Positions 1 to 64,000 of a DNA stretch of 64,000 bases are shown in pieces. Under the pieces are notes generated by a model, which was given only the letters and a program-made list of their open reading frames with translations, made no database searches and had not been told where the DNA came from. Every line of letters begins with the position of its first letter. Positions within the stretch are counted from its first letter, which is position 1. The stretch spans positions 1 through 64,000 of the forward strand of contig JBFLXL010000010.1 in NCBI GenBank assembly GCA_040757205.1, in the 5' to 3' direction. This DNA comes from Bacillota bacterium. Its GTDB lineage: Bacteria > Bacillota > Desulfotomaculia > Desulfotomaculales > Desulforudaceae. A program made the translations under genes and the position numbers.

Positions 1-105
1 CTGATTCCGGACACCAGGATATATTATCCACAACCAGCGTCGCTACGCTCCGACCCCTGTCCGGAAACTCCGGAACGGGTGGCCGGAAAAAATCGGAACA
101 GGCGG

Positions 106-453
106 CCGATTTCACCGGAATCCGCAGGTCGGTCATTGAAACGCCAACTAGTGCGGCAGAACACCAGATACCGTTCGCCTTTCAGTCCCCTTTTCGTCGG
201 GTCGGTCATTGAAACAACCGACGCCAAAACCTGCTCCGAAACCAGTAGCGGTACTTTCAGTCCCCTTTTCGTCGGGTCGGTCATTGAAACAGACCCCGGC
301 GTCAACAAAAAAAGCAGCCACCCCAAGGGTTCCAGCCTGCGCGCAAGGAGAAAAAAGCACTGTCTTTTCGAAACTGATTTGCCTGCACGAAATCACCCCT
401 TTTTTGCGAAAAGCTTTTTTCAGTCCCCTCTTCGTCAAGTCGGTTGCCGAAGC
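106..453 (+). CRISPR. Short, decaying CRISPR array
   Basis: Two identical 37-nt repeats lie at 179-215 and 254-290. Each begins CTTTCAGTCCCC and ends GGTCGGTCATTGAAAC. A copy at 106-142 keeps only that last 16-nt block, and a copy at 417-453 keeps mainly the first half. Spacers are 36 nt (143-178) and 38 nt (216-253). The interval 291-416 is 126 nt, long enough for two spacers with a lost repeat between them. The ATTGAAAC end is the usual 8-nt crRNA handle, so the plus strand is probably the crRNA strand. No further repeat is visible in 1-105, so no leader can be assigned. Confidence 0.85.
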
Positions 454-533
454 GTTAATGCCGTAGGAGCGTTTCCTTAACCGTATCATTGAAGACCATC
501 TCAGCCTATGCCTAAGAGTGCATTTTCGAAAGA

Positions 534-1454
534 CTACCCATTGCAGGCCGCGTAGCAGTGGCACCCTTGAGGACATTCCGCCGGAAGACCGGGGTCTATC
601 TCTTCGTAGACCATCCGGGCTTTTTCGTCCCTCGACTCGATGAACCACTGGCGGAGTTCGTCATCTATGATGTGCAAGTCCTTGCTGATGATGAGCCGGT
701 CACCCCGGAAACCGGCGTAAACCAAACAGCCGATGTTGACGGGAAACTCATAAAGGGATTCCATGACGAGGGCATAACCCGTGGTGGTCAGCCGGTGAAA
801 GTCCCGCCGCTCTCCGAACTTGAGATCCACAATCATCGGCTCACAAACCGTAAACGCATCCGTGCTGAGGTTCGGGCTAAGGCCCAGGAAGGAACCGTCC
901 AACTTTTGCTCCACAATCACCGGAATCGCCAGGCTGGCCAGTGAATCCTCGCCTATATAAGGCTGCTTGAACAAAATCTCCTGAATGCGCGATATGATCC
1001 GCGCTTTCTCAAACTCGGTCACGATGGTCATTTTGTGTTTCAGGTCGGCGGCGTCTTCAGGTGTCAGCGCCTGCAGATCGGATTCGACATCGACCGGCCC
1101 CAATTCCTGCAACTCACGAAATATTGTCTGGTACTGCGCAACCCCAACCGAGTATATGAGCCTCTTGGCGGATACCAGCACGTGGACCAAGGCGGCGTGC
1201 AGTACCCTCCCTTTGATCATGGCTGCACTCGGAGCTGGGAACACCCGCCGCACCCGCCGCAGATACACATCCCGGTTGGTCGGGCAATAGGAATTGGCCA
1301 CCTCGTACAGCGCCAGGACTGTATCGTACACTGGCTGCAACGGCGGCGCGGGCCAATTCCAGCCCCTCAGCTCTTCGGCGATCCCCAGTTCCCGGGATCG
1401 GGGCAGCAATCCTTTGAGCAGACGCTTCTTTTCTTCCTCGGTAAGGAAGTACAC
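534..1454 (-). CDS. csa1: Cas4-family protein Csa1 (type I CRISPR adaptation)
   Basis: 306 aa. It matches the Csa1/Cas4a branch of the Cas4 RecB-like nucleases, which bind an Fe-S cluster and help trim and orient new spacers with Cas1-Cas2. The family opening YFLTEEEKKRLLKGLLPR is present. The chain ends in a Cys-rich stretch (C-PQG-CHC-YAAC) typical of the Fe-S site. I start it at the GTG before YFLTEEE, which has GGAG about 10 nt upstream. A longer reading from GTG at 1505 would translate degenerate repeat DNA. It is the last cas gene before the array, and a second Cas4 lies just upstream. Confidence 0.75.
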   Translation of the reverse strand: MYFLTEEEKKRLLKGLLPRSRELGIAEELRGWNWPAPPLQPVYDTVLALYEVANSYCPTNRDVYLRRVRRVFPAPSAAMIKGRVLHAALVHVLVSAKRLIYSVGVAQYQTIFRELQELGPVDVESDLQALTPEDAADLKHKMTIVTEFEKARIISRIQEILFKQPYIGEDSLASLAIPVIVEQKLDGSFLGLSPNLSTDAFTVCEPMIVDLKFGERRDFHRLTTTGYALVMESLYEFPVNIGCLVYAGFRGDRLIISKDLHIIDDELRQWFIESRDEKARMVYEEIDPGLPAECPQGCHCYAACNG

Positions 1455-1466
1455 CCCACCACCACT

Positions 1467-1700
1467 CCAATCCAATCCACCAGAGGTACCGCATAAGTAT
1501 TGCACCCCGTGCGATCACTAGCGCTTGGTGACGGACGGAAGCCAGCCCCTACCGCCTCCACCGGGAACCCCACTGCACCCCGTGCGATCATCATCGCCTG
1601 GTAACGGGGCAAACCAATCCACCCTGGATAGGTGCCGCATCATAGGTGTCGCACCGGATCGAGAGCATTTCGGCCGCCATATCAACCGGAAGCCAGTCTT
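1467..1700. repeat. Degenerate direct repeats between the two cas4 genes
   Basis: The block TGCACCCCGTGCGATCA occurs near 1501 and again near 1574. A second block, CAATCCACC followed by AGGT-CCGCAT, occurs near 1472 and near 1615. A third, CGGAAGCCAG, occurs near 1536 and 1687. The order is that of an imperfect tandem duplication of about 100-140 nt. No gene is visible in 1455-1729. Confidence 0.6.
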
Positions 1701-1729
1701 GTAAAGCCAAGCTAGAGACTAGGGACTGA

Positions 1730-2302
1730 CTAGCCCACGTCCGCACAGTAGTTGCGGTATTCGCACTCGAAGCAGCGCGCCGGTCTCCCGGGGGCCGCGG
1801 GAAAGCTCTCGCGGGCGATCATCAGCCTGATCCGGCTTAGTGTTTTTCGCACGAACGTCCGGGCGTTCGGCGTCATCTCCACCACGTGGACGCGCTTTCC
1901 CGGGATCAGGTACAGGTAGCCGTGCCGCACCGGTTTTCCGTACCGGTCCTCGAGCAGCATCGCGTAGCAGACCAGCTGGTACTTGTGATTCAGCCCCGGG
2001 TGGCGGGACGTGTGCTTGAACTCCACCGGAAAACAGCCGGAGCCGCACATAATGTGCATGTCCAGCACACCCTCCATGCCCAGGCGCTCGGAGTAAAGCT
2101 TGGTGCGATAACGCCGCTCCCCTGAGGACAGATCGTAACTACGGAATCCGCGCCGCTTTTCTAGCCTTTCCAGCTCCAGATGCTCCTCCTTGCCGTATTC
2201 CATCTTGCGTGTCACTTTCCGGTGCACCGGCATCACGTAAGTGAAGTAGACCACCCGCGGGCAGTAGAGAAACTGCTTTACGTCACTGACTTTGAGCATC
2301 AT
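1730..2302 (-). CDS. cas4: CRISPR-associated exonuclease Cas4
   Basis: 190 aa, usual length for Cas4. It begins with the family pattern VSDVKQFLYCPRVVYF, whose Cys is the first Fe-S ligand. RecB-like catalytic residues are visible (GVLDMH then VEFKHT). The C-terminal Cys cluster C-FEC-EYRNYC completes the [4Fe-4S] site. It processes prespacer ends and selects PAM-bearing fragments for Cas1-Cas2. The start overlaps the end of cas2 by 4 nt, so the genes are translationally coupled. The assignment is secure. Confidence 0.93.
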   Translation of the reverse strand: MMLKVSDVKQFLYCPRVVYFTYVMPVHRKVTRKMEYGKEEHLELERLEKRRGFRSYDLSSGERRYRTKLYSERLGMEGVLDMHIMCGSGCFPVEFKHTSRHPGLNHKYQLVCYAMLLEDRYGKPVRHGYLYLIPGKRVHVVEMTPNARTFVRKTLSRIRLMIARESFPAAPGRPARCFECEYRNYCADVG

Positions 2303-2628
2303 CCGGCCTTCGCCTTCTTTCGGCCGCGTCCGGTGGACGATGCGGCGGCCTCCACAGCCTCCGCGGCCTCTGCAGGCATCCCCGCGGACACCTCTATGGC
2401 CTTCGAAAGGCGCAGGTCCTTGTCACACACCGGGCAGATCAGCACCTTCCCCTCCTCGCGCCCGATAATCCTCCGGAGCCGCTGGAACAGTTCTTCGCGG
2501 CGGTTATGAGTCATGTCGCCGAAGAAAAGCGAGTACTGCACGTTTATCAGGCCGTAATCCTTGCACGCCTCGAACACCTTGCGCCGGATCTTGTCTTCCA
2601 CGATGTCGTAGGACACGAGCGTCTTCAC
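2299..2628 (-). CDS. cas2: CRISPR-associated protein Cas2
   Basis: 109 aa. The N-terminal ferredoxin-like fold starts KTLVSYDIVEDKIRRKVFE, with the conserved Asp after the first strand. QYSLFFGDM is the usual second motif. Cas2 forms the central dimer of the Cas1-Cas2 integrase. The last 25 residues or so are Ala-rich and end GRGRKKAKAG, a basic tail not needed for the fold. A C-PVC pair sits near residue 65. It lies 2 nt after cas1 and overlaps cas4. Confidence 0.93.
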   Translation of the reverse strand: MKTLVSYDIVEDKIRRKVFEACKDYGLINVQYSLFFGDMTHNRREELFQRLRRIIGREEGKVLICPVCDKDLRLSKAIEVSAGMPAEAAEAVEAAASSTGRGRKKAKAG

Positions 2629-2630
2629 GG

Positions 2631-3638
2631 CTACCAGCTCCCCGTGAAGGGCTTGTACTTCCCCTCGCCCCGGACAAAGCCGGCCACCCGCCGCGCCTGC
2701 ATCTGAATGATGTTCCTCAGCTTGTGTTTCTTGCCCTCGAAGCCCTCTTCGCCCTCCAGGCGGTCCAGGACCCGCCGGCCCAGCTCCTTTCTGGTTTCGT
2801 CGCCCAACTTGTCCGCTTCCATTTCGATGCCAGGCCCTTTGGTCACCATCGCCACGACCACCCGGTCCACGGTCACCGCCCGGAACTCCTCCACCAGATC
2901 CAGCACCATGGACGGTTTGCCGGGGCGGTCGGTGTGCAGGAAGCCGGCGAAGGAGTCAAGGCCGGCCAGCAGGATCGCCCCTTCCACCTGGGAGTACAGA
3001 ATGCCGTAGCCGTAGTTGAGCGCCGAATTGAAAGGGTCGGTCGCCCCGCGGCGTTCCCGGCCCTGGAATTCGATCCGGTCCCCGATGAGCAACCCCAGAG
3101 CGTCCCAGTAATGATGCGCCCCCCGACCTTCGATGGCGAACAACTGTCCCCGCAGATCATCAATGTGTGCCGCATCCAAAGTTGACAGCCGGCTGCGGAC
3201 TTCTTCGATCCCCTCGATTTTCCGGTAGATCTCGGCATACTTTTCCGTGTCGGCGCCGCGCCGGTACTTGGCGAAATACTTGAGCACGTTGACCTGGTTC
3301 TTCAGCTTCCCCTCGACGAAAGCCTTCGCCAGAATTACGCCCCGCCGGTCGTCGTAGGCCTTCAACTGTTCCCGCCGCGTGAGCACCGTGCCGGTCAGGT
3401 TCGGCGCCGCCAGTTTGGCGTACGGTTTGCCGGAGAAGGAGATGAAGTTGATCTGAATGCCGTGCTCCAGGCATTCCTGGATGACATCCGTGGAGAGGGA
3501 AACCCCGCGCCCGGAAATGGTGATCTGTTTTATGTCGTAAAACGGGGTCTCACTCAACACCTCTCCCTTTTGCCGCACCAACAGCCGCTCGCTCTTCTTC
3601 CCCAGCGCACATCCGTAGTCCGAAACGACAAGATGCAT
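2631..3638 (-). CDS. cas1: CRISPR integrase Cas1
   Basis: 335 aa, normal for Cas1. It starts MHLVVSDYGCALGKKSERLLV, with GGGGAGGTG about 10 nt upstream, which decides against a reading 24 codons longer. Catalytic motifs are visible: the Glu in AIEGRGAHHYWDAL, the His in GFLHTDRPG and the Asp in MVLDLVEEF. The enzyme inserts prespacers at the leader end of the array. Its own promoter-like sequence lies upstream in an AT-rich gap, so the adaptation genes may be transcribed apart from the effector genes. Confidence 0.95.
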   Translation of the reverse strand: MHLVVSDYGCALGKKSERLLVRQKGEVLSETPFYDIKQITISGRGVSLSTDVIQECLEHGIQINFISFSGKPYAKLAAPNLTGTVLTRREQLKAYDDRRGVILAKAFVEGKLKNQVNVLKYFAKYRRGADTEKYAEIYRKIEGIEEVRSRLSTLDAAHIDDLRGQLFAIEGRGAHHYWDALGLLIGDRIEFQGRERRGATDPFNSALNYGYGILYSQVEGAILLAGLDSFAGFLHTDRPGKPSMVLDLVEEFRAVTVDRVVVAMVTKGPGIEMEADKLGDETRKELGRRVLDRLEGEEGFEGKKHKLRNIIQMQARRVAGFVRGEGKYKPFTGSW

Positions 3639-3681
3639 AGGCAAAACGCACCTCCCCGCACATATTGTAGTAGGGAGATGA

Positions 3682-3710
3682 ATTCTACCATGTTTGGCAT
3701 CACGGAACAA
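3682..3710 (-). promoter_or_regulatory. Probable promoter of the cas1-cas2-cas4-csa1 unit
   Basis: On the minus strand TTGTTC is followed after 17 nt by TAGAAT, 44 nt ahead of the cas1 start. The surrounding gap (3639-3807) is AT-rich, unlike its neighbours. CGAAATAA occurs twice just upstream (near 3719 and 3739) and could be an operator. Confidence 0.45.
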
Positions 3711-3807
3711 TCAAATAGACGAAATAAGCCAAATTGTGCGAAATAATTCCATATTTCGCGCTGATAACAGAAGCACCGATCACTACTTGACCACCTTCCC
3801 TTGTAAA

Positions 3808-4209
3808 TCAGCGGGTCAAGATATCACGCAAGTACTGCCGGATGTACGGGAGGTAGTCGAAATACTCCCGCCAGGTATTCTCCAAAAAGGCGTACCGCGC
3901 TTCCTCATCACGACAGAACACCAAAACACCAGCCGTAGCGTGATAAGCAAACGCCGCGGGAGCATAATTCAACACTTTGAGGTCCGCCTCCCCGCCCACC
4001 ACCCTGTTCAGCAATACCGATTGCCTCAACTCGTAGTCCAATGCTCTCTCCCTGGGCACAAGCGATTCTTTTACGTATACGGCGACATCGACATCGTTTG
4101 GGTTCGGCCTTTCCAGGACAGAACCGTGCACGTAAGCGAAAAGAACTTCCTCACGCTGGGAAAAGTGCTCGGTAAGTGCTTTAAGTGCTTTTTTTAAATC
4201 ATCGATCAC
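3808..4209 (-). CDS. mntA: MNT-domain nucleotidyltransferase, antitoxin of HepT
   Basis: 133 aa. It has the minimal nucleotidyltransferase signature HGSVLERPNPNDVDVAV, that is GS-x10-D-x-D. In HepT-MntA systems the MNT protein neutralises the HEPN RNase by adding AMP residues to a Tyr next to the HEPN active site. The start overlaps the upstream hepT by 4 nt (ATGA). It sits between cas5 and cas1 on the same strand, so the pair is embedded in the cas locus. Confidence 0.85.
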   Translation of the reverse strand: MIDDLKKALKALTEHFSQREEVLFAYVHGSVLERPNPNDVDVAVYVKESLVPRERALDYELRQSVLLNRVVGGEADLKVLNYAPAAFAYHATAGVLVFCRDEEARYAFLENTWREYFDYLPYIRQYLRDILTR

Positions 4210-4640
4210 TTTAGTTCATCCCCAAGAAAAATAGACACCGCGGCAAGAAACAGATCCAAGTCTTGAACATCGCGCCTGATTATTTCAAACACCCTGCCAT
4301 CATCAACTGTTCCGTATTGATGAACCACCAAGTTGCGGAACTTGGCCATATCCGCGAGCCGCTCAGCCAAAACGGGAGAAACTACCCCCTGCTCTCCAAG
4401 GATCAAGTAACAGTCGCCGTATCCGATGGGTGTTCGCTCCGCTACCCGGGCTACAATATGGTTACAGATGGCCTGGGCTGCTTCAGCCAACACAATAAGT
4501 TGATACTTCGCCGACGAGACGACGGTGTCGTCAGCCAGGAATCCTTCCTTGTCCAGCACGGCGTAGCCGGCAAGCACTCTTTGTGCCCGGCGAATATCGG
4601 TGGCCTTTTGGCGAAGCATGTCAACATTGTAGTTTTTCAT
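4206..4640 (-). CDS. hepT: HEPN-domain RNase toxin HepT (DUF86)
   Basis: 144 aa, mostly helical. The HEPN active site is RNLVVHQY near residue 107: R-x4-H followed by Tyr, the residue modified by the partner enzyme in known pairs. HepT proteins cut tRNA or other RNA when released. It overlaps mntA, the usual toxin-first order. The Shine-Dalgarno sequence is weak. Placement between Cas effector and adaptation genes suggests a backup role if CRISPR immunity fails. That role is inference; the family call is firm. Confidence 0.85.
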   Translation of the reverse strand: MKNYNVDMLRQKATDIRRAQRVLAGYAVLDKEGFLADDTVVSSAKYQLIVLAEAAQAICNHIVARVAERTPIGYGDCYLILGEQGVVSPVLAERLADMAKFRNLVVHQYGTVDDGRVFEIIRRDVQDLDLFLAAVSIFLGDELK

Positions 4641-4665
4641 GGGTGGTTCTCAGCATCCCTTTTCA

Positions 4666-5418
4666 TTACTCAATTCTCCTGAAATAGGTATAATGCTTAC
4701 TACTCGATTCGTATCTGTAAGGTAACAAGGTCGGGATACAAACACGGTATTTTCCTAGCGCTGATGGCTTCGTGCCGTATGAATTGATTCGCTCAAATCC
4801 GTCCTTTTCGTGGATTAGCACATCGCCAAAGTCATCCAGGTAATGGGTCGTACCATAGCCGCCGTTAACAATGTCGGCCTGAGCCTCCGGACACGTATAA
4901 CCTTTCGGGAGAGCACCATCTTGGATCTGCGTTCCCCAAAACTGTATGAAGGAGCCGCGTTTGCCCAAATAGTTTATTTGTGCTAGGAGATCAGCCAGTT
5001 CCTTTATGGATTCATCCGGCAACCTCGAAATACCCAGAGCTACTTCCAGTTCCCCTTGGTAATAACAGAACTCTCGGTACGCTATCGTGGGACCGTAAAT
5101 GCCCTTTGGGGCACCACGCTCCTCTTGCTTGATCTTGATGAAGGTATTCTGTACGATACAGTGTGCCGGCGGGCGAAACCGAACAGGCCTGGCCTTCACA
5201 ATCTCATAGACTGCGGTGGCCTTTGATAGTGCATCCACTGCACCGTATTTTCTGAAACAAGCATCGATGAGAGCGAGCTTCACGGAATAAGGCGTGGGAA
5301 CCAAGAGTGTCTTGCCGCCCTTATTCGTGGCATGCGTCATACGCAAGGAAAACAGGCTGGTCGGTCGATAACTGCCGATCAGCCACCGTTCTTCTTTTCC
5401 TGGATTCGCCTCACTCAT
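4666..5418 (-). CDS. cas5: Cas5-like Cascade subunit
   Basis: 250 aa. Identity rests mostly on position: it follows cas7 by 1 nt in a cas3-cas8-cas7-cas5 order. Near residue 40 the segment LLVPTPYSVKLALIDACF resembles the Cas5 region after strand 1 (P-TP-S/A-x-LAL). Cas5 holds the crRNA 5' handle and joins Cas8 to the Cas7 backbone. No Cas6-like catalytic His motif is evident, and crRNA processing is probably done by the cas6 gene near 12.2-13.2 kb. The subtype is not resolved. Confidence 0.65.
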   Translation of the reverse strand: MSEANPGKEERWLIGSYRPTSLFSLRMTHATNKGGKTLLVPTPYSVKLALIDACFRKYGAVDALSKATAVYEIVKARPVRFRPPAHCIVQNTFIKIKQEERGAPKGIYGPTIAYREFCYYQGELEVALGISRLPDESIKELADLLAQINYLGKRGSFIQFWGTQIQDGALPKGYTCPEAQADIVNGGYGTTHYLDDFGDVLIHEKDGFERINSYGTKPSALGKYRVCIPTLLPYRYESSSKHYTYFRRIE

Positions 5419-5419
5419 C

Positions 5420-6406
5420 CTAATCCCCCCACAGCTCTACCGTCTTCACCACATTGCCCATTATCTTACTGAAATCGGCCAAACCTATGAATCCATAAAC
5501 GTCGACGTACTTTTCTGAATAAAGAGAATTAAGGTGTTGGGAAATAAGCTTTAGTTCTTTTTCGTAGTCGTCCTTCAATGCGCTTACGGTCGGTGCCGGC
5601 ACTGAACTGGTTGACGTGGAGACAACACCGGTGAAATCTAGAATATGTGGATGCTGGGTGTTTCTATGAGCACCTGTGGGCTTAATGAAGGTGTAGAGCA
5701 CACTCTTGAGCAAAGCCTGGATGCGCTTAAGTCGTTCTTCATTCTCCAGGTCGTAGTACAAGGTGATGTCGTTCCGCCCAACACGATATAGATCGACGTT
5801 TAATACTACCGCATACTGGCCACTTGAGGCCGGTCTGTGAAAAATATTCTGACCGAGATTCTGTTCTGATCCCGATCCTGTTCCGCGACCCTCAGGAACA
5901 TACTTAGCGTGCATGTACATTTCCGTACGCGTGTTTGCCGGACGACCAACCACCCATCCGAATTCAATGCAGGACTTTCTCGCTAAGGCCTTGGACCCAG
6001 CCCAGCCGGTAAGCAGGATTCCTTCACAATCGTCCACCGCACAAGCCTGCAGCACCCGGCTAAGGTTGTAGGAATCAGTCTTTCCGTTCCCTTTTGCCTC
6101 CACATATTCGGGGCTCTTCTCTACTTGCTCCGCCAACTCGGAGTCCCGGGCAATGCGGTTGGCATCAAACTGCATGCAGCCGGCACACAGAGGCAAGCCC
6201 GACAGTTTCGCCTCGTGAAAGAGGTGTTGAGCTTGTATGTGTTTGAACATGTCACCGGAAATGGCGTTCACCGTGTGCAACTGACCCTCACCGTCAACAA
6301 TTTCCACCATACGCGTCATCAGTGTATTGCCTTCTGCACCCTCGTTATTCAAGGCATGAAGGTTCATTGTAACCAGACCCGATATGGCCAGAGAGTGAAG
6401 TTTCAT
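5420..6406 (-). CDS. cas7: Cas7, Cst2/DevR family backbone subunit
   Basis: 328 aa. It begins MKLHSLAISGLVTMNLHALNN and continues with TLMTRMVEI and AISGDMFKHIQAQHL, the pattern of the Cas7/Cst2/DevR group. Cas7 polymerises along the crRNA spacer to form the Cascade filament. The start is set by AAAGGAGGA 10 nt upstream; a reading 23 codons longer would start inside the end of the cas8-like gene. It lies 16 nt downstream of that gene and 1 nt upstream of cas5. DevR proteins are sometimes called autoregulators, which is not shown here. Confidence 0.8.
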   Translation of the reverse strand: MKLHSLAISGLVTMNLHALNNEGAEGNTLMTRMVEIVDGEGQLHTVNAISGDMFKHIQAQHLFHEAKLSGLPLCAGCMQFDANRIARDSELAEQVEKSPEYVEAKGNGKTDSYNLSRVLQACAVDDCEGILLTGWAGSKALARKSCIEFGWVVGRPANTRTEMYMHAKYVPEGRGTGSGSEQNLGQNIFHRPASSGQYAVVLNVDLYRVGRNDITLYYDLENEERLKRIQALLKSVLYTFIKPTGAHRNTQHPHILDFTGVVSTSTSSVPAPTVSALKDDYEKELKLISQHLNSLYSEKYVDVYGFIGLADFSKIMGNVVKTVELWGD

Positions 6407-6422
6407 TTCGGCACGTCCTCCT

Positions 6423-8120
6423 TTAGCTAGTCTCTGATTCCGTTTCAGCCTGTTCCGTCCTAGGAGCCCTGGCATAGCCGTAGGCCAAGAGAAGCATCCC
6501 TACCAGTTCAGCACCTTTGTCGTTAACCAGTCGGATTACTTCATCAAGTTCTTGGGTCTTCACCTTATGATGTATCCGTCTACTACCGGAGTTGCTTCCA
6601 TCGGCACTCGCATCCAGCTTCTCGCTTTCCCAATTGTACTGATGGACAAAGTCACAGATTGCCGCCACAAGTTCCTCTTTGCCACCCCTAATCTTCTGCT
6701 TCCACTTTTGGGCCAAGCCAAACTGTACTTCTCGCGATCGCCTACTTTGCTTCTGGAAGGACAGTGCATACACGGTTGCGTTTCTGACAGCCCTAGCCAC
6801 ACTCTGAAAACCCTGGTTTTCGATAATGTCCTGCATTTGGTACCCCCTCCCGAAAATAATGTTCAGGTTATCCGTTGACATTGCCTTCACCCATTCATCC
6901 CTGCCCAGCCGTTCCATCTGGTGCAGTGCAAAACCGTAACAGAAGTCAAGGAAATCAACAGCCTCACCAGTTGTTAACCACTTGCGATATTGCTGCAACA
7001 CCGGCACGTCTCCAGAATGGTCCTCGTTCAAAGACCGCAAGCAACCGGTTACACCGTCGCGCCGCTTGTCACCAATGTGTTCGTGGATGATGCCGATGAA
7101 AGCGTTTGCGTCGTCCCGGTTGCGGATCTCGAACCAAGAAGGTAAGGCAGCGAAGGAATAATTCATCAACGCCGCCGCCGTTCCCAGGCTTTGAAAGTAT
7201 GCTTGGTGCAGGCCGCGCACTACATCTCGCGGCCGTCTATTCCGTAAAGGGATTTGGTTACCCATTACGTCCGAATGGTGGATTAGGATTTCTGTTAGTC
7301 GGAGTGCTGCCTCTATGTCCAGCTGGATACCCCCCCACAAGTTCAGTTCACGTAATGCTTTGAACACGCCAACCAGATGACTTACCACAATGTCGGACGG
7401 TTCGAGGACAAACACCTTGAAATTCCCACCGCTACGGTAAGGCAACATCGACTTATAGGCTCCGCGGAATTTCATCCATTCGGCAAACGGATCGATTGCC
7501 TCTGAGGAAATGCTGCCCGCAGTCGTGGAGTCCGGCTTGGGGCGATGTACGCCTTTTCCGGAAATAGGATTAAACACCTGACTATTGCTAATATCCGGCA
7601 GGCTCTGGGGGGTTTCTATAGCCTCATCTCCACCCAATCTGTTTGCCGCCCACGTATTAACCGGCTCGGGATTTGCCTTAATCCACCGGAACAGTTGCTT
7701 GTCAGATGACCATCCCTTGCGCATGGAAGCTAGAAATGATGCCATTCTGTACTCCGGTAGCGGTGACGGTGGTTCAGATAGCCCTTGCTCCGCCAATGCC
7801 TGCACCAGTTTCAACTGCTTCTTGCCTGTGGCCTGACGAAATTCCTTGAGCTGGTTAGCCTTTTCCCGCTCACGTTCGTAATCCATTACCTGACCAGCGG
7901 GCATCTCCCCATCTGCCTTCAAGTAAATGAATGGGTAGCCTGGGGTGATGGACGGCCAGTCAGGCGACGGATCAGGCTGTTTCCCCTCTAGCACATAGCG
8001 GTCTCCCCGGTCCATCAGACGTACTTCCGAGCCTGTAATCTCCTCAAGCAGACTGCCGAGTCCCACCGCTTCAAGCGTGTCGGCATAGGTCAGTGTCCGC
8101 TTGGGCACCACATACCTCAT
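6423..8120 (-). CDS. Probable Cas8-type large subunit, subtype unclear
   Basis: 565 aa. It occupies the Cas8 slot between cas3 (4-nt ATGA overlap) and cas7, the order seen in the Myxococcus devTRS locus. I cannot place it in a named Cas8 family from sequence alone. It opens RYVVPKRTLTYADTLEAVGL. A hydrophilic linker lies near residues 190-220. No CxxC zinc motif is present, unlike many Cas8 proteins. The C-terminal third is helical, as expected for the small-subunit-like part of Cas8. Large subunits recognise the PAM and recruit Cas3. A divergent or new subtype is possible. Confidence 0.6.
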   Translation of the reverse strand: MRYVVPKRTLTYADTLEAVGLGSLLEEITGSEVRLMDRGDRYVLEGKQPDPSPDWPSITPGYPFIYLKADGEMPAGQVMDYEREREKANQLKEFRQATGKKQLKLVQALAEQGLSEPPSPLPEYRMASFLASMRKGWSSDKQLFRWIKANPEPVNTWAANRLGGDEAIETPQSLPDISNSQVFNPISGKGVHRPKPDSTTAGSISSEAIDPFAEWMKFRGAYKSMLPYRSGGNFKVFVLEPSDIVVSHLVGVFKALRELNLWGGIQLDIEAALRLTEILIHHSDVMGNQIPLRNRRPRDVVRGLHQAYFQSLGTAAALMNYSFAALPSWFEIRNRDDANAFIGIIHEHIGDKRRDGVTGCLRSLNEDHSGDVPVLQQYRKWLTTGEAVDFLDFCYGFALHQMERLGRDEWVKAMSTDNLNIIFGRGYQMQDIIENQGFQSVARAVRNATVYALSFQKQSRRSREVQFGLAQKWKQKIRGGKEELVAAICDFVHQYNWESEKLDASADGSNSGSRRIHHKVKTQELDEVIRLVNDKGAELVGMLLLAYGYARAPRTEQAETESETS

Positions 8121-10546
8121 CTTTTCCCTCCTTCCGCCGTCCCTGCCTGGTCAGCCAGACGCAGACAACGTACCAAATACCAGTATAGGGGCAACCATTT
8201 GGCATCATCCTCCCGTGCTGCTGCCAGAAGGCTACGGGCAAAATCACCGTCTCGACCACAAGTCAGGTTGTCAGGTTTGTCCAGAAGCTGCTTGAGAGGT
8301 GGCAATCCAAGCTCTTCAATAAATCTACCAACAATGTCTGCCGCTCCTGAAACTAGAGAATAGTCCTTGAGCGTTCGGGCATGGCCGCTGTGGTGCCGAG
8401 CAATGGCCGTTGCGATACATAAAGCCACTCCTGGAGCGTCTTCAAACAATGTTGATAGACACTCGGTGACCGCATACGCTCCCTCCACCGCGTGGGCAGG
8501 ATGATCCGGGAAATTCCGCCGTACATCCCAGTCAGTTTTCGGATCAAAGTCCGTGTGAGCAAGAGGTTCCTTTGGTGCCCGTCCTGGTGTCTTGTGCTCC
8601 TGCCACTTCCGGGCGGTATTCTGCCAACCGACGCTGAGTTTGCCTACATCGTGAAGGACTGTGCCAAGGCGCAGTGCCTGCACAATTGTCTTCGTTGGCA
8701 CCCCAAGGCCTTCAGCTAGAAAGCGATGAGTGCATACATCCCGGCCCAAGATTCCCTCAAGCTGGTTCAAAACCAGCCTTGCATGGTCCAGGTAGGTCTC
8801 ACAACGATAATGGTACTTTGCCTGAACCTGCCTTGATCGGTAACTAACCGGTACTTCCTGACCGCTATCACCAAGCACCAAGCCTTCTTCCGGTGAATAA
8901 CGAGCATACCGGGGGTTAATCACGACCATCCAGGGCAGTCCGGCCTGGGCGGATGCAAGTCTCTCCCAACGGAATCGAAGGCCGTGCTCACTCTCCGCCT
9001 TTTCGTCGGACTCTACTGGCACCGCGACCACCCAATCGTCCGGCCCAGCCTCTGTCTTGCTTGCAAATCCACGCAATGTACCATAAGGCACCGACAGCAT
9101 TTCCGGCCATTGGCTAGGAATGTCAAACCGAACATTCTCAGGTTCACTTACCAGTAGAACGTTTATGGTATTAACGTCCCTGATCAATTCCTGTCTTGCC
9201 CCCGGACGGAGACCGTCCATTGCCTCGGCTACCAAGATTCTACGGTGATACAGATTATCATACTCGCGTAGTTCATCACGCTCGAAAGAACCGTGAACGG
9301 CGTTGACTGCTTCCTCTTCATCTTGAGCCAGGAGCACTTTCTCAGAAATCCTGCAGAGGACATCTGCGGTTTTGTCTACAACCTTGCTACCGTAAGGGGC
9401 TACGCTCACGACCGGATAGACTTTTACCAGACCTTCCCCGCCGTAGCGCACACAACGCCCAGCTCGTTGTACTAGACTGTTCATGGGCGCCAATTCGGTG
9501 TGTAACACGTCAACCGAAAAGTCCATTCCGGCTTCCACTACCTGCGTGCTCACCAGAATGAAGTCCTCACTACTAAACTGGTTGTCTTTCCCCAATCGTA
9601 AAATGACTTGGCGTTCCTTAGGCAAACGATCATCCGAGAAAAACCTTGAATGCAGTAGACACACATCGGTCCCTTTCGGTTTAAGCCTGACCAGTTCCCT
9701 GTAGATTTCTTGAGCGCGGCCGACAGAGTTAAGAATAACCAGACTACGTTGACGGTGCTCTGAAATGATCGTCTTTGCCAACAAGGGATCTTCAGACCAA
9801 ATCCACTTGCGCCTGGTAGGGGTTCGCTTAAAACCTTCAATGAACTGGATTTCATCTATCGTAAGCTCGATAACCTGAGCACCAAACCGTTCCCTCAGCC
9901 ACTGTACTGCTATGTCCGATAACGTCGCCGTCATAAGCACGAAACGGCAATACGGACGGAGCCGATCAAGCATTTCAATAGCCGTACCCATCGACTTGTC
10001 CGGTTCCAGGAGGTGGAACTCATCGAAAACCAACAGGCTGCCCAATAGCGCCCCGGTATTTATGTTGGCCAGCCGGCCCGGTAGCGAAACGGGATCGAGT
10101 ATGTATGAAGACAATAGCTGGTCTATTGTTGTAAAGATAATATCGCCTCGGAAGAAGGAATCTTCCTGCCGTTCGCCCGTTTGGATAGTGACAAAGAGTT
10201 TCTTAGTCCCAGCCCCTCCCGTGTTGGTAACGTCATAAGCCCTTTCCACTGCCCATCCAGCCTTATGACAAGCGTCCATTGTTGATGCGTGAAGCTGGGA
10301 TGCCAAGCTGCGCAGGGGTAGAGCGTACAGAACACGGTCTACAAATTGAATGCCAGTTCTTTTCGCGTACAGGAAAGGCAGAAGTGCCGCCCATGTCTTC
10401 CCAGCTCCTGTAGGTGCTCGAAGAATCACATTGTGAGCCGAAAGCAGGGCCATACTGGCCTTCTCCTGATAGGGATACAGACATACGTCCGGCCTGTCCA
10501 TAAGTGTCTGGAACAGTTGATTCAGTTTCTGATTATTCATAGCCAT
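8117..10546 (-). CDS. cas3: Cas3 helicase-nuclease with C-terminal HD domain
   Basis: 809 aa. Helicase motifs come first: APTGAGKT at about 44-51, DEFH at about 175-178 and TAT at about 206-208. The HD nuclease is at the end: HDVGK with HD near 632-633, HPAH near 680 and RHHSGH near 717-722. This order is the reverse of the common HD-helicase Cas3. Cas3 is recruited by Cascade to unwind and degrade target DNA. Two ATGs (10546 and 10540) follow GGGGGA and AGGGG; I chose the first. A longer reading from 10618 would overlap an upstream small gene. Confidence 0.9.
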   Translation of the reverse strand: MAMNNQKLNQLFQTLMDRPDVCLYPYQEKASMALLSAHNVILRAPTGAGKTWAALLPFLYAKRTGIQFVDRVLYALPLRSLASQLHASTMDACHKAGWAVERAYDVTNTGGAGTKKLFVTIQTGERQEDSFFRGDIIFTTIDQLLSSYILDPVSLPGRLANINTGALLGSLLVFDEFHLLEPDKSMGTAIEMLDRLRPYCRFVLMTATLSDIAVQWLRERFGAQVIELTIDEIQFIEGFKRTPTRRKWIWSEDPLLAKTIISEHRQRSLVILNSVGRAQEIYRELVRLKPKGTDVCLLHSRFFSDDRLPKERQVILRLGKDNQFSSEDFILVSTQVVEAGMDFSVDVLHTELAPMNSLVQRAGRCVRYGGEGLVKVYPVVSVAPYGSKVVDKTADVLCRISEKVLLAQDEEEAVNAVHGSFERDELREYDNLYHRRILVAEAMDGLRPGARQELIRDVNTINVLLVSEPENVRFDIPSQWPEMLSVPYGTLRGFASKTEAGPDDWVVAVPVESDEKAESEHGLRFRWERLASAQAGLPWMVVINPRYARYSPEEGLVLGDSGQEVPVSYRSRQVQAKYHYRCETYLDHARLVLNQLEGILGRDVCTHRFLAEGLGVPTKTIVQALRLGTVLHDVGKLSVGWQNTARKWQEHKTPGRAPKEPLAHTDFDPKTDWDVRRNFPDHPAHAVEGAYAVTECLSTLFEDAPGVALCIATAIARHHSGHARTLKDYSLVSGAADIVGRFIEELGLPPLKQLLDKPDNLTCGRDGDFARSLLAAAREDDAKWLPLYWYLVRCLRLADQAGTAEGGKR

Positions 10547-10607
10547 TCCACCCCTGTCCCCCAGGCATACTTCCACTGCAGTCCGCATACGACTTATTTG
10601 TACAAAA

Positions 10608-10682
10608 CTACTGAGCACGAAGTAATGCCACCGTAAGCAACACCAAAGCCGTGCTGAGTAATAGCAAAACCGTAAAGGTCAT
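10608..10682 (-). CDS. 24-aa hydrophobic peptide upstream of cas3
   Basis: A 24-codon reading frame begins ATG-ACC-TTT with AAAAGGAG 8 nt upstream, one of the best Shine-Dalgarno sequences in the locus. The peptide is almost wholly hydrophobic (MTFTVLLLLSTA, then LVLLTVALLRAQ) and could form one membrane helix. It ends 61 nt before the cas3 start. No family is known to me. It could be a small toxin, a leader peptide or chance. A CRISPR-like solitary repeat lies 125 nt upstream. Confidence 0.5.
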   Translation of the reverse strand: MTFTVLLLLSTALVLLTVALLRAQ

Positions 10683-10806
10683 CGCTGTCACTCCTTTTCC
10701 TAACTGGAGTTTTTAGATCATTTACTAGATATGCTACTGCTCATCATAGAATGACAACGAAATATAAGTTTTATGTTTACTCCAAATATAACCAACACAG
10801 GGGCGA

Positions 10807-10834
10807 GTTGTCCCTATCATAAGGGAACTGAAAC
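10807..10834 (+). repeat. Solitary CRISPR-like repeat upstream of the cas operon
   Basis: The plus strand holds a 28-nt sequence that starts GTTGTCCCTATC and ends AAGGGAACTGAAAC. It has the inner inverted repeat CCCTAT/ATAAGGG and a CRISPR-style end ACTGAAAC. That end differs by one base from the ATTGAAAC handle of the array at 106-453. A weaker resemblance (ATAGGGGACTATCAC) lies at about 10873-10886. The rest of 10683-10889 is AT-rich and holds no larger gene. Confidence 0.45.
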
Positions 10835-10889
10835 AACTTCAGTGTAGAGATGATTTTCAATCACCCGCTTAATAGGGGACTATCACCAT

Positions 10890-11894
10890 CTAACCGTATA
10901 TGTTGTTCGTTTTCTTAATGTCGCCAATTATTGCTTCCCGCAACCAACGAGGGGCCAAAACCTCGGCCCGGGAGCCAAAGCTCATCACCCACCGTTTGAC
11001 CTCGCCCAGACCGCGCACCCGCAGGGTGAGGATGAGCGCGCCGTCTGCGTGTTCTTCGATTTCCTGGCTGGGATGCCATTGGCGCTCGCGGATGTACCGG
11101 GCCTGGAGGGAGTCGAAGCGGATGCGGACCTCTTCCAGTTCCCCGCCGCGTTCGAGGGCGAGGCTGTCCCCCAGGTAGGCGCTGATGTCGAAATCCGGAT
11201 CGGGAGTGAAGCGCACAGCGGTCAGCCGGAGGTTCGTTATCCGGTCGAGAGCGAACATGCGCACCTCGCGCCGCAGGTGGCAGTGGGCGATAAGATACCA
11301 GGCTCCCTGGTGGTGGCGCAGGTGGTAGGGGTCGACCCGGCGGGAGGTGTCGGCGTCGCGGCTGGCGGAGTAGTAGTCCAGTTCCACGGTGCACCGCTCG
11401 CGCAGGGCCCGGCCCAGCAGTTCCTGCAGGTGCAGCAAGTGCTGCTCGTCGCCCCGGGGCCGCTCCACGGCGAAGGAGATGGTCTGGTTCACCAGGGAGA
11501 AATCCAGGGAGACCGTTTCGGGCAGCGCCAGGCAAATTTTCTCGAAGGCGTCCGCGATCAGTTTTTCGTACGGCGTTCCCCGGTACTGCGAAAGGAGTTT
11601 GGTCCCTAGAAACAGGGCGAGTACTTCGCCTTCGGACAGGGTGAAAGGCGGCAGTTGAAAGTCGCGCGCGTAATGGTAGCCGCCCCGCGTCCGGTCGTAC
11701 TCCAGGGGGGCGTTCAGGTGGTCGCGCAGGTACTCCAGTTCGCGCTCGACGGTGCGCCGGCTGGTCTCCAATTCCTTGACCAACCGGGCCACGCTGGGAA
11801 ACGTGCGGGCGCGCACCAGGGCGTCGATACGGTAAATACGCCCCAGAGCCGCGCGATTACGGTTCCCGAAGGCCCTTTCCGGGTCTTTGCCCAT
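10890..11894 (-). CDS. HTH-WYL transcriptional regulator
   Basis: 334 aa. An N-terminal winged helix (RIYRIDALVRARTFPSVARL, then TSRRTVERELEYLRD) is followed by a WYL domain. In that domain GAWYLIAHCHLR carries the WYL core, and a C-terminal WCX-like part ends the chain. WYL regulators bind nucleic acids or nucleotides and often control CRISPR and phage-defence genes. The start at 11894 has AGGTGATG 7 nt upstream. An upstream palindrome suggests autoregulation. It lies between cas6 and the cas3 operon on the same strand. Confidence 0.88.
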   Translation of the reverse strand: MGKDPERAFGNRNRAALGRIYRIDALVRARTFPSVARLVKELETSRRTVERELEYLRDHLNAPLEYDRTRGGYHYARDFQLPPFTLSEGEVLALFLGTKLLSQYRGTPYEKLIADAFEKICLALPETVSLDFSLVNQTISFAVERPRGDEQHLLHLQELLGRALRERCTVELDYYSASRDADTSRRVDPYHLRHHQGAWYLIAHCHLRREVRMFALDRITNLRLTAVRFTPDPDFDISAYLGDSLALERGGELEEVRIRFDSLQARYIRERQWHPSQEIEEHADGALILTLRVRGLGEVKRWVMSFGSRAEVLAPRWLREAIIGDIKKTNNIYG

Positions 11895-11906
11895 CTTGTC
11901 ATCACC

Positions 11907-11922
11907 TGGTACCTTGGTACCA
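11907..11922. promoter_or_regulatory. Palindromic operator ahead of the WYL gene
   Basis: TGGTACC-TT-GGTACCA forms 7-bp inverted arms around 2 nt. It sits 12 nt before the chosen start of the WYL regulator, where a repressor would block transcription. No second copy is seen near cas3. Confidence 0.45.
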
Positions 11923-12060
11923 TTAATAACCTTTGTATCCAGTTTCGACGCGATCACCAATTATCCCTTCCGAATCCTGATTATTACACAAAACTCCCGT
12001 CGCGACCAGCGCCCCGGCCGCTAATGGTCGTCAAGTCCATACTCTCATAATAAGCGCCGG

Positions 12061-12081
12061 CCCCGCCAAATACTGGCGGGG
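12061..12081 (-). terminator. GC-rich hairpin downstream of cas6
   Basis: CCCCGCCA and TGGCGGGG pair perfectly around AATAC, 112 nt after the cas6 stop. No clean T-run follows on the minus strand, so it is either a weak terminator or a processing hairpin. Confidence 0.35.
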
Positions 12082-12192
12082 TCTCACTTTCGCCTTAAAA
12101 GACGCCTGGATTTCGGCAAGTGATCTGCATTGGTTGGCGGGCGTGGGCTGCCGCCTTGGGGACGGGTGCCCTGCAGCATGCGGTAAACATTG

Positions 12193-13188
12193 TCATTCCG
12201 CGCCCTCGATCCGAAATTTGCCCATGCCGAAAACGGCGCCCTTGCCGACGTGCACGTATTCGCCGATTTTGAGCAGGGGCCGGAATTCGGCCGCATCTCC
12301 GGTGTAGGTCACCTTGCCGACCAGGCCGCCCAGGGTGATGCGGGCGTCATGGCGGCCGGAATACCGGTCCCAGTCAACCCAGCGCGTGTCCTCAGACAGG
12401 GTGCGGACTCGCTCGGCGCGCCCGATAAGGCCCGCAAAGTCAACGTCCAGTTCCTCTTCCTGGTGGAAGTACATCAGCGATGAAATCCGGCGCAGCAGTC
12501 CGCGGAGCAGGACGTGAAACGGAAGCGCGGTCACGAACCGGTCGTGGTGTTTGAGCCGGGTCATGGTCAGCAAGTTTATCTGCAGACGGTCATTAGCCGC
12601 GTTGGCCGTGGTTTGGCTCATGATTTCGGCGCCGGTGAACGATGTCCCCGGATCGCGCACGGTGCGGTCGGAGGCGCTGAAGATGGGTTTCTCCGCCCCG
12701 TCCAGACCCACGAAGTTTATCCCGCGGAGAGAATAGGGGCGCCGGCCCTTGCCGATGCCCACGCGGCCCAGCTCATCGAGGCTGAGGATAAAATAAGGAA
12801 GGAACTTGATGCCCTTCCCTACAAGCACCAGGTGAAAGGACAGCCGCTCTCCGGGTTTGTATTCCTGCTTGGTTTCGAGGGGCGGCTCGAAGACAAAGGG
12901 GCGCGGGACGCTCTCCAGGTTCCGCAGGGCCTGCGCGCCGGCGGGCGGAGCGGTCTCGAACACGTAGGCAAAGGGGCAGGATTCCTGAAGCAGGCAGCCG
13001 TGGCATTCGTCCTGCCTTTGGGCGCAGCATATCCGGCGAAAGACGCTTCCGAACCCGCCCCGCAAGGTGGAACCTTTGTAGCGGGGCAAAAGCAACCCAT
13101 CCGCGCCCGCTTCCAGTTCAACCCGGTAGCGGGCGATGCGGAGGTTGGAAAGACCGGAACCGGAGAGTTCATCAGGCTTCTGCTTCAT
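12193..13188 (-). CDS. cas6: Cas6-family crRNA endoribonuclease (RAMP)
   Basis: 331 aa, the long PF10040-type Cas6. A Cys-rich insertion (CCAQRQDECHGCLLQESC) lies in the N-terminal third. The C-terminal RAMP core has VDWDRYSGRHD, then LGGLVGKVTY and the glycine-rich loop HVGKGAVFGMGKFRI. Cas6 cuts the pre-crRNA inside each repeat and leaves the 8-nt handle. AGGAAGGA just before ATG at 13188 fixes the start; a longer reading from 13419 has no support. It is the first Cas gene of the locus, set apart from the other effector genes. Confidence 0.85.
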   Translation of the reverse strand: MKQKPDELSGSGLSNLRIARYRVELEAGADGLLLPRYKGSTLRGGFGSVFRRICCAQRQDECHGCLLQESCPFAYVFETAPPAGAQALRNLESVPRPFVFEPPLETKQEYKPGERLSFHLVLVGKGIKFLPYFILSLDELGRVGIGKGRRPYSLRGINFVGLDGAEKPIFSASDRTVRDPGTSFTGAEIMSQTTANAANDRLQINLLTMTRLKHHDRFVTALPFHVLLRGLLRRISSLMYFHQEEELDVDFAGLIGRAERVRTLSEDTRWVDWDRYSGRHDARITLGGLVGKVTYTGDAAEFRPLLKIGEYVHVGKGAVFGMGKFRIEGAE

Positions 13189-13441
13189 TGCCGTTCCTTC
13201 CTGTTCGACCGCATGCTTGTGGCGCAATCGCAGTTGGAGGAGTTGCCTGCCCGTGATCACAGCCGATCCGCTCATCGCGCGATATCCCGTGAAAGTCGTC
13301 CGGCAGCTTCCAAGGGGAACGGGGTCGGCCTTGCCTTGGACCCCCTCCACTAAGGTTAAGAGCCTTGTTGCGGCCGGAGTATTGTCCATCACGAACCGCC
13401 GGCCTCGACTCGACCGCATTCCAGCAGAAGGCCGGCGTGGC

Positions 13442-13702
13442 TTAGGAGTGCTTTAAGGTTTTGTCGTGTTCGCCGCAGTTGCGAAGGATGATCAGGTCTC
13501 CCGCCCAGCTGAACGTGAGGCGCAGGCCTGCTGAGGCTCTGGCTTCCCAAACGTCTATTGTGCCCTGGACTTTCTTGACCCGGAGTGAGGGATGGTTAAT
13601 GTCGGTGGACATCAGCCGCAGGGCCTTTTTTACTGCTTGGCGCTTCTGCTCGTCCAGTTTGAGGTAAGCCCTCTTGAATCGCTCGGTCCGTTCGAACCTC
13701 AC
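13442..13702 (-). CDS. RelE/ParE-superfamily toxin
   Basis: 86 aa. The pattern ERTERFKRAYLKLDEQKRQAVKKAL, then VWEARASAGLRLTFSW and ILRNCGEHDKTL, fits the YafQ/RelE mRNA-interferase fold. Basic residues and a C-terminal HDKTL are where the catalytic groups usually lie. The start overlaps the upstream AbrB-type antitoxin by 4 nt, antitoxin first, a standard type II arrangement. Some members are gyrase poisons (ParE), so the target is not certain. Confidence 0.85.
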   Translation of the reverse strand: MRFERTERFKRAYLKLDEQKRQAVKKALRLMSTDINHPSLRVKKVQGTIDVWEARASAGLRLTFSWAGDLIILRNCGEHDKTLKHS

Positions 13703-13980
13703 GAGTCCAGATCCTCCAGCAGTTCATCCACGTTGGGAAAAGCCTTTGTTCTACCGGCTTTGAGGTCCGCCTGCGCTTGTTTCTCCGCTTCCTGCCATTT
13801 TGCAGTCCAAAACCATGCCTGTTCCGCAGGAATCATTTTCATCGGTATCAGCACGATTTTGCCGTCTTCAATCATTACCTGAAGCACGTCCCCGTCCTCA
13901 AGAGGAATCCGGCCCTTGACCAATCCCAGGCTGACCACACCCCGTTTCTGCACGGATACGTTACCTACAACTTCGCCCAT
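13699..13980 (-). CDS. SpoVT/AbrB-like antitoxin
   Basis: 93 aa. The N-terminal half is a swapped-hairpin DNA-binding domain (NVSVQKRGVVSLGLVKGR, then LEDGDVLQVMIEDGKIVLIP). The C-terminal half is acidic and helical (KWQEAEKQAQADLKAGRTKA, ending DELLEDLDS) and should wrap around the toxin. GGAGG lies 8 nt before ATG. It probably represses its own promoter at 14043-14072 together with the toxin. Confidence 0.85.
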   Translation of the reverse strand: MGEVVGNVSVQKRGVVSLGLVKGRIPLEDGDVLQVMIEDGKIVLIPMKMIPAEQAWFWTAKWQEAEKQAQADLKAGRTKAFPNVDELLEDLDS

Positions 13981-14042
13981 ACTTATCCCTCCGGCCGTTT
14001 GACAACATTGCTGCGTTTCTGTATTGCAGCATGACTGCTCAC

Positions 14043-14072
14043 ATTATATCGTACTTTATCGGCGGTGATCAA
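14043..14072 (-). promoter_or_regulatory. Strong promoter of the toxin-antitoxin operon
   Basis: TTGATC, an 18-nt spacer and a perfect TATAAT read toward the antitoxin gene, with the -10 box 63 nt ahead of its ATG. It is the best sigma-A promoter match in the first 20 kb. Confidence 0.7.
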
Positions 14073-14074
14073 TA

Positions 14075-14108
14075 GGTGTTAGGCGGTTTTTGGTGTTAGG
14101 CGGTTTTT
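14075..14108. repeat. Perfect tandem 17-bp duplication
   Basis: GGTGTTAGGCGGTTTTT occurs twice with no gap (14075-14091 and 14092-14108). It lies just upstream of the -35 box of the toxin-antitoxin promoter and just past the 3' end of the ARPP-1 gene. Confidence 0.85.
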
Positions 14109-14115
14109 GCCTGGT

Positions 14116-15090
14116 CTAGAGCGTGAACCTTCTCCTGCTCGGCCGGGCCATCCGCGCTTCGCTCTCCGAACCCTTGATTCCGAACACCGTCAGGTGCAAA
14201 AGGCCGCCCTCGTCCAGGAGGCACGCCCCCACCACGCCCCTGCCCCGCAGGCGGATGTCGGTCCCCTGGCCCACCGATGGGTAGACCCGGTACTCGCAGC
14301 CCCGGATCAGCTCCAGTACACCGCCGAAGTCCGCCTGACCGTTCGCCTCTTTCCGGCCCGCGGTCTCGAGCGCGTCCATGGCGTAACTTTTGACGAGCTT
14401 GCCCCACACCGCCTTGAGCGTTGCCGCAGAGGCGAAGAGGTCCAGGCAGGCAAACCGCCCGTCGATGAAGGCGGCCACGCCGTCCTGGTCGGCGCCCGGT
14501 TCCAGGCCGCCCACCAGGCCGTGCAGCTTGGCTTCGTAGTGGGCGTACACGTCGTGAATGGCGTCGGTGTCCGAACGCGAGTCCATCGCGCGCTGCTTGC
14601 GGTCGATCTCGGCCCAGATCTCACCCTGGTCGGCCAGGAACGGCTCCCCGGCCTCCAGGTTTCGGCCCACGCGCGCCGCTTTCTGCATCCTAAGCGATGC
14701 ATACCCGAACACCCCCGCCTTTTGGAACTCCGGGGCGTTGTAGCGCCACCGCCCGCGCTCGACGCAGCTCACCGGCACTTTGACCTCGCTCTTGGCCGGG
14801 ATCAGGACCGTGGCGTTGACCATCCGGTTTTGCTTCGCCCCGACCAGCTCCTCGCCGTCGAGGATGAGAACCGGTTGCTCGGCCCTGTTCCTCACCAAGA
14901 CTTCGTTGACCGAGCCCCCCTCGCTGACCTCCCCGATTTGCAGTACCCGCTGTTCGAGAGCCTCCTCCAGGAGCAGGTACGACACGGGCACTTCCACGCT
15001 GAAGAACAGGGGAACCAGGGTAAGGTTCTCCCTCTGCACCGGGTCACCGTAGTGTAAGCGGTCAAGGCACTCACCGATCGCGACCTCCAT
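14116..15090 (-). CDS. ARPP-1 domain protein (DUF6569)
   Basis: 324 aa. The hallmark stretch ILDGEELVGAKQNRMVNATV, followed by KVPVSCVERGRWRY, is that of the ARPP-1 family, which was defined by its gene neighbourhoods with ADP-ribosylation and phosphatase-like genes. The biochemical role is not known to me. No signal peptide or membrane segment is seen. GGGTGAAAG precedes ATG. It has its own promoter and is divergent from an XRE regulator, which probably controls it. The C-terminus is basic (ARPSRRRFTL). Confidence 0.75.
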   Translation of the reverse strand: MEVAIGECLDRLHYGDPVQRENLTLVPLFFSVEVPVSYLLLEEALEQRVLQIGEVSEGGSVNEVLVRNRAEQPVLILDGEELVGAKQNRMVNATVLIPAKSEVKVPVSCVERGRWRYNAPEFQKAGVFGYASLRMQKAARVGRNLEAGEPFLADQGEIWAEIDRKQRAMDSRSDTDAIHDVYAHYEAKLHGLVGGLEPGADQDGVAAFIDGRFACLDLFASAATLKAVWGKLVKSYAMDALETAGRKEANGQADFGGVLELIRGCEYRVYPSVGQGTDIRLRGRGVVGACLLDEGGLLHLTVFGIKGSESEARMARPSRRRFTL

Positions 15091-15173
15091 TCTTTCACCC
15101 TTTCTCTTTGCTGGAACTTGTTGGTTGTCAATTCCACTATTGCTCTGAATAATTGAACTTAACTGTGTTTACT

Positions 15174-15202
15174 ATCCTAAACTGCGTTGGCCGTTCTGTC
15201 AA
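15174..15202 (-). promoter_or_regulatory. Promoter of the ARPP-1 gene
   Basis: TTGACA, a 17-nt spacer and TAGGAT point at the ARPP-1 start, 84 nt away. The same 178-nt divergent gap must also hold the XRE promoter, so a repressor bound here could control both genes. Confidence 0.6.
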
Positions 15203-15268
15203 GGGCCAAGAACATGATTTACAAGAGTAAACCGGATGGGCATAATAGTGTCAGGGGGGAAAGCCGAA

Positions 15269-15670
15269 ATGCCCGAAGCGAAGGACACCGACTTTGGACA
15301 GCGCATCAAGAGGCTCCGGGAAGAGGCAGGTATCACCCTGACCGAACTGGCCGAGCGGGTCGGCGTCACCAAGGGTTACATCTCACAGATCGAATCCGGT
15401 TCAATTAAGAAGGTTGCGGCCAACCACCTGTTCGACATCGCCCAGGTGCTGGGCACAGACATCGGGTACCTCCTGGGCCGGAGGGTCGTTCCGGAGGCCG
15501 GGAAGGCGAGCGCCGTTGCGGACGAGCTCAGGGAGTTCCAGGAGCGGTACGACGTCCCGCCGGGGGACATTCAGATGCTGGCCAGCATCGAGTTTCGTGG
15601 CAACCGCCCGCGGACGGCCGACGGCTGGAAGTTCATCTACGAGGCGATCAAGCACGGCGGAAAGATGTGA
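15269..15670 (+). CDS. XRE-family HTH regulator
   Basis: 133 aa. A Cro/CI-type helix-turn-helix occupies residues 8-65 (FGQRIKRLREEAGITLTELA, then VTKGYISQIESGSIK). The rest is a short helical region with DELREFQERYDVPP, similar to Firmicutes stress or sporulation repressors of the SinR/AnsR type. I start it at MPEAKDTDFG, with GGGGGGA 10 nt upstream, rather than 11 codons earlier. It is divergent from the ARPP-1 gene. Confidence 0.85.
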   Translation: MPEAKDTDFGQRIKRLREEAGITLTELAERVGVTKGYISQIESGSIKKVAANHLFDIAQVLGTDIGYLLGRRVVPEAGKASAVADELREFQERYDVPPGDIQMLASIEFRGNRPRTADGWKFIYEAIKHGGKM

Positions 15671-15872
15671 GGTGGGCTCCGCCTGCTCCAACCAGCGCAG
15701 GCCCTCCTCTTTAGCACTCCGCTTCATAAAGCACTTTCCCCTCCCGCAAAACGACTTTCATAAAGGGACTTGTTTTCTTTCATCTCCGCAAATTCACCGG
15801 GAGTGTATACCAGTAAATCGACGGCGATAAGCGGCTTGATTTTTTTATATAGGTCGCCAACCCTGGCCGGGA
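15667..15872 (-). pseudogene. Relic of an MNT nucleotidyltransferase-HEPN gene pair
   Basis: The minus strand encodes SKYDFPARVGDLYKKIKPLI, then VDLLVYTPGEFAEMKENKS. This matches the C-terminal half of an MNT nucleotidyltransferase. The frame then shifts to KVVLREGKVLYEAEC and stops. An overlapping ATG opens KRSAKEEGLRWLEQAE, the usual start of the partner HEPN protein, which ends within 20 codons. Both genes are therefore truncated and one is frameshifted. The relic abuts the stop of the HEAT-repeat gene, which marks a deletion endpoint. Confidence 0.7.
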
Positions 15873-15874
15873 AA

Positions 15875-16630
15875 TCATACTTGCTCTCCAGCCAAGCGCT
15901 GCTGCGCTTCCCGGACCCATTCGGCGTCCAAGCGGGTGAGCCGTTGCTTTTTCAGGTTCTCGCGCATTACACAGAGTATGTCCTTGTCCGGGGATGAAAA
16001 CCACTTGGCCATCATCTCTTTGCCGGGGGCGGGCAGAGCGGTGACGGCCACGCTCCAGCAATAACCGAGGGCTTTTAGCAAGGCCTTGAACTCAGGGCTG
16101 GTGCGATCGTCCACCGTGAGGAGCCCGGCGGTGATGCGGTCGAGGAGGGCGAGCACGGCCAGGGCGTGTTTTTTCTCGGCCAGCAGGCGCGGTTCGCAGA
16201 GGCCCGCGGCGGCGGCCCTCTGTTCGTAGAGGCTGCCCCGGCTCCAGGCGTCCATCTCCCGGAGCAATAAGTCCATGTCGGCGTCGCCGATGTACTGGAG
16301 GGCTTTTGCCACGGCCCCCCGGACCCGCCAGCGGGGGTCGGGGGCGTGGCGGCGCAATTCGGGCAGAAGGTCGGTGTCGCCCCAACCAATCAGCTTCCCG
16401 AGTCCGGCCACCCCGCACGCGGCGAGGAACTCGTGGGGCGAGTCGGCGGGCGCCTTTTCGGGGGTGTACGCGGCCAATTCCAGAAAGAGCGCTTTGGTGC
16501 CCTCGGCGGCCACCGCCTCAAGGAGCTCCAGGCTCGCCCGTTTCCCCGGCAGGCCGGACTCCGCCAGCAAAAACGGCTTCCAGTCCGCGAGGGACTTCAG
16601 GCGGTTCCGGTACTCGTCCACTTTGCCCAC
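15875..16630 (-). CDS. HEAT-repeat protein
   Basis: 251 aa, all helical. HEAT-like units are visible in LPELRRHAPDPRWRVRGAVA and the following KALQYIGDADMDLLLREMDA, with the typical Asp/Arg turn (DPRWRVR). Such proteins are scaffolds or, in DNA-glycosylase relatives, nucleic-acid binders. No catalytic motif is seen. It ends exactly where the MNT relic begins, so the C-terminus may have been remade by a deletion. The substrate is unknown. Confidence 0.6.
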   Translation of the reverse strand: MGKVDEYRNRLKSLADWKPFLLAESGLPGKRASLELLEAVAAEGTKALFLELAAYTPEKAPADSPHEFLAACGVAGLGKLIGWGDTDLLPELRRHAPDPRWRVRGAVAKALQYIGDADMDLLLREMDAWSRGSLYEQRAAAAGLCEPRLLAEKKHALAVLALLDRITAGLLTVDDRTSPEFKALLKALGYCWSVAVTALPAPGKEMMAKWFSSPDKDILCVMRENLKKQRLTRLDAEWVREAQQRLAGEQV

Positions 16631-16832
16631 GTGCGCTCCCCGCCCTTGGAAAGTTTTGTTCTGTGCGACCTCTTTATGGGTATTTTCTACAAGTGTGCCC
16701 GTTTACCCTTTGTGTTCTCTTTCCGTTTTAGGGTTGCCTCGCGATAAGCGGAAGTGCGAGCGACCGGATAAACGGCGGGATTGTGGTATACTGGGTGGAA
16801 CGAATTCGGAAATGCAGGGGGCCTTTGCTAGG

Positions 16833-18611
16833 ATGCCTTACGACGGGCTGGTGCTCGCGGCGGTGCGCCGCGAGCTGGAGGAGAAACTGGCCGGCAGCCG
16901 GATCCAGCGGGTGCAGCAGCCGGAGAAGCTGACCCTGGTGCTGCAGTTCCGCACCCCGGGCACGACTTACCACCTGCTTCTGTCCGCCCACCCGCAGCAG
17001 GCGCGGGTGCACCTGACCGGGGAGCGGCTGGAAAACCCCCTCTCGCCCCCGCTTTTCTGCAGCGTGTGCCGCAAACACCTGGAGGGCGGGCGGGTGGAGG
17101 CGTTCGTCCAGCCCGGCTTCGAGCGGGTGCTGATGCTCGCCGTCCTGTCGCGGGACGAGCTGGGGCGGGACAGCAAGAAGCTTTTGATCGCCGAGATCAT
17201 GGGCCGGCACAGCAACCTGGTGCTGGTGGACGCCGAGACCGGCCTGATCTTGGACGCCGCCAAACGCTACACCCACGCGGTGAGCCGCTACCGGGAGGTG
17301 CTGCCGGGCACGCCGTACCTGGCCCCGCCCCGGGAGAAGGCCTCCCCCCTGGGGCTTTCGCCCGAGACGTTCGGAGAGTTGCTTTTGGAGCTGCCGGTAC
17401 ACCTGCCGGTCTGGGAGGCGCTGCAGCGGCGGTTTGAGGGTTTGAGCCCCCTGACGGCCCGCGAGGTGGTGCACCGGAGCGGGCTGGATGCCGCGCTGAC
17501 CCTGAACTACTGCGGGGAACATGAGCTCTTCGCCCTTTGGGAGGCGTACGCCCGCCTTTTCGCGCAGACCGAGGAGGGGCTTTTCGAGCCGACGGTACTT
17601 TTGGGCCCCGGGGGCGCAGCGGCCGACTTCGCCGCCTTTCGGGTCGGGCACCGGGAGAGCCGGACCGAGGGCGAGTCAATGAACGCCCTGGTGGACCGGG
17701 TGTCCCGGGCGCGGGCGGGCGGCGAGCGGGTGAAGGGCCTGCGCGAGGGCCTTTTGGGGGCGGTGTCCCGGGCGAGAAAGCGCCTGGAAAAGCGCCTGGA
17801 GGGCTGCCACGGGACGGCCGCCGACGGGGCGAAGGCCGAGGGACTGCGCCGGCTGGGCGAGGTGCTGACCGCGAACCTCTACCGGATGGACAGGAACCCG
17901 GAGCGGGCGGAGCGGGTGGTGCTGGAGGACTTCCACACCGGGCAGCCGGTGGAGATCGCCCTGGACCCGCGGCTCTCCCCGGCCCAGAACGCGCAAGTTT
18001 ACTTCAAGCGCTATAACAAGCTAAGGAAGGGCGCCGAGCGGGCCCGGGCGGAGCTGGCCGAGCTGGAGGCCGAAGCCGCCTACCTGGACGCCCTGGAGAC
18101 GGCGGTTGCCCTGGCCGAGACCCCCGCGGACCTGGACGAGGTGCGCGAGGAGCTGGCGGGCGCGGGGTATTTGCGGGAGAAGGCGGCGGCGCGGCGGCCC
18201 AAGAAGGCGGCCGAACCGCGGCCGCTGGAGCTGGTGACGTCGGACGGGACGGTGGTGTACGTGGGCCGGAACAACCGCCAGAACGAGTTGGTCACCTTCA
18301 AGCTCGGGCGTCCCGACGACCTCTGGCTGCACGCCAAGAGCATCCCCGGGGCGCACGTGATCATCCGCACCGGCGGGCGGGCGGTGAACGACGCGGCCCT
18401 TCTGGAGGCGGCCGGGTGGGCGGCCTACTTCAGCAAGTCCCGCCAGGGGAAAAAGGTGCCGGTGGACTACACCCTGCGCAAACACGTGCAAAAACCCAAG
18501 GGCGCGCGGCCAGGGTTTGTGGTTTATGCGCATGAGAAGACGGTGCTGGTGGACCCGCAGCCGGTGGGGCCGGGGTTGCCTGGGCCGGGCGGTGGTGCCG
18601 GGCAGCGGTAG
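16833..18611 (+). CDS. rqcH: Rqc2 homolog RqcH (NFACT protein)
   Basis: 592 aa. It begins MPYDGLVLAAVRRELEEKL, the NFACT-N domain. Coiled-coil helices follow (about 290-430), and the NFACT-R domain is near 465-560 (VVYVGRNNRQNELVTFKLG, then DDLWLHAKSIPGAHVII). RqcH binds split 50S subunits with peptidyl-tRNA and adds Ala tails in ribosome quality control. The old name is fibronectin-binding protein A. I use ATG at 16833 with AGGGGG upstream; ATG at 16812 is a weaker choice. The C-terminal 88 nt overlap the convergent CdhB-like gene. Confidence 0.9.
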   Translation: MPYDGLVLAAVRRELEEKLAGSRIQRVQQPEKLTLVLQFRTPGTTYHLLLSAHPQQARVHLTGERLENPLSPPLFCSVCRKHLEGGRVEAFVQPGFERVLMLAVLSRDELGRDSKKLLIAEIMGRHSNLVLVDAETGLILDAAKRYTHAVSRYREVLPGTPYLAPPREKASPLGLSPETFGELLLELPVHLPVWEALQRRFEGLSPLTAREVVHRSGLDAALTLNYCGEHELFALWEAYARLFAQTEEGLFEPTVLLGPGGAAADFAAFRVGHRESRTEGESMNALVDRVSRARAGGERVKGLREGLLGAVSRARKRLEKRLEGCHGTAADGAKAEGLRRLGEVLTANLYRMDRNPERAERVVLEDFHTGQPVEIALDPRLSPAQNAQVYFKRYNKLRKGAERARAELAELEAEAAYLDALETAVALAETPADLDEVREELAGAGYLREKAAARRPKKAAEPRPLELVTSDGTVVYVGRNNRQNELVTFKLGRPDDLWLHAKSIPGAHVIIRTGGRAVNDAALLEAAGWAAYFSKSRQGKKVPVDYTLRKHVQKPKGARPGFVVYAHEKTVLVDPQPVGPGLPGPGGGAGQR

Positions 18612-19168
18612 GTGGCGGTGCGGAACATCTCCGCCAGTTGATGGAGCCGGTCTATCCCGGTATCGCGCAGGGTAATGGAAGCGTCAACATGGCCCATCTT
18701 TCCGCAGAGGGCGATCGTATAGCACTTGGTGCCCTGATCAATAATCTTTAAGGCCACGTCAGCATACAGGCACTCCACCCCGTAAAAAACAGCGACGTCA
18801 TATTTTTCGTGAGCGATAACCAGGTCGCCGTGGTAGGGATTGATCTCGCACGCCGTCCTGGCCATCGGATAGGGGGGACGCAGATCATAGATCGGGCGGA
18901 TTTCCGCCCCCATGGCCGCGGCCAACTCCCTGATCGCTTTAGCCCTCCCCGGGAGGCCGTCTTCCCAGGACCAGAGAACCAGGCGGGCGGGGACGACCAT
19001 CACCGGCTTTTTGGCCCGGCTGACCTTCTCCACAATCTTGTTTAAAGCATCCGCCACCGGGACCGGCTCGCCTTCAACCAGGGCCTTCCCCTTCTCCGGA
19101 TGGGCCGCCCGTGAAACCGGTTCCGGGCCGACCAGCCAACGGTAGTCATCTCCCCGGGCCTCGCTCAT
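18524..19168 (-). CDS. CdhB-like protein (CODH epsilon family) next to FDH
   Basis: 214 aa. The core AKKPVMVVPARLVLWSWEDG, then AKAIRELAAAMGAEI and YDVAVFYGVECLYADVALKI, resembles the Rossmann-like CODH/ACS epsilon subunit (CdhB). It follows fdhA with a 4-nt overlap, so it probably serves as a partner of formate dehydrogenase rather than of CODH. The last 27 residues or so (CPAPPPGPGNPGP...) are low-complexity and run into the convergent rqcH gene, as if the original stop codon was lost. A second, shorter CdhB lies next to cdhA at 39 kb. Confidence 0.55.
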   Translation of the reverse strand: MSEARGDDYRWLVGPEPVSRAAHPEKGKALVEGEPVPVADALNKIVEKVSRAKKPVMVVPARLVLWSWEDGLPGRAKAIRELAAAMGAEIRPIYDLRPPYPMARTACEINPYHGDLVIAHEKYDVAVFYGVECLYADVALKIIDQGTKCYTIALCGKMGHVDASITLRDTGIDRLHQLAEMFRTATYRCPAPPPGPGNPGPTGCGSTSTVFSCA

Positions 19169-22005
19169 TTTGGACCACCCACTTTCTTCTCAATGTTAAC
19201 GGCGCACGCTTTCAGCGCGGAGGCCACGGACATGCTGCATACCGCCGGGTTGGTCAGCACATTGGCCGGCGCATCGGCGAAGTGGAAGCTCAACGATACC
19301 ACGCCCTCAGGCACCTGCGCGGTAATCTCCACGCGCGTCTCAATTGAGCCGCGCGCCGAGCTGACCCTGACCGTGTCCCCGGCGCCTACCCCCAACTTGC
19401 CGGCGTCCTGGGGGTTGATCTGCACCCGCTCCTCACTGAGCAGCTCGTTCAGGCCCCCGACCCTGGCCGTCATGCTCCTGGTGTGATAGTGATACAGCTT
19501 GCGGGCCGTGACTAAAACAAAAGGATAATCGCGATCGGGCTTCTCCGTGGCCAGGGGGCGGTAATCGACGGTCGAAAACAAGCCGGCGCCGCGGGCAAAT
19601 TTGTCTTCTTCGCCTCGCCATGACCGGCGGTGCATGATGGCCGTGCCGGGATGATCCTCCGTGGGGCAGGGCCACTGCAGCCCCCGCTCCTCGAGGCGCT
19701 CGTAGCTCATCCCGCCAAAATAGTGGGGTGAGAGCCGGCGCACCTCCTCCCATATCTCTTTCGGAGAAGAATGCCTCCAGGGAAGACCCAGCTTTTCCGC
19801 CAGCGCCTGGATGATCTCCCAGTCCGGCTTGCTTTGCCCCACGGGCTGAACAGCACGGCGCACCCGCTGCACTCGCCGCTCCGTGTTGATAAAGGTGCCT
19901 TCTTTCTCGGCGAAAGAGGCCGCCGGCAGGACGACATCGGCGAGCCGGGCCGTCTCGGTGAGAAAGATATCCTGCACAACCAAAAAATCCAGCGCTTCAA
20001 GCGCTTCCCGCACATGCCGCAGGTCCGGAGAAGTGAGCAGCGGGTTCTCTCCCATAATGTACAAGGCCTTGCACCGCCGGCCGGGGTTAGGATGAAACAT
20101 GTCGTTGATCGTCCTCCCCGGGATATCGGAGAGTTCCACCCCCCAGGCCTGCGAAAACTTGGCCCGGATATGGTCGCTGACCATAGCGGCCGGCACAGCC
20201 TGGGGGTGAGCGCCGCAAAAATCAAACTCCAGAGCGGTGACCAGCTCCGCTTTTGCTCCCGCCGCCTCTTCACCCGCCAGCCGCTGCCAGTAAGTGGTCC
20301 CATCGCTGTGCAGTGGCTGGTAGCCGGGCAGGACATTGGGCAGGCAGCCCATATCACAGGCCCCCTGGACATTATTCTGGCCGCGCAGCGGGTTGACACC
20401 GGCGTTGGGCTTGCCGAAATTGCCGGTAGCCATCGCCAGGTTGGTCAAAGCCAGCACGTTTTCCGTGCCGCAGGTGTGCTGCGTTACGCCCATGCAGTAA
20501 AAAATGGCGGCGGCAGGGGCGGTGGCATAGAGGCGGGCCGCCCGCGCTATGTCGGCCGCCGGCACCCCCGCGATCGCGGCCGCGGAGTCAAGGCTGTACC
20601 GCTCCATGATGAACTCCTTCAACTGCTCAAAGCCGTTTGTCCGCCGGGCGATAAAATCCCTGTCCTCCAGCCCTTCGCCCAAAATGACCGCGATCATCCC
20701 GTTAAGCAGGGCCACGTCTGTCCCCGGTTTGAGCTGCAGGTGGACATCGGCTATTTCAGCCAGCGGGGTGCGGCGGGGATCAATGACGATCAGCCGGGCG
20801 CCCCTCTTTACGGCCCGCCGTATGCGGTAGTCGACGATCGGGTGATTGGCGGTCGGGTTGGCGCCGGCCACCAGAATAGCGTGGCAGCCCTCGATATCGC
20901 CGATCGGGTTGGTCATCGCCCCGCTGCCTGTGGTAGTGGCCAGACCGACCACCGTCGGGGCATGTCAGAGGCGCGCGCAATGGTCAACGCTGTTGCTCCC
21001 CAAGGAGCGCAGCAGCTTCTGGAAAAGGTAATTGTCCTCATTGGTAACCCGCGCCGAGCTTAACCCCCCCAGCGACTCAGGCCCGTATTTTTCCCGCACC
21101 TCACGGAAGCCGCCGGCTACCAGCTCAAGCGCCTCGTCCCAGGAAGCCTCTTCAAACCGGCCGTTGCGCTTGATCAGCGGCGCCACCAGGCGGTCGGGAT
21201 GGTTAATGAAGGCATAGCCGAAGCGCCCTTTAACGCAGAGCTCGCCCCGGTTGACGGGGCTCTGCCGGTCGCCGCGCACCCCGGCAACCCTGCCGTCGCG
21301 CACGCCGAGATATATCCCGCAGCCGCAGCCGCAGTAGCCGCAGACGGTCTTCACTTCATAAGCCAGTTGCGCCCCGTTGCGGGGCAGCAGGGCGCCCACC
21401 GGGCAGCGCACCACGCACTCCCCGCACGACGTGCATTTCGATTCCGGCAGCGGTTCGTCCTCAAGAGTGCTGGTCCTGGTGGCAAACCCGCGGAAAGAGA
21501 AATCGATCGCTTCCATGCAGGTTAGCTCGTTGCAGGTGCGCACGCAGATACTGCAGCGAACGCACTTGTTATAGTCCCTGATCACGAAGGGATGGGCCTC
21601 GTCCACCGGCTGCCGCTCCCTGGCCTTCAATCCCTTCAGCCGCTCCCGGTCAACCCCTATATAGCGGACCACCTCTTGCAGCTTGCAGTGATTGTTCTTG
21701 GCGCAGGCCAGGCAGTCGTCATGGTGGTTTACCACCATGCGCTCCACCGCCCGGCGGCGCACCTCATCCACCCGGGCGCTGCCTGACCTCACCACCATCC
21801 CCCCGACGACCGGAGCTCGGCACGAGAGCACGAGCACCCCGTTAGCCTCGACAACACAAACCCGACATCTGCCCGTGGGCTTCAGGTCGGGGTGATGGCA
21901 GAGGTGGGGGATGTAGATTCCGTTTTCCAGGGCCGCCTCGAGGACGGTCCTGCCTTCTTCGACGGTGATCTCCCGGCCGTCGACAAAAAGTTTAACCTCT
22001 GCCAT
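19165..22005 (-). CDS. fdhA: Selenocysteine formate dehydrogenase, FdhA with NuoG-like N-terminus
   Basis: 946 aa when the in-frame TGA at 20965-20967 is read as Sec (residue 347). Without that reading it looks like two genes. The context is DHCARL-Sec-HAPTVVGLATT, the standard active site of Mo/W formate dehydrogenases. Residues 1-220 or so carry a [2Fe-2S] ferredoxin domain (LCHHPDLKPTGRCRVC) and [4Fe-4S] sites. The molybdopterin domains follow, with NNVQGACDMG and a complete C-terminal dinucleotide-binding domain. It reduces CO2 to formate as the first methyl-branch step. AAGGAGGC precedes ATG. Confidence 0.92.
20936..20967 (-). promoter_or_regulatory. Bacterial SECIS element of fdhA
   Basis: Just downstream of the TGA, GTGGTC and GGCCAC pair (one G-U) around the loop GGTCT, the same loop as in the E. 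coli fdhF SECIS. The stem begins 12 nt after the TGA. This is the SelB binding site that recodes TGA as selenocysteine. Confidence 0.88.
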
Positions 22006-22035
22006 GCGCCTCTTTGCCTCCTTACAAAAATTTCG

Positions 22036-22121
22036 AGAGGGACAGGCATCGGCCTGGGAGAAGGGCTCAGCCTGGGAGAGAGCCTGGAGAGAGCCTGGAG
22101 GAGTACAGGCACCATTTTCGG
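22036..22121. repeat. Dispersed GGGACAGGCACC / GCCTGGGAGAG element, copy 1
   Basis: The stretch holds four near-copies of GCCTGGGAGA and ends ACAGGCACCATTTTCGG. The same blocks occur once more at 46362-46400. It fills part of the gap between the response regulator and fdhA. Confidence 0.7.
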
Positions 22122-22127
22122 ATCGGC

Positions 22128-22149
22128 AAGCGTAACCAGTAAGCGTTAC
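22128..22149. promoter_or_regulatory. Two-site operator upstream of fdhA
   Basis: AAGCGTAAC and AAGCGTTAC are direct repeats 13 bp apart; the outer parts also form the inverted repeat CGTAAC/GTTACG. LytTR regulators usually bind 9-bp direct repeats with about this spacing, and a LytTR gene ends 66 nt away. Confidence 0.45.
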
Positions 22150-22214
22150 GTTGTGGGACTAGAACCGGTTTCGATCAGATTTCAGTTTGCCTTTGCGGGC
22201 GGCTCTCGCGCCGA

Positions 22215-22970
22215 TCATGTGCTTCGGCTCTCATAACGCAAGCGCTTGGGGAGGCCGAGCCTTTCCTTCAGGGCGGCAACGCGGCTCCGGCTTACCGGCA
22301 CCGCGCTGTTTTGCCGGTCGTTAATATACAGGACATAAGTACCGTTCAGATCCGGCTTGATCTCCTTGACGAACTTCAAATTGACGACATAGCTCCGGTG
22401 CGAACGGAAAAACATGTCTTGGGGCAACCGGCCGGCCAGCTGTTCCAGGGTATAGATTTGGGGAGCGCTCGCCCGCTCACCGTACGTGCAGACGATCACG
22501 CGGTCGCTCTCCGCGTAGATGTGGGTGATCTCCTGCGTCGGCACCGGGATGATGTTCCCGCGTCTGATTATGGCCACGGTGGCAAGGGGTTTCTCCTTTT
22601 CCGGGGCAAGGCGTTCTTTCAACCGGGTGATGACTTCTAAAAGCCTTTTTTCGGTCATCGGTTTGACCAGGTAATCGACGGCGCCGACACCGAATGCATC
22701 CAGGGCGTATTCCTCGTGGGCGGTGACGAACACGATGACCGGCCCGTTTTTCTGGGCGCACAGCTCGCGGGCCAGCTCAATGCCGCTGATGCCAGGCATG
22801 CAGATGTCCAGGAAAACGACGTCATAGGCGACCGCCTTAATGAGTTTCAGTGCTTCCTGCGCGTCGGCCGCCTCGCCGACCACCTGCACTGAGCCGCAGC
22901 GGCCAAGAAGATGACGCAACTCATCTCTAGCGGGATATTCATCGTCCACAATCAAGGCTCGAAGGAGCAT
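22215..22970 (-). CDS. LytTR-family response regulator
   Basis: 251 aa. The REC domain (1-120) has the acidic pair at 9-10, the phospho-acceptor in VFLDICMPG near 54 and the Lys in DYLVKPM near 105. The C-terminal LytTR DNA-binding domain covers about 135-240 (THIYAESDRVIVCTYGER, then FFRSHRSYVVNLKFVKEI). No histidine kinase lies beside it, so it is an orphan here. Its position between fhs and fdhA suggests control of the formate or Wood-Ljungdahl genes. Direct repeats in the fdhA upstream region fit such a site. Confidence 0.9.
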   Translation of the reverse strand: MLLRALIVDDEYPARDELRHLLGRCGSVQVVGEAADAQEALKLIKAVAYDVVFLDICMPGISGIELARELCAQKNGPVIVFVTAHEEYALDAFGVGAVDYLVKPMTEKRLLEVITRLKERLAPEKEKPLATVAIIRRGNIIPVPTQEITHIYAESDRVIVCTYGERASAPQIYTLEQLAGRLPQDMFFRSHRSYVVNLKFVKEIKPDLNGTYVLYINDRQNSAVPVSRSRVAALKERLGLPKRLRYESRST

Positions 22971-23221
22971 CTTTCCTTCCCCCCTTCTTCTCTACCTCAT
23001 CTGGAATCTTCTCCTCCTAGGAGAGTGTTGCAAAACCAGAAATTGGACAAAGAATTGGATCTAAACACCTTTATGGATAACTATTCCAAAAGACTGGAGG
23101 CCGCGAAAAACAAGCATGGCTTGATGCGGCGAAGCCGGACGGCGCGGAGCGTACTGGGTGGTACGTGAGCACCGGACGGCGAGCCTGACAAAACCAGGCG
23201 CGAGTTTTTTGCAGCGGTCTC
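22971..23221. other. Structured non-coding gap between fhs and the response regulator
   Basis: No gene is convincing here. The right half has CCGGACGGCG twice (near 23134 and 23172), CGTACTGGGTGGTACG as an imperfect hairpin at about 23150-23165 and a run ending TTTTTTGCAGCGG. It looks like a repeat-type intergenic element or terminator region, but only one copy is in the window. Confidence 0.35.
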
Positions 23222-24895
23222 CTAGAACAGTCCAACCGCATTGCCGGCGGAGTCGATGTCGACCTTTTCCGCCGCCGGCACCAGGGGCAGCCCGGGCATG
23301 GTCATGATTTTTCCCGCCAGGACGACCAGGAAGCCGGAACCCACCGCGGCGCGCACCTCGCGCACGGTAAGCAGCCATCCCTTCGGCCGGCCCAAAAGCC
23401 GGGGATTATCGGAAAGTGAACTCTGGGTCTTGGCCATGCAGATCGGAAGCCTGTCGAAACCCAACCGGGTGAGGGTCTGGATGTCCGCTTCCGCCTGGTC
23501 CGTGAACACCACTCCCTCCGCCCCGTAGACTCGGCGGGCGATGATCTCGATCTTTTCTCTGATCGGCAGGTTCCAGTCGTACAGCGGGCGAAAGCCCCCG
23601 GGGGCGCGCGCCAGGATGGCCAGCACCTTTTCCGCCAGTTCCAGGCCGCCCTCGCCGCCGCGGGCGACCACTTCGGAGACCGCGACCGGGATGCCGCGGG
23701 CCAGGCAGTGCTCCCGGATCAGGTTCAGCTCGGCATCCGCGTCCGTGGGAAAGCGATTGACCGCCACCACCACCGGCAGGTTGAAGTTGCCCGTAATGTT
23801 GTCGATGTGTGCGTCGAGGTTGGCCAGGCCGGCCCCGAGAGCCTCGACGTTCGGCCGGGTGACCTCGCCGAGGGGGAGCCCCCCGTGCATTTTGAGGGCC
23901 CGCACGGTGGCGACCAGGACCACCGCGTCCGGCTGGAATCCGCCGTAACCGCACACGATGTCGAAAAACTTCTCGGCGCCCAGGTCGGAGCCGAACCCGC
24001 CCTCGGTCACCACGTAGTCCGCCAGTCGCAGAGCCAGCCGCGTGGCGAGGATGGAGTTGTTGCCGTGGGCGATGTTGGCAAAGGGGCCGCCGTGCACAAA
24101 AGCCGCCTGTCCTTCCGCCGTTTGCACCAGGTTGGGTTTCAGGGCGTCTTTCATTATCACGGCCAGCGCCCCGGCCACTTTCAGGTCGCGCGCAAAGACC
24201 GGCCGGCCGTCGCGAGTGTAGGCCACCAGGACGTTCCCGGCCCGCTCCTTGAAATCCTGCAACCCTTCGGCCAGGCACAGGAGCGCCATAATCTCGGAGG
24301 CCACGGTAATGTCAAACCCGCTTTCGCGTGGTACGCCGTCGACCTTGTTGCCGAGACCGCACACCACATTGCGCAGTTGCCGGTCGTTGACGTCGACCAC
24401 CCGGCGCCAGAGCACCCGTTTGGGATCGATGTTCAGGGTATTGCCCTGGAAGATGTGGTTGTCCACCACGGCCGCCAGCACGTTGTGCGCGGCGGTGACC
24501 GCGTGAATGTCGCCGGTGAAGTGCAGGTTGATGTCTTCCATCGGCAAAACTTGAGAGTAACCCCCGCCGGCCGCGCCCCCCTTGACCCCGAAAGTGGGGC
24601 CCATTGACGGCTCGCGCAGGCACACCGCCACCTTCAGGCCCAGTCGGCCCAGGGCCTGCGTCAGCCCGATCGCCGTGCAGGTTTTGCCCTCTCCGGCCGG
24701 GGTAGGAGTGATGGCGGTCGTGAAAATCAGCTTGCCCGGCGGGCGCTCCCGCACGCGTTCCCACAGGCCGTTTGTAACCTTGGCCTTGTACTTCCCGTAG
24801 AGTTCCAGATCCTCTTCGGCCAGACCCAGATGGCGCGCCACCTCGATTATCGGTTTGAGTGCGGCACTCTGGGCGATTTCGATGTCGGAAAGCAT
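23222..24895 (-). CDS. fhs: Formate-tetrahydrofolate ligase
   Basis: 557 aa, full length. It starts MLSDIEIAQSAALKPIIEVA. The ATP-binding loop TPTPAGEGKTCT is near residue 66, and the family block EPSMGPTFGVKGGAAGGGYSQV follows. The enzyme uses ATP to join formate to THF, the second step of the methyl branch. It is the last gene of the mvhD-metV-metF-fhs unit, 31 nt after metF. No oddities. Confidence 0.97.
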   Translation of the reverse strand: MLSDIEIAQSAALKPIIEVARHLGLAEEDLELYGKYKAKVTNGLWERVRERPPGKLIFTTAITPTPAGEGKTCTAIGLTQALGRLGLKVAVCLREPSMGPTFGVKGGAAGGGYSQVLPMEDINLHFTGDIHAVTAAHNVLAAVVDNHIFQGNTLNIDPKRVLWRRVVDVNDRQLRNVVCGLGNKVDGVPRESGFDITVASEIMALLCLAEGLQDFKERAGNVLVAYTRDGRPVFARDLKVAGALAVIMKDALKPNLVQTAEGQAAFVHGGPFANIAHGNNSILATRLALRLADYVVTEGGFGSDLGAEKFFDIVCGYGGFQPDAVVLVATVRALKMHGGLPLGEVTRPNVEALGAGLANLDAHIDNITGNFNLPVVVAVNRFPTDADAELNLIREHCLARGIPVAVSEVVARGGEGGLELAEKVLAILARAPGGFRPLYDWNLPIREKIEIIARRVYGAEGVVFTDQAEADIQTLTRLGFDRLPICMAKTQSSLSDNPRLLGRPKGWLLTVREVRAAVGSGFLVVLAGKIMTMPGLPLVPAAEKVDIDSAGNAVGLF

Positions 24896-24926
24896 CGTCT
24901 GTCTCTTTACCTCCCTGTTTCGTGGG

Positions 24927-25847
24927 TTAATGGTTATCGGCCTGCGGCCTGGGGAGCAGTCCCGCTTCGCTGACGATCTCCGGTACCGCTTCCTCCCACC
25001 TGATGGCCATGACGTGGACGCCCCGAACGCCTTCGATCGTGCGCAGCTGCCGGATCAGCTCGACGGCGAACCGTTTCCCCTCCAGCACTTGGTCCGCGGC
25101 CCCCTCCACGCGACGAATGAGCTCAGCGGGCACCACCATGCCGGGAATCTTGCTGATGTACCTCAGGGTACCCGCAGACTTCGGCGGCACCACGCCGGCC
25201 AGGATAAAGACTTCCTTATCCCACCCCTGCTCCCGGACGGCGGCCATGAAATCCCGAAACAACTCGAGGTCGTATACCGCCTGCGTTTGAATAAAGCGGG
25301 CCCCGGCGGCGATTTTCTTTCCCAACCGCAACACCCGCAACGGCAGCGGGCCGGCGAAGGGGTTCTCCACGGCACCGACGAACAACTCCGGCGGCGGCTT
25401 TACCTGGTCCCCGTTCAGAAACCGGCCCTCGCACAGCCGGCGCGCCAGGCCCACCAGTTGCACCGAGTCCAGGTCGAAGACGCCCCGTGCCTGGGGGTGG
25501 TTGCCGAATTGCTGGTGGTCACCGGTGAGGCAGAGCACGTTCCTGATCCCCAGGCTGGCGGCGCCCAGCAGGTCGCTTTGCAGGGCGAGGCGGTTGCGGT
25601 CGCGGGTGGTGAGCTGGAACACCGGCTCGCCCCCGGCCTGCAGTACGTGCCCCGCGGCGGCCAAAGAGCACAAGTGCACCACCGCGCCCTGGTTGTCGGT
25701 GACGTTCTGGGCATCCGTGCAGTCCCGGAGCAAGGCCGCGTGCCGGCGTACGCTCTCCCCGGACGCCCCCTTCGGCGGGCCGATTTCGGCCGTCACCGCA
25801 AAGTGGCCCTGTTCCAGAACCCTCTGCAAATTGCCCGGTGTGCTCAC
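24927..25847 (-). CDS. metF: Methylene-THF reductase catalytic subunit
   Basis: 306 aa from a GTG that overlaps the metV stop (GTGA). TIM-barrel motifs of the MetF family are visible: FAVTAEIGPPKG, VTDNQGAVVHL, NVLCLTGDHQ and FIQTQAVYDL. It reduces methylene-THF to methyl-THF with FAD. In acetogens this protein works with MetV and sometimes Mvh/Hdr-type subunits, as the neighbours here suggest. A longer open frame back to 26231 only shadows metV. Confidence 0.93.
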   Translation of the reverse strand: MSTPGNLQRVLEQGHFAVTAEIGPPKGASGESVRRHAALLRDCTDAQNVTDNQGAVVHLCSLAAAGHVLQAGGEPVFQLTTRDRNRLALQSDLLGAASLGIRNVLCLTGDHQQFGNHPQARGVFDLDSVQLVGLARRLCEGRFLNGDQVKPPPELFVGAVENPFAGPLPLRVLRLGKKIAAGARFIQTQAVYDLELFRDFMAAVREQGWDKEVFILAGVVPPKSAGTLRYISKIPGMVVPAELIRRVEGAADQVLEGKRFAVELIRQLRTIEGVRGVHVMAIRWEEAVPEIVSEAGLLPRPQADNH

Positions 25848-26509
25848 GGCATCAGGTCCTCCCGCGCCACGGACCGCACCCCCGCTCCCGCACGGGACCA
25901 GTCCTTGGGTGGCGTGATGACGTTCAAATTCTTCAATCGGCCTTGGCCGGACAGCCGCTCGTAGATGAGATTCCAGGCGCAAGGTTGGTCGCGTCCGATC
26001 TCGCAGCGCCCGTTCACCGACCCGCCGCACGGACCGTTGAGCAGTTCCTTGGCGCACCGGCTCACCGGGCAAATGCCGCCCGTTTCTCCCAAGACACACT
26101 CCCCGCACATGCGGCAGCGTTCTTCCCAATGCCCGGCGGCCGGGGAGCCGCCGGCGAACACGGTGTCCACGGCGGGGAATACCGGTTTGCCCGGATAGCG
26201 CTCCGCCATGTACTGCACCCCCACGCCGCACCCCAGGGAAAAGCAGGCTTGGGCCTGTTCCATGAGATTATCGAACGGCGGCAGGAATCCAGGATCGCAC
26301 TGGCGGGCGACGGTCGCCCGGATCACGGTGCGTTTTTGCCCGAGCCGCTTGGCCGCAAGTTCAAGCTGGGTCGCGAGCAGTCCCACCTCGCGCTCGCCAC
26401 CCGCCCCGCAGACCGCCACGCAGCCCTTGCATCCGGCCACCAGGATGGTGCTTTTTCCCGTGGCCGCCGCCAGCAACGGGGGCGCCGGCTTTCTCCGCGC
26501 CACGATCAC
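25844..26509 (-). CDS. metV: MetV, zinc/Fe-S partner of methylene-THF reductase
   Basis: 221 aa. The C-terminal half has the MTHFR_C Cys pattern CRMCGECVLGETGGICPVS, then C, C and C in RCAKELLNGPCGG and NGRCEI. The N-terminal half binds a further cluster (CKGCVAVCG). MetV forms a complex with MetF and passes electrons to its flavin. It starts at a GTG that overlaps the mvhD stop, with AGGGAGGT 7 nt upstream, and ends by overlapping metF. A longer reading to 26752 shadows mvhD. Confidence 0.9.
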   Translation of the reverse strand: MIVARRKPAPPLLAAATGKSTILVAGCKGCVAVCGAGGEREVGLLATQLELAAKRLGQKRTVIRATVARQCDPGFLPPFDNLMEQAQACFSLGCGVGVQYMAERYPGKPVFPAVDTVFAGGSPAAGHWEERCRMCGECVLGETGGICPVSRCAKELLNGPCGGSVNGRCEIGRDQPCAWNLIYERLSGQGRLKNLNVITPPKDWSRAGAGVRSVAREDLMP

Positions 26510-26958
26510 GGACCGCACCTCCCTTCGGCGGCCGCGGCGTGCACCAGCGGGAATACAGGCCCCAGAAGCCGCACCCGCCCCGTGAACTCGGCCGCCATCC
26601 GCGCAAAAGACGGGCCCATTGACGCCGCCAGATGGTGCATTTCCAGCCGTTCGGCCTCCAGCCCGACCTCGGAGAGAAACGTCCGCATCCGCTCCACCCG
26701 CCTGCCGGCCCGGGTGTTTCCCACCAGGTAGTGACAGCTGCCCTCCAGACACCCGGCCACCACCACACCGTCGGCGCCGCCCGCAAAGGCGCGCAGGATG
26801 GACTCCTCGTCAACCCGGCCCGAGCAGGGCACCCGGATGATCCGCACTTCCGAGGGGTACTGCAGGCGCATTATCCCGGCCGTGTCCGCCGCGCCGTAGG
26901 CGCAGTGGTGGCAGCAGAAGGCGATGATTTTGGGCTGCCATTTTTTCTCGACCGTCAT
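26506..26958 (-). CDS. mvhD: MvhD-family electron-transfer subunit
   Basis: 150 aa. The [2Fe-2S] Cys residues are in IIAFCCHHCAYGAADTAG, PCSGRV and CLEGSCHYLVGN, the MvhD (FlpD-like) pattern. In methanogens MvhD connects hydrogenase to heterodisulfide reductase. In acetogens related subunits feed MetFV. Here hdrABC are absent next to it, so the electron donor is open. The ATG overlaps the stop of a 29-codon P-loop reading frame; no independent Shine-Dalgarno sequence is seen, so coupled translation is likely. Confidence 0.88.
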   Translation of the reverse strand: MTVEKKWQPKIIAFCCHHCAYGAADTAGIMRLQYPSEVRIIRVPCSGRVDEESILRAFAGGADGVVVAGCLEGSCHYLVGNTRAGRRVERMRTFLSEVGLEAERLEMHHLAASMGPSFARMAAEFTGRVRLLGPVFPLVHAAAAEGRCGP

Positions 26959-27044
26959 CTTGCTGACAGGTGGCAGACAATAAGTGCCGCCATCGTTGTT
27001 TTACCGGGGCCGCCCTTGCCCGCCGGGGCTTTTGTCAGATCCAC
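26955..27044 (-). CDS. 29-aa P-loop fragment translated ahead of mvhD
   Basis: GTG at 27044 is preceded by AAGGAGGAGAAAGGAC, a very strong ribosome site. The peptide contains AGKGGPGKTTMAALIVCHL, close to the Walker A start of CooC-type ATPases (compare SGKGGVGKTTIAAALIKSF of cooC at 38.9 kb). It stops by overlapping the mvhD ATG. It is either a decayed CooC/ArsA-like gene kept as a ribosome loader for mvhD or a functional leader. The first Gly-Gly-Val is now Gly-Gly-Pro. Confidence 0.5.
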   Translation of the reverse strand: MDLTKAPAGKGGPGKTTMAALIVCHLSAR

Positions 27045-27114
27045 TGTCCTTTCTCCTCCTTGAAGATGCAGATGTGTAGTTAGTTGATACTCCATTAGTT
27101 GTCTTTTATGGAGC

Positions 27115-27179
27115 CAGTATAGGAGATACGCTTTCCCCCCGGCAACGATTGGGCTGTGAAATGCTTACTAAGCACGGTG
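27115..27179 (-). promoter_or_regulatory. Promoter-upstream element of the mvhD-metVF-fhs operon
   Basis: On the minus strand TATACT (27116-27121) is preceded after 18 nt by TTGCCG. Upstream of that is TTCACAG-CCCAA. About 45 of 65 positions match an element at 42107-42170 ahead of cdhA, so the two carbon-fixation operons probably share a regulator. Confidence 0.6.
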
Positions 27180-27263
27180 AAGTGAGTGTATGAAAAGTGG
27201 ATTGGAACCTGAAAGTCACAGATCGTTTCGCCGATCTCGGCCAACTACGGCTTTGCCGGGAAA

Positions 27264-27353
27264 GAGTCGGGGTACCCGGGGGCAGGCGGCAAGCACGCGC
27301 GGCAAGCACGCGTTGTTTACTTGCGCCGAACCGAGCAGAGTCGGGGTACCCGG
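27264..27353. repeat. GGGGTACCCGG repeat pair in the acsD-mvhD gap
   Basis: GAGTCGGGGTACCCGG occurs at 27264-27279 and 27338-27353, 74 nt apart. Between them GGCAAGCACGCG is repeated in tandem (27288 and 27301). The GGGTACCC core is shared with the GC-rich elements in pyrF, pyrK and carB. The rest of 27045-27376 shows only the promoter element. Confidence 0.65.
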
Positions 27354-27376
27354 TACCGAGGGGGCGGGCGGCATTG

Positions 27377-28273
27377 TTAAGACAGCTCGGTGATCATTTT
27401 CCGCACCAGTTGCATGCTGTCCGGTGAACTCATTACAGCGAGGTTGGCTCCGGCCAGGAACAGGGTCAGGGTGGTTATGGCTTCCCAGAGAATCCCCTGC
27501 TGGGTGTTTTCCCGGGCTTCTTTTGTTTTCCAGCAGTCCCGGCCGACGTTCGCAATCATAGGCATTTTCATCATGTCGTCGGTGTAGATCACCGCCACCT
27601 GTTTAATCCGCTCTATGACCGAAAAGCTGTACTCCATGCCGTATCCCAGCGCGGAGGATAAGGGGTCGATGACGATCCGCTCCTTGGGGAAGAACTTGGA
27701 CAGCTTGATGTTTAGTTCTTTGGCCAGGTTGATGTCCAGCGGGGACTGGGCGATCACCCGATGTCCATTCTCCAGGGCCGCCCTCCCGATCTCCTCGTAG
27801 TTCTCCTTCATCACCGGCCCCAAGAGTACGGCGTCGCCCGCCAAGGCTCCGGCAATCTCTTTCAGCGCCCGGGCGTCGGCGTCCTTCTCGCCGACCCCGT
27901 AAACGATCAAAGGCACCGGCAGGGCGTCCGAGAGTTCCTTCACCCTGGAGGCTAAAGCCGGCACGTCAACATCTTCGGTCCCGGCGGAAGCCAGGTAGAG
28001 ACAAATGAGGTCCGCCCGGTACACCTCCAGACATTTTTTTGCCCACGCCACCGGCGAGGCAACGACGTCGCCGAAGCGGGCGCGCAGGTGTTCCGGCCAC
28101 GTTTGGGGCGGGCTATCCCAGACCTCCAGCGCAATCAGCGGGGGATGAGGCAGTTTTCCTTCAAATGAATGAAAAGGAAGGGTGTTTTCCCCGCCGAGGG
28201 TAATTGTTTTATCCTCTTTCCCGAAAGTCACCTCGAGGACATTCCCTTTATAGGTCTCCAGATACTCTTTCAT
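27377..28273 (-). CDS. acsD: Corrinoid iron-sulfur protein, small subunit
   Basis: 298 aa. The AcsD/CdhD TIM-barrel pattern is clear: KLPHPPLIALEVWDSPP, VVASPVAWAKKC, VIDPLSSALGYGMEYSFSVI and MPMIANVGRDCWKTKEA. With AcsC it carries the cobamide that takes the methyl group from methyl-THF to acetyl-CoA synthase. AAAGGAG lies 14 nt before ATG at 28273. It is the last gene of the CODH/ACS operon. Confidence 0.95.
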   Translation of the reverse strand: MKEYLETYKGNVLEVTFGKEDKTITLGGENTLPFHSFEGKLPHPPLIALEVWDSPPQTWPEHLRARFGDVVASPVAWAKKCLEVYRADLICLYLASAGTEDVDVPALASRVKELSDALPVPLIVYGVGEKDADARALKEIAGALAGDAVLLGPVMKENYEEIGRAALENGHRVIAQSPLDINLAKELNIKLSKFFPKERIVIDPLSSALGYGMEYSFSVIERIKQVAVIYTDDMMKMPMIANVGRDCWKTKEARENTQQGILWEAITTLTLFLAGANLAVMSSPDSMQLVRKMITELS

Positions 28274-28304
28274 CAAAGCCTTCCGCTCCTTTCCACGAGA
28301 AAGC

Positions 28305-29177
28305 CTAGACTTCCAGCCAGGAGTGGGAATACAGTACTTTTCCCGCCAATACGTTCACCGTCTTGACGAGTTCCGCTTCCGGCGGCGGAAGGTCGGCCGG
28401 GTTGATTTCTTCGTCCATCGCCCGGTGGATCAGTTCTGTCTGCGCCGGTCTTTCCCCCCGAACCAGGGCGATCAGTTCGCGGTCGAAGCTGTCCACGATG
28501 GCCGAATAAAGGCCGTGCCGCTGCAACATTGCCAACTCCACCCGGCTTAGAATGCTTCTCAGGTGGCGGGGCACACCGTTGATCATATTGGATAAGCCCA
28601 GGGTCGATTTGGCTCCCGGCGCAATGTCCGGCAACATGCTCATAAACTCCAGCAACTGCACCACCTGGGGCTGGTCCACCCCGATCGGCATCATGATGGG
28701 GTCGACCCAGATGTTTTCGTTGGGGATGCCGATCTCGTTGGCATGGGCGATGGTCTCCATAATCGCTTCGGCCCGGGCGGCCGTGTCGGAAGGAATCCCC
28801 TTGTCGGTGAGGACCGATAAGATCACATCACAATTATATTTTTGGGCCAGCGGGAGCATTTCCCTTTTGCTGTCTTCCCGGCCGGAGGCGGAATTTAAAA
28901 GCGGTCTTTTCCGGCAAACGGCGAGGCCGGCCTCCATTGCCCCGGGGTTTAAGGTGTCCAGCGAAAACGGGAGATCCACCACCTCCTGGACGACCTCCAC
29001 CAGCCAACGCATCACCTCCGGGTCTTTTCTGGCCGGTCCGATGTTCAGGTCGAGGTAATCCACCCCCGCAGCGGCCTGTTTTACGGCCAATTCCTGCAAG
29101 AGAAGGGCGTTCCGCTCCCTGACGGCCTCCGACACTACTTTGGCCAGTATATGGATGTTTTCCCCGATTAAAATCAT
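28305..29177 (-). CDS. acsE: Methyl-THF:corrinoid protein methyltransferase
   Basis: 290 aa. It has the pterin-binding TIM-barrel features DYLDLNIGPARKDPEVMRWL, LPFSLDTLNPGAMEAGL and LLNSASGRED. The enzyme moves the methyl group of methyl-THF to Co(I) of the corrinoid protein. Start at MILIGENIHIL with AAGGAGGA 10 nt upstream; ten earlier codons are not supported. It lies 2 nt after acsC. This is the bacterial enzyme, since methanogens use a methanopterin route. Confidence 0.95.
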   Translation of the reverse strand: MILIGENIHILAKVVSEAVRERNALLLQELAVKQAAAGVDYLDLNIGPARKDPEVMRWLVEVVQEVVDLPFSLDTLNPGAMEAGLAVCRKRPLLNSASGREDSKREMLPLAQKYNCDVILSVLTDKGIPSDTAARAEAIMETIAHANEIGIPNENIWVDPIMMPIGVDQPQVVQLLEFMSMLPDIAPGAKSTLGLSNMINGVPRHLRSILSRVELAMLQRHGLYSAIVDSFDRELIALVRGERPAQTELIHRAMDEEINPADLPPPEAELVKTVNVLAGKVLYSHSWLEV

Positions 29178-29179
29178 CC

Positions 29180-30559
29180 TTATGTTCCTCCTTCTGCTTC
29201 CTTCCATTTGGCGAACAGTTTGGGCATAAACGCGGGTAGTTCTTCGGCCTCTTTGGGCCCCACAATGATCTCCCAGCCGGGCAGTTCGTCTTCGATCTCA
29301 CCTTTGATCCGGGCGGCCAAGCCGGGGATAATGAGCCTCTTTTTCTTCAGTTTTCCTTCCAAACCACTGTTTTTGATAAATGGGCCGATGGTCTCCCCGG
29401 CGAATTTGCCCGTTGACCACGCGGCCAGGACGCACAACCCGTCGGTTCCCTTCACACCCAGATAACCGGGGATTTTGCTTGCTTCCACGCCGCTCGCCAC
29501 CGCGAAATAGGTCAGGGCGAAGTTGGTGGTGAGCACAACAGGCGATACTTCGTTTGGCGCACCAATTTCGTAGACTTTCTCTTCCACCGCCAGCGGCACA
29601 CGCGGGTCGGTGTAAATATTGAGCCGGTGAACCAGCAGGGGAAAAAGCGTTTCTTTGTCCAGGTCGCTGAGCACAATTACCGAAGCATACTTGATCACCA
29701 GGGCCGCGGCCAAGAGCGCTTCTTGGGCCGCGTCTTCGGCCTTCAGCGGTAGGAAGGAAATGATCGGGTACCCCAGCGGCCGGAAGGTGTGCCTTAAAGC
29801 AGCCCGCCTGATCAGGGTGTAATCCCGGAGGGACTCCTTCAGATTCTGCGGGGAGGTGTCGATCATGATCTCCGAAACACCGGCGGCTCTTAGCTTCGTG
29901 GTTACGGCCACAACCTCTTCCAAGTTTTGACCCCTCACCGCTACGGGAACGACCTTTTTCTTTAAGCCGGGGAGAGCCTCCTCCAAATTGGCGCTGGTAA
30001 GCGGGTACAAAAGCGGCTTTTGCTCGGCAACCAGGTCGCGGGCGGCAAAAAGCACCTCCAGGTCCTCGCACATCAACACCATGGGCCGCTTTTCCCGGGC
30101 CACCCCGGCAACCACGGACAGGTACCTTTCTTTACTGCCGCTTTCAAATTTAAGGACCACAAGGTCGGCCCGCAGGTTGAAGGTTACCCAAGTGAATTCG
30201 TATTCATCAAGCCTTTTCAACTTGGCGTTTATGGCCTGATCGGTCTCGATGTCGGAAATCAACACGGCCAGGCCGGGTGGGCGCAAAAAGGTCTTCTCGT
30301 GGCGATGGACGACCTCTTCTTCCCCCACCGTCAGCATCCTTTCACCGGTGCCCACGCTGACCAGCCTGATGGGTGGGGTGATGGCGTCAATGATCCACTC
30401 CTTCACTTCCGGATCAAGATAGGGACACTTTTCCAGCGACACCCCGCCGGAGATCAATTTCATGGCAAAGGCCAGACAGGTGGGAAATCCGCATTCCTTG
30501 CAGTTCTTCTTCCCCCCGTCGGGGAGCTTTTTCTGGATGTCGGACGGTTTTAGAGGCAT
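29180..30559 (-). CDS. acsC: Corrinoid iron-sulfur protein, large subunit
   Basis: 459 aa. The N-terminal [4Fe-4S] motif is C-KEC-GFPTC with the fourth Cys in EKCPYLDPEV, which sets the cobalt redox state. The TIM barrel and C-terminal B12-binding domain follow (GYLGVKGTDGLCVLAAWSTG, FAGETIGPFIKN). It pairs with AcsD. A perfect 10-bp palindrome lies in the 62-nt gap to the upstream ACS gene. No Shine-Dalgarno anomaly (GAGGGGGAG before ATG). Confidence 0.95.
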   Translation of the reverse strand: MPLKPSDIQKKLPDGGKKNCKECGFPTCLAFAMKLISGGVSLEKCPYLDPEVKEWIIDAITPPIRLVSVGTGERMLTVGEEEVVHRHEKTFLRPPGLAVLISDIETDQAINAKLKRLDEYEFTWVTFNLRADLVVLKFESGSKERYLSVVAGVAREKRPMVLMCEDLEVLFAARDLVAEQKPLLYPLTSANLEEALPGLKKKVVPVAVRGQNLEEVVAVTTKLRAAGVSEIMIDTSPQNLKESLRDYTLIRRAALRHTFRPLGYPIISFLPLKAEDAAQEALLAAALVIKYASVIVLSDLDKETLFPLLVHRLNIYTDPRVPLAVEEKVYEIGAPNEVSPVVLTTNFALTYFAVASGVEASKIPGYLGVKGTDGLCVLAAWSTGKFAGETIGPFIKNSGLEGKLKKKRLIIPGLAARIKGEIEDELPGWEIIVGPKEAEELPAFMPKLFAKWKEAEGGT

Positions 30560-30594
30560 GTACTCCCCCTCCTTCGAAAATTGACTCTTACCTC

Positions 30595-30615
30595 AAAAGG
30601 GGCCAGGCCCCTTTT
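30595..30615. terminator. Perfect 10-bp hairpin between cdhC and acsC
   Basis: AAAAGGGGCC and GGCCCCTTTT pair around a single A. On the minus strand it ends in a short T-run and follows the ACS stop by 7 nt. It could terminate part of the transcripts, or stabilise their 3' ends, and so set the ACS to corrinoid-protein ratio. Confidence 0.5.
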
Positions 30616-30621
30616 TGCCCG

Positions 30622-31821
30622 CTAACCACCCATAACGGGATGCTCCACTTTTTGGAGAAACTCGATCAGGTCGTCGACGTTTTTGACCTCCTTTTCAGAA
30701 GCGATTTTATCGAAAAGGTCGGGGGGGATGGCCTCTTTTACCATTTCTTTAATCGTGCCGGGCATCCAGACCACCCTTCGCAATCCGCCGTCGGTGATCA
30801 GGAACTTGGGGGATTTCAGATAGGAAATGGCCATTCCCACGTACCCTTCCCGCTGTTGGCCGCCGCTGGCCTGAGCGGCCAGGGTGGAGAAGGGAGCACC
30901 GATGACCGCTTCTCCGACAAAGTCGCGGTGGATGATGCCGAAGCCGTCCACCTCCGGAATATAGAAGCAGATCGACTGGAAGCAGCCGCAGGCGGTGTGG
31001 GGGTTTTCCAGGGCGCTGTGCAGGCAGCAAACAGAAATCCGGCCCAAGGATCTTTGCGTCACGACCTCGTTGACCCCGCTGTAAATGTGTTTTTCGGGAT
31101 CCAAGAGTTCGCCTTTCGGTACGGCAAAAATGGCTCCCTCCGGGTCGATCTTGGAGGAGGCTCTCCCGTCCAACCAGCTGATGGCGCCGCACAGGGACAT
31201 CCGCTCCGGCGTGATGATGCACACGTGGGTGGGCGCGAAGCTCTGGCAGAGAACACAGCCGTAGAATTCCTCCACCTCTTCCTCGGTCATGCCCTTCAGG
31301 CGTGCGTCCCGGGCGTCGTAAACCGGCCGCGCTTTTAAAACATGCTCTTTTACCTTTTCAGGGTCGGTGATAAAGGTGACCTGCATTTTTTCGATGATGG
31401 GCAGCTCGTTGGTAAAAAGCATGATCATTATTTGACCGATCTCTTGTAAAGACTGCAGTCCTTTTTTGTGGCTTTCCTTGTGCAGCCGCAGCCAAACATG
31501 GTCCCTTTGCGCCATGTGCCAGAAACCCTCGATGTAATTGCAGTACTGGTGGATACGGCGTTCGAAAACGGGCTCCATATCTCTTTCCAGTTGTTCTCCG
31601 ACCACTTCCACGCTGATGAAGAGAGGGGAGGTGGTGCCCTCCGCCATGTCTTTAATGTCCGGGCCGATGACGGCCACTCTTTCGTGCTCGACTTCATTTG
31701 TGGATCTTAAGGTGACCAATTCTCCTTTGTATTCGCACCGGGGTCCGCCGAATTCAACGTAGAAGTCGTGTTTTCTTACGCTTTCGCCTTCGTACTGGGG
31801 TCCCACGTCTACCGGGAACAT
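30622..31821 (-). CDS. cdhC: Acetyl-CoA synthase core, archaeal CdhC type
   Basis: 399 aa. Bacterial AcsB is about 730 aa, so the roughly 310-residue N-terminal CODH-docking domain is missing, as in archaeal CdhC. A-cluster ligands are present: FYGCVLCQSFAPTHVC, then the Cys in ERMSLCG. The Cys-Gly-Cys in TACGCFQSICFYIPE holds the distal nickel. It condenses CO, a methyl group and CoA. AAGGAGGAGGAG precedes ATG. It is followed by bacterial-style acsC, acsE and acsD. Confidence 0.93.
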   Translation of the reverse strand: MFPVDVGPQYEGESVRKHDFYVEFGGPRCEYKGELVTLRSTNEVEHERVAVIGPDIKDMAEGTTSPLFISVEVVGEQLERDMEPVFERRIHQYCNYIEGFWHMAQRDHVWLRLHKESHKKGLQSLQEIGQIMIMLFTNELPIIEKMQVTFITDPEKVKEHVLKARPVYDARDARLKGMTEEEVEEFYGCVLCQSFAPTHVCIITPERMSLCGAISWLDGRASSKIDPEGAIFAVPKGELLDPEKHIYSGVNEVVTQRSLGRISVCCLHSALENPHTACGCFQSICFYIPEVDGFGIIHRDFVGEAVIGAPFSTLAAQASGGQQREGYVGMAISYLKSPKFLITDGGLRRVVWMPGTIKEMVKEAIPPDLFDKIASEKEVKNVDDLIEFLQKVEHPVMGG

Positions 31822-31843
31822 TTTTCTCCTCCTCCTTCAAGGA

Positions 31844-31945
31844 AAACGGTTTCTTTGGTTATCAATCCGACCTGATGCATCAAAGTGTTCCAAGGCCATG
31901 GTCGCCACGCGGGGGTGGACGGGGGTGGACATGGCCGCCGGCGCT
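31844..31945 (-). pseudogene. Relic of the DUF166 domain tail
   Basis: Between the FdhA-like stop and cdhC, the minus strand encodes VHPRVATMALEHF in one frame and LMHQVGLITKETV in the next. The intact DUF166-NuoE gene at 37.5 kb has HPCVATMAHDQEIGDTLMHQ, then AGLMTKTAV. The DNA is also alike (CCATGGTCGCCACGC shared). The relic has a small deletion and frameshift, and a GTCCACCCCC duplication. Confidence 0.75.
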
Positions 31946-31947
31946 TT

Positions 31948-34938
31948 TTACGGCGTGTATGGCAGCGGCCAAAATTGCGCCCGGCCCAGGCCGAAAAATT
32001 CGCTTTCGTGCAGCACGTCCGTCCCCGGGTGTTCTTTATCGGGGCAAGGCCAGCGCAAGCCCCCCACCTCCGGGTCGAGCCGGTCGTAGCTGATCCCCGC
32101 ATGGGTGGGGTAGAGGGACGATATTTCCGCCATGATCTGGGAGGGATGGTTGCAGGTAAATCCCCCGGCTTTCATGCGGCGGGCGATTTCGCAGATAATC
32201 CACCAGTCCGGCTTAGCGGCCCCGGGCGGTTCGGCTGCTTGGCGGACGCGCTGGACAAGGCGGTCCACCGCCGTAAAGGTCCCCTCCTTTTCCGCAAAAC
32301 CGGCCGTGGGAAGCACGACCTGCGCCAGCTTTGCCGTTTCGGTCAAAAACATGTCCTGGACCACCACGAAGGGGGCTTTTGAAAGGACCTGGCGCACGTT
32401 ATCCGCCTCCGCCGCTCCTGGATTCACCGGGTCGGCGCCGATAATGTACCAGGCCTTCCTTTCGTTTTCCACCGACCCAGCGGGTTCGGGGACGGTGCAC
32501 CCCCACGCGGCGGCCACTTTTTCCTTGCTCACCAAAGACCAAGGGTGGGTAACGTCCAGGTCAAGGAGGCCCCGGAAGTTGCTCCGGCCGACCAGAGGCA
32601 CGAAACCCGCACCCGGCTTGCCGTAGTTGCCGGTCACCAAGGCCAACTGGGCCAGCGCCCGGATGCTGTCCCGACCGCCTAAGCGTTCCGCGATTTCTTC
32701 GGACCAGAAGAGGAGGCCCGGCTTGCTGGTGGCGTACACCCGGGCCGCTTCCCGAAGCTGTGCGCCGGGAACGCCGGTGATTTCCACTGCTTTCTCGATG
32801 GTGAAATCGGCGAGGGATTTTTGAAAAGCGTCAAAATTAGTGGTCCTATCCCGGATAAACTCTTCGTCGTGGAGCTTTTCGTCCAAAATAGCCCTGACCA
32901 TTCCCAGCAGCAAAAAAAGCTCCGTACCCGGGCGAAACGCAAGGCGAATGTGGGGCAACCGGCCGAGGGGTATTTCCCGGGAGTCGGCAATGATCAGTTT
33001 CGTCCCCCTTTTAACCGATTTGCCGATTTCGTAACCGATGAGCGGGTGGGACTCAGTAGGGCTGGCGCCAATCACCAAATGAGCGGCCGCCCTTTCAATT
33101 TGCCCGACGGGAACGGTCATGGCCGTGTTGCCCACGGTTTGGCCCAGGCCGTCCAACAATCCGGCCCGGCTGGTGAGCGACTCAATGTCGGCGATGTTGC
33201 TCGTTCCCAGCACCGCCCAGGCGAACTTCAAGGCCAGGTAGATTTCTTCGTTGGTGACCCGGGGGCCGTACCAAACAACCGCCTCTTTCCCTTTGTACCG
33301 GGAAAATTCGCCGGCCACCAGGTCCAGCGCTTCTTCCCAGCCGGCTTCCACGAACCGGCCGTCTTTTTTGATTAAGGGGGTTTTCAGGCGGTCGGGGTGA
33401 TTGAGTAGCGCCCAGCCGAACCGGCCCCTCCCGCAGAGGCGCCCTCGGCTCGTTTGGTGGTTGAGGTTGCGGCGCACACTGACCGGCCTGCCGCCCCGGG
33501 TGCCGAAATATAAGCCGCAGCCAATCCCGCACGCCGCACACACCGTTTCCACTTCCCGGGCGGGCTGCACCAGCCCCTTGGGCAAAAGGGCCCCCACCGG
33601 GCAGCGAGCCACGCATTCGCCGCAGGACTCGCAGGTTGACTCGGCCAGACTTGTTCCCTGCCGGGGGACCACCACCCTCCGGTTGTCCACACGTTTAAAT
33701 TCCAGCGCGTCCGCGCCGTTGATCTGCCGGCAAGTGCGGAGGCAGATGCCGCAGGCGACGCAGCGGGAGCGGTCGAGAACAAAGTACGGATGGCTCTCGT
33801 CCACTTCCGCAAAGGGGGTTGGGGTACCCACCATTTCCTGGCGGACCCCGGTGTAGCCGACCACTTCTTGTAGTCTGCACCGGCCGTTTTTCGCGCAGTT
33901 CAGGCAGTCCCCGTTGTGACCGGCCAGGATTCCTTTCACCGCCGCCGCCTGCGCTTCCCGGGCCTGCGGCGAGCTGGTCCGCACGACCATCCCTTCCCCA
34001 GCCCGGGCCGTGCACGAAGGCACCACCTTGCCGTCGATTTCCACTGCGCAGACCCGGCATCCGCCGGAGCCCGTGAGTTCGGGGTGGAAACACAGGAAAG
34101 GAATGTAGAGGCCCACCTTTTGCGCCGCCTCTAAAACGGTGACTCCTCTCCCCACGCTCACTTCCAGGCCGTCAATGGTAAGGCTGACGGCCTCTGCCAC
34201 CGGTCCCCTTTCTTTCGGAAAAGGGGGTGTTTCCGGGCGGCGCTCAACTCTTGCGACAACCCGGGGTGGAATGAGGACGCCCTCCCGGACCGGCTCGGCC
34301 GGCACTTTGGGCAAAAGGGCGCCCACGGGACAGCGGGCCACGCACTCGCCGCAGGAGACGCAGTTTGACTCGTGCAAAGGCTTGTTTCCGAAGGTGCCGA
34401 TGGTGGTAGCGCGGCCCCGGAAAGCAAAGTCGATGGCGTTCACCTGGACGATCTCGCGGCACGTCCGTACGCAGATCCCGCATAAAAGGCACTTGTTGTA
34501 GTTTCTGACGATCCACGGGTGCGTGTCGTCCAGGGGCTTTTTAAGCTCGACGCGCCTTAACTCCTTGAATTCGGTGGCTTCAAGGCCTAAGTAGCGGGCT
34601 ACCTCCTGAAGCTTGCAGTTTAGGTTTTTCCCGCAGGTAAGGCAGTCCGACTCGTGTTCGGCCAGGATGACCCCTACTATGTGCCGGCGGTACTGGTCCA
34701 GGTTCGGGCTTTTGGTGGCGACCCGCATCCCATCGGCAACCGGCGTGCGGCAGGCGGCCACCATTTTCCCGTCGGCCTCGACCATGCACACCCGGCACAA
34801 GCCGGCCGGTTTTAGATCGGGGTGGTGGCAGAGATACGGAATATAGATGCCGTTTCTTAAAGCGGCCTCCAGTATGGTCACCCCTTTTCCGGGGACCCTG
34901 ACGGGCAAGCCGTTAATGGTGAGTTTAACGGCCTCCAT
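31948..34938 (-). CDS. FdhA/NuoG-like Fe-S subunit without catalytic residue
   Basis: 996 aa. Two NuoG-type Fe-S modules occur in tandem, at about 1-220 (YLCHHPDLKPAGLCRVCMVE) and about 260-490 (FLCFHPELTGSGGCRVCAVE). A molybdopterin oxidoreductase-like part follows. Where FDH has CARL-Sec/Cys-H, this protein reads SLTSRAGLLDGLG, with no Sec, Cys or His. The NNVQGACDMG cofactor motif is also degraded. The chain stops at WPLPYTP, lacking the C-terminal dinucleotide-binding domain. It is therefore probably an electron-wiring scaffold for the NuoE/NuoF-like partners and not an enzyme. It starts 1 nt after the NuoF-like stop. Confidence 0.8.
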   Translation of the reverse strand: MEAVKLTINGLPVRVPGKGVTILEAALRNGIYIPYLCHHPDLKPAGLCRVCMVEADGKMVAACRTPVADGMRVATKSPNLDQYRRHIVGVILAEHESDCLTCGKNLNCKLQEVARYLGLEATEFKELRRVELKKPLDDTHPWIVRNYNKCLLCGICVRTCREIVQVNAIDFAFRGRATTIGTFGNKPLHESNCVSCGECVARCPVGALLPKVPAEPVREGVLIPPRVVARVERRPETPPFPKERGPVAEAVSLTIDGLEVSVGRGVTVLEAAQKVGLYIPFLCFHPELTGSGGCRVCAVEIDGKVVPSCTARAGEGMVVRTSSPQAREAQAAAVKGILAGHNGDCLNCAKNGRCRLQEVVGYTGVRQEMVGTPTPFAEVDESHPYFVLDRSRCVACGICLRTCRQINGADALEFKRVDNRRVVVPRQGTSLAESTCESCGECVARCPVGALLPKGLVQPAREVETVCAACGIGCGLYFGTRGGRPVSVRRNLNHQTSRGRLCGRGRFGWALLNHPDRLKTPLIKKDGRFVEAGWEEALDLVAGEFSRYKGKEAVVWYGPRVTNEEIYLALKFAWAVLGTSNIADIESLTSRAGLLDGLGQTVGNTAMTVPVGQIERAAAHLVIGASPTESHPLIGYEIGKSVKRGTKLIIADSREIPLGRLPHIRLAFRPGTELFLLLGMVRAILDEKLHDEEFIRDRTTNFDAFQKSLADFTIEKAVEITGVPGAQLREAARVYATSKPGLLFWSEEIAERLGGRDSIRALAQLALVTGNYGKPGAGFVPLVGRSNFRGLLDLDVTHPWSLVSKEKVAAAWGCTVPEPAGSVENERKAWYIIGADPVNPGAAEADNVRQVLSKAPFVVVQDMFLTETAKLAQVVLPTAGFAEKEGTFTAVDRLVQRVRQAAEPPGAAKPDWWIICEIARRMKAGGFTCNHPSQIMAEISSLYPTHAGISYDRLDPEVGGLRWPCPDKEHPGTDVLHESEFFGLGRAQFWPLPYTP

Positions 34939-34939
34939 T

Positions 34940-36892
34940 TTAATCCCTCCCCCTTGCCGGCCGGCCCCTCTCCAGGAGGTTTAACTTTTCCGGTCCGGTG
35001 ACCTTTGTTACGGCGCGGTATTTATCCGGGCACATGTCAAAACACCCGCCGCACTTGAGGCACTTTTCCTGGATAATCACCGGCGCCGCCCGCCATTTGC
35101 CGGCGATTGCTTCCACCGGGCAGTTTTCCAGGCAGAGCCGGCAGGGTTCGGCGCATTTATCAGGATCAATCCAGTAGGCAATTAATTCTTTACACTGCAG
35201 AGCAGGGCAACTTTTTTCAGCGAGGTGTGCTTCGTATTCCGAATGGAAGTAGCGCAGCGTGCTCAGCACCGGGTTGGGAGCGGTTTGGCCCAGGCCGCAG
35301 ATGGAACCGGTCATAATTGCTTTGGCGATGCCTTCCAGCAAAGACAGGTCAGTTGGTTTGCCGCGTCCCCGGGTGATATCTTCCAGAATTTTTAGCATCT
35401 GATAAGTGCCTGCCCGGCAGGGCGCACACTGGCCGCAGGATTCGTTGACGGTGAACTCCAGAAAATACCTGGCCACATCCACCATGCAGGTATCCTGGTC
35501 CAAGACCACCATGCCGCCGGAACCCATCATGGATCCCGCGCTCTTCAGGGAGTCGAAGTCCACCGGCATATCCAGCAGTTCTTTGGGCAGGCAGCCGCCG
35601 GAAGGACCGCCCGTTTGCACGGCCTTGAACTCCCGGCCGGTGGACGTCCCGCCGCCGATGTTGAAAATGATCTCCCGCAGTGTTATTCCCATGGGAACTT
35701 CGATCAGGCCGGTGTTTTTGGCCTTTCCGGTTAGGGCGAAAACGGCTGTTCCCTTGCTGGTTTCGGTCCCCATGGAAGCAAACCACTCCGGACCCCTGGT
35801 GATAATCTGGGGCACATAGGCGAATGATTTGACGTTATTCAACAGGGTGGGTCTGCCGCCGATGCCTTCTTCGGTTGTGCGGGGCCGGGGCATCACTTTG
35901 GGCATTCCCCGGAAGCCTTCGATGGAGCGGACCAGGGCCGTCGATTCGCCGCAGACAAAGGCGCCGGCACCCCGGAAGATCTCGAGGTCAAAGTTGAATC
36001 CGGTGCCCATGAGGTCCGGTCCCAGCACCCGGTGTTGCTTGGCCTGCGCAATGGCAATAATTAAGCGTTCCACCGCCAGCGGGTATTCTGCCCGGACATA
36101 GATATACCCGTGGCTGGCACCGACGGCGTAGGCGGCAATGGCCATCCCTTCCAGAACGGAGTGGGGATCTCCTTCCAGGACGGAGCGATCCATAAAGGCC
36201 CCCGGGTCGCCTTCATCGCCGTTGCAGACTATGTACTTCGGTTCCCCGCCGGCCCGGCGGGCGCTCGCCCACTTTCTTCCGGTGGGGAAACCGGCCCCGC
36301 CCCGGCCGCGCAGGCCCGAACGGGTGACGGCGTCAATTACTTCTTCCGGGGTGTACCGGGTGAGCACGTCGGCCAGCGCCTGGTATCCGCCGACGGCAAA
36401 GTACTCGCGGATGTCTTCCGGGTTAATCAGGCCGCAGTAGGCGAGGACCACCCTTTTTTGGTGGCGGTAAAAAGGCACGTCCTCTTCCCGCAGGCTTTTG
36501 CTTCCGTCCGGGTTCTGGTAAAGCAGGCGCTCCACCACCGTATTCTTATCCAGCGCGGCGCTGATGATTTCCGAGACGTCGGCCGCCGTTACCTTCGTGT
36601 AAAAAACACCCTCCGGTTCAAACCGCACCAGGGGGCCTAACTGGCAAAAACCGTGGCAGCCGCTGTAGGCGGTGCCGACCTCGGTTTCCCGGCCTTCAAA
36701 AAGCAGCTCCACGTCGGACGGCGAGCCTCTTTCTCTAAGCAAGCGCCCAAACTCCCGGTAAACTTCCAGGGCGCCGCCAAGAACGCAACCGGTGCCGGCA
36801 CACACCAAAAACCGGTATTTTTGTCGCGCAAAAGCGCTTTCACATACTTTTCGGACCTCCGCCAGCTGAGCTGGGGAGTGGACCTGTAGCAT
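34940..36892 (-). CDS. NuoF/HymB-like NAD(P)H-oxidising flavoprotein
   Basis: 650 aa. The N-terminal thioredoxin-like [2Fe-2S] domain has CAGTGCVLGG and SGCHGFCQLG. The NuoF core binds FMN (GRGGAGFPTGRKW) and NAD(P)H (VCNGDEGDPGAFMDR), and holds a [4Fe-4S] cluster (CGQCAPCRAGTYQM). The C-terminus adds two ferredoxin clusters (CRLCLENCPVEAI, CLKCGGCFDMCP). This layout matches HydB/HymB of electron-bifurcating hydrogenases and formate dehydrogenases. CAAGGAGG precedes ATG at 36892. Its partners are the DUF166-NuoE fusion and the FdhA-like scaffold. Confidence 0.9.
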   Translation of the reverse strand: MLQVHSPAQLAEVRKVCESAFARQKYRFLVCAGTGCVLGGALEVYREFGRLLRERGSPSDVELLFEGRETEVGTAYSGCHGFCQLGPLVRFEPEGVFYTKVTAADVSEIISAALDKNTVVERLLYQNPDGSKSLREEDVPFYRHQKRVVLAYCGLINPEDIREYFAVGGYQALADVLTRYTPEEVIDAVTRSGLRGRGGAGFPTGRKWASARRAGGEPKYIVCNGDEGDPGAFMDRSVLEGDPHSVLEGMAIAAYAVGASHGYIYVRAEYPLAVERLIIAIAQAKQHRVLGPDLMGTGFNFDLEIFRGAGAFVCGESTALVRSIEGFRGMPKVMPRPRTTEEGIGGRPTLLNNVKSFAYVPQIITRGPEWFASMGTETSKGTAVFALTGKAKNTGLIEVPMGITLREIIFNIGGGTSTGREFKAVQTGGPSGGCLPKELLDMPVDFDSLKSAGSMMGSGGMVVLDQDTCMVDVARYFLEFTVNESCGQCAPCRAGTYQMLKILEDITRGRGKPTDLSLLEGIAKAIMTGSICGLGQTAPNPVLSTLRYFHSEYEAHLAEKSCPALQCKELIAYWIDPDKCAEPCRLCLENCPVEAIAGKWRAAPVIIQEKCLKCGGCFDMCPDKYRAVTKVTGPEKLNLLERGRPARGRD

Positions 36893-37050
36893 TATCCTCT
36901 GCCTCCTTGAAGTCACCGGACAACACTGAAAATGCACCACAGAGACACGGAGAACACAAAAGATGCGATTGAGCAGGGAGGATACCAGGATTTCTCTATA
37001 GTCCCCTCTGCCCCCGTGTTGAATTGGAATGGAGCCGGTCCCTCTCTCTT

Positions 37051-38178
37051 TTACCCCACTGTGCTTCTTGCTTTCCCAGGCGTCATTTCCCCGTATACTT
37101 CCTTACCCACAACAACCACGGGCGCCAGGGCGCACGCGCCGACACAAGCCACTCGTTCCAGGCTGTACTCGTAATCCGGAGTGGTTTCCCCGTGGCCGAC
37201 GCCCAGTTGCCGTTCAAACTCTTCCAGCACCCGGGTGGCCCCCTTTACGTGGCAGGCGGTACCGCAGCACACCTTGATCTGGTTCCTGCCCCGCCGGAGG
37301 AAATAAAACTGGTCGTAAAAGGTCGCCACCCCGTAAACGTGGCTTTCGGGCAACTGGACAAAACGGGCGATCTCCCGCATGGCCGCCTCGGGCAGGTAGC
37401 CGAACACCTCCTGGGTATCTTGGAGAATCGGGACCAGCTCGCAGCCATGCCCTCTGTAACGGAGGAGGGCGTTTTTCAGCCCCGCGTCGAGATCTTCCTT
37501 TAGGGCTTCTTCCACCGCCGTTTTGGTCATCAACCCCGCTTGGTGCATCAGGGTATCCCCAATCTCCTGATCATGGGCCATGGTCGCCACGCAAGGGTGG
37601 GCATGGTGAAGAAGTCCGGCCTGCTCACAAGCGTCCTTGACGTGCGCCCCCACCAGGTTTTCGGCCACGTATCTGGTGTTGCCGCAGGGAGCATCCCGCA
37701 GGACCTTCACCGCGGCGACCTTGTCTTTATCCAGGATGATCTCCACTTTCGGCCGGCCGAAGTGGCGGGCGAAGGCCTGGATTTGGGGACTGGTGCTGTC
37801 CTCCTCGGTAAGAGCGCAGAAAACCAGCGGATGCACCATGGCAATTTCTTTTTGCGCCAATTTCTTCTTGATCTGCCTGGCCAGTCCGGAAGGAAGGTAG
37901 GCCTTGTTGTCGATGGGGGCGATCACCGCCCCGGCCCCCGTCATTTCGGCCAAATGGGGAGCCATCTCGGCCACCACCGGATCTTCCTGAAGCATCAGCA
38001 GGAGATCGCATCCCGGCAGGTTGGGAGGTAGAAAGTCCTCCGGCGCATCGTCGATCCCGATGGCGAGCTTTTCCGGGAAGACGTGGTGGTTTATCTCCCA
38101 ACCGCGCGGGGCGTATCGGGTCATGGCCTCGACGTACCGGCGGCCGTAATCGCCCTGAATGATCAGTAAGATTCGCAT
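37051..38178 (-). CDS. DUF166-NuoE fusion protein
   Basis: 375 aa. Residues 1-225 or so are DUF166 (RILLIIQGDYGRRYVEAMTR, ...), a family I know mainly from methanogens. It has Cys in PCGNTRYVAENL and the HPCVATMA tail. Residues 230-375 are a NuoE/HymA thioredoxin fold with the [2Fe-2S] motif CCGTACHVKGA and CVGACALAPV. The second part feeds the NuoF-like flavoprotein encoded downstream. The role of DUF166 in a CODH operon is unknown. GCGGAGAAAT precedes ATG at 38178, inside the end of cooC. Confidence 0.85.
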   Translation of the reverse strand: MRILLIIQGDYGRRYVEAMTRYAPRGWEINHHVFPEKLAIGIDDAPEDFLPPNLPGCDLLLMLQEDPVVAEMAPHLAEMTGAGAVIAPIDNKAYLPSGLARQIKKKLAQKEIAMVHPLVFCALTEEDSTSPQIQAFARHFGRPKVEIILDKDKVAAVKVLRDAPCGNTRYVAENLVGAHVKDACEQAGLLHHAHPCVATMAHDQEIGDTLMHQAGLMTKTAVEEALKEDLDAGLKNALLRYRGHGCELVPILQDTQEVFGYLPEAAMREIARFVQLPESHVYGVATFYDQFYFLRRGRNQIKVCCGTACHVKGATRVLEEFERQLGVGHGETTPDYEYSLERVACVGACALAPVVVVGKEVYGEMTPGKARSTVG

Positions 38179-38942
38179 ATTTCTCCGCACCCGCCTTCTA
38201 AAATTTTCTTCTTGAGCGCCTCCACCTCGGACTGCAACTTCTCCCCGGCTTTGATGTCCTTTTCTCGCATGGCGTTTTCCCAAATGCTTTCGTCGTAGCC
38301 GACAAAGCCCAACAACTCCCCGTTTTGGAAGCTCTCGTCAATGAATTTGCGTTCCCTTTCGGAGCGGATCTTATTGCCGATGCTTCTTATTTTTTTTATC
38401 CCTAGATCCTCGGCCATTTTCCGGATGTGACGGGCGGTGTTGATGCTGTTTAGGCTCGGTTCCACCACCACCAGCATTAAGTCCACGCCTCCGGCGGTGC
38501 CGCGGGTAAGATGCTCGATGCCCGCTCCCATGTCCATAATGACCACTTCGCCCTGATCTAAAAGCAGGGAGGAAACCAGCGCGCGCAAGAAGGTATTTTC
38601 CCGGCAGTAACATTCAGAGTTGCCCTTTTTTACCTCCCCCATGCGCAGAAACCGGATGTTTCCAAGGCGAATGGCATGGTTTTCGACCACGTCGTCCACC
38701 CGGGGGTTTAAGCGATAAACGTGTCCGCCGCCACTCCTCGCCCTGATCAATTCCTTCATTTCCGCCACGGGCTTAAGCCGGGCGGCAACCTCTCCGGGAA
38801 CGCCGATGGCTGCAGCCAGGCAGGCGTCCGGGTCCCCGTCTATCGCCCAGACCAGCCGGTGGGTGCGGGCAAAGGATTTTATCAACGCGGCGGCGATGGT
38901 CGTTTTTCCTACCCCGCCCTTCCCGGAAACCGCCAGTTTCAT
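38163..38942 (-). CDS. cooC: CooC nickel-insertion ATPase
   Basis: 259 aa. It begins MKLAVSGKGGVGKTTIAAAL, the deviant Walker A of the MinD/CooC class. The nickel-binding Cys-x-Cys of CooC is present in NSECYCREN near residue 120. It loads Ni into the CODH C-cluster. AGAGGTG lies 5 nt before ATG. It follows cdhB by 45 nt and overlaps the start of the DUF166-NuoE gene by 16 nt. Confidence 0.95.
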   Translation of the reverse strand: MKLAVSGKGGVGKTTIAAALIKSFARTHRLVWAIDGDPDACLAAAIGVPGEVAARLKPVAEMKELIRARSGGGHVYRLNPRVDDVVENHAIRLGNIRFLRMGEVKKGNSECYCRENTFLRALVSSLLLDQGEVVIMDMGAGIEHLTRGTAGGVDLMLVVVEPSLNSINTARHIRKMAEDLGIKKIRSIGNKIRSERERKFIDESFQNGELLGFVGYDESIWENAMREKDIKAGEKLQSEVEALKKKILEGGCGEICESY

Positions 38943-38987
38943 TTGCGCACCTCTTGACTGCTTGTCGGCCGGGAATCCCCGGCTCAT

Positions 38988-39542
38988 TTAATAAAGGCCT
39001 CTTATGATCCCCTCAAGGTACTCCCGCCACTTTTCCATTCTCGGGATTACCGGCGCGGTGTAATCCGCATTGGGGTGGCCGCGCCGGCAAACAGCGAAGG
39101 TTTTCAGATGGGGCGCAAAGTGCTTTAAGGTGGCCAGGCCGCGTTCGGCCAGATCACATCTGACGCCGGTGAAAAGAACCAAGTCGTGCGAACCGCGTCC
39201 CCTAACCCCCTGCCAGTCCGGCATTTTCAGAAAGTGGATGATTTCGATGATGTCGTAAACACAGTCCGGTCTTTTCCCGAACTCCAGCATCTTTTTCTTC
39301 ACGTGTGCCGTGGCGCAGGTGAGAATGTTGTTTGCCCTGACGATTTCTAACACGTATTCGAGCAAAAGCTTTTCCCCGACTTCGGAGGTGATGGTCTCCG
39401 GCCCCAGAATGTATAACGGGTTCCTGGCCCGGTCGATAATCTCGGCCGCCTCAACCGGGTCCGAAACAACCCGGGCGGCCTTTGTTCCGGTTAACGTGTT
39501 CACCGTGTAGTACGGAACAAATAGAAATTCTCCCTCAGGCAT
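38988..39542 (-). CDS. cdhB: CODH/ACS epsilon subunit CdhB
   Basis: 184 aa. It matches the archaeal ACDS epsilon subunit: AAEIIDRARNPLYILGPE, then LEYVLEIVRANNILTCATAH and DLVLFTGVRCDLAERGLATL. In Archaea it binds CdhA in an alpha2-epsilon2 complex and may handle FAD access. Bacterial CODH/ACS complexes normally lack it, so with CdhA it shows archaeal descent of this module. GGGGAGGG precedes ATG. It follows cdhA by 74 nt. Confidence 0.85.
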   Translation of the reverse strand: MPEGEFLFVPYYTVNTLTGTKAARVVSDPVEAAEIIDRARNPLYILGPETITSEVGEKLLLEYVLEIVRANNILTCATAHVKKKMLEFGKRPDCVYDIIEIIHFLKMPDWQGVRGRGSHDLVLFTGVRCDLAERGLATLKHFAPHLKTFAVCRRGHPNADYTAPVIPRMEKWREYLEGIIRGLY

Positions 39543-39616
39543 TCTTGGCGCCCTCCCCTCACAGGTGATGCTCTTTACAAAATAATTTTTTTGTGCTGGA
39601 AAATAGTAGGAGCTGC

Positions 39617-41914
39617 CTACCTTAGCGTGGCCGAAACGGGCACCTTCGTTTCGTAAGTGCCGATGATGGTCGGCAGGGACAAAGCCGGCTTCGGCTGCCA
39701 GCCGACTGCTTTTAAGTAAGCCAGCACCTCTTTTTTGTAAACCAGGGGCACATCCCGTTCGGTGCGGACGAAGTTTTGCAGGTCGTCAGGAAGCGTACCC
39801 AAATGTTCTTTATAAACGGAGATATACTGATGCAGTTTGATCGCCCGGCCGGGAGAAGTGTCGTTTCGCCGCATGCAAAGCTTGATCATAGTGGGCAGAG
39901 CCCTTTCCCTGGTTTCCACGACGATGGCCATGTGCTCCGGGGTGGGCTCCCGGGTATCGACCAACTGCTCGGTCCGGCCGTCGATAACCGTCCAGTCGTC
40001 GTATTCCTTCTTGCTCATAAAGAGCCTTCTGTATTTGGCCCCGTGGGGACCAAGCAAAAGGGGAATCCCCCACCGTATGGCGCCCGTGCCGATGGCCAGG
40101 GCCTTCTGGGAATAGGGACCCCAAACCACGGCACAGGCACCCACCCGGTTGAGGATGTAGTCGGCAATCAATTCAAAATTGGCCCGGCCGGGCAAAGCGG
40201 CGAAGATGTTGGCGATCTTGATGGCGGCACCGACCACGTGCGCGTTGGAGACGCAGGAACCCACGTTGAGGACGCCGCCGGCGTCGAATGAAGGCGGGTA
40301 CTTTTCGTAAATGGTCTTTCCATCGGCGTCTTTGTACATTCCCGCCGCCATTGCCGCGCATCCGGAAAGGCAGACGATGTACTTGCGGCGCGCCAGCTCC
40401 TCCGCCATCCAGGCCACGTCGCCAACGTCCGGATAATTGGAACACCCGGCAAACAGCACCACCCCCGGGATGGTACCCAAAACGATGGGGGAACCCACTT
40501 TTCTTATTTCCACGTCGTGGATCGGCCCCCGACCGACCCGCACTTTGTATTTCTCCGCTCCAGCCGCCGCCGCCATTAACTTTAGGATGGGAAGATTAAA
40601 ATCGCAGGCGGCTTCACATTTCCCGCAACCGGTGCACTTCCTGAACAGATCGGCAAGCGGTTCCAGATTCCCTTCGCCGGCCTGGCTGACCGCCGTGCCG
40701 ACCGGTAGCAGGTTGGCGCAGTTTTGATTGCACTTCTCGCACTTTTTTCGGCACCTGCCGGCGATCTCGACGGCCTGCTCGGGGGTAAGAATGGTTTTTT
40801 TGCGCGTCGGCGCCAAGGCCAGTGCCGCCTCTACCGCCGCTTGCGCCGCCTTGTCGGGGTCTAAAACCAGGACCTGTTTCTTTTCCCCGGCAATCATTTT
40901 TACAATCTCGCCGGTCTCTTTTTCGGTGACGTTGTCCAGACCGTAGCAGATTTTGTCCGACCAGGCGATGAGCGCCGCGCCTGTTTCTTTGGCGAGGGCC
41001 GGAATATCGGTCAGCACGCATTGCTCATCGGCCACAATCACGTCGGCGATGCCGGTTTTTAGAAAAAAGCGCTGCTGCGCCAGCGGGCCGACCACCTTCG
41101 CGCCCTCGTTGTACCGGGTGGTGTCCAGCGCCGTACAACAGATTCCGGCCAGTTCCACCTTGTCCAAAAGGTTTTTTCGCCGCAGGTAATCGGTCATACT
41201 GTTGGCGGCCGCGGCGTTGTGGCCCACCAGAAGGATCACCGGCTTCGTGCGGTCAATGGTGCCCCACCCCAGCTCGACCAGCGGTGTTTCAACCACCGAC
41301 GTCGGGTAGTTAAACCCGGTGATTTGGGCGATGTCGCAGGCCTCCAAGGCGACGTGGTCCAGCATTCCGCAGTGGAAGGCCTTAGACTCGTAGTCCAGAT
41401 TGCTTCCTTCCTGTCCGGTATGGGTGGCGGCAACCAGATGGATAAGTTCCCTTTCCACATATTCAACGGCCCGGCGCAGGTCGCCGAGGGTTTTCGGCTT
41501 TAAACCGAGCACGGTCCTGATGATCGGCGCTTCCACATTGACTTGGTCCCCCAAATCAAGCGGATGATTTTCGCCGTGCTTTTCAATAAGGTGCTCGATC
41601 AGGTGGCGCCCGTGCGCCCCATGGGCGGCGGCGCCCATCAAGCAGGAGATCAAGATCATCCTGGCCTGCTGGGTGGCCATGTCGATGCCGCAGGCACCTT
41701 TGCGGTCCAGCGTCAAGTCGCACTTGCCGAAATTGCATAAACAGCAGAGATCGCAAAACGGTGCATAAAAGGGCCGGTAAGTTTTCATCAAGCGAAAGTC
41801 CCAGTTGCGCAAGTCAGTCACCAGGGGCAGCGGTGTATGGCCTACGGCTTCCCAGGGTTCTTCGGCCCTGATGATTCCGTTGATTTTTTCTCTAAATTTT
41901 TCTGTTTTGCTCAT
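39617..41914 (-). CDS. cdhA: CO dehydrogenase alpha subunit, archaeal CdhA type
   Basis: 765 aa, as in archaeal CdhA (bacterial CooS is about 640). The extra N-terminal part has FCDLCCLCNFGKCDLT for the B/D clusters. A ferredoxin-like insertion carries CEKCNQNC and CTGCGKCEAAC. C-cluster ligands are seen in FHCGMLDHVAL, GICCTALDT, FAGCSNYPDV and CLSGCAAM. It reduces CO2 to CO for acetyl-CoA synthesis. GCAGGAG precedes ATG. It is the first gene of the operon that ends with acsD. Confidence 0.95.
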   Translation of the reverse strand: MSKTEKFREKINGIIRAEEPWEAVGHTPLPLVTDLRNWDFRLMKTYRPFYAPFCDLCCLCNFGKCDLTLDRKGACGIDMATQQARMILISCLMGAAAHGAHGRHLIEHLIEKHGENHPLDLGDQVNVEAPIIRTVLGLKPKTLGDLRRAVEYVERELIHLVAATHTGQEGSNLDYESKAFHCGMLDHVALEACDIAQITGFNYPTSVVETPLVELGWGTIDRTKPVILLVGHNAAAANSMTDYLRRKNLLDKVELAGICCTALDTTRYNEGAKVVGPLAQQRFFLKTGIADVIVADEQCVLTDIPALAKETGAALIAWSDKICYGLDNVTEKETGEIVKMIAGEKKQVLVLDPDKAAQAAVEAALALAPTRKKTILTPEQAVEIAGRCRKKCEKCNQNCANLLPVGTAVSQAGEGNLEPLADLFRKCTGCGKCEAACDFNLPILKLMAAAAGAEKYKVRVGRGPIHDVEIRKVGSPIVLGTIPGVVLFAGCSNYPDVGDVAWMAEELARRKYIVCLSGCAAMAAGMYKDADGKTIYEKYPPSFDAGGVLNVGSCVSNAHVVGAAIKIANIFAALPGRANFELIADYILNRVGACAVVWGPYSQKALAIGTGAIRWGIPLLLGPHGAKYRRLFMSKKEYDDWTVIDGRTEQLVDTREPTPEHMAIVVETRERALPTMIKLCMRRNDTSPGRAIKLHQYISVYKEHLGTLPDDLQNFVRTERDVPLVYKKEVLAYLKAVGWQPKPALSLPTIIGTYETKVPVSATLR

Positions 41915-42106
41915 TGCTTACTCCTGCCCTGAAAATAGTTGTTCCGGTCAAGCACAAAACTGTCTCCAACGGCATGGAGCAAGGAAAATTGCCCTTCTTG
42001 CCGTTACTTTCGACCGATAATTGTTTGTGTTTATTTCTTTCGCCGCCCTGTTTGTATTCAGAAGGTACCGGTTCGCCAACCACCTCTTTCACCGGGGGAT
42101 GTCACC

Positions 42107-42170
42107 CAGTATAAAGGAGAACCGGTTTCCATACACCGGTTGGACTGTGAATTGCCTATTAAGCCGGGTG
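42107..42170 (-). promoter_or_regulatory. Promoter-upstream element of the CODH/ACS operon
   Basis: TATACT on the minus strand (42108-42113) is preceded by a 60-nt block that aligns with 27115-27179. The shared parts are CAGTATA, GGAGA, TTGG-CTGTGAA and TAAGC. The -35 box is poor, which fits an activated promoter. The rest of 41915-42389 holds only the relic at 42223-42369. Confidence 0.6.
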
Positions 42171-42222
42171 TACGGCAGTTAAACCGGATTAGGTACTGCC
42201 TCCGTGCGTGATCAGGAACAAT

Positions 42223-42369
42223 TCAGGAGGTTTTTTCGACCGCTTGGCCCATCAAATGGTGGCACAAGGTTGGTACATCCACGCCTTAGCCGCGATACGC
42301 TTCCAGGAATGTCGCCCCAGCAGGTATGGCCATTTTTTTCCCGTCCACCGAAAGACAAATCGTCTGCAT
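42223..42369 (-). pseudogene. Relic of a NuoG/FdhA [2Fe-2S] domain
   Basis: ATG at 42369 opens MQTICLSVDGKKMAIPAGAT, then FLEAYRG and a TAA. The same frame resumes with GVDVPTLCHHLMGQ and stops 20 codons later. The two intact proteins of this type read KLFVDGREITVEEGRTVLEA with IYIPHLCHHPDL, and similar. The match in order, spacing and the CHH motif marks a dead fragment of a third NuoG-like gene. Confidence 0.7.
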
Positions 42370-42389
42370 TCCTTGTTTCCGAAATTAGG

Positions 42390-43280
42390 TCATATGCCGG
42401 TGCCAGTGGCATCTCCACTCCCCTCCGGCAAACCGGCGAGACGCCAGGCCGCTTCGACGGTGTTGGCGAGGAGCATGGCCACCGTCATGGGTCCGACACC
42501 CCCGGGCACCGGGGTGATGAATCCGGCCTTGGGCTGCACCGAGGCAAAGTCCACGTCGCCCACCAAACGGCCGTCCAGCCGATTGATCCCCACATCGACC
42601 ACCACCGCCCCCTCCTTGACCATGTTCCCCGTGATCATCTGGGGCCGGCCCACGGCCACCACGAGAATGTCGCCGCCCAAGGTCACGGCGGCCAGGTCCG
42701 GCGTCCGCGAATGGCACACCGTCACCGTGGCGTGGCGCTCCAGGAGCAACAGCGCCACCGGTTTGCCGACGATGTTGCTGCGGCCGACGACCACGGCGTG
42801 CTTTCCGGCAATGGAAACGCCCGACCGCTCCAGGAGCGTGATGATCCCCCGCGGTGTGCATGGAATCATGCCGGCCTCGCCGGTGACCAGGCGGCCGACA
42901 TTCAGGGGGTGAAACCCGTCGGCGTCCTTCTCGGGCCGGATGGCTTCCATAAGCATGCGGGCGTCGAGGTGCGGCGGCAGGGGAAGCTGTACCAGAATGC
43001 CGTGAATGTCGATTCTCTCGTTCAGCTGCTCAAGCAGGCGGCGCACCGCCGCCTCCGGCACCGAGGCTTCCAGACGGTATACCTCGGAGTCGATACCCAC
43101 CTCCCGGCAGGCGGCTTCCTTGTTCCGCACGTACGTCTGCGACGCCGGGTTGTCCCCGACCAGGACCACCGCCAGGCCGGGAGGGTGTCCGTACCTTTCC
43201 CTGAAGGCCTCCGCCTCACGGGCGGCCTCGGCCTTCACCCGGCCCGCAACCGCCTTGCCGTCAAGGATCCGTGGTTCCAT
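42390..43280 (-). CDS. folD: Methylene-THF dehydrogenase / methenyl-THF cyclohydrolase
   Basis: 296 aa, bifunctional FolD. Motifs are [20 protein letters not shown] (the catalytic Lys is in YVRNK), [24 protein letters not shown] and the NADP loop [13 protein letters not shown]. It converts formyl-THF through methenyl-THF to methylene-THF, bridging Fhs and MetF. AAGGAGGTG precedes ATG. It stands alone, with a hairpin or operator upstream. Confidence 0.97.
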
Positions 43281-43327
43281 CCCGACAGCACCTCCTTAAA
43301 ATAAAAAAGTGGCTGGAGCAATGTGAT

Positions 43328-43350
43328 TTGCGGGTGAGAATCATCCGCAA
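43328..43350. promoter_or_regulatory. Inverted repeat upstream of folD
   Basis: TTGCGGGTGA and TCATCCGCAA form 10-bp arms (one mismatch) around GAA. It lies between a TTGACA box (43367-43372, minus strand) and the folD Shine-Dalgarno sequence, a good place for a repressor or an RNA hairpin. Confidence 0.4.
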
Positions 43351-43403
43351 CAGAATTAAAGGTCTATGTCAATAATTTTTGCGGGGGAGGAGGGGGAGGG
43401 GCA

Positions 43404-43435
43404 ATAAAAACGCCGCCAGTTGTAGACTGGCAGCG
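43404..43435 (-). terminator. Intrinsic terminator of the pyr operon
   Basis: On the minus strand CGCTGCCAG and CTGGCGGCG pair (one G-U) around TCTACAA, followed by TTTTTATTG. It lies 70 nt past the last small gene and closes the whole pyrimidine operon. Confidence 0.88.
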
Positions 43436-43505
43436 ACGGGTTGCCGGTTAACCGTCTCCGGAAGTCGGAAAAGCCCTGTTAATTATTCAGCAGCACACAG
43501 CGGCG

Positions 43506-43634
43506 CTAATCCGATCTGCACTTGCGGGCTGCTTTGGCCCGGAACCGTTCTTGGACCGCATCTCCGGTCAGTTCCCGCAGGGCGTCGGCGGCGACCCAAC
43601 GGGCGTTCTTGCTCTTCCTAACCGGCCAGAACAT
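43506..43634 (-). CDS. 42-aa basic protein at the end of the pyr operon
   Basis: ATG is preceded by TATAAGGAGACATTT, a strong ribosome site, 10 nt after the pyrF stop. The product starts MFWPVRKSKNARWVAADALR and ends FRAKAARKCRSD. It is basic, probably helical and soluble. No family is recognised. The position between pyrF and a good terminator, and the excellent Shine-Dalgarno, argue that it is translated. Confidence 0.6.
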   Translation of the reverse strand: MFWPVRKSKNARWVAADALRELTGDAVQERFRAKAARKCRSD

Positions 43635-43644
43635 AAATGTCTCC

Positions 43645-44439
43645 TTATACCGCCGCCAGTTCCCGGGCGATGGCTTGCACGGCGGCCACGGGGTCGGGGG
43701 CCGCGGTGATGGGGCGGCCGATCACCAGGTAGTCGGCGCCGGCCTGCACGGCTTGCGCCGGGGTCAGCACCCGTTTCTGGTCTTGCAATTCGGCGCCTGC
43801 CGGGCGGATGCCCGGCGTGATCAGCAGGAAGTCCGGCCCCAGGGCGGTGCGGAGCGTGGTCAGTTCCAGCGGCGAGGACACCACGCCGTCCAGGCCGGCG
43901 GCCTTGGCCAGCCCGGCCCAGGCCAGAACCACTTGTTCCAGGTTCTTCCCGAAGCCCAGTTCCCGGCTTAAGTTCTCTTGCTCCAGGCTGGTCAGCACGG
44001 TGACGGCCACGAGCTTCGGAACCGGGACCCCGGCCTGCGCCGCCTCCGCATGCGCCGCCTCGGCCGCCGCCCGCATCATGGCGAGGCCCCCGGCGGCGTG
44101 CACGTTGATGATGTGCGCACCCAGGCCCGCCAGCGCCCGCACCCCCTGGGCCACCGTTTCTGGAATGTCGTGCAGTTTTAAGTCCAGAAAGAGCCGGGCG
44201 TCGGCGGCGGCCAGCTCCTCCACGATCCGCGGGCCGTGGCGGAAAAAGAGCCGCATGCCGATCTTAAAGCCGCCCACCTCGTCCCGGAGTTCCCGGGCCA
44301 GAGTGAGCGCCCGCTCGCGCTCGTCCACGTCCAGCGCCACCAGAATCCGCCGGCCCGCCAACCCGCCGACCCGCCGACCCGCTGACGCAGGTGCCCCCGG
44401 GTGCCCCCGGGTATCCCCGGGTACCCTCGACTCCGACAT
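43645..44439 (-). CDS. pyrF: Orotidine-5'-phosphate decarboxylase
   Basis: 264 aa against the usual 235-240. Catalytic motif LFLDLKLHDIPETV (Lys-x-x-Asp) near residue 90 and phosphate loop LITPGIRP, then DYLVIGRPI. It makes UMP. The first 29 residues or so (after MSES) are Gly/Pro/Arg-rich and come from a GC-rich repeat at 44352-44429. The normal family start would be GRRILVALDV. GGGAGGT lies 9 nt before the ATG, upstream of the repeat, so the extension is probably translated. It starts 6 nt after pyrD. Confidence 0.95.
   Translation of the reverse strand: MSESRVPGDTRGHPGAPASAGRRVGGLAGRRILVALDVDERERALTLARELRDEVGGFKIGMRLFFRHGPRIVEELAAADARLFLDLKLHDIPETVAQGVRALAGLGAHIINVHAAGGLAMMRAAAEAAHAEAAQAGVPVPKLVAVTVLTSLEQENLSRELGFGKNLEQVVLAWAGLAKAAGLDGVVSSPLELTTLRTALGPDFLLITPGIRPAGAELQDQKRVLTPAQAVQAGADYLVIGRPITAAPDPVAAVQAIARELAAV
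44352..44429. repeat. GGGTRCCC-type GC-rich repeat in pyrF
   Basis: On the plus strand CCCGCCGA units lead into GCTGACGCAGGTGCCCCC. Then GGGTGCCCCC, GGGTATCCCC and GGGTACCCT follow at a 10-nt period. It encodes the non-conserved N-terminus of PyrF in frame. Confidence 0.75.
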
Positions 44440-44445
44440 CGCGAT

Positions 44446-45369
44446 TTAACCTCCCGTCCGGTGGGCGGCGCCCACCAGTTCGTTTATGTCCCCGATCCCC
44501 TGCTCGGCCAGGTACTGTTCCAGGCCCGCCGCCACCGCTGCGGCCGCGCCCGGGTTGACCAGGTTCGCCGTGCCGACGGCCACGGCCCGCGCTCCGGCCA
44601 GGATGAACTCCAGGGCGTCGCGCGCGGTCATGATGCCGCCCATGCCGATCAGCGGCAGCGCCACCGCCCGGTAGACCTGCCACACGGCGCGCACCGCCAC
44701 CGGGCGGACAGCCGGCCCGGAAAGGCCGCCGAACACGTTGCCCAGGAGCGGCCGGCGCCGCTCCACGTCGATGACCATCGCGGAGAGCGTGTTGATGAGC
44801 GACAGAGCGTCGGCCCCCGCCCCGGCGGCGGCCAGGGCGATGGTCCTGATGTCGGTCACGTTGGGCGAGAGCTTGGCGATCACCGGCAGGGCGGTGTTCT
44901 CCCGGACCCGCCGGACCACCTCGGCCGTCATTGCGGGCTCGGTGCCGAACGCGATCCCTCCGGCCTTCACGTTCGGGCAGGAGATGTTCACTTCCAGGGC
45001 GGCGATCCCGGGCACCCCGTCCAGCCGCCCGGCCAGGCGGGCGTACTCGCCGGCCGTTTCGCCGGCGATGCTGACGATGACCGGGACCCCAAAGCGCGCC
45101 AGGCGCGGCAGGATGTCCGCCACCAGGGCTTCCACGCCGGGGTTTTGCAAGCCCACGGCATTGATCACCCCGGCCGGGGTCTCGGTAATCCGGGGTGGCG
45201 GGTTGCCGGCCCGGGGTTTTAACGTGATCGTTTTAACCACCAGCGCGCCGAGCCCGGAGAGGTCCAGGTAGGGCGCGTACTCCTCGCCGAAGCCCACCGT
45301 TCCCGAGGCGGTGAGCACCGGGTTTTTGAGCTTGAGCCCGGCGATGTCGACCGCCGTTTTCGTTTTCAT
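44446..45369 (-). CDS. pyrD: Dihydroorotate dehydrogenase B, catalytic subunit
   Basis: 307 aa, class 1B. FMN-site and catalytic motifs are [32 protein letters not shown] (active-site Cys) and [17 protein letters not shown]. It oxidises dihydroorotate and passes electrons to PyrK. The ATG overlaps the pyrK stop (ATGA). A longer reading to 45606 is only an overlap with pyrK. Unlike pyrK, pyrF and carB, it holds no repeat insertion. Confidence 0.96.
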
Positions 45370-46331
45370 TCCCAGACCACCTCCCGGGCGGGGAATACCG
45401 GGCCGTCGGCGCAGACCCGCCGGTACTCCCACCGTTCCGGAGTACCGATCCGGCAGCTGCAGCACACGCAGGCCCCGATGCCGCAGCCCATCCGCTCCTC
45501 CAGGGAGAACTCGCCGGAAAGCCCGAGCGTCTCCAGCGCGCCCGCCAGGGCGCGGAGCATCCCCGGGGGCCCGGCGGCCGACACCCAGTCCACGGGCTCG
45601 TGGCAAACCGTGTCCAGAAACAGCTCGACCACCGAACCGGCATGCCCGCGGGAGCCGTCGTCGGTGGCCGTGAAAAGATCGACCGGCAGGATGCTGAAGT
45701 CCACCACGTCCAGTTCGGCGGCGGTCCGGGCGCCCTGGAAGACGGCCACCGCCCGCCGGGGTACCCCGGAGTGCCCAGGGGTACCCGCATTAGCGGGTTG
45801 GATGCCCGGGGGTACCCCAACGGAAAGCTCGCGCGCCAGGAAAAAGAGTGGGACGACGCCGAGGCCCCCGCCGACAATAGCGACGCGGCGGTGCCCGACC
45901 CACTGACGCGGGTGCCCCGGCTGACATGGGTGCCCCGACTGACGTGGGTGCCCCGGCGGTTCAAAGCCGCGTCCCAGCGGGCCAAGGACGTTCACGCGCT
46001 CGCCCGTCCTCTTCTCCGCCAAAAGCCCGGTGCCGCGGCCGACCACCCGGTAGAGGATGGTAACTGTGCCCCGCTCCCGGTCGGCGTCGTGCACGCTCAA
46101 GGGGCGGCGCAGCAGGGGGTCGGCCGACCCGACCCAACCCAACCCGATCCGACCCACTGACGTGGGTGCCCCGCGCGGGTGCCCCGCGCGGGTGCCCCCG
46201 TCGCAGCGCACGTGCAGGAACTGGCCGGGCTTGACAGCTTGGGCGATGTCCGGCGCCGCGAGCACCAGGCGGCGGCAGCCGGCCGCCACCCGCCGGTGGG
46301 AAACCACTTTGGCGTCCGTGATGTAGGTCAC
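45366..46331 (-). CDS. pyrK: Dihydroorotate dehydrogenase electron-transfer subunit
   Basis: 321 aa against about 260 in the family. FAD motif [11 protein letters not shown] motif [16 protein letters not shown] and the [2Fe-2S] Cys set [11 protein letters not shown] are intact. Three Gly/Pro/His-rich insertions near residues 43-71, 125-147 and 170-191 (for example [18 protein letters not shown]) are encoded by repeats at 46120-46200, 45891-45957 and 45757-45820. I start it at GTG 46331, with AGGAGGTG 9 nt upstream. An ATG at 46403 lies in another repeat and is less likely. Confidence 0.92.
45757..45820. repeat. GGGTRCCC-type repeat in pyrK, copy 1
   Basis: GGGGTACCCCGGAGTGCCC is followed by GGGGTACCCGCATTAGCGGG (a CCCGC/GCGGG hairpin) and a further GGGGGTACCCC. 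It is translated in frame as a Pro/Gly-rich loop of PyrK. Confidence 0.75.
45891..45957. repeat. GGGTRCCC-type repeat in pyrK, copy 2: three 18-bp units
   Basis: From 45903 the unit CTGACRYGGGTGCCCCGR occurs three times in tandem, preceded by GCCCGACCCA. The first unit with its flank forms the CCCAC/GCGGG hairpin. It encodes three GHPRQ/GHPCQ-like repeats in PyrK. Confidence 0.85.
46120..46200. repeat. GGGTRCCC-type repeat in pyrK, copy 3
   Basis: A CGACCCGACCCAACCC run leads into GACCCACTGACGTGGGTG (CCCAC/GTGGG hairpin). Then CCCCGCGCGGGTG occurs in tandem. The carB element at 48351-48482 is the same structure in the opposite orientation. Confidence 0.85.
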
Positions 46332-46361
46332 GCGTTCAAGCACCTCCTGCGGGCGGAGCGG

Positions 46362-46457
46362 GGGCTCGGCCTGGGAGAGGGGGACAGGCACCATTTTCGG
46401 CACGGCAGGCTACCGGTGGATGCTTCTGCTTGCCTTCCGAAAATGGAGCCAGTCCCC
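46362..46457. repeat. REP-like hairpin element, copy 2
   Basis: GGGGACAGGCACCATTTTCGG (46380-46400) and its inverted partner at 46437-46457 pair over 21 nt with two mismatches and a 36-nt loop. The left flank CTCGGCCTGGGAGAG also occurs at 22036-22121. It overlaps only the unlikely 5' extension of pyrK. Confidence 0.8.
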
Positions 46458-46569
46458 GGCCGAACCCCAGGCCGTCATCTGAACCGTCACTGATACGTAT
46501 TTACTTAGGAGCACCCTGACTTATCTAAAATGACGAACCGCCGGTTGCACCGGATTGGGATCTCGTTTT

Positions 46570-49500
46570 TTAGGAGACGTACTCCTGGAGCGGGATCAGG
46601 GGCATTGCCTCGCCCCGCTGGCGCGCCCGCATCACCTCGATGACCACCCGGGCCGTGTCGAGCGACGTCAGGCAGGGGACGCCCATCTCCACCGCGGCCC
46701 GTCGGATCCGGAAGCCGTCGCGGGTGGTCAGCTTGCCCTTGGTCAGGGTGTTCACCACCAGGTGGATCTTATTCCCGCGGATCAGGTCCACGAGGTTCGG
46801 GGAGCCTTCGTGCACTTTGCGGGCCACCTCCACGGTGATCGCCCGGCTGCGCAAAAAGGCCGCCGTGCCCTCGGTGGCCACGATCTCAAACCCCAGGTTG
46901 ACCAGGCTCCGGACCAGCGGCAGCGCCTCGTCCTTGTCGCGGTCGGCGATGGTCACCACCGCTTTGCCGCTCGAGGGCAGCGAGTAGCCGGCCGCGAGGC
47001 AGGCCTTGTAGAGCGCCAGGGCGTAGTCTTTCGATACGCCCATTACTTCTCCGGTGGACTTCATTTCCGGACCCAGACACACGTCCACGTCCAGGAGCTT
47101 CGCGAAGGAGAACACCGGCGCTTTCACGGCGATGTTCTGCGTCTCCTCGTACAGGCCGCCCCGGTACCCCATCTCCGCCAGGGTGGCCCCCAGGCAGATC
47201 CTGGTCGCCAGGTTCACCATCGGGATGCCGGTGACCTTGCTCAGGTAGGGCACGGTGCGGCTGGAGCGCGGGTTCACCTCCAGGACGAACACCCGGCCCT
47301 TGTGCAGGACGAACTGGATGTTCACCAGGCCCCGGATCCTCAAGGCCCGGGCGATCTGCTGCGTGTAGTCGAAGAGCTGCTGCTTGATCTCCGGGGTGAG
47401 GCTCTGCGGCGGGAACACCGCGATGCTGTCCCCGGAGTGCACCCCGGCCCGCTCCACGTGTTCCATGATGCCCGGCACCAGGACGGTTTCGCCGTCGCAG
47501 ACGGCGTCGACCTCCAGCTCCTTGCCCAGTAGGTACTTGTCGACCAGCACCGGGTGCTTCGGGGTCACCCGCACCGCGTCCGCCATGTACTCCAAAAGCT
47601 CCTGCGAGTTGTACACGATCTCCATCGCCCGCCCGCCCAGGACGTACGACGGCCGGACCAGAACCGGAAAGCCCACCTGCTCCGCGATCCGCTGCGCTTC
47701 CTCGACCGAGAAGCCGGTCCCCCCGGGCGGCCGCGGGATGCCGAGTTCGCCCACGAGCCGGTCGAACCGCTCCCGGTCCTCGGCGCGGTCGATGTCGGCC
47801 ACCGCGGTGCCCAGGATGTTGAAACCGGCCTTTTCCACCGGGCGGGCCAGGTTGATCGCCGTCTGCCCGCCGAACTGTACGATCACCCCTTCGGGTTTTT
47901 CCTTGTGCAGGATGTTCATCACGTCCTCCGGGACCAGCGGCTCGAAGTACAGCCGGTCGGCGGTGTCGAAGTCGGTGCTGACCGTCTCCGGGTTATTGTT
48001 GATGATGATCGTCTGAATACCCTGCTCTTTCAAGGCCCAGACCGAGTGCACCGAGCAGTAGTCGAACTCGATCCCCTGCCCGATCCGGATCGGACCCGAA
48101 CCCAGCACGACCACCTTGCGCACGTCCTGAACCCCGGCCTCGTCCTCCTCCTCGTAGGTGGAGTAGTAGTAGGGCGTGGTGGCCTCGAACTCCCCGGCGC
48201 AGGTGTCCACCATCTTGTAGACCGGCTCCACCCCCTGCTCCCGGCGCAGGCGGTGGACCTCCCGGGAGGTGGTGCCCGCCAAATCGGCGATGGTGCTGTC
48301 CGAGAGGCCGGCCCGCTTGGCGCGCCGCAGCAGCCCGGCCGTCAGCCCGGTCGGGGCACCCGCGCCCGCCAGATCACCCGCGCCCGCCGGGGTACCCGCG
48401 TCAGCCGGGGCACCCGCGCCCGCCGGATCACCCGCACGGGGCACCCACGCCAGTGGGTCGGGTCGGGTCGGGTCGGGTCGGGCGGCGCGCACCAGGTCCT
48501 CGGCGGCGGTGATGTTCTTAATCTTGTCCAGGAAGAACCGGTCAATCCGGGTAAGCTCAAAAAGCTCGCTCACCGGGAAGCCCCGGCGCAGGGCCTCGGC
48601 CACCAGGAACAGGCGCATGTCGTCGGGCCTGGCCATCCGGGCGCGCAGCTGGTCGTTAGAGAGGTGCTGCAGCTCGGGCATGTGCAGGCCGGCAACGCCG
48701 ATCTCCAGGGAGCGCGCCGCCTTCAGGAGCGCCTCCTCGAAGGTGCGGCCGATGGCCATCACCTCGCCGGTCGACTTCATCTGGGTGCCGAGGTTCCGGT
48801 TGGCGAAGGAAAATTTGTCGAACGGCCAGCGCGGGTACTTCACGACCACGTAGTCCAGCGCCGGCTCGAAGCAGGCGTAGGTCTTGCCGGTGACCGCGTT
48901 TTTGATCTCGTCCAGGGTCAGGCCGACCGCCACCTTGGTGGCCACCTTGGCGATGGGGTAGCCGGTGGCCTTGGACGCCAAAGCCGAGGAGCGCGACAGG
49001 CGCGGGTTCACCTCGATCACGTAGTAGTTGTAGCTTTCCGGGTCCAGGGCGAACTGGACGTTGCAGCCGCCTTCCACCCCGAGGGCGCGGATGATCTTCA
49101 GCGAGGCGCTGCGCAACATCTGGTGCTCCCGGTCGCTCAAGGTCTGGGTGGGGGCGACCACGATGCTGTCCCCGGTGTGGATGCCCATCGGGTCGATGTT
49201 TTCCATGTTGCAGATGGTGATGCAGTTGTCGGCGCCGTCGCGCATGACCTCGTACTCGATCTCTTTCCAGCCGAGCACGCACCGCTCCACCAGGGCCTGG
49301 TGGATGATGCTCATGGTCAGCCCGCGGTTGGCGATGTCCCGCAGTTCATCCTCGGAAAAGGCGACCCCGCCCCCGGTGCCGCCCAGGGTGTAAGCCGGGC
49401 GGACCACCACCGGGTAGCCGATCTCCCGGGCGAAGGCCACGGCGGTGTCCACCTCGGAGACGATGACGCTTTCCGGGATCGGCTCGCCGATCGCCAGGCA

Positions 49501-49905
49501 CATGTTCCGGAAATGCTCCCGGTCCTCGGCGCGCTTGATGGACTCGAGCGGGGTGCCCAAAAGCCTTACCCCGTACTGGTCCAGCACACCCGCATCCGCC
49601 ACCTGTTTGGCCAGGTTTAAGCCGGTTTGCCCGCCCAGCGTGGGCAGCAGCGCGTCCGGCCTTTCCTGGCGGATGACCTTGGCCACGAATTCCGGGGTAA
49701 GCGGCTCGATGTAGATCCGGTCGGCCATGTTGGCATCGGTCATGATGGTGGCCGGGTTGGAGTTGATGAGCACCACTTCCAGGTCTTCCTCGCGCAGGGC
49801 GCGGCAGGCCTGGGTCCCGGCGTAGTCGAACTCGGCCGCCTGGCCGATGATGATCGGGCCGGAACCGATGACCATTACTTTCTTGAGCGCTTTGTCCTTC
49901 GGCAT
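46570..49905 (-). CDS. carB: Carbamoyl-phosphate synthase, large subunit
   Basis: 1111 aa against about 1070. Both ATP-grasp halves are present ([20 protein letters not shown], then [20 protein letters not shown]), as is the allosteric end. An insertion of about 40 residues near 475-518, rich in Ala, Gly, Pro and Asp ([19 protein letters not shown]), interrupts the oligomerisation region between the halves. It is encoded by the repeat at 48351-48482 and keeps the frame. The enzyme makes carbamoyl phosphate for PyrB. It starts directly at the carA stop. Confidence 0.97.
48351..48482. repeat. GGGTRCCC-type repeat in carB, the longest copy
   Basis: Units such as CGGGGCACCCGCGCCCGCC and CGGGGTACCCGCGTCAGC alternate for about 95 nt. 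They are followed by GGGGCACCCACGCCAGTGGG and then five tandem TCGGG units. It is the reverse complement of the 46120-46200 structure and inserts about 44 codons into carB in frame. Confidence 0.85.
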
Positions 49906-50985
49906 TTAGTTCCCCTCCCGGCCGATCAGTTTCAGAAACTCGTCAAAAAGATACTCGGAGTCGTGGGGGCCCGGCCCGGCCTCCGGGTGGTACTGGACCG
50001 ACATCACCGGCAGTTCCCGGTGGCGGAAGCCCTCCACCGTGCCGTCGTTGAGGTTGCGGTGCGTAATCACCAGGCCCGCGGGCGCGAGCGTTTCCTCCGC
50101 GACAGAAAACCCGTGGTTGTGGGAGCTGATGTACACCTTGCCGGTAGCCAGGTCTTTCACCGGGTGGTTCGCACCGCGGTGCCCGAACTTCAGCTTGTAG
50201 GTGCGCGCCCCCAGGGCGAGCGCCAGCACCTGGTGCCCGAGGCAGATCCCGAAAAGCGGCTTTTTGCCGGCCAGCTCGCGCACGGCGGCGATGGCGGACA
50301 CCGCCCGGACCGGGTCGCCCGGCCCGTTGGAGATCACCACCCCGGCGGGGTTTTGGGCCAGGATCTCCGCGGGCGGCGCATCCGGCGGGAACACGACCAC
50401 CGTGCAGCCGCGCCGCTGCAGGCAGCGGACGATGTTCTGCTTGGCGCCGAGGTCGATGAGGGCCAGCACCGGGTCACCGCCGTCGTAGCGCACGATTTCT
50501 TTCGCCGCCACCGTGGGGATGAAGTCCTGTGCGCTGAAATCAGGGCAGGAACGGGCTTTCTCGACTAGGGCCTCCGGTTCGGCGGTCTCGGTGCTGATGA
50601 TGCCGCGCATCGTTCCCTTGTCGCGCAGCCGCCGGGTCAGGGCGCGGGTGTCCACCCCGGCCAGGCCGATGACCCCCTCGTTGGCCAAAAACTCCGCCAG
50701 CGTACCGCCGGATTTCCAGTTGCTCGGCCGGTCGCAGGCCTCGCGGACCACGAAGCCGCGCACAAAACTGCCCTTGGACTCGAAGTCCTCGGTGTTGATG
50801 CCGTAGTTGCCCACCAGAGGGTAGGTCATGACCACAATCTGCCCGCAGTAGGACGGGTCGGTGAGGACTCCCTCGTAGCCGGTCATTCCGGTGTTGAAGA
50901 CCACCTCCCCCCAGTTCTCGCCGCCGGCACCGAACGCCCGGCCGTAGTACCAGGTTCCGTCCTCCAAAGCCAGCACCGCCTGCAA
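49906..50985 (-). CDS. carA: Carbamoyl-phosphate synthase, small (glutaminase) subunit
   Basis: 359 aa. The class I glutamine amidotransferase has GICLGHQVLALALG (nucleophile Cys) and SVQYHPEAGPGPHD (His-Glu). The N-terminal domain has TGMTGYEGVLTDPSY. It feeds ammonia to CarB. I place the start at TTG 50985, 7 nt after GGAGGT; the GTG at 50994 lies inside that Shine-Dalgarno sequence. It is directly followed by carB. Confidence 0.95.
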   Translation of the reverse strand: MQAVLALEDGTWYYGRAFGAGGENWGEVVFNTGMTGYEGVLTDPSYCGQIVVMTYPLVGNYGINTEDFESKGSFVRGFVVREACDRPSNWKSGGTLAEFLANEGVIGLAGVDTRALTRRLRDKGTMRGIISTETAEPEALVEKARSCPDFSAQDFIPTVAAKEIVRYDGGDPVLALIDLGAKQNIVRCLQRRGCTVVVFPPDAPPAEILAQNPAGVVISNGPGDPVRAVSAIAAVRELAGKKPLFGICLGHQVLALALGARTYKLKFGHRGANHPVKDLATGKVYISSHNHGFSVAEETLAPAGLVITHRNLNDGTVEGFRHRELPVMSVQYHPEAGPGPHDSEYLFDEFLKLIGREGN

Positions 50986-51057
50986 ATGCCACACCTCCGC
51001 TTGGTATTCGCGCCCGCCCTTGAAAGCGGCCCGCGTCGAAACTTATTCATTTGTTTT

Positions 51058-51239
51058 GGTGTACTCGGGCATTACCTCCGGTCACTGTGTCCGCACTAAG
51101 GAATGAACTCGCTCGCCTCGGGCGGCGCCGAAACTCGCCCGTTCACACGGGCTCGAACAGTCGGCCGCCGCTCTTCCTCGGCTCGCTGCGTTCTTTGAAT
51201 AGGCTCCCAATGTGACCTCCGGTAATGCCCGAGTACACC
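51058..51239. mobile_element. MITE-like element between pyrC and carA
   Basis: A 28-nt end at 51058-51085 and its inverted partner at 51212-51239 share 19 perfect outer bases (GGTGTACTCGGGCATTACC). The 126 nt between them contain further GC-rich palindromes but no gene. The size and ends fit a non-autonomous transposable element sitting in the operon. No transposase is in the window. Confidence 0.6.
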
Positions 51240-51255
51240 ATCGAAGCACGCTCCC

Positions 51256-52530
51256 CTAACCTCTGGCCGCCAGGTGGACCTCCCCGCCGACGATGGTGGC
51301 GCAGGGCAGCCCTTTTAGCTTGAAGCCGTGAAACGGCGTGTTCTTGCTCTTGCTCACCAGCTCCGCCCGGTTCACCGTCCAGGCCGCGTCCGGATCGATG
51401 ACGGTGAGGTCGGCCACGGCCCCCGGCGCGATCGTCCGGGAGAGGCCCAGCACGCGCGCCGGGTTGATGCTGAGCTTGGCCACCGCCGTCACGACGTCCA
51501 GGACCCCGCCGGCGACCAGTTCGGTGAACACCAGGCCGACCGCCGTCTCCAGTCCCACCAGCCCGAACGGCGCCAGGTCGAACTCCACTTCCTTTTCGTG
51601 TGCCGCGTGGGGGGCGTGGTCGGTGGCGATGACGTCGATGGTGCCGTCGGCCAGCCCTTCCCGCACCGCGGCCACGTCGGCGTCGGCGCGCAGCGGCGGG
51701 TTCACTTTGGCGTTGGTGTCGAACCCGGCCACCGCCCGGTCGGTCAGGGTGAAGTGGTGGGGCGTGGCCTCGGCTGTCACCCGCACGCCGCGGGCCTTGG
51801 CCTCGCGGATCAGGCGCACAGCGCCGGCGGTGCTCACGTGGGCCACGTGCAGCCGGCCGCCGGTCATCTCGGCCAGGATGAGGTCTCTCGCCACCGCCAC
51901 GTCCTCGGCGGCCGCGGGGGTCCCTTTGAGTCCGAGCATGGTGGAGACCAGGCCCTCGTGCATCACCCCGGCCGCCAGCGAAAGGTCCTCGCAGTGGGAG
52001 ATCACGGGCACCCCCAACATCCGGGCGTACTCCAGCGCCCGGCGCATCACGTGCGCGTCGGCCACCGGCCGGCCGTCGTCGGAGAACGCCGCCGCCCCGG
52101 CCTCCCGCAGGGCGCCCATTTCGGTCAACTCTTTGCCCCGGCTGCCGACGGTGAGCGCCCCCACGGGGTAGACCCGCGCCCGCCCGGCCTCCCGGGCCTT
52201 TTCCAACACATACCGGATCACCTCCGGGCGGTCGGCCACCGGGTCGGTGTTGGGCATCGCCGCTACGGCGGTGAAGCCGCCGTGCACCGCCGCACACGTG
52301 CCGCTCGCCACCGTCTCTTTGTGCTCCTGGCCAGGCTCCCGCAGGTGCACGTGCATATCGATCAGGCCGGGGGTCACCAGCTTTCCGGCGGCGTCCAGAA
52401 CGCGCGCGCCCCGGGCGGTGATCTTCTTCTCCACCGCCGCCACCCGGCCGTCTTTGATCAGGACGTCGGACTCAAAGGTGCGCCCCGCGGCCGGGTCGAC
52501 CACCGTGCCGTTCCGGATCAGAAGTTCCAT
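51256..52530 (-). CDS. pyrC: Dihydroorotase
   Basis: 424 aa, class I. Zinc ligands are in [15 protein letters not shown]. Other motifs are [14 protein letters not shown] and [12 protein letters not shown], with the catalytic Asp. It closes carbamoyl aspartate to dihydroorotate. Its ATG overlaps the pyrB stop by 1 nt (TGATG), and GGGGAGGGG precedes it. The downstream gap to carA is filled by a MITE-like element. Confidence 0.96.
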
Positions 52531-53450
52531 CAGTCACCCCTCCCCAGCATCAGGAGGTATAGCACCGCCATCCGCACCGCCACCCCGTTGGTCACCTGGT
52601 CGGTGATCAGGGCGCACGCGCCGTCGGCGACGTCGGGCGCGATTTCGATGCCCCGGTTCATCGGGCCGGGGTGCATCACGTAAGCGTCCGGCCGGGCCAG
52701 GGCCATGCGCTCACCGTTTAGGGCGTAGAGCCGCGCGTACTCCCGGACGTCCGGGATGAGGCCCTCTTGCTGGCGTTCCCGCTGCAGGCGCAAGACCATC
52801 ACCGCGCCCGCGCCCGGGAGGGCGTCCTCGGGCCGGTCGTGCACCGTCACCCCCAGCGCGGCGAGGCCGGCCGGGACCAGGGTGGGCGGCGCCACCAGGT
52901 GGACGTCCACCCCGAAGCGGGGAAGGCACCAGATGTTGGAGCGCGCCACGCGGCTGTGCAGGAGGTCGCCGATGATCACCAGTTTCAGGCCCTCCAGGTC
53001 AGGCCGGCGCTCGCGGAGCGTGAAGAGGTCCAAGAGGGCCTGCGTCGGGTGCTCGTGCATGCCGTCGCCGGCATTCACCACCGGAACGTCGACCATCCGC
53101 GCCAGGAGGTGCGGCGCGCCCGCGCTTGGGTGCCGGAGCACCACCAGGTCGGCCCCCAGGGCGGCGACGGTCCGGGCGGTGTCCGCCAGGCTTTCCCCCT
53201 TGGCCATGCTCGAGGCGGACGCGGACACGTTGACGGTGTCGGCACTTAAGTACTTGGCGGCCAGCTCGAACGACATCCTGGTCCGGGTGCTCGGTTCGTA
53301 AAACAGGGTGACCACCGTCTTGCCGCGGAGCGTGGGCACCTTCTTGATGTCGCGGCTGATGATCTGCTTCATGGGGAGGGCGTTTTCCAGGAACTCGTTG
53401 ATCGCCGCGGCCGGCATATCCGCCAGCCCGAGCAGGTGTCGCACCGGCAT
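52530..53450 (-). CDS. pyrB: Aspartate carbamoyltransferase, catalytic chain
   Basis: 306 aa. Carbamoyl-phosphate motif [18 protein letters not shown], then [10 protein letters not shown], the aspartate-side [13 protein letters not shown] and [11 protein letters not shown]. It forms carbamoyl aspartate. No pyrI regulatory chain is near, as in other Firmicutes. GGAGGGGGG precedes ATG. A PyrR attenuator lies in the 213-nt gap from pyrR. Confidence 0.97.
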
Positions 53451-53551
53451 CCGGCATCCCCCCTCCTTATTAAGTCAAGGGCCAAGACCAGTAACCTAAA
53501 AACTTTCTTCCTGAACCTCCGCCGCAGCAGCAGCGCGGCGGGCCGTCCAAC

Positions 53552-53579
53552 TAAAAAGGCCTCTCCGCGTGGAGAGGCC
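53552..53579 (-). terminator. Attenuator terminator ahead of pyrB
   Basis: GGCCTCTCC and GGAGAGGCC pair perfectly around 4 nt, followed by TTTTTAG on the minus strand. The stem sequence competes with the PyrR-binding region just upstream. Confidence 0.9.
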
Positions 53580-53607
53580 GGCACGTTTGGTTGGCACCTC
53601 TTTCCTT

Positions 53608-53629
53608 CCCTTGCCGGCCTCTCCGGACC
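53608..53629 (-). promoter_or_regulatory. PyrR-binding loop in the pyrB leader
   Basis: The minus strand reads GGTCCGGAGAGGCCGGCAAG, then GG. This fits the PyrR anti-antiterminator consensus (TCC-G-GAGG, then CAAGG). UMP-bound PyrR should favour the terminator 30 nt downstream. Confidence 0.85.
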
Positions 53630-53663
53630 GTTCTTAAAGGGAAACCATTTATGGGGGCTGTCG

Positions 53664-54274
<611 letters not shown>

Positions 54275-54324
54275 CCTAATCCCCCCGTACCCGGATCATG
54301 CGGGCCGGGGTCAAACCTATGTTA

Positions 54325-54345
54325 CCTTACCAGTCTCTCTGGACC
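54325..54345 (-). promoter_or_regulatory. PyrR-binding loop in the pyrR leader
   Basis: The minus strand reads GGTCCAGAGAGACTGGTAAG, then G, close to the classical Bacillus PyrR site (TCCAGAGAG, then AAGG). It lies between the promoter and the attenuator. Confidence 0.85.
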
Positions 54346-54371
54346 GATTTAAAGGCGGCTTGTTCTAAAAC

Positions 54372-54400
54372 ACTGTACCCTGTTTTCCGGGGGCTGTCAA
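54372..54400 (-). promoter_or_regulatory. Promoter of the pyr operon
   Basis: TTGACA, a 17-nt spacer and TACAGT lead into the pyrR leader. The -35 box is a perfect consensus and the transcript would start near 54365. Confidence 0.85.
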
Positions 54401-54419
54401 GTCCATTTCGGCCAATTTT

Positions 54420-54683
54420 TCAGATATTTTTGAGACCCAGGAAGATCAGCCCGACCCCGGCCACGATCAGGACCAGGCCGCCGGGGGCGACCTTGCCGGC
54501 CAGGCCCGCCAGGCCAAAGGCGGTCACGGTGATCATGATGGCGGGGCCGACCAGCGCGAGGCCGGCGTTGATCTTGAAGGCGGTCTCCACCCGGCCGAAG
54601 TGGAGCATCAGCATGGCCGCCGAGAACTCAATGGTGGCCGACATAAACCGGAGCGCCGCCATCCCGAGCACAATCTTATCCAC
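54420..54683 (-). CDS. yqhV: YqhV-family membrane protein (DUF2619)
   Basis: 87 aa with three probable membrane helices: residues 5-28, 38-58 and 66-85. The family blocks GMAALRFMSATIEFSAAMLM and INAGLALVGPAIMI are present. YqhV lies next to spoIIIA genes in Bacillus; its function is unknown. Here it stands alone upstream of the pyr promoter. It supports a spore-former-related Firmicute. Confidence 0.8.
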   Translation of the reverse strand: MDKIVLGMAALRFMSATIEFSAAMLMLHFGRVETAFKINAGLALVGPAIMITVTAFGLAGLAGKVAPGGLVLIVAGVGLIFLGLKNI

Positions 54684-54773
54684 TGGGAGCCCACCCCCAT
54701 TTTACCGTGTTAGGAGTTTATATGCCGCCGTGGACGGGTATATGGCTTTTGGGGCCGAGATAAACTAACCGGC

Positions 54774-54814
54774 GGTGGTCGGTGGTCGGTGGTCGGTGGT
54801 CGGTGGTCGGTGGG
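54774..54814. repeat. Tandem GGTGGTC repeat
   Basis: Five perfect 7-bp units (54774-54808) and a partial sixth lie just before the MFS gene. A related stretch in inverted orientation occurs at about 57291-57322 (GACCACCGACCACTGACC), on the other side of mfs-comA. Confidence 0.85.
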
Positions 54815-54839
54815 AGACTAACTACCAGGCGGAGGGGCG

Positions 54840-56054
54840 ATGGACACCAGACAGAAAGTGATGCTGGCCGGACTCAGTTCCGTGCCCTTCGTAATGGTCC
54901 TGGGCAACTCGATGCTGATTCCGATTCTGCCGGATATGGAGCGGGCGCTCGATCTGACTTCGTTGCAGGCGAGCCTCGTGATTACCATGTTCTCGGTGCC
55001 GGCCGGCCTGATGATTCCGCTTTCCGGTTTTCTTTCCGACTACTTCACCCGCCGGGTCGTCATCATCCCGGCGCTTATCTTGTACGGCCTCGGGGGCCTG
55101 GTCGCCGGGGCGGCCGCCCTGATCGACGCCGGCCCGACGTACGCGCTCATCATCGCGGGCCGGATCCTGCAGGGCATCGGCGCCGCCGGCACCGCGCCCA
55201 TCGCCATGGCGCTGACCGGGGACATCTTCAAAGGACAGGAGCGCGGTCCGGCTCTGGGGGTGATCGAGGCGGCCAACGGCTTCGGGAAAGTGATCAGCCC
55301 GGTGCTCGGCGCGGCCGTGGGGCTGATCATCTGGTTCGCGCCCTTTTTCGTGTTTCCGGGCTTGACGGCCCTCTCGGCGGTGGCCGTCTGGCTCGCCGTG
55401 AAAGAACCGAAAAAAGAGAAACAACCGCAGCCGCCAGGTCAGTATTTCCAGGACATCCTGAAGGTGTTCGCGAAGAAGACGCCCCTTTTGCTCTCCTGTT
55501 TCCTCGCCGGGGCGCTGGCCCTGTTCGTCCTGTTCGGGATCCTGTTCTTCCTCTCCGAACACCTGGAGGACCGTTTCCAGCTGTCCCTGATCATCAAGGG
55601 CCTGCTCCTGGCCATTCCGGTGCTGTTCATGTCGGTGACCTCCTTCATCACCGGGACGGTGATCAAACGCCGGGTGACCCTGATGAAGTTTTTGACCGTG
55701 ACCGGCCTCGGGCTGATCACGGCGGCGCTGGTGGTGATGCCGCTTTCCGAGAACACCTACCTCTTCTTCACCTCCATCTCGTTCATCGGGATCGGGGTGG
55801 GGCTGATCCTGCCGTGCCTGACCACCCTGATCACCAGCAGCGTGGATGTGACCAAGCGCGGCCTGATCACCTCCCTTTACGGCGGAGTGCGGTTTTTCGG
55901 CGTCGCCGCCGGCCCGGCCGTCTTCGCCCTCTTGATGGACCTGGGCACGCGCCCGATGAGCTGGATCGTGGCCGGGGGCGCGGCCGCCGCCGGTATCGTT
56001 TTTCTGATTTTCGTCCGCACCAGGCTGCTCCGGCAGAACCCCGACTCCGCCTGA
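54840..56054 (+). CDS. MFS transporter
   Basis: 404 aa with about 12 membrane helices. The MFS loop motif between helices 2 and 3 is GFLSDYFTRRVVII. Helix 5 has a motif-C-like glycine pattern (GVIEAANGFGKVISPVLGAA), typical of drug:proton antiporters. It probably exports small molecules; the substrate is unknown. GGAGGGG precedes ATG. It is read alone, between two repeat blocks. Confidence 0.85.
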   Translation: MDTRQKVMLAGLSSVPFVMVLGNSMLIPILPDMERALDLTSLQASLVITMFSVPAGLMIPLSGFLSDYFTRRVVIIPALILYGLGGLVAGAAALIDAGPTYALIIAGRILQGIGAAGTAPIAMALTGDIFKGQERGPALGVIEAANGFGKVISPVLGAAVGLIIWFAPFFVFPGLTALSAVAVWLAVKEPKKEKQPQPPGQYFQDILKVFAKKTPLLLSCFLAGALALFVLFGILFFLSEHLEDRFQLSLIIKGLLLAIPVLFMSVTSFITGTVIKRRVTLMKFLTVTGLGLITAALVVMPLSENTYLFFTSISFIGIGVGLILPCLTTLITSSVDVTKRGLITSLYGGVRFFGVAAGPAVFALLMDLGTRPMSWIVAGGAAAAGIVFLIFVRTRLLRQNPDSA

Positions 56055-56111
56055 TTCAGAACAAGAGAGGGCGAATAAAACCGTTACCGGACGAACGCTC
56101 CTCTGAAAATC

Positions 56112-56132
56112 CCCTCTCCCTCTGGGAGAGGG
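56112..56132. repeat. CCCTCTCCC hairpin downstream of the MFS gene
   Basis: CCCTCTCCC and GGGAGAGGG pair around TCT, followed by TCAGGGTGAGGGG. The sequence resembles a REP-type intergenic palindrome and could also end the MFS transcript. Nothing else is seen in 56055-56350. Confidence 0.6.
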
Positions 56133-56350
56133 TCAGGGTGAGGGGTATTTTCATCCTCCCGCTGGGGCCGCCGCCGAAGGCGTGGGCATTTGTCTCCTCA
56201 GTTCTACCCGCGGCTTGCGCATAGAATCACAGGGAGGCGCCGTTCCCGAGGTCACAACTTCCCAGTATTATGCATACATTACACCCAAACCATCGAAAAG
56301 AGCCGCCGGAATACACTGTTTTGGCGCATTCGGCGAAAGGAGCTGGCAGA

Positions 56351-57139
56351 ATGGAGAACTGGCGGGAGATGGTCGCTTTTCCGCTCACGGGCCGGAGTAG
56401 AAAACCCAGGACCAGGGGCCTGACCATGGTGCTGGACAAGGGCCTGGGGCTCGGTGAGACCAAGGACCTGCTGGATATCGCCGGGGACCACGTGGATATT
56501 TTGAAACTGGGGTTTGGGACCTCCGCCCTGTACGGCGACGGCATTCTCCAGGAAAAGATCAACCTGGTTCGGCGGTATGGTATCGATATCTATCCCGGGG
56601 GCACCTTCATGGAAGTGGCCATTGCCCAGGGGAGGCTTTCCCCCTTCCTGCGCGCCGCTAAGCAGCTGGGGTTCACCGCCGTCGAGGTGTCGGACGGCAC
56701 CCTATTTCTGGATCCGGACGTACGCCGTGAAGCGATCACCCTGGCGCTGGAAAACGGTTTCAAGGTCCTGTCCGAGGTGGGCAAGAAACACGGTCACCCG
56801 AACTGCCTCGACCTCGCCCGGCAGGCCAAACTGGACCTCAAGGCCGGCGCGAGTTGGGTGATCGTGGAGGGCCGGGAATTCGGGCGGGACGTGACGGTCT
56901 ATGACGGCAACGGCCGCGTGCGCGAGGAGCTGCTGGCCATTTTCCTGGAATGCGTGGAGGACCGGAACCTGATTATCTGGGAGGCGCCCCTCAAGGATCA
57001 GCAGGAAGAACTGGTCGTCAAGTTTGGGCCGGACGTGAACCTGGGCAATATCGCCCCGCAGGAACTCCTGTCGCTGGAAGCGCTGCGCGTGGGCTTAAGG
57101 GGCGATACGCTGCGCCACTGCTACCAGCAAACGGTCTAA
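56351..57139 (+). CDS. comA: Phosphosulfolactate synthase (ComA/YitD family)
   Basis: 262 aa. The TIM-barrel family blocks are MVLDKGLGLGETKDLLDIAG, HVDILKLGFGTSALY, YPGGTFMEVAIAQG and WVIVEGREFG. It joins sulfite to PEP, giving phosphosulfolactate. In Archaea this starts coenzyme M synthesis; in spore-forming Firmicutes it supplies sulfolactate. No comB or comC is adjacent. AAAGGAG lies 9 nt before ATG at 56351. Confidence 0.88.
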   Translation: MENWREMVAFPLTGRSRKPRTRGLTMVLDKGLGLGETKDLLDIAGDHVDILKLGFGTSALYGDGILQEKINLVRRYGIDIYPGGTFMEVAIAQGRLSPFLRAAKQLGFTAVEVSDGTLFLDPDVRREAITLALENGFKVLSEVGKKHGHPNCLDLARQAKLDLKAGASWVIVEGREFGRDVTVYDGNGRVREELLAIFLECVEDRNLIIWEAPLKDQQEELVVKFGPDVNLGNIAPQELLSLEALRVGLRGDTLRHCYQQTV

Positions 57140-57182
57140 TGCGGTAATAATGGGGTTTGCGGCCGCATAGCCTGGCAAAAAG

Positions 57183-57330
57183 GTCATCGGTCGTCGGGTG
57201 TCGGTCGTCAGGCGTCGGTCGTCGGTTAGCGGCCGTCAGTCTTCATTCGCCGGCCCGACCACTGACCACGGGGTACCCACGTTAGTGGGTCCACTGACCA
57301 CCGACCACTGACCGCTGACCACCCAAACGG
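57183..57330. repeat. GGTCGTC block with a GGGTACCC hairpin
   Basis: Five or more GTCGGTCGTC-like units (57183-57235) are followed by GGGGTACCCACGTTAGTGGG (57270-57289), the hairpin core also found in pyrK and carB. CCACTGACCACCGACCACTG and similar follow to 57322. It separates comA from the DUF441 gene. Confidence 0.7.
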
Positions 57331-57336
57331 CAGGCG

Positions 57337-57795
57337 ATGCCCGTGACCTCCGAATTGATTCTGGCGGCGCTGTTGGTGGCCGGTGTCCTGGCCAAATCGC
57401 ACCTGCTGGCCGCCGCCGCCTGCATACTGCTGTTCATCAAGCTGGCCAGGTTCGACCCGGCTTTCAACTTCCTGGAACAAAAGGGGCTGGAACTAGGCCT
57501 CCTGATCCTGCTGCTCACCATCATGGTGCCGCTGGCCAACGGCAGAATCAGTACGCACGACATCATCTACAACTTAACCTCCGTTCCGGGGCTTTTGGCC
57601 ATCCTGGGCGGCGCCCTGGCCACCCACCTCAACAGCCAGGGCCTGCAGATGATGCAGGCCGACCCGGCGATCATCTTCGGTCTTGTTTTTGGGTCTATCT
57701 TTGGGATTCTCTTCCTGGGCGGAATGCCGGTGGGGCCCCTGATGGCGGCGGGCATCGCCGCCCTGTTCATGGAGTTCTTCAAGTACACCCGCTAA
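57337..57795 (+). CDS. DUF441 / UPF0756 membrane protein
   Basis: 152 aa with four or five membrane helices. The family features are KGLELGLLILLLTIMVPLA and the Gly-rich end GLVFGSIFGILFLGGMPVGP. Function is unknown. The first codons (MPVTSELILA) follow the repeat block directly, and GGCAGGCG is the only ribosome-site candidate, so the start is less sure than the family. Confidence 0.8.
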   Translation: MPVTSELILAALLVAGVLAKSHLLAAAACILLFIKLARFDPAFNFLEQKGLELGLLILLLTIMVPLANGRISTHDIIYNLTSVPGLLAILGGALATHLNSQGLQMMQADPAIIFGLVFGSIFGILFLGGMPVGPLMAAGIAALFMEFFKYTR

Positions 57796-57876
57796 CCCCG
57801 GGGTCAGACCGTTAAAGGGGGTCCTTCCTAATCAGTCCATTACGCCCAAGATCTTCGCCGCAACACGCCTTTTGGA

Positions 57877-59169
57877 CTATAACGGGAATTGCCGGTCCAT
57901 CTTTTTGTGCTTGAAGCTCCTGGCGCGGCCGGCGTAGTCCGCCACGATATGGCCGTCCCCGATCAGTTTGTATTTGTAGATGACCAGCCCGTCCAGGCCG
58001 ACCGGACCCCGGGAGTGGATCTTCCCGGTGCTGATGCCCACCTCGGCCCCAAACCCGTAGCGGAAGCCGTCACTGAAGCGCGTGGAACAGTTCCAGAAGA
58101 CGTTGCCCGCGTCGACGTAGTCCATGAACCGGGCCGCCCTCTCCCGGTCGCGGGTGATGATGCTGTCGGTGTGGCCGGACCCGTACCTGTTGATGTGCTC
58201 GATCGCTTCATCCAGCCCCGAGACCACTTTGACGGAAAGTTTGTAGTCCAGGTATTCGGTCCTCCAGTCCTCTTCCGCAGCGGGGGCGGCGGGAATAACC
58301 GCGCGGGTTCGGGGACATCCTAAAAGCTCCACCCGGTCCCCAAGTGTTTGCCGCAGGGCCGGCAAAAACTCGCGAGCCGCCTTTTCGTGGACCAAAAGCG
58401 TCTCCGTCGCGTTGCATACGGCCACATACTGGGTCTTGGCGTCCACCACGATCCTGACCGCCATGTCCAGGTCCGCGCCCTCATCAACATAGCAATGGCA
58501 GATGCCGTCCGCGTGGCCCAGCACCGGGATGCGCGAATTATCCATGATGTACCGGACGAACTCATTGGAACCCCGCGGGATTACGAGGTCGATGTACTCG
58601 TCCATCTTCAGCATCTCGCTGACGTCGTCACGCGTTTCCAGCAGCGCAAGCCAGTCTCGGGCAATGCCGGCTTCGTCCGCCGCCTTGGTAATGACCTCGG
58701 CCAGAATCCGGTTGGTTTCCTTGGCTTCGGAGCCGCCTTTGAGCAGCACGGCGTTGCCGCTCTTGAGGCCAAGCGTCGAAATCTGCACCAGCGCGTCCGG
58801 CCGCGACTCAAAAATGACCCCGATAACCCCGATCGGACAGGTCACCTTGTAAAGCTCCAAACCCTCGTCCAGCTCGGTGGAAAGAAGGGTCCGGCCGACC
58901 GGGTCGTCCAGGCTGATCAGGCTTTTTACGCCGTCGACCGCGTCCCGGATCTTGGCCTCGTCAAAGGCCAGCCTTTTCAGCAAGGGCGCCGGGAGATTCT
59001 CCGCCTTCGACCTTTCCAGGTCTTTGCGGTTGGCGGCCGAAATTTCCGCCTTGCGTTCCTCCAGGGCCGCGGCGATGCGGGCCAGGGCGTTGTCCTTCAT
59101 TTCCGCTGGCGTACCGGCCAGCCTGATGGACGCTTCCCGCACCCGTGGCGCCAGTTCACGCATACTCAT
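57877..59169 (-). CDS. proA: Gamma-glutamyl phosphate reductase
   Basis: 430 aa. The aldehyde-dehydrogenase-like catalytic Cys is in TQYVAVCNATETLLVH. Other motifs are VIFESRPDALVQISTLGL, LKGGSEAKETN and SGHTDSIITRD. It makes glutamate semialdehyde in proline synthesis. proB is not beside it. GGAGGGGG precedes ATG. An inverted repeat lies upstream. Confidence 0.97.
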   Translation of the reverse strand: MSMRELAPRVREASIRLAGTPAEMKDNALARIAAALEERKAEISAANRKDLERSKAENLPAPLLKRLAFDEAKIRDAVDGVKSLISLDDPVGRTLLSTELDEGLELYKVTCPIGVIGVIFESRPDALVQISTLGLKSGNAVLLKGGSEAKETNRILAEVITKAADEAGIARDWLALLETRDDVSEMLKMDEYIDLVIPRGSNEFVRYIMDNSRIPVLGHADGICHCYVDEGADLDMAVRIVVDAKTQYVAVCNATETLLVHEKAAREFLPALRQTLGDRVELLGCPRTRAVIPAAPAAEEDWRTEYLDYKLSVKVVSGLDEAIEHINRYGSGHTDSIITRDRERAARFMDYVDAGNVFWNCSTRFSDGFRYGFGAEVGISTGKIHSRGPVGLDGLVIYKYKLIGDGHIVADYAGRARSFKHKKMDRQFPL

Positions 59170-59233
59170 ATTCGATCCCCCTCCCGGTATTTTACCACAT
59201 GAAGCCCAAGGCCTGGACCGTTGTCTCGGGCGT

Positions 59234-59341
59234 TCAGGACTGACGCGCGAAAAATGGCCGCAACAGCGGGGGAATTATCTCGCACCAGTCCCTGGAAACC
59301 TTGATATGGCTCTCGTTATAAAGGCCTTGCGTCAGTCCTGA
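59234..59341. repeat. 13-bp inverted repeat pair in the proA-cysK gap
   Basis: TCAGGACTGACGC (59234-59246) and GCGTCAGTCCTGA (59329-59341) are perfect inverted copies around 82 nt. The element is 108 bp and has no gene. It could be a small MITE or a large hairpin ending the cysK transcript. Confidence 0.6.
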
Positions 59342-59384
59342 CCCTTGTCCAGGGCGTTTCTTGAAGTTTTGCGGTCTGACCCTG

Positions 59385-60293
59385 TTAGGGGGAGCACTTG
59401 GCGCAGATGGAACGAAAGAGCGTGGTGCTCAAGTACCGCTCCCCGCGGTCCGGCAGGATGACCACCACGGTGCCCGAATCCATCTCCTCCGCGACCTTGA
59501 GCGCCCCGACCACCGCGGCGCCGCTGGACATCCCCACGAAGATCCCGAGCCTGGTGGCTAAAAGCCGCGCCATGGCGAACGCGTCGTCGTCCAGCACCGT
59601 TACCTTGCCGTCCAAGGCCTCAGGCTGATAGATGCCCGGCACGATCGCCTCCTGCATGTTTTTCAGCCCCTGAATGGCGTGGCCCATGACCGGCTCCACG
59701 CCGACCACCCGGGCCGCGGGCTTCTTCTCCCGCAGGTAACGCGCCACCCCCATCAGGGTGCCGGTCGTGCCCATGCCGGCGACCACCGCGTCGACCGCAC
59801 CATCTGTCTGGCCGTAGATCTCCGGACCGGTGGTCTCGTAGTGGGCCAGCGGATTGTTGGCGTTTTCGAACTGGTTGAGCATGAAGTACCGCTCCGGCTC
59901 TGCGGCGGCCATCTGGAGCGCCCTCCTGATGGCCCCGTCCGTGCCTTCTTCCGCCGGGGTCAGGATGGTTTCCGCGCCGAACGCCTCCAGCATCCGGCAG
60001 CGCTCCACGCTGACGCACGCCGGCATCACCAGCTTGGTGTGGTAGCCCTTGGCCGCCCCGATCATCGCGAGGGCGATCCCGGTGTTGCCGGACGTCGGCT
60101 CCAGGATGGTCTGGCCCGGAACAAGCCGTCCCGCCTCCTCGGCTTTCTTCAGCATGTAGTAGGCCGGACGGTCCTTGACGGAACCCCCTGGATTGCAGCC
60201 TTCCATCTTCGCCAGGATTTTCATCCCGGGCTTCGGGCTCAAGGTCTTCAATTCAACCAGCGGCGTATTGCCGATGAGGGACAGGATGTCCAT
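59385..60293 (-). CDS. cysK: Cysteine synthase A
   Basis: 302 aa. The PLP Lys is in NPGGSVKDRPAYYML. The substrate loop is EPTSGNTGIALAMIG and the PLP phosphate loop GMGTTGTLMG. It makes cysteine from O-acetylserine and sulfide. The end YLSTTLFRSICAKCSP carries an unusual CAKC tail. The start is ATG 60293 with GGAGGCGGG upstream; a reading 42 codons longer has no ribosome site. Confidence 0.95.
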   Translation of the reverse strand: MDILSLIGNTPLVELKTLSPKPGMKILAKMEGCNPGGSVKDRPAYYMLKKAEEAGRLVPGQTILEPTSGNTGIALAMIGAAKGYHTKLVMPACVSVERCRMLEAFGAETILTPAEEGTDGAIRRALQMAAAEPERYFMLNQFENANNPLAHYETTGPEIYGQTDGAVDAVVAGMGTTGTLMGVARYLREKKPAARVVGVEPVMGHAIQGLKNMQEAIVPGIYQPEALDGKVTVLDDDAFAMARLLATRLGIFVGMSSGAAVVGALKVAEEMDSGTVVVILPDRGERYLSTTLFRSICAKCSP

Positions 60294-60385
60294 TTGTTTC
60301 CCGCCTCCAAAAAATGTTACTGGGTAGGGTTTTTCACCCCGCCCGGTTCCCTTTCCTGCATTTTCACTGGTTATGATGAAAGTTC

Positions 60386-60484
60386 TCATCGTATACCCGG
60401 CCATCTGGCGGCAAACCATATGCTCAACGGCGCAATCACCAACAGCGGAAAAACAAACGGCCAGACCGGCACGTCCACCCTCAA
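60386..60484 (-). CDS. Possible 32-aa single-helix membrane peptide
   Basis: A TTG codon 5 nt after AGGAG opens RVDVPVWPFVFPLLVIAPLS, then IWFAARWPGIR and a stop. One membrane helix would cover most of it. It lies 92 nt ahead of cysK on the same strand. No family is known to me, and the TTG start makes it tentative. Confidence 0.35.
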   Translation of the reverse strand: MRVDVPVWPFVFPLLVIAPLSIWFAARWPGIR

Positions 60485-60501
60485 ACCAACTCCTGCTTGT
60501 G

Positions 60502-60619
60502 GTGGCGCCGGTTTATCCGCCCAGCCTTCAGCATAGCAAATACCCACTGGAAACACAAACCGGCTCCCGAAGCCGGGCGGCGGGCTGGGACTTGTAGTTC
60601 AAACGGGCTCCGGCGCCAC
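60502..60619. repeat. Inverted repeat in the cobU-cysK gap
   Basis: GTGGCGCCGG (60502-60511) and CCGGCGCCAC (60610-60619) are perfect 10-bp inverted arms. The interior has a GGCTCCCGAAGCC hairpin. The gap 60294-60692 otherwise holds only the small open frame at 60386-60484; no riboswitch or tRNA is convincing. Confidence 0.4.
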
Positions 60620-60692
60620 GGGGGACGGGTTAGTGCGTGAACCGCCAGGTCGCCAGCCAGGCGCGGAACTCCCGGACCTTGCCTTGATGCGC

Positions 60693-61244
60693 TCAAGATC
60701 CCGTCTTGATCAGAAGCGGGATACCGGCCACCATCAGGAAAACCTCTTCCGCCTCCCGCGCCAGCAACTGATTGGCCACCCCCAGAGCGTCCCGGTAGCG
60801 GCGGGCCAAGGCGTTGTCCGGGACAATTCCCATTCCGACCTCGTTGGAGACCACAATGCAGCAGACCCGGTGCTCTCCCGGGATCCGCACGATTTCCCCT
60901 ATTTCCCGGCGCACCGCTTCCAGGCCGGCGTCCGGCTCCAAACCGGCAACCGTGACCGCCGGGCCGGACAGTAAGACGTTGGCCACAAGCATCGACATGC
61001 AATCCACGATCACGGTTTGCACACCGTCGAGATGCCCGGCCAGATTCTGCCCCACCCTAAGCGGAGTCTCCAGCAGGTGCCAATCCGCAGGCCGTTCCCG
61101 GCGGTGGGCTTCGATGCGCGCCCGCATTTCCGGATCCCGCGGTTCAGCGGTCGCGACGAAAAGCACGCGGCCGGACTCACGGTGGGCCATGTCCAAGGCC
61201 AAGCGGCTTTTGCCGCTCCTGGCGCCGCCAAGAATCAAGATCAT
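60693..61244 (-). CDS. cobU: Adenosylcobinamide kinase / guanylyltransferase
   Basis: 183 aa. P-loop LILGGARSGKSRLA at the start. The other CobU motifs are LFVATAEPRDPEMRARIEAH, VIVDCMSMLVANVL and VVSNEVGMGIVPDN. It phosphorylates and GMP-loads adenosylcobinamide. I start it at ATG 61244, with GTGAGG upstream, 14 nt after the cobS stop. It is the last gene of the cobalamin set here. Confidence 0.95.
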   Translation of the reverse strand: MILILGGARSGKSRLALDMAHRESGRVLFVATAEPRDPEMRARIEAHRRERPADWHLLETPLRVGQNLAGHLDGVQTVIVDCMSMLVANVLLSGPAVTVAGLEPDAGLEAVRREIGEIVRIPGEHRVCCIVVSNEVGMGIVPDNALARRYRDALGVANQLLAREAEEVFLMVAGIPLLIKTGS

Positions 61245-61258
61245 TCCCGGCCTCACTT

Positions 61259-62008
61259 TTACGAAACCTCCCAGGCGAAAACCGCAATCACCAGGACGGC
61301 AGTCTCCACAAGTTCGCAAGTCATCCCGTAAGTGTCCCCGGTCAGGCCTCCGAGCCGGCGGGTCAACCACCACCCCAGGCCCAGGGCCAGGGGGATTACG
61401 GCCGCCAAAAACACGGCCTGTTGCCACCGCAGCAGTACGAAAACCAGGGCCAGGCTGAAAACCGTGGCCGCCACCAGTCCTGGAACGCCTGCACCCCGCT
61501 TGAGCCGGTAGCCGAGGCCGCCGGGACCGCGTGCGTACGGGAAGACGGTTATTACCAGCGTCATGGCCCACCGGCCCAGGAGCGGCGCTGCAATCAGGGC
61601 CGCCGGCAACGCCTGCGGCTCCAGGGAAGCCAGGGCCGCAAATTTGAGCATCAATAGGCCTGCAACTCCGACCACCCCGTACGCGCCGGTCGTCGCGTCT
61701 GCCATAATGGCCAGCCGACGCTCCGGAGTCATTCCGGACAACCCGTCAAAGGTATCGGCGAGTCCGTCCAGGTGCAAAGCCCCGGTCGCCGTCACCCAGG
61801 CGAGAAGGAGCAGTGCACCGCGCAGTAGTTCGGGCCGGTCTGCCAGCAACAAATCAAGCCCCGCAAGCGCCACGCCCAGGAGGGCTCCGACCAGGGGAAA
61901 AAACATAGCCGCGCCGCCCAGTTCCACAGCGGTGGGAGCTTTGCGGCCCAGGGGCAAAACGGTGAGCAACCGCACCGCGGCCAGAAAGGAACCGGTCAAC
62001 GCTCTCAA
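61259..62008 (-). CDS. cobS: Cobalamin-5-phosphate synthase
   Basis: 249 aa, polytopic membrane protein. Motifs are LRALTGSFLAAVRLLTVLPL, then GALHLDGLADTFDGL (metal-binding Asp cluster). It joins adenosyl-GDP-cobinamide and alpha-ribazole phosphate at the membrane. The start is a TTG overlapping the cobT stop (TTGA). Product B12 is needed by the corrinoid protein AcsCD at 27-30 kb. Confidence 0.94.
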   Translation of the reverse strand: MRALTGSFLAAVRLLTVLPLGRKAPTAVELGGAAMFFPLVGALLGVALAGLDLLLADRPELLRGALLLLAWVTATGALHLDGLADTFDGLSGMTPERRLAIMADATTGAYGVVGVAGLLMLKFAALASLEPQALPAALIAAPLLGRWAMTLVITVFPYARGPGGLGYRLKRGAGVPGLVAATVFSLALVFVLLRWQQAVFLAAVIPLALGLGWWLTRRLGGLTGDTYGMTCELVETAVLVIAVFAWEVS

Positions 62009-63072
62009 TTCAAGTCGTCCCTTGCCCGGGAAACACCGGCATCCTGGAACGTGGCCATCTCCGCCTGGATTGCCGCCGCCGCGGCCACCAGGGACATTCC
62101 CAGGCAAGCCCCGGTACCTTCCCCCAGCCTCATCCCAAGGCAAAGCAAGGGCTCCAGTCCCAGATGCCGGAGGAGTGCGAGGTGTCCGGGCTCGGCGGAA
62201 AGGTGGCCGGCAATCAGATAGTCCCGCACCCGGGGGGCCAAACCTACGGCGATCAAAGCCGCCGCCCCGGACACAAAACCGTCGATGACAAGCGGAATCC
62301 GGTGGGCGGCGGCCGCCAGGACGACACCGGCCAGCGCTCCGATTTCGAATCCGCCGACTTTGGCAAGTACGTCCAGAGGATCGGCCGGATCGGGTCTTGA
62401 GACCGCCAACGCCTTCCGGATCACCGCACACTTCCTGGCCAACCCGGCATCGTCAAGACCGGTACCCCTACCGGTTACCTCCTCCACCGGTTTTCCCGTC
62501 AGCACCGCGCAAATAGCGCTGCTCGGCGTGGTGTTGCCGATACCCATGTCCCCGGTGGCGGCAATATCCACGCCCCGAGACAGTTCCGCTTCCAAAATCT
62601 CGATTCCGGTTTGCACCGACGCTTCGGCTTCTGCACGGCTCATCGCCGGTTCAACGGCCATATTTTTGCTGCCGGCGGCGATCTTTTTCGAAATGAGGCA
62701 GCCCAATACACCAGCGTCCGCCTTGGTGCCCACGTCCACCACCACCACCCGGGCGCCGACCTGCCGGGCCAGGACGTTAATGCCGGCCCCCCCGCGCTCG
62801 AAGTTGAGCATCATCTGGGTGGTCACCTCTTGCGGGTAAAGACTGGTTCCCTCCTCCACCACACCGTGGTCGGCGGCGAGCACGAAGACCGTCTTCCGGT
62901 CCAGCCGCGTATTGACCCGTCCCGTAATGCCGGAAACCAGCACCCCCAGGTCTTCCAGGCGCCCCAGACTGCCGCGGGGCTTGGTCAAATCATCCTGTCT
63001 CTCCCGCGCAGCGCCCATCGCGGCCCGGTCCAAAGGACCGATGCGGTTTATTGTTTGTCTTAAAACATCCAA
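62005..63072 (-). CDS. cobT: Nicotinate-nucleotide:DMB phosphoribosyltransferase
   Basis: 355 aa. CobT motifs are DDLTKPRGSLGRLEDLGVLV, FVLAADHGVVEEG, ATGDMGIGNTTPSSAI (with the catalytic region) and the C-terminal EGTGACLGM. It makes alpha-ribazole phosphate, the lower ligand. Start at TTG 63072 inside the end of cobD, with GGAGGGG upstream. A reading to 63336 shadows cobD. Confidence 0.94.
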   Translation of the reverse strand: MDVLRQTINRIGPLDRAAMGAARERQDDLTKPRGSLGRLEDLGVLVSGITGRVNTRLDRKTVFVLAADHGVVEEGTSLYPQEVTTQMMLNFERGGAGINVLARQVGARVVVVDVGTKADAGVLGCLISKKIAAGSKNMAVEPAMSRAEAEASVQTGIEILEAELSRGVDIAATGDMGIGNTTPSSAICAVLTGKPVEEVTGRGTGLDDAGLARKCAVIRKALAVSRPDPADPLDVLAKVGGFEIGALAGVVLAAAAHRIPLVIDGFVSGAAALIAVGLAPRVRDYLIAGHLSAEPGHLALLRHLGLEPLLCLGMRLGEGTGACLGMSLVAAAAAIQAEMATFQDAGVSRARDDLN

Positions 63073-64000
63073 AAGTCTTGCCCCTCCCGGATAACGTATT
63101 TTAACATTCCAATCACAGCCGCGGCGCCTAAAATCCCAATCCAGAGAAAGGCAGCCGCCCTGGTCACCTGCAACGCCGCATTGACTAAAGACGCGTCCGG
63201 GACTTTGCCGCCCGCCCCCAAGGAATAAACACCCGGCTTGCACAGTCTTACCTGAAGCGCCCCGGCCATAGCGCTCATCGGCCAGCCCCCATTGGGACCG
63301 GGCGTAAGCCGGTGGTCGCGCCACATGCTCCGCCAAGCCCCCCCCGCGAAAAAACCCCCGAGCGGCGCCGCCATAACTATTAGAAGGCCGGTCAGCCGGG
63401 CCGGAACAAGGTTCAGGATATCATCCGCCCGGGCCGCAAATTTCCCCAGATACTCATACCGGCCGCCACGGTAACCGAGCATGGCGTCGGCCGTGTTGAC
63501 CGCGCGGTAGACAAAGGCGCCCGGCACGCCGGCCAGCAGGAAGTAGAAGGTCGGGGCCACGAAACTATCGTTGATGTTCTCCGCCAGCGACTGGATGGTG
63601 GCGGCATACATGTCGGCATCACCAAGATTCCCGGTGTCCCGGCTCACCAACGCCCGCAAGGCGGCCCGTGCTTCCTCCGTTCGCGAACCGGCCAGGTGTT
63701 CGCGCACCAGCCGGGCGGCATTAAGCAGTTCCCGCAGGGCAAACGCCGGTTTAAGGCAAAGCCCGGCAACCGCCAGGTAACACCAGACACCGAAAAAGGC
63801 TTTCGCCCAATTCAGTATCAGGGTCACAGCGCCAGCAAACAGTGACGCGGTCACCGCGACGATGAGGAACCCGGCCAACAACCGACCCCCGGCCCCGTTC
63901 GGAGCGATCCGCTCCCCCAACGCTATCAGCCCGCCCATCCAAACCACGGGATGAAACCGCCGCGGCGGTTCACCCACGACAAGGTCGATGAACAGGGCCA
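63060..64000 (-). CDS. cobD: Adenosylcobinamide-phosphate synthase, 5' end cut off
   Basis: At least 313 codons; the first few lie beyond the right edge. The visible part begins ALFIDLVVGEPPRRFHPVVW, the CbiB/CobD start, and has several membrane helices. Family motifs are TIQSLAENINDSFVAPTFYF and YRAVNTADAMLGYRG. It attaches aminopropanol to cobyric acid. It overlaps cobT by 13 nt. Partial at window end. Confidence 0.94.
   Translation of the reverse strand, partial: ALFIDLVVGEPPRRFHPVVWMGGLIALGERIAPNGAGGRLLAGFLIVAVTASLFAGAVTLILNWAKAFFGVWCYLAVAGLCLKPAFALRELLNAARLVREHLAGSRTEEARAALRALVSRDTGNLGDADMYAATIQSLAENINDSFVAPTFYFLLAGVPGAFVYRAVNTADAMLGYRGGRYEYLGKFAARADDILNLVPARLTGLLIVMAAPLGGFFAGGAWRSMWRDHRLTPGPNGGWPMSAMAGALQVRLCKPGVYSLGAGGKVPDASLVNAALQVTRAAAFLWIGILGAAAVIGMLKYVIREGQDFWMF

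Follow-up and report, generated by a model that had tools for sequence, protein, structure and literature searches.

The stretch of DNA analysed here, which we refer to as the window, comprises the first 64,000 nucleotides of contig JBFLXL010000010.1 from a bacterium of the phylum Bacillota. Between 43280 and 27377 it carries a CODH/ACS gene cluster, with all genes on the minus strand. In the direction of transcription these encode a FolD-like methylene-THF dehydrogenase/cyclohydrolase (42390–43280, by sequence resemblance), the archaeal-type Ni-CODH catalytic subunit CdhA (39617–41914; TIGR00314, 1013 bits against a cut-off of 781), the archaeal-type CODH/ACS epsilon subunit CdhB (38988–39542; TIGR00315, 107.8 bits against 101.2), a CooC/AcsF-like nickel-insertion NTPase (38163–38987), a protein in which DUF166 is fused to a NuoE-like domain (37051–38178), a NuoF-like flavin subunit (34940–36892), a NuoG-like subunit (31948–34938), the short archaeal form of the acetyl-CoA synthase beta subunit CdhC (30622–31821; TIGR00316, 584 bits against 356), the corrinoid Fe-S protein large subunit CdhE/AcsC (29180–30559; PF03599 and PF04060, NF003195 540 bits), an AcsE-like methyltransferase (28305–29207), and the corrinoid Fe-S protein small subunit CdhD/AcsD (27377–28276). 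The names of the last two rest on similarity in sequence and on the known order of such genes, and both occupy the same place in related clusters; the FolD-like gene is kept upstream of cdhA in G001 and G002, the other two genomes of the genus that were sampled.

CdhA, CdhB and CdhC all score above their equivalog cut-offs, which confirms at the level of sequence that this is an archaeal-type CODH/ACS cluster. The gaps from CdhA to CdhD are −28 to +126 bp, and this tight spacing, together with the subunit scores, bears out an earlier note on this DNA that placed the fusion within a CODH operon. The genome also encodes a bacterial-type ACS on another contig (a 739-aa frame on C1) and has a single DUF166 gene, which ties DUF166 to the archaeal-type cluster. 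Wood-Ljungdahl methyl-branch genes, identified by eye as Fhs, MetF-like, MetV-like and MvhD-like, lie downstream of the cdh cluster at 22215–27000 (minus strand), and much of the Wood-Ljungdahl pathway is thus within the window. An Rfam search of positions 26000–46000 returned no match, and a promoter scan gave results at chance level.

The fusion is encoded by a single stop-free ORF of 375 aa. Pfam places DUF166 (PF02593) at residues 6–227 (E 3e-49, 168 bits against a cut-off of 24.4, covering profile positions 3–220 of 221) and 2Fe-2S_thioredx (PF01257) at residues 236–372 (E 7e-45, 152.8 bits against 24.8). The DUF166 domain (227 aa; 37498–38178) is further defined by its conserved residues and an AF2 model, and the C-terminal half (37051–37497) is a NuoE-like [2Fe-2S] thioredoxin-fold domain, BfuC/HydC-like, with both Cys ligand motifs, C-x4-C and C-x3-C, in its sequence. 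This half scores below the NCBIfam equivalog cut-offs for NuoE (best NF005722, 138.9 against 141; TIGR01958, 114 against 142). The mechanically called ORF begins upstream at a TTG; we prefer the ATG at 38178 because it gives the start typical of the family, has GGAG upstream, and overlaps CooC by 16 bp.

An intact fusion is found at the same position in G001 and in G002, the latter a single-contig genome of 2.35 Mb. Across the three genomes of the genus dN/dS is 0.17–0.33 for both halves. Purifying selection is therefore acting on each, which excludes an assembly or frameshift artefact, and the fusion that the earlier note had read from the sequence is genuine. An AF2 model of the whole protein, for which few NuoE rows were supplied, has a pLDDT of 30–50 across most of the NuoE half, and draws one helix (residues 210–239) spanning the domain junction.

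The electron-bifurcating Bfu family, which is HydABC-like, has been defined (PMC9304861) with B2-cluster ligands C438, C476 (roughly two thirds have Thr), H525, C531 and C536; the His is kept in nearly all BfuB proteins and missing from non-bifurcating homologues. The NuoF-like protein of the window has C485, T523, H572, C578 and C583 (numbered in a 666-aa reading, with offsets from H572 of −87, −49, +6 and +11), which is exactly the published spacing, and the same spacing is found in G001, G002 and G103. PF01512, PF10589 and PF13187 are all over cut-off in this protein, which has a C-terminal ferredoxin domain, and SLBB falls just under its cut-off (24.3 bits against 27); the likely start, read directly from the sequence, is the ATG at 36892 with AAGGAGG in front. 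The Bfu family's domain set for BfuB and BfuC (PF01257 for the latter) is therefore present alongside its B2 ligands. Because those ligands occur at the published spacing, the NuoE, NuoF-like and NuoG-like proteins are predicted to be BfuC, BfuB and BfuA of a bifurcating module rather than subunits of complex I, and the label NuoE given previously to the second half of the fusion is better replaced by BfuC.

BfuA has two tandem complete 2Fe-2S/4Fe-4S ferredoxin modules and a molybdopterin domain that scores as FDH/NuoG, and it was considered as the formate dehydrogenase of the cluster. We reject this assignment. The domain scores below the FDH equivalog cut-off (TIGR01591, 450 against 666 bits) and lacks the catalytic Cys/Sec-His, with ADIESLTSRAGLLDG at the site (compared by eye) as against SCARICHIPSL in the separate FdhA of G002; in G103 the BfuA homologue is 473 aa long and the molybdopterin domain is wholly absent. 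By its sequence BfuA is therefore no working formate dehydrogenase, and given the missing residue and the G103 protein the module cannot be described simply as one. The real formate dehydrogenase of the window is a selenoprotein (19307–22005, minus strand): a single in-frame TGA falls at its catalytic site (HCARL-U-HAPTV), and its gene is cut at 20965 in the mechanical ORF list.

Alignment of 29 DUF166 sequences shows C121, C165, C196 and H212 to be invariant, as had been suspected from the single sequence, and D208 is present in 28; no further Cys is common to all 29. The AF2 model of the domain (pLDDT 92, pTM 0.89) is Rossmann-like in its N-terminal part and places the invariant residues near strand ends, in loops or at helix starts. 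An invariant Cys3-His set is typical of metal sites, and we infer that this one binds a metal or an Fe-S centre. The closest solved folds by VIA-align are CoA-binding Rossmann domains (Z 8.6–8.9), a likeness that may reflect a common arrangement only; Foldseek against the PDB gave no match below E 1e-3, with generic Rossmann folds among the hits, and a PDB sequence search found no relative. No relative was found in IMG/VR and none among PLSDB plasmids, and a scan of genome contigs with a single DUF166 sequence for close relatives recovered only one near-identical genome.

The earlier note had suggested looking for other DUF166 fusions. The 29 sequences fall into four arrangements. Arrangement A comprises the DUF166-BfuC fusion of the window genus and the cluster of G103, where DUF166 and NuoE are encoded by two distinct genes. 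In arrangement B, DUF166 forms the N-terminus of a complete CooS-type CODH of 898–913 aa; this fusion is present in five genomes (G145, G316, G501, G502 and G504), at L008:8581-11322(-), L036:7343-10069(-), L056:9327-12023(+), L057:2620-5319(-) and L059:7996-10722(-), at the end of acsE-cdhD-cdhA-cdhB-cdhC-cdhE or a near equivalent. The C-cluster and N-terminal cluster residues are retained in the two cases that were aligned and read by eye. An extra C-x2-C-x2-C-x2-C is found in clade B DUF166 only, for example in the N-terminal 60 residues of L008:8581-11322(-), and is possibly a second cluster. A clade B DUF166 in G503 (L058:8165-9469) ends with a stop at the linker, and no CODH portion follows it; this is either a degraded fusion or an assembly error. 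In arrangement C, seen in nine clusters of the acetogen type, a stand-alone DUF166 gene is flanked by fhs and fchA, and arrangement D consists of ten stand-alone copies encoded away from CODH genes.

In a tree of the family B, C and D each form one side of a supported branch and A is separate. The BfuC and CooS fusions are in different DUF166 clades and are independent. DUF166 of A and B is only about 27–30% identical, although the corresponding CdhA proteins are about 71% identical; given this divergence and the different supported groups, the cdh cluster has probably acquired DUF166 on more than one occasion, barring exceptionally rapid evolution of clade B. A classification of fused Ni-CODHs in the supplement of PMC6344411 may include the CooS fusion.

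The position of arrangement C suggests one alternative for the function of the domain, in which DUF166 acts on the one-carbon or CoA side of the pathway as an enzyme or a binding protein, for example by using a catalytic Cys in a step that handles CoA or C1 units. Its location between fhs and fchA in nine clusters fits this proposal, as do the best structural matches to CoA-binding Rossmann domains (9y43, PatZ and DddX; Z 8.7–8.9) and the weak matches of two of 21 members to CoA_binding_2 (best E 0.085); the selenoprotein form of the family (PMC9312934, PMC13188914; NF041372) fits a reactive Cys. We nevertheless think it improbable, since Z-scores at this level may mean no more than a shared fold, DUF166 is also present in methanogens, whose carrier is H4MPT and not THF (control genomes; PMC1852104), and the fusion partners are redox subunits, not C1-THF enzymes.

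The distribution of DUF166 was examined in a sample of 398 genomes of the phylum, 18 of which carry it (about 4.5%), and the statement that it is known mostly from methanogens is accordingly too narrow. ACS is present in 113 of the 398 genomes (a base rate of 28%) and in 17 of the 18 with DUF166; Fisher tests, in which phylogeny is handled only by the by-genus count, give p values of 3e-9 by genome and 1.5e-6 by genus. The one DUF166 genome in which ACS was not found is 84% complete and still has CODH-family matches. Conversely, 96 of the 113 ACS-positive genomes have no DUF166, and bacterial-type CODH/ACS therefore does not need it.

The association is closest with the archaeal-type subunits. 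Among the 113 genomes of the window's class, CdhB is over cut-off in exactly four, and the same four are the only DUF166 carriers there; the sampled congeners of G103 (G090, G095 and G097) gave no match in either the DUF166 or the CdhB search. CdhB is over cut-off in G000, G002, G145 and G316 of the phylum sample and in five genomes within the order of G316; summed, the CdhB-positive genomes number ten, representing few independent CdhAB lineages, and all ten have DUF166 inside the same cdh cluster. CdhA is over cut-off only in genomes with the DUF166/CdhB cluster among 80 tested, the CdhA of G103 being partial at a contig end. DUF166 is over cut-off in two of 14 control genomes; the control record gives just three names, B. 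subtilis, M. jannaschii and M. acetivorans, of which the latter two are the controls with ACS, and leaves the DUF166-positive pair unnamed. In a published comparison (PMC1852104), COG1810 (MMP0976) and CdhB (MMP0984) share a distribution across methanogens and A. fulgidus, and both are missing from Methanosphaera stadtmanae.

The association with NuoE is of another order: among the 29 sequences it is a fusion in the three genomes of the window genus only, with NuoE nearby in one more (G103). Of the distribution predicted for DUF166, the tie to CODH/ACS thus holds and the tie to NuoE is confined to one lineage. The ten CdhB genomes, the matching DUF166 and CdhB sets of the class and the CooS fusions make the CODH/ACS link much stronger than the sequence alone could have revealed, and the redox or one-carbon role proposed for the domain is therefore soundly based.

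Co-occurrence of this kind could also arise if DUF166 were a passenger travelling with transferred cdh clusters, its fusion to NuoE being incidental. Archaeal-type CODH in bacteria has been ascribed to horizontal transfer (discussed in PMC7325909), and the small number of independent CdhAB lineages in the sample leaves room for such an effect. We consider this very improbable: the co-occurrence holds outside cdh clusters too (17 of 18 with ACS), two independent fusions and strict Cys/His conservation speak for function, and clades A and B have diverged too far to have been brought in by a single cluster.

The reading that we tentatively favour makes DUF166 a partner domain dedicated to CODH/ACS, one that joins CODH to its electron partner. 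DUF166 would dock on CODH, and its partner in the window genus would be the predicted electron-bifurcating module BfuC-BfuB-BfuA, through which the CODH C-cluster could take up, or release, electrons of NAD(H) and ferredoxin; where DUF166 is fused to CooS, it would be welded onto the CODH side of the interface. The presence of DUF166 in all ten CdhB-positive clusters, its invariant Cys3-His set and the existence of two fusions in distant clades, to partners that are functionally adjacent but unrelated, argue for such a partner role. The ten copies away from CODH genes count against it and suit a factor acting in trans, and the placement between fhs and fchA in the nine acetogen-type clusters also counts against it, as do the many ACS-positive genomes that lack DUF166 and the small number of independent CdhAB lineages sampled.

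Those stand-alone copies keep alive the main rival proposal, that DUF166 helps to mature or repair the metal clusters of CODH/ACS. In this view the Cys3-His set would carry Ni or an Fe-S precursor and pass it on to CODH or ACS, working alongside CooC, and the fusions would hold DUF166 close to the enzyme it serves. The 16-bp overlap with CooC in the window, the location of DUF166 two genes after cooC in most acetogen-type clusters, the copies distant from CODH genes and the invariant Cys3-His are all as it would have them. Fusion to BfuC, a Ni-free electron carrier, is hard to account for in this way, however; in G103 CooC adjoins NuoE, not DUF166, and Pfam and PDB searches reveal no likeness to a known metallochaperone. 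We regard maturation as somewhat unlikely and prefer the role as a bridge, since in each of the two fusions DUF166 is joined to an electron-transfer or catalytic redox protein and BfuC holds no nickel to load. An extended form of the bridge proposal is more speculative, and we advance it as doubtful: DUF166 may be a metal- or Fe-S-cluster-binding subunit common to the archaeal-type CODH/ACS of archaea and bacteria (the archaeal evidence being the two control genomes and PMC1852104) that in the window genus couples CODH/ACS to Bfu, forming a bifurcating CO2-fixing complex of a new kind.

CODH/ACS is among the oldest of the carbon-fixing enzymes, and to our knowledge its list of known partners (CooC, CooT, CooJ and ferredoxins) does not include DUF166. 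Its presence in every archaeal-type cluster sampled, and its fusion to CODH itself, make DUF166 a concrete candidate for a missing CODH/ACS partner; such a role, if true, bears on how low-potential electrons get to CODH in deep-subsurface bacteria. DUF166, Bfu and hybrid CODH/ACS are each already known separately, and our literature search, which covered main texts, found no report on the function of DUF166, its tie to CODH, or either fusion.

The window protein belongs to the same Pfam family as the DUF166 proteins of methanogens and Archaeoglobus (PF02593/COG1810), scoring far above the cut-off, and differs from them in being bacterial, fused to NuoE, and encoded beside a Bfu module. It is homologous over its full length to DfsP, the DUF166 family (seleno)protein (NF041372), but its score of 66–68 bits falls well short of the 200-bit equivalog cut-off; the window protein has no Sec codon and is not a member of the DfsP subfamily. 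The hybrid CODH/ACS of Hakuba Actinobacteria and NPL-UPA2 (PMC7325909, of which a part was available to us) has the same mixture of subunits as the window, archaeal cdhABC with bacterial acsCDE, and its gene order acsED-cdhABC-acsC is as in our clade B; that part of the paper reports no link to DUF166 or Bfu. A close parallel to the module is Codh-Bfu (PMC9304861), in which CODH genes are likewise clustered with bfuA, bfuB and bfuC, and whose B2-cluster residues are present in the window BfuB. In the four described Codh-Bfu sequences the CODH genes lie between bfuB and bfuA, whereas in the window bfuB and bfuA are adjacent, separated by 1 bp, with CODH/ACS genes on both sides. The window cluster is further distinguished by its archaeal-type CdhAB together with ACS, by the two tandem ferredoxin modules of its BfuA, and by the presence of DUF166 on its BfuC.
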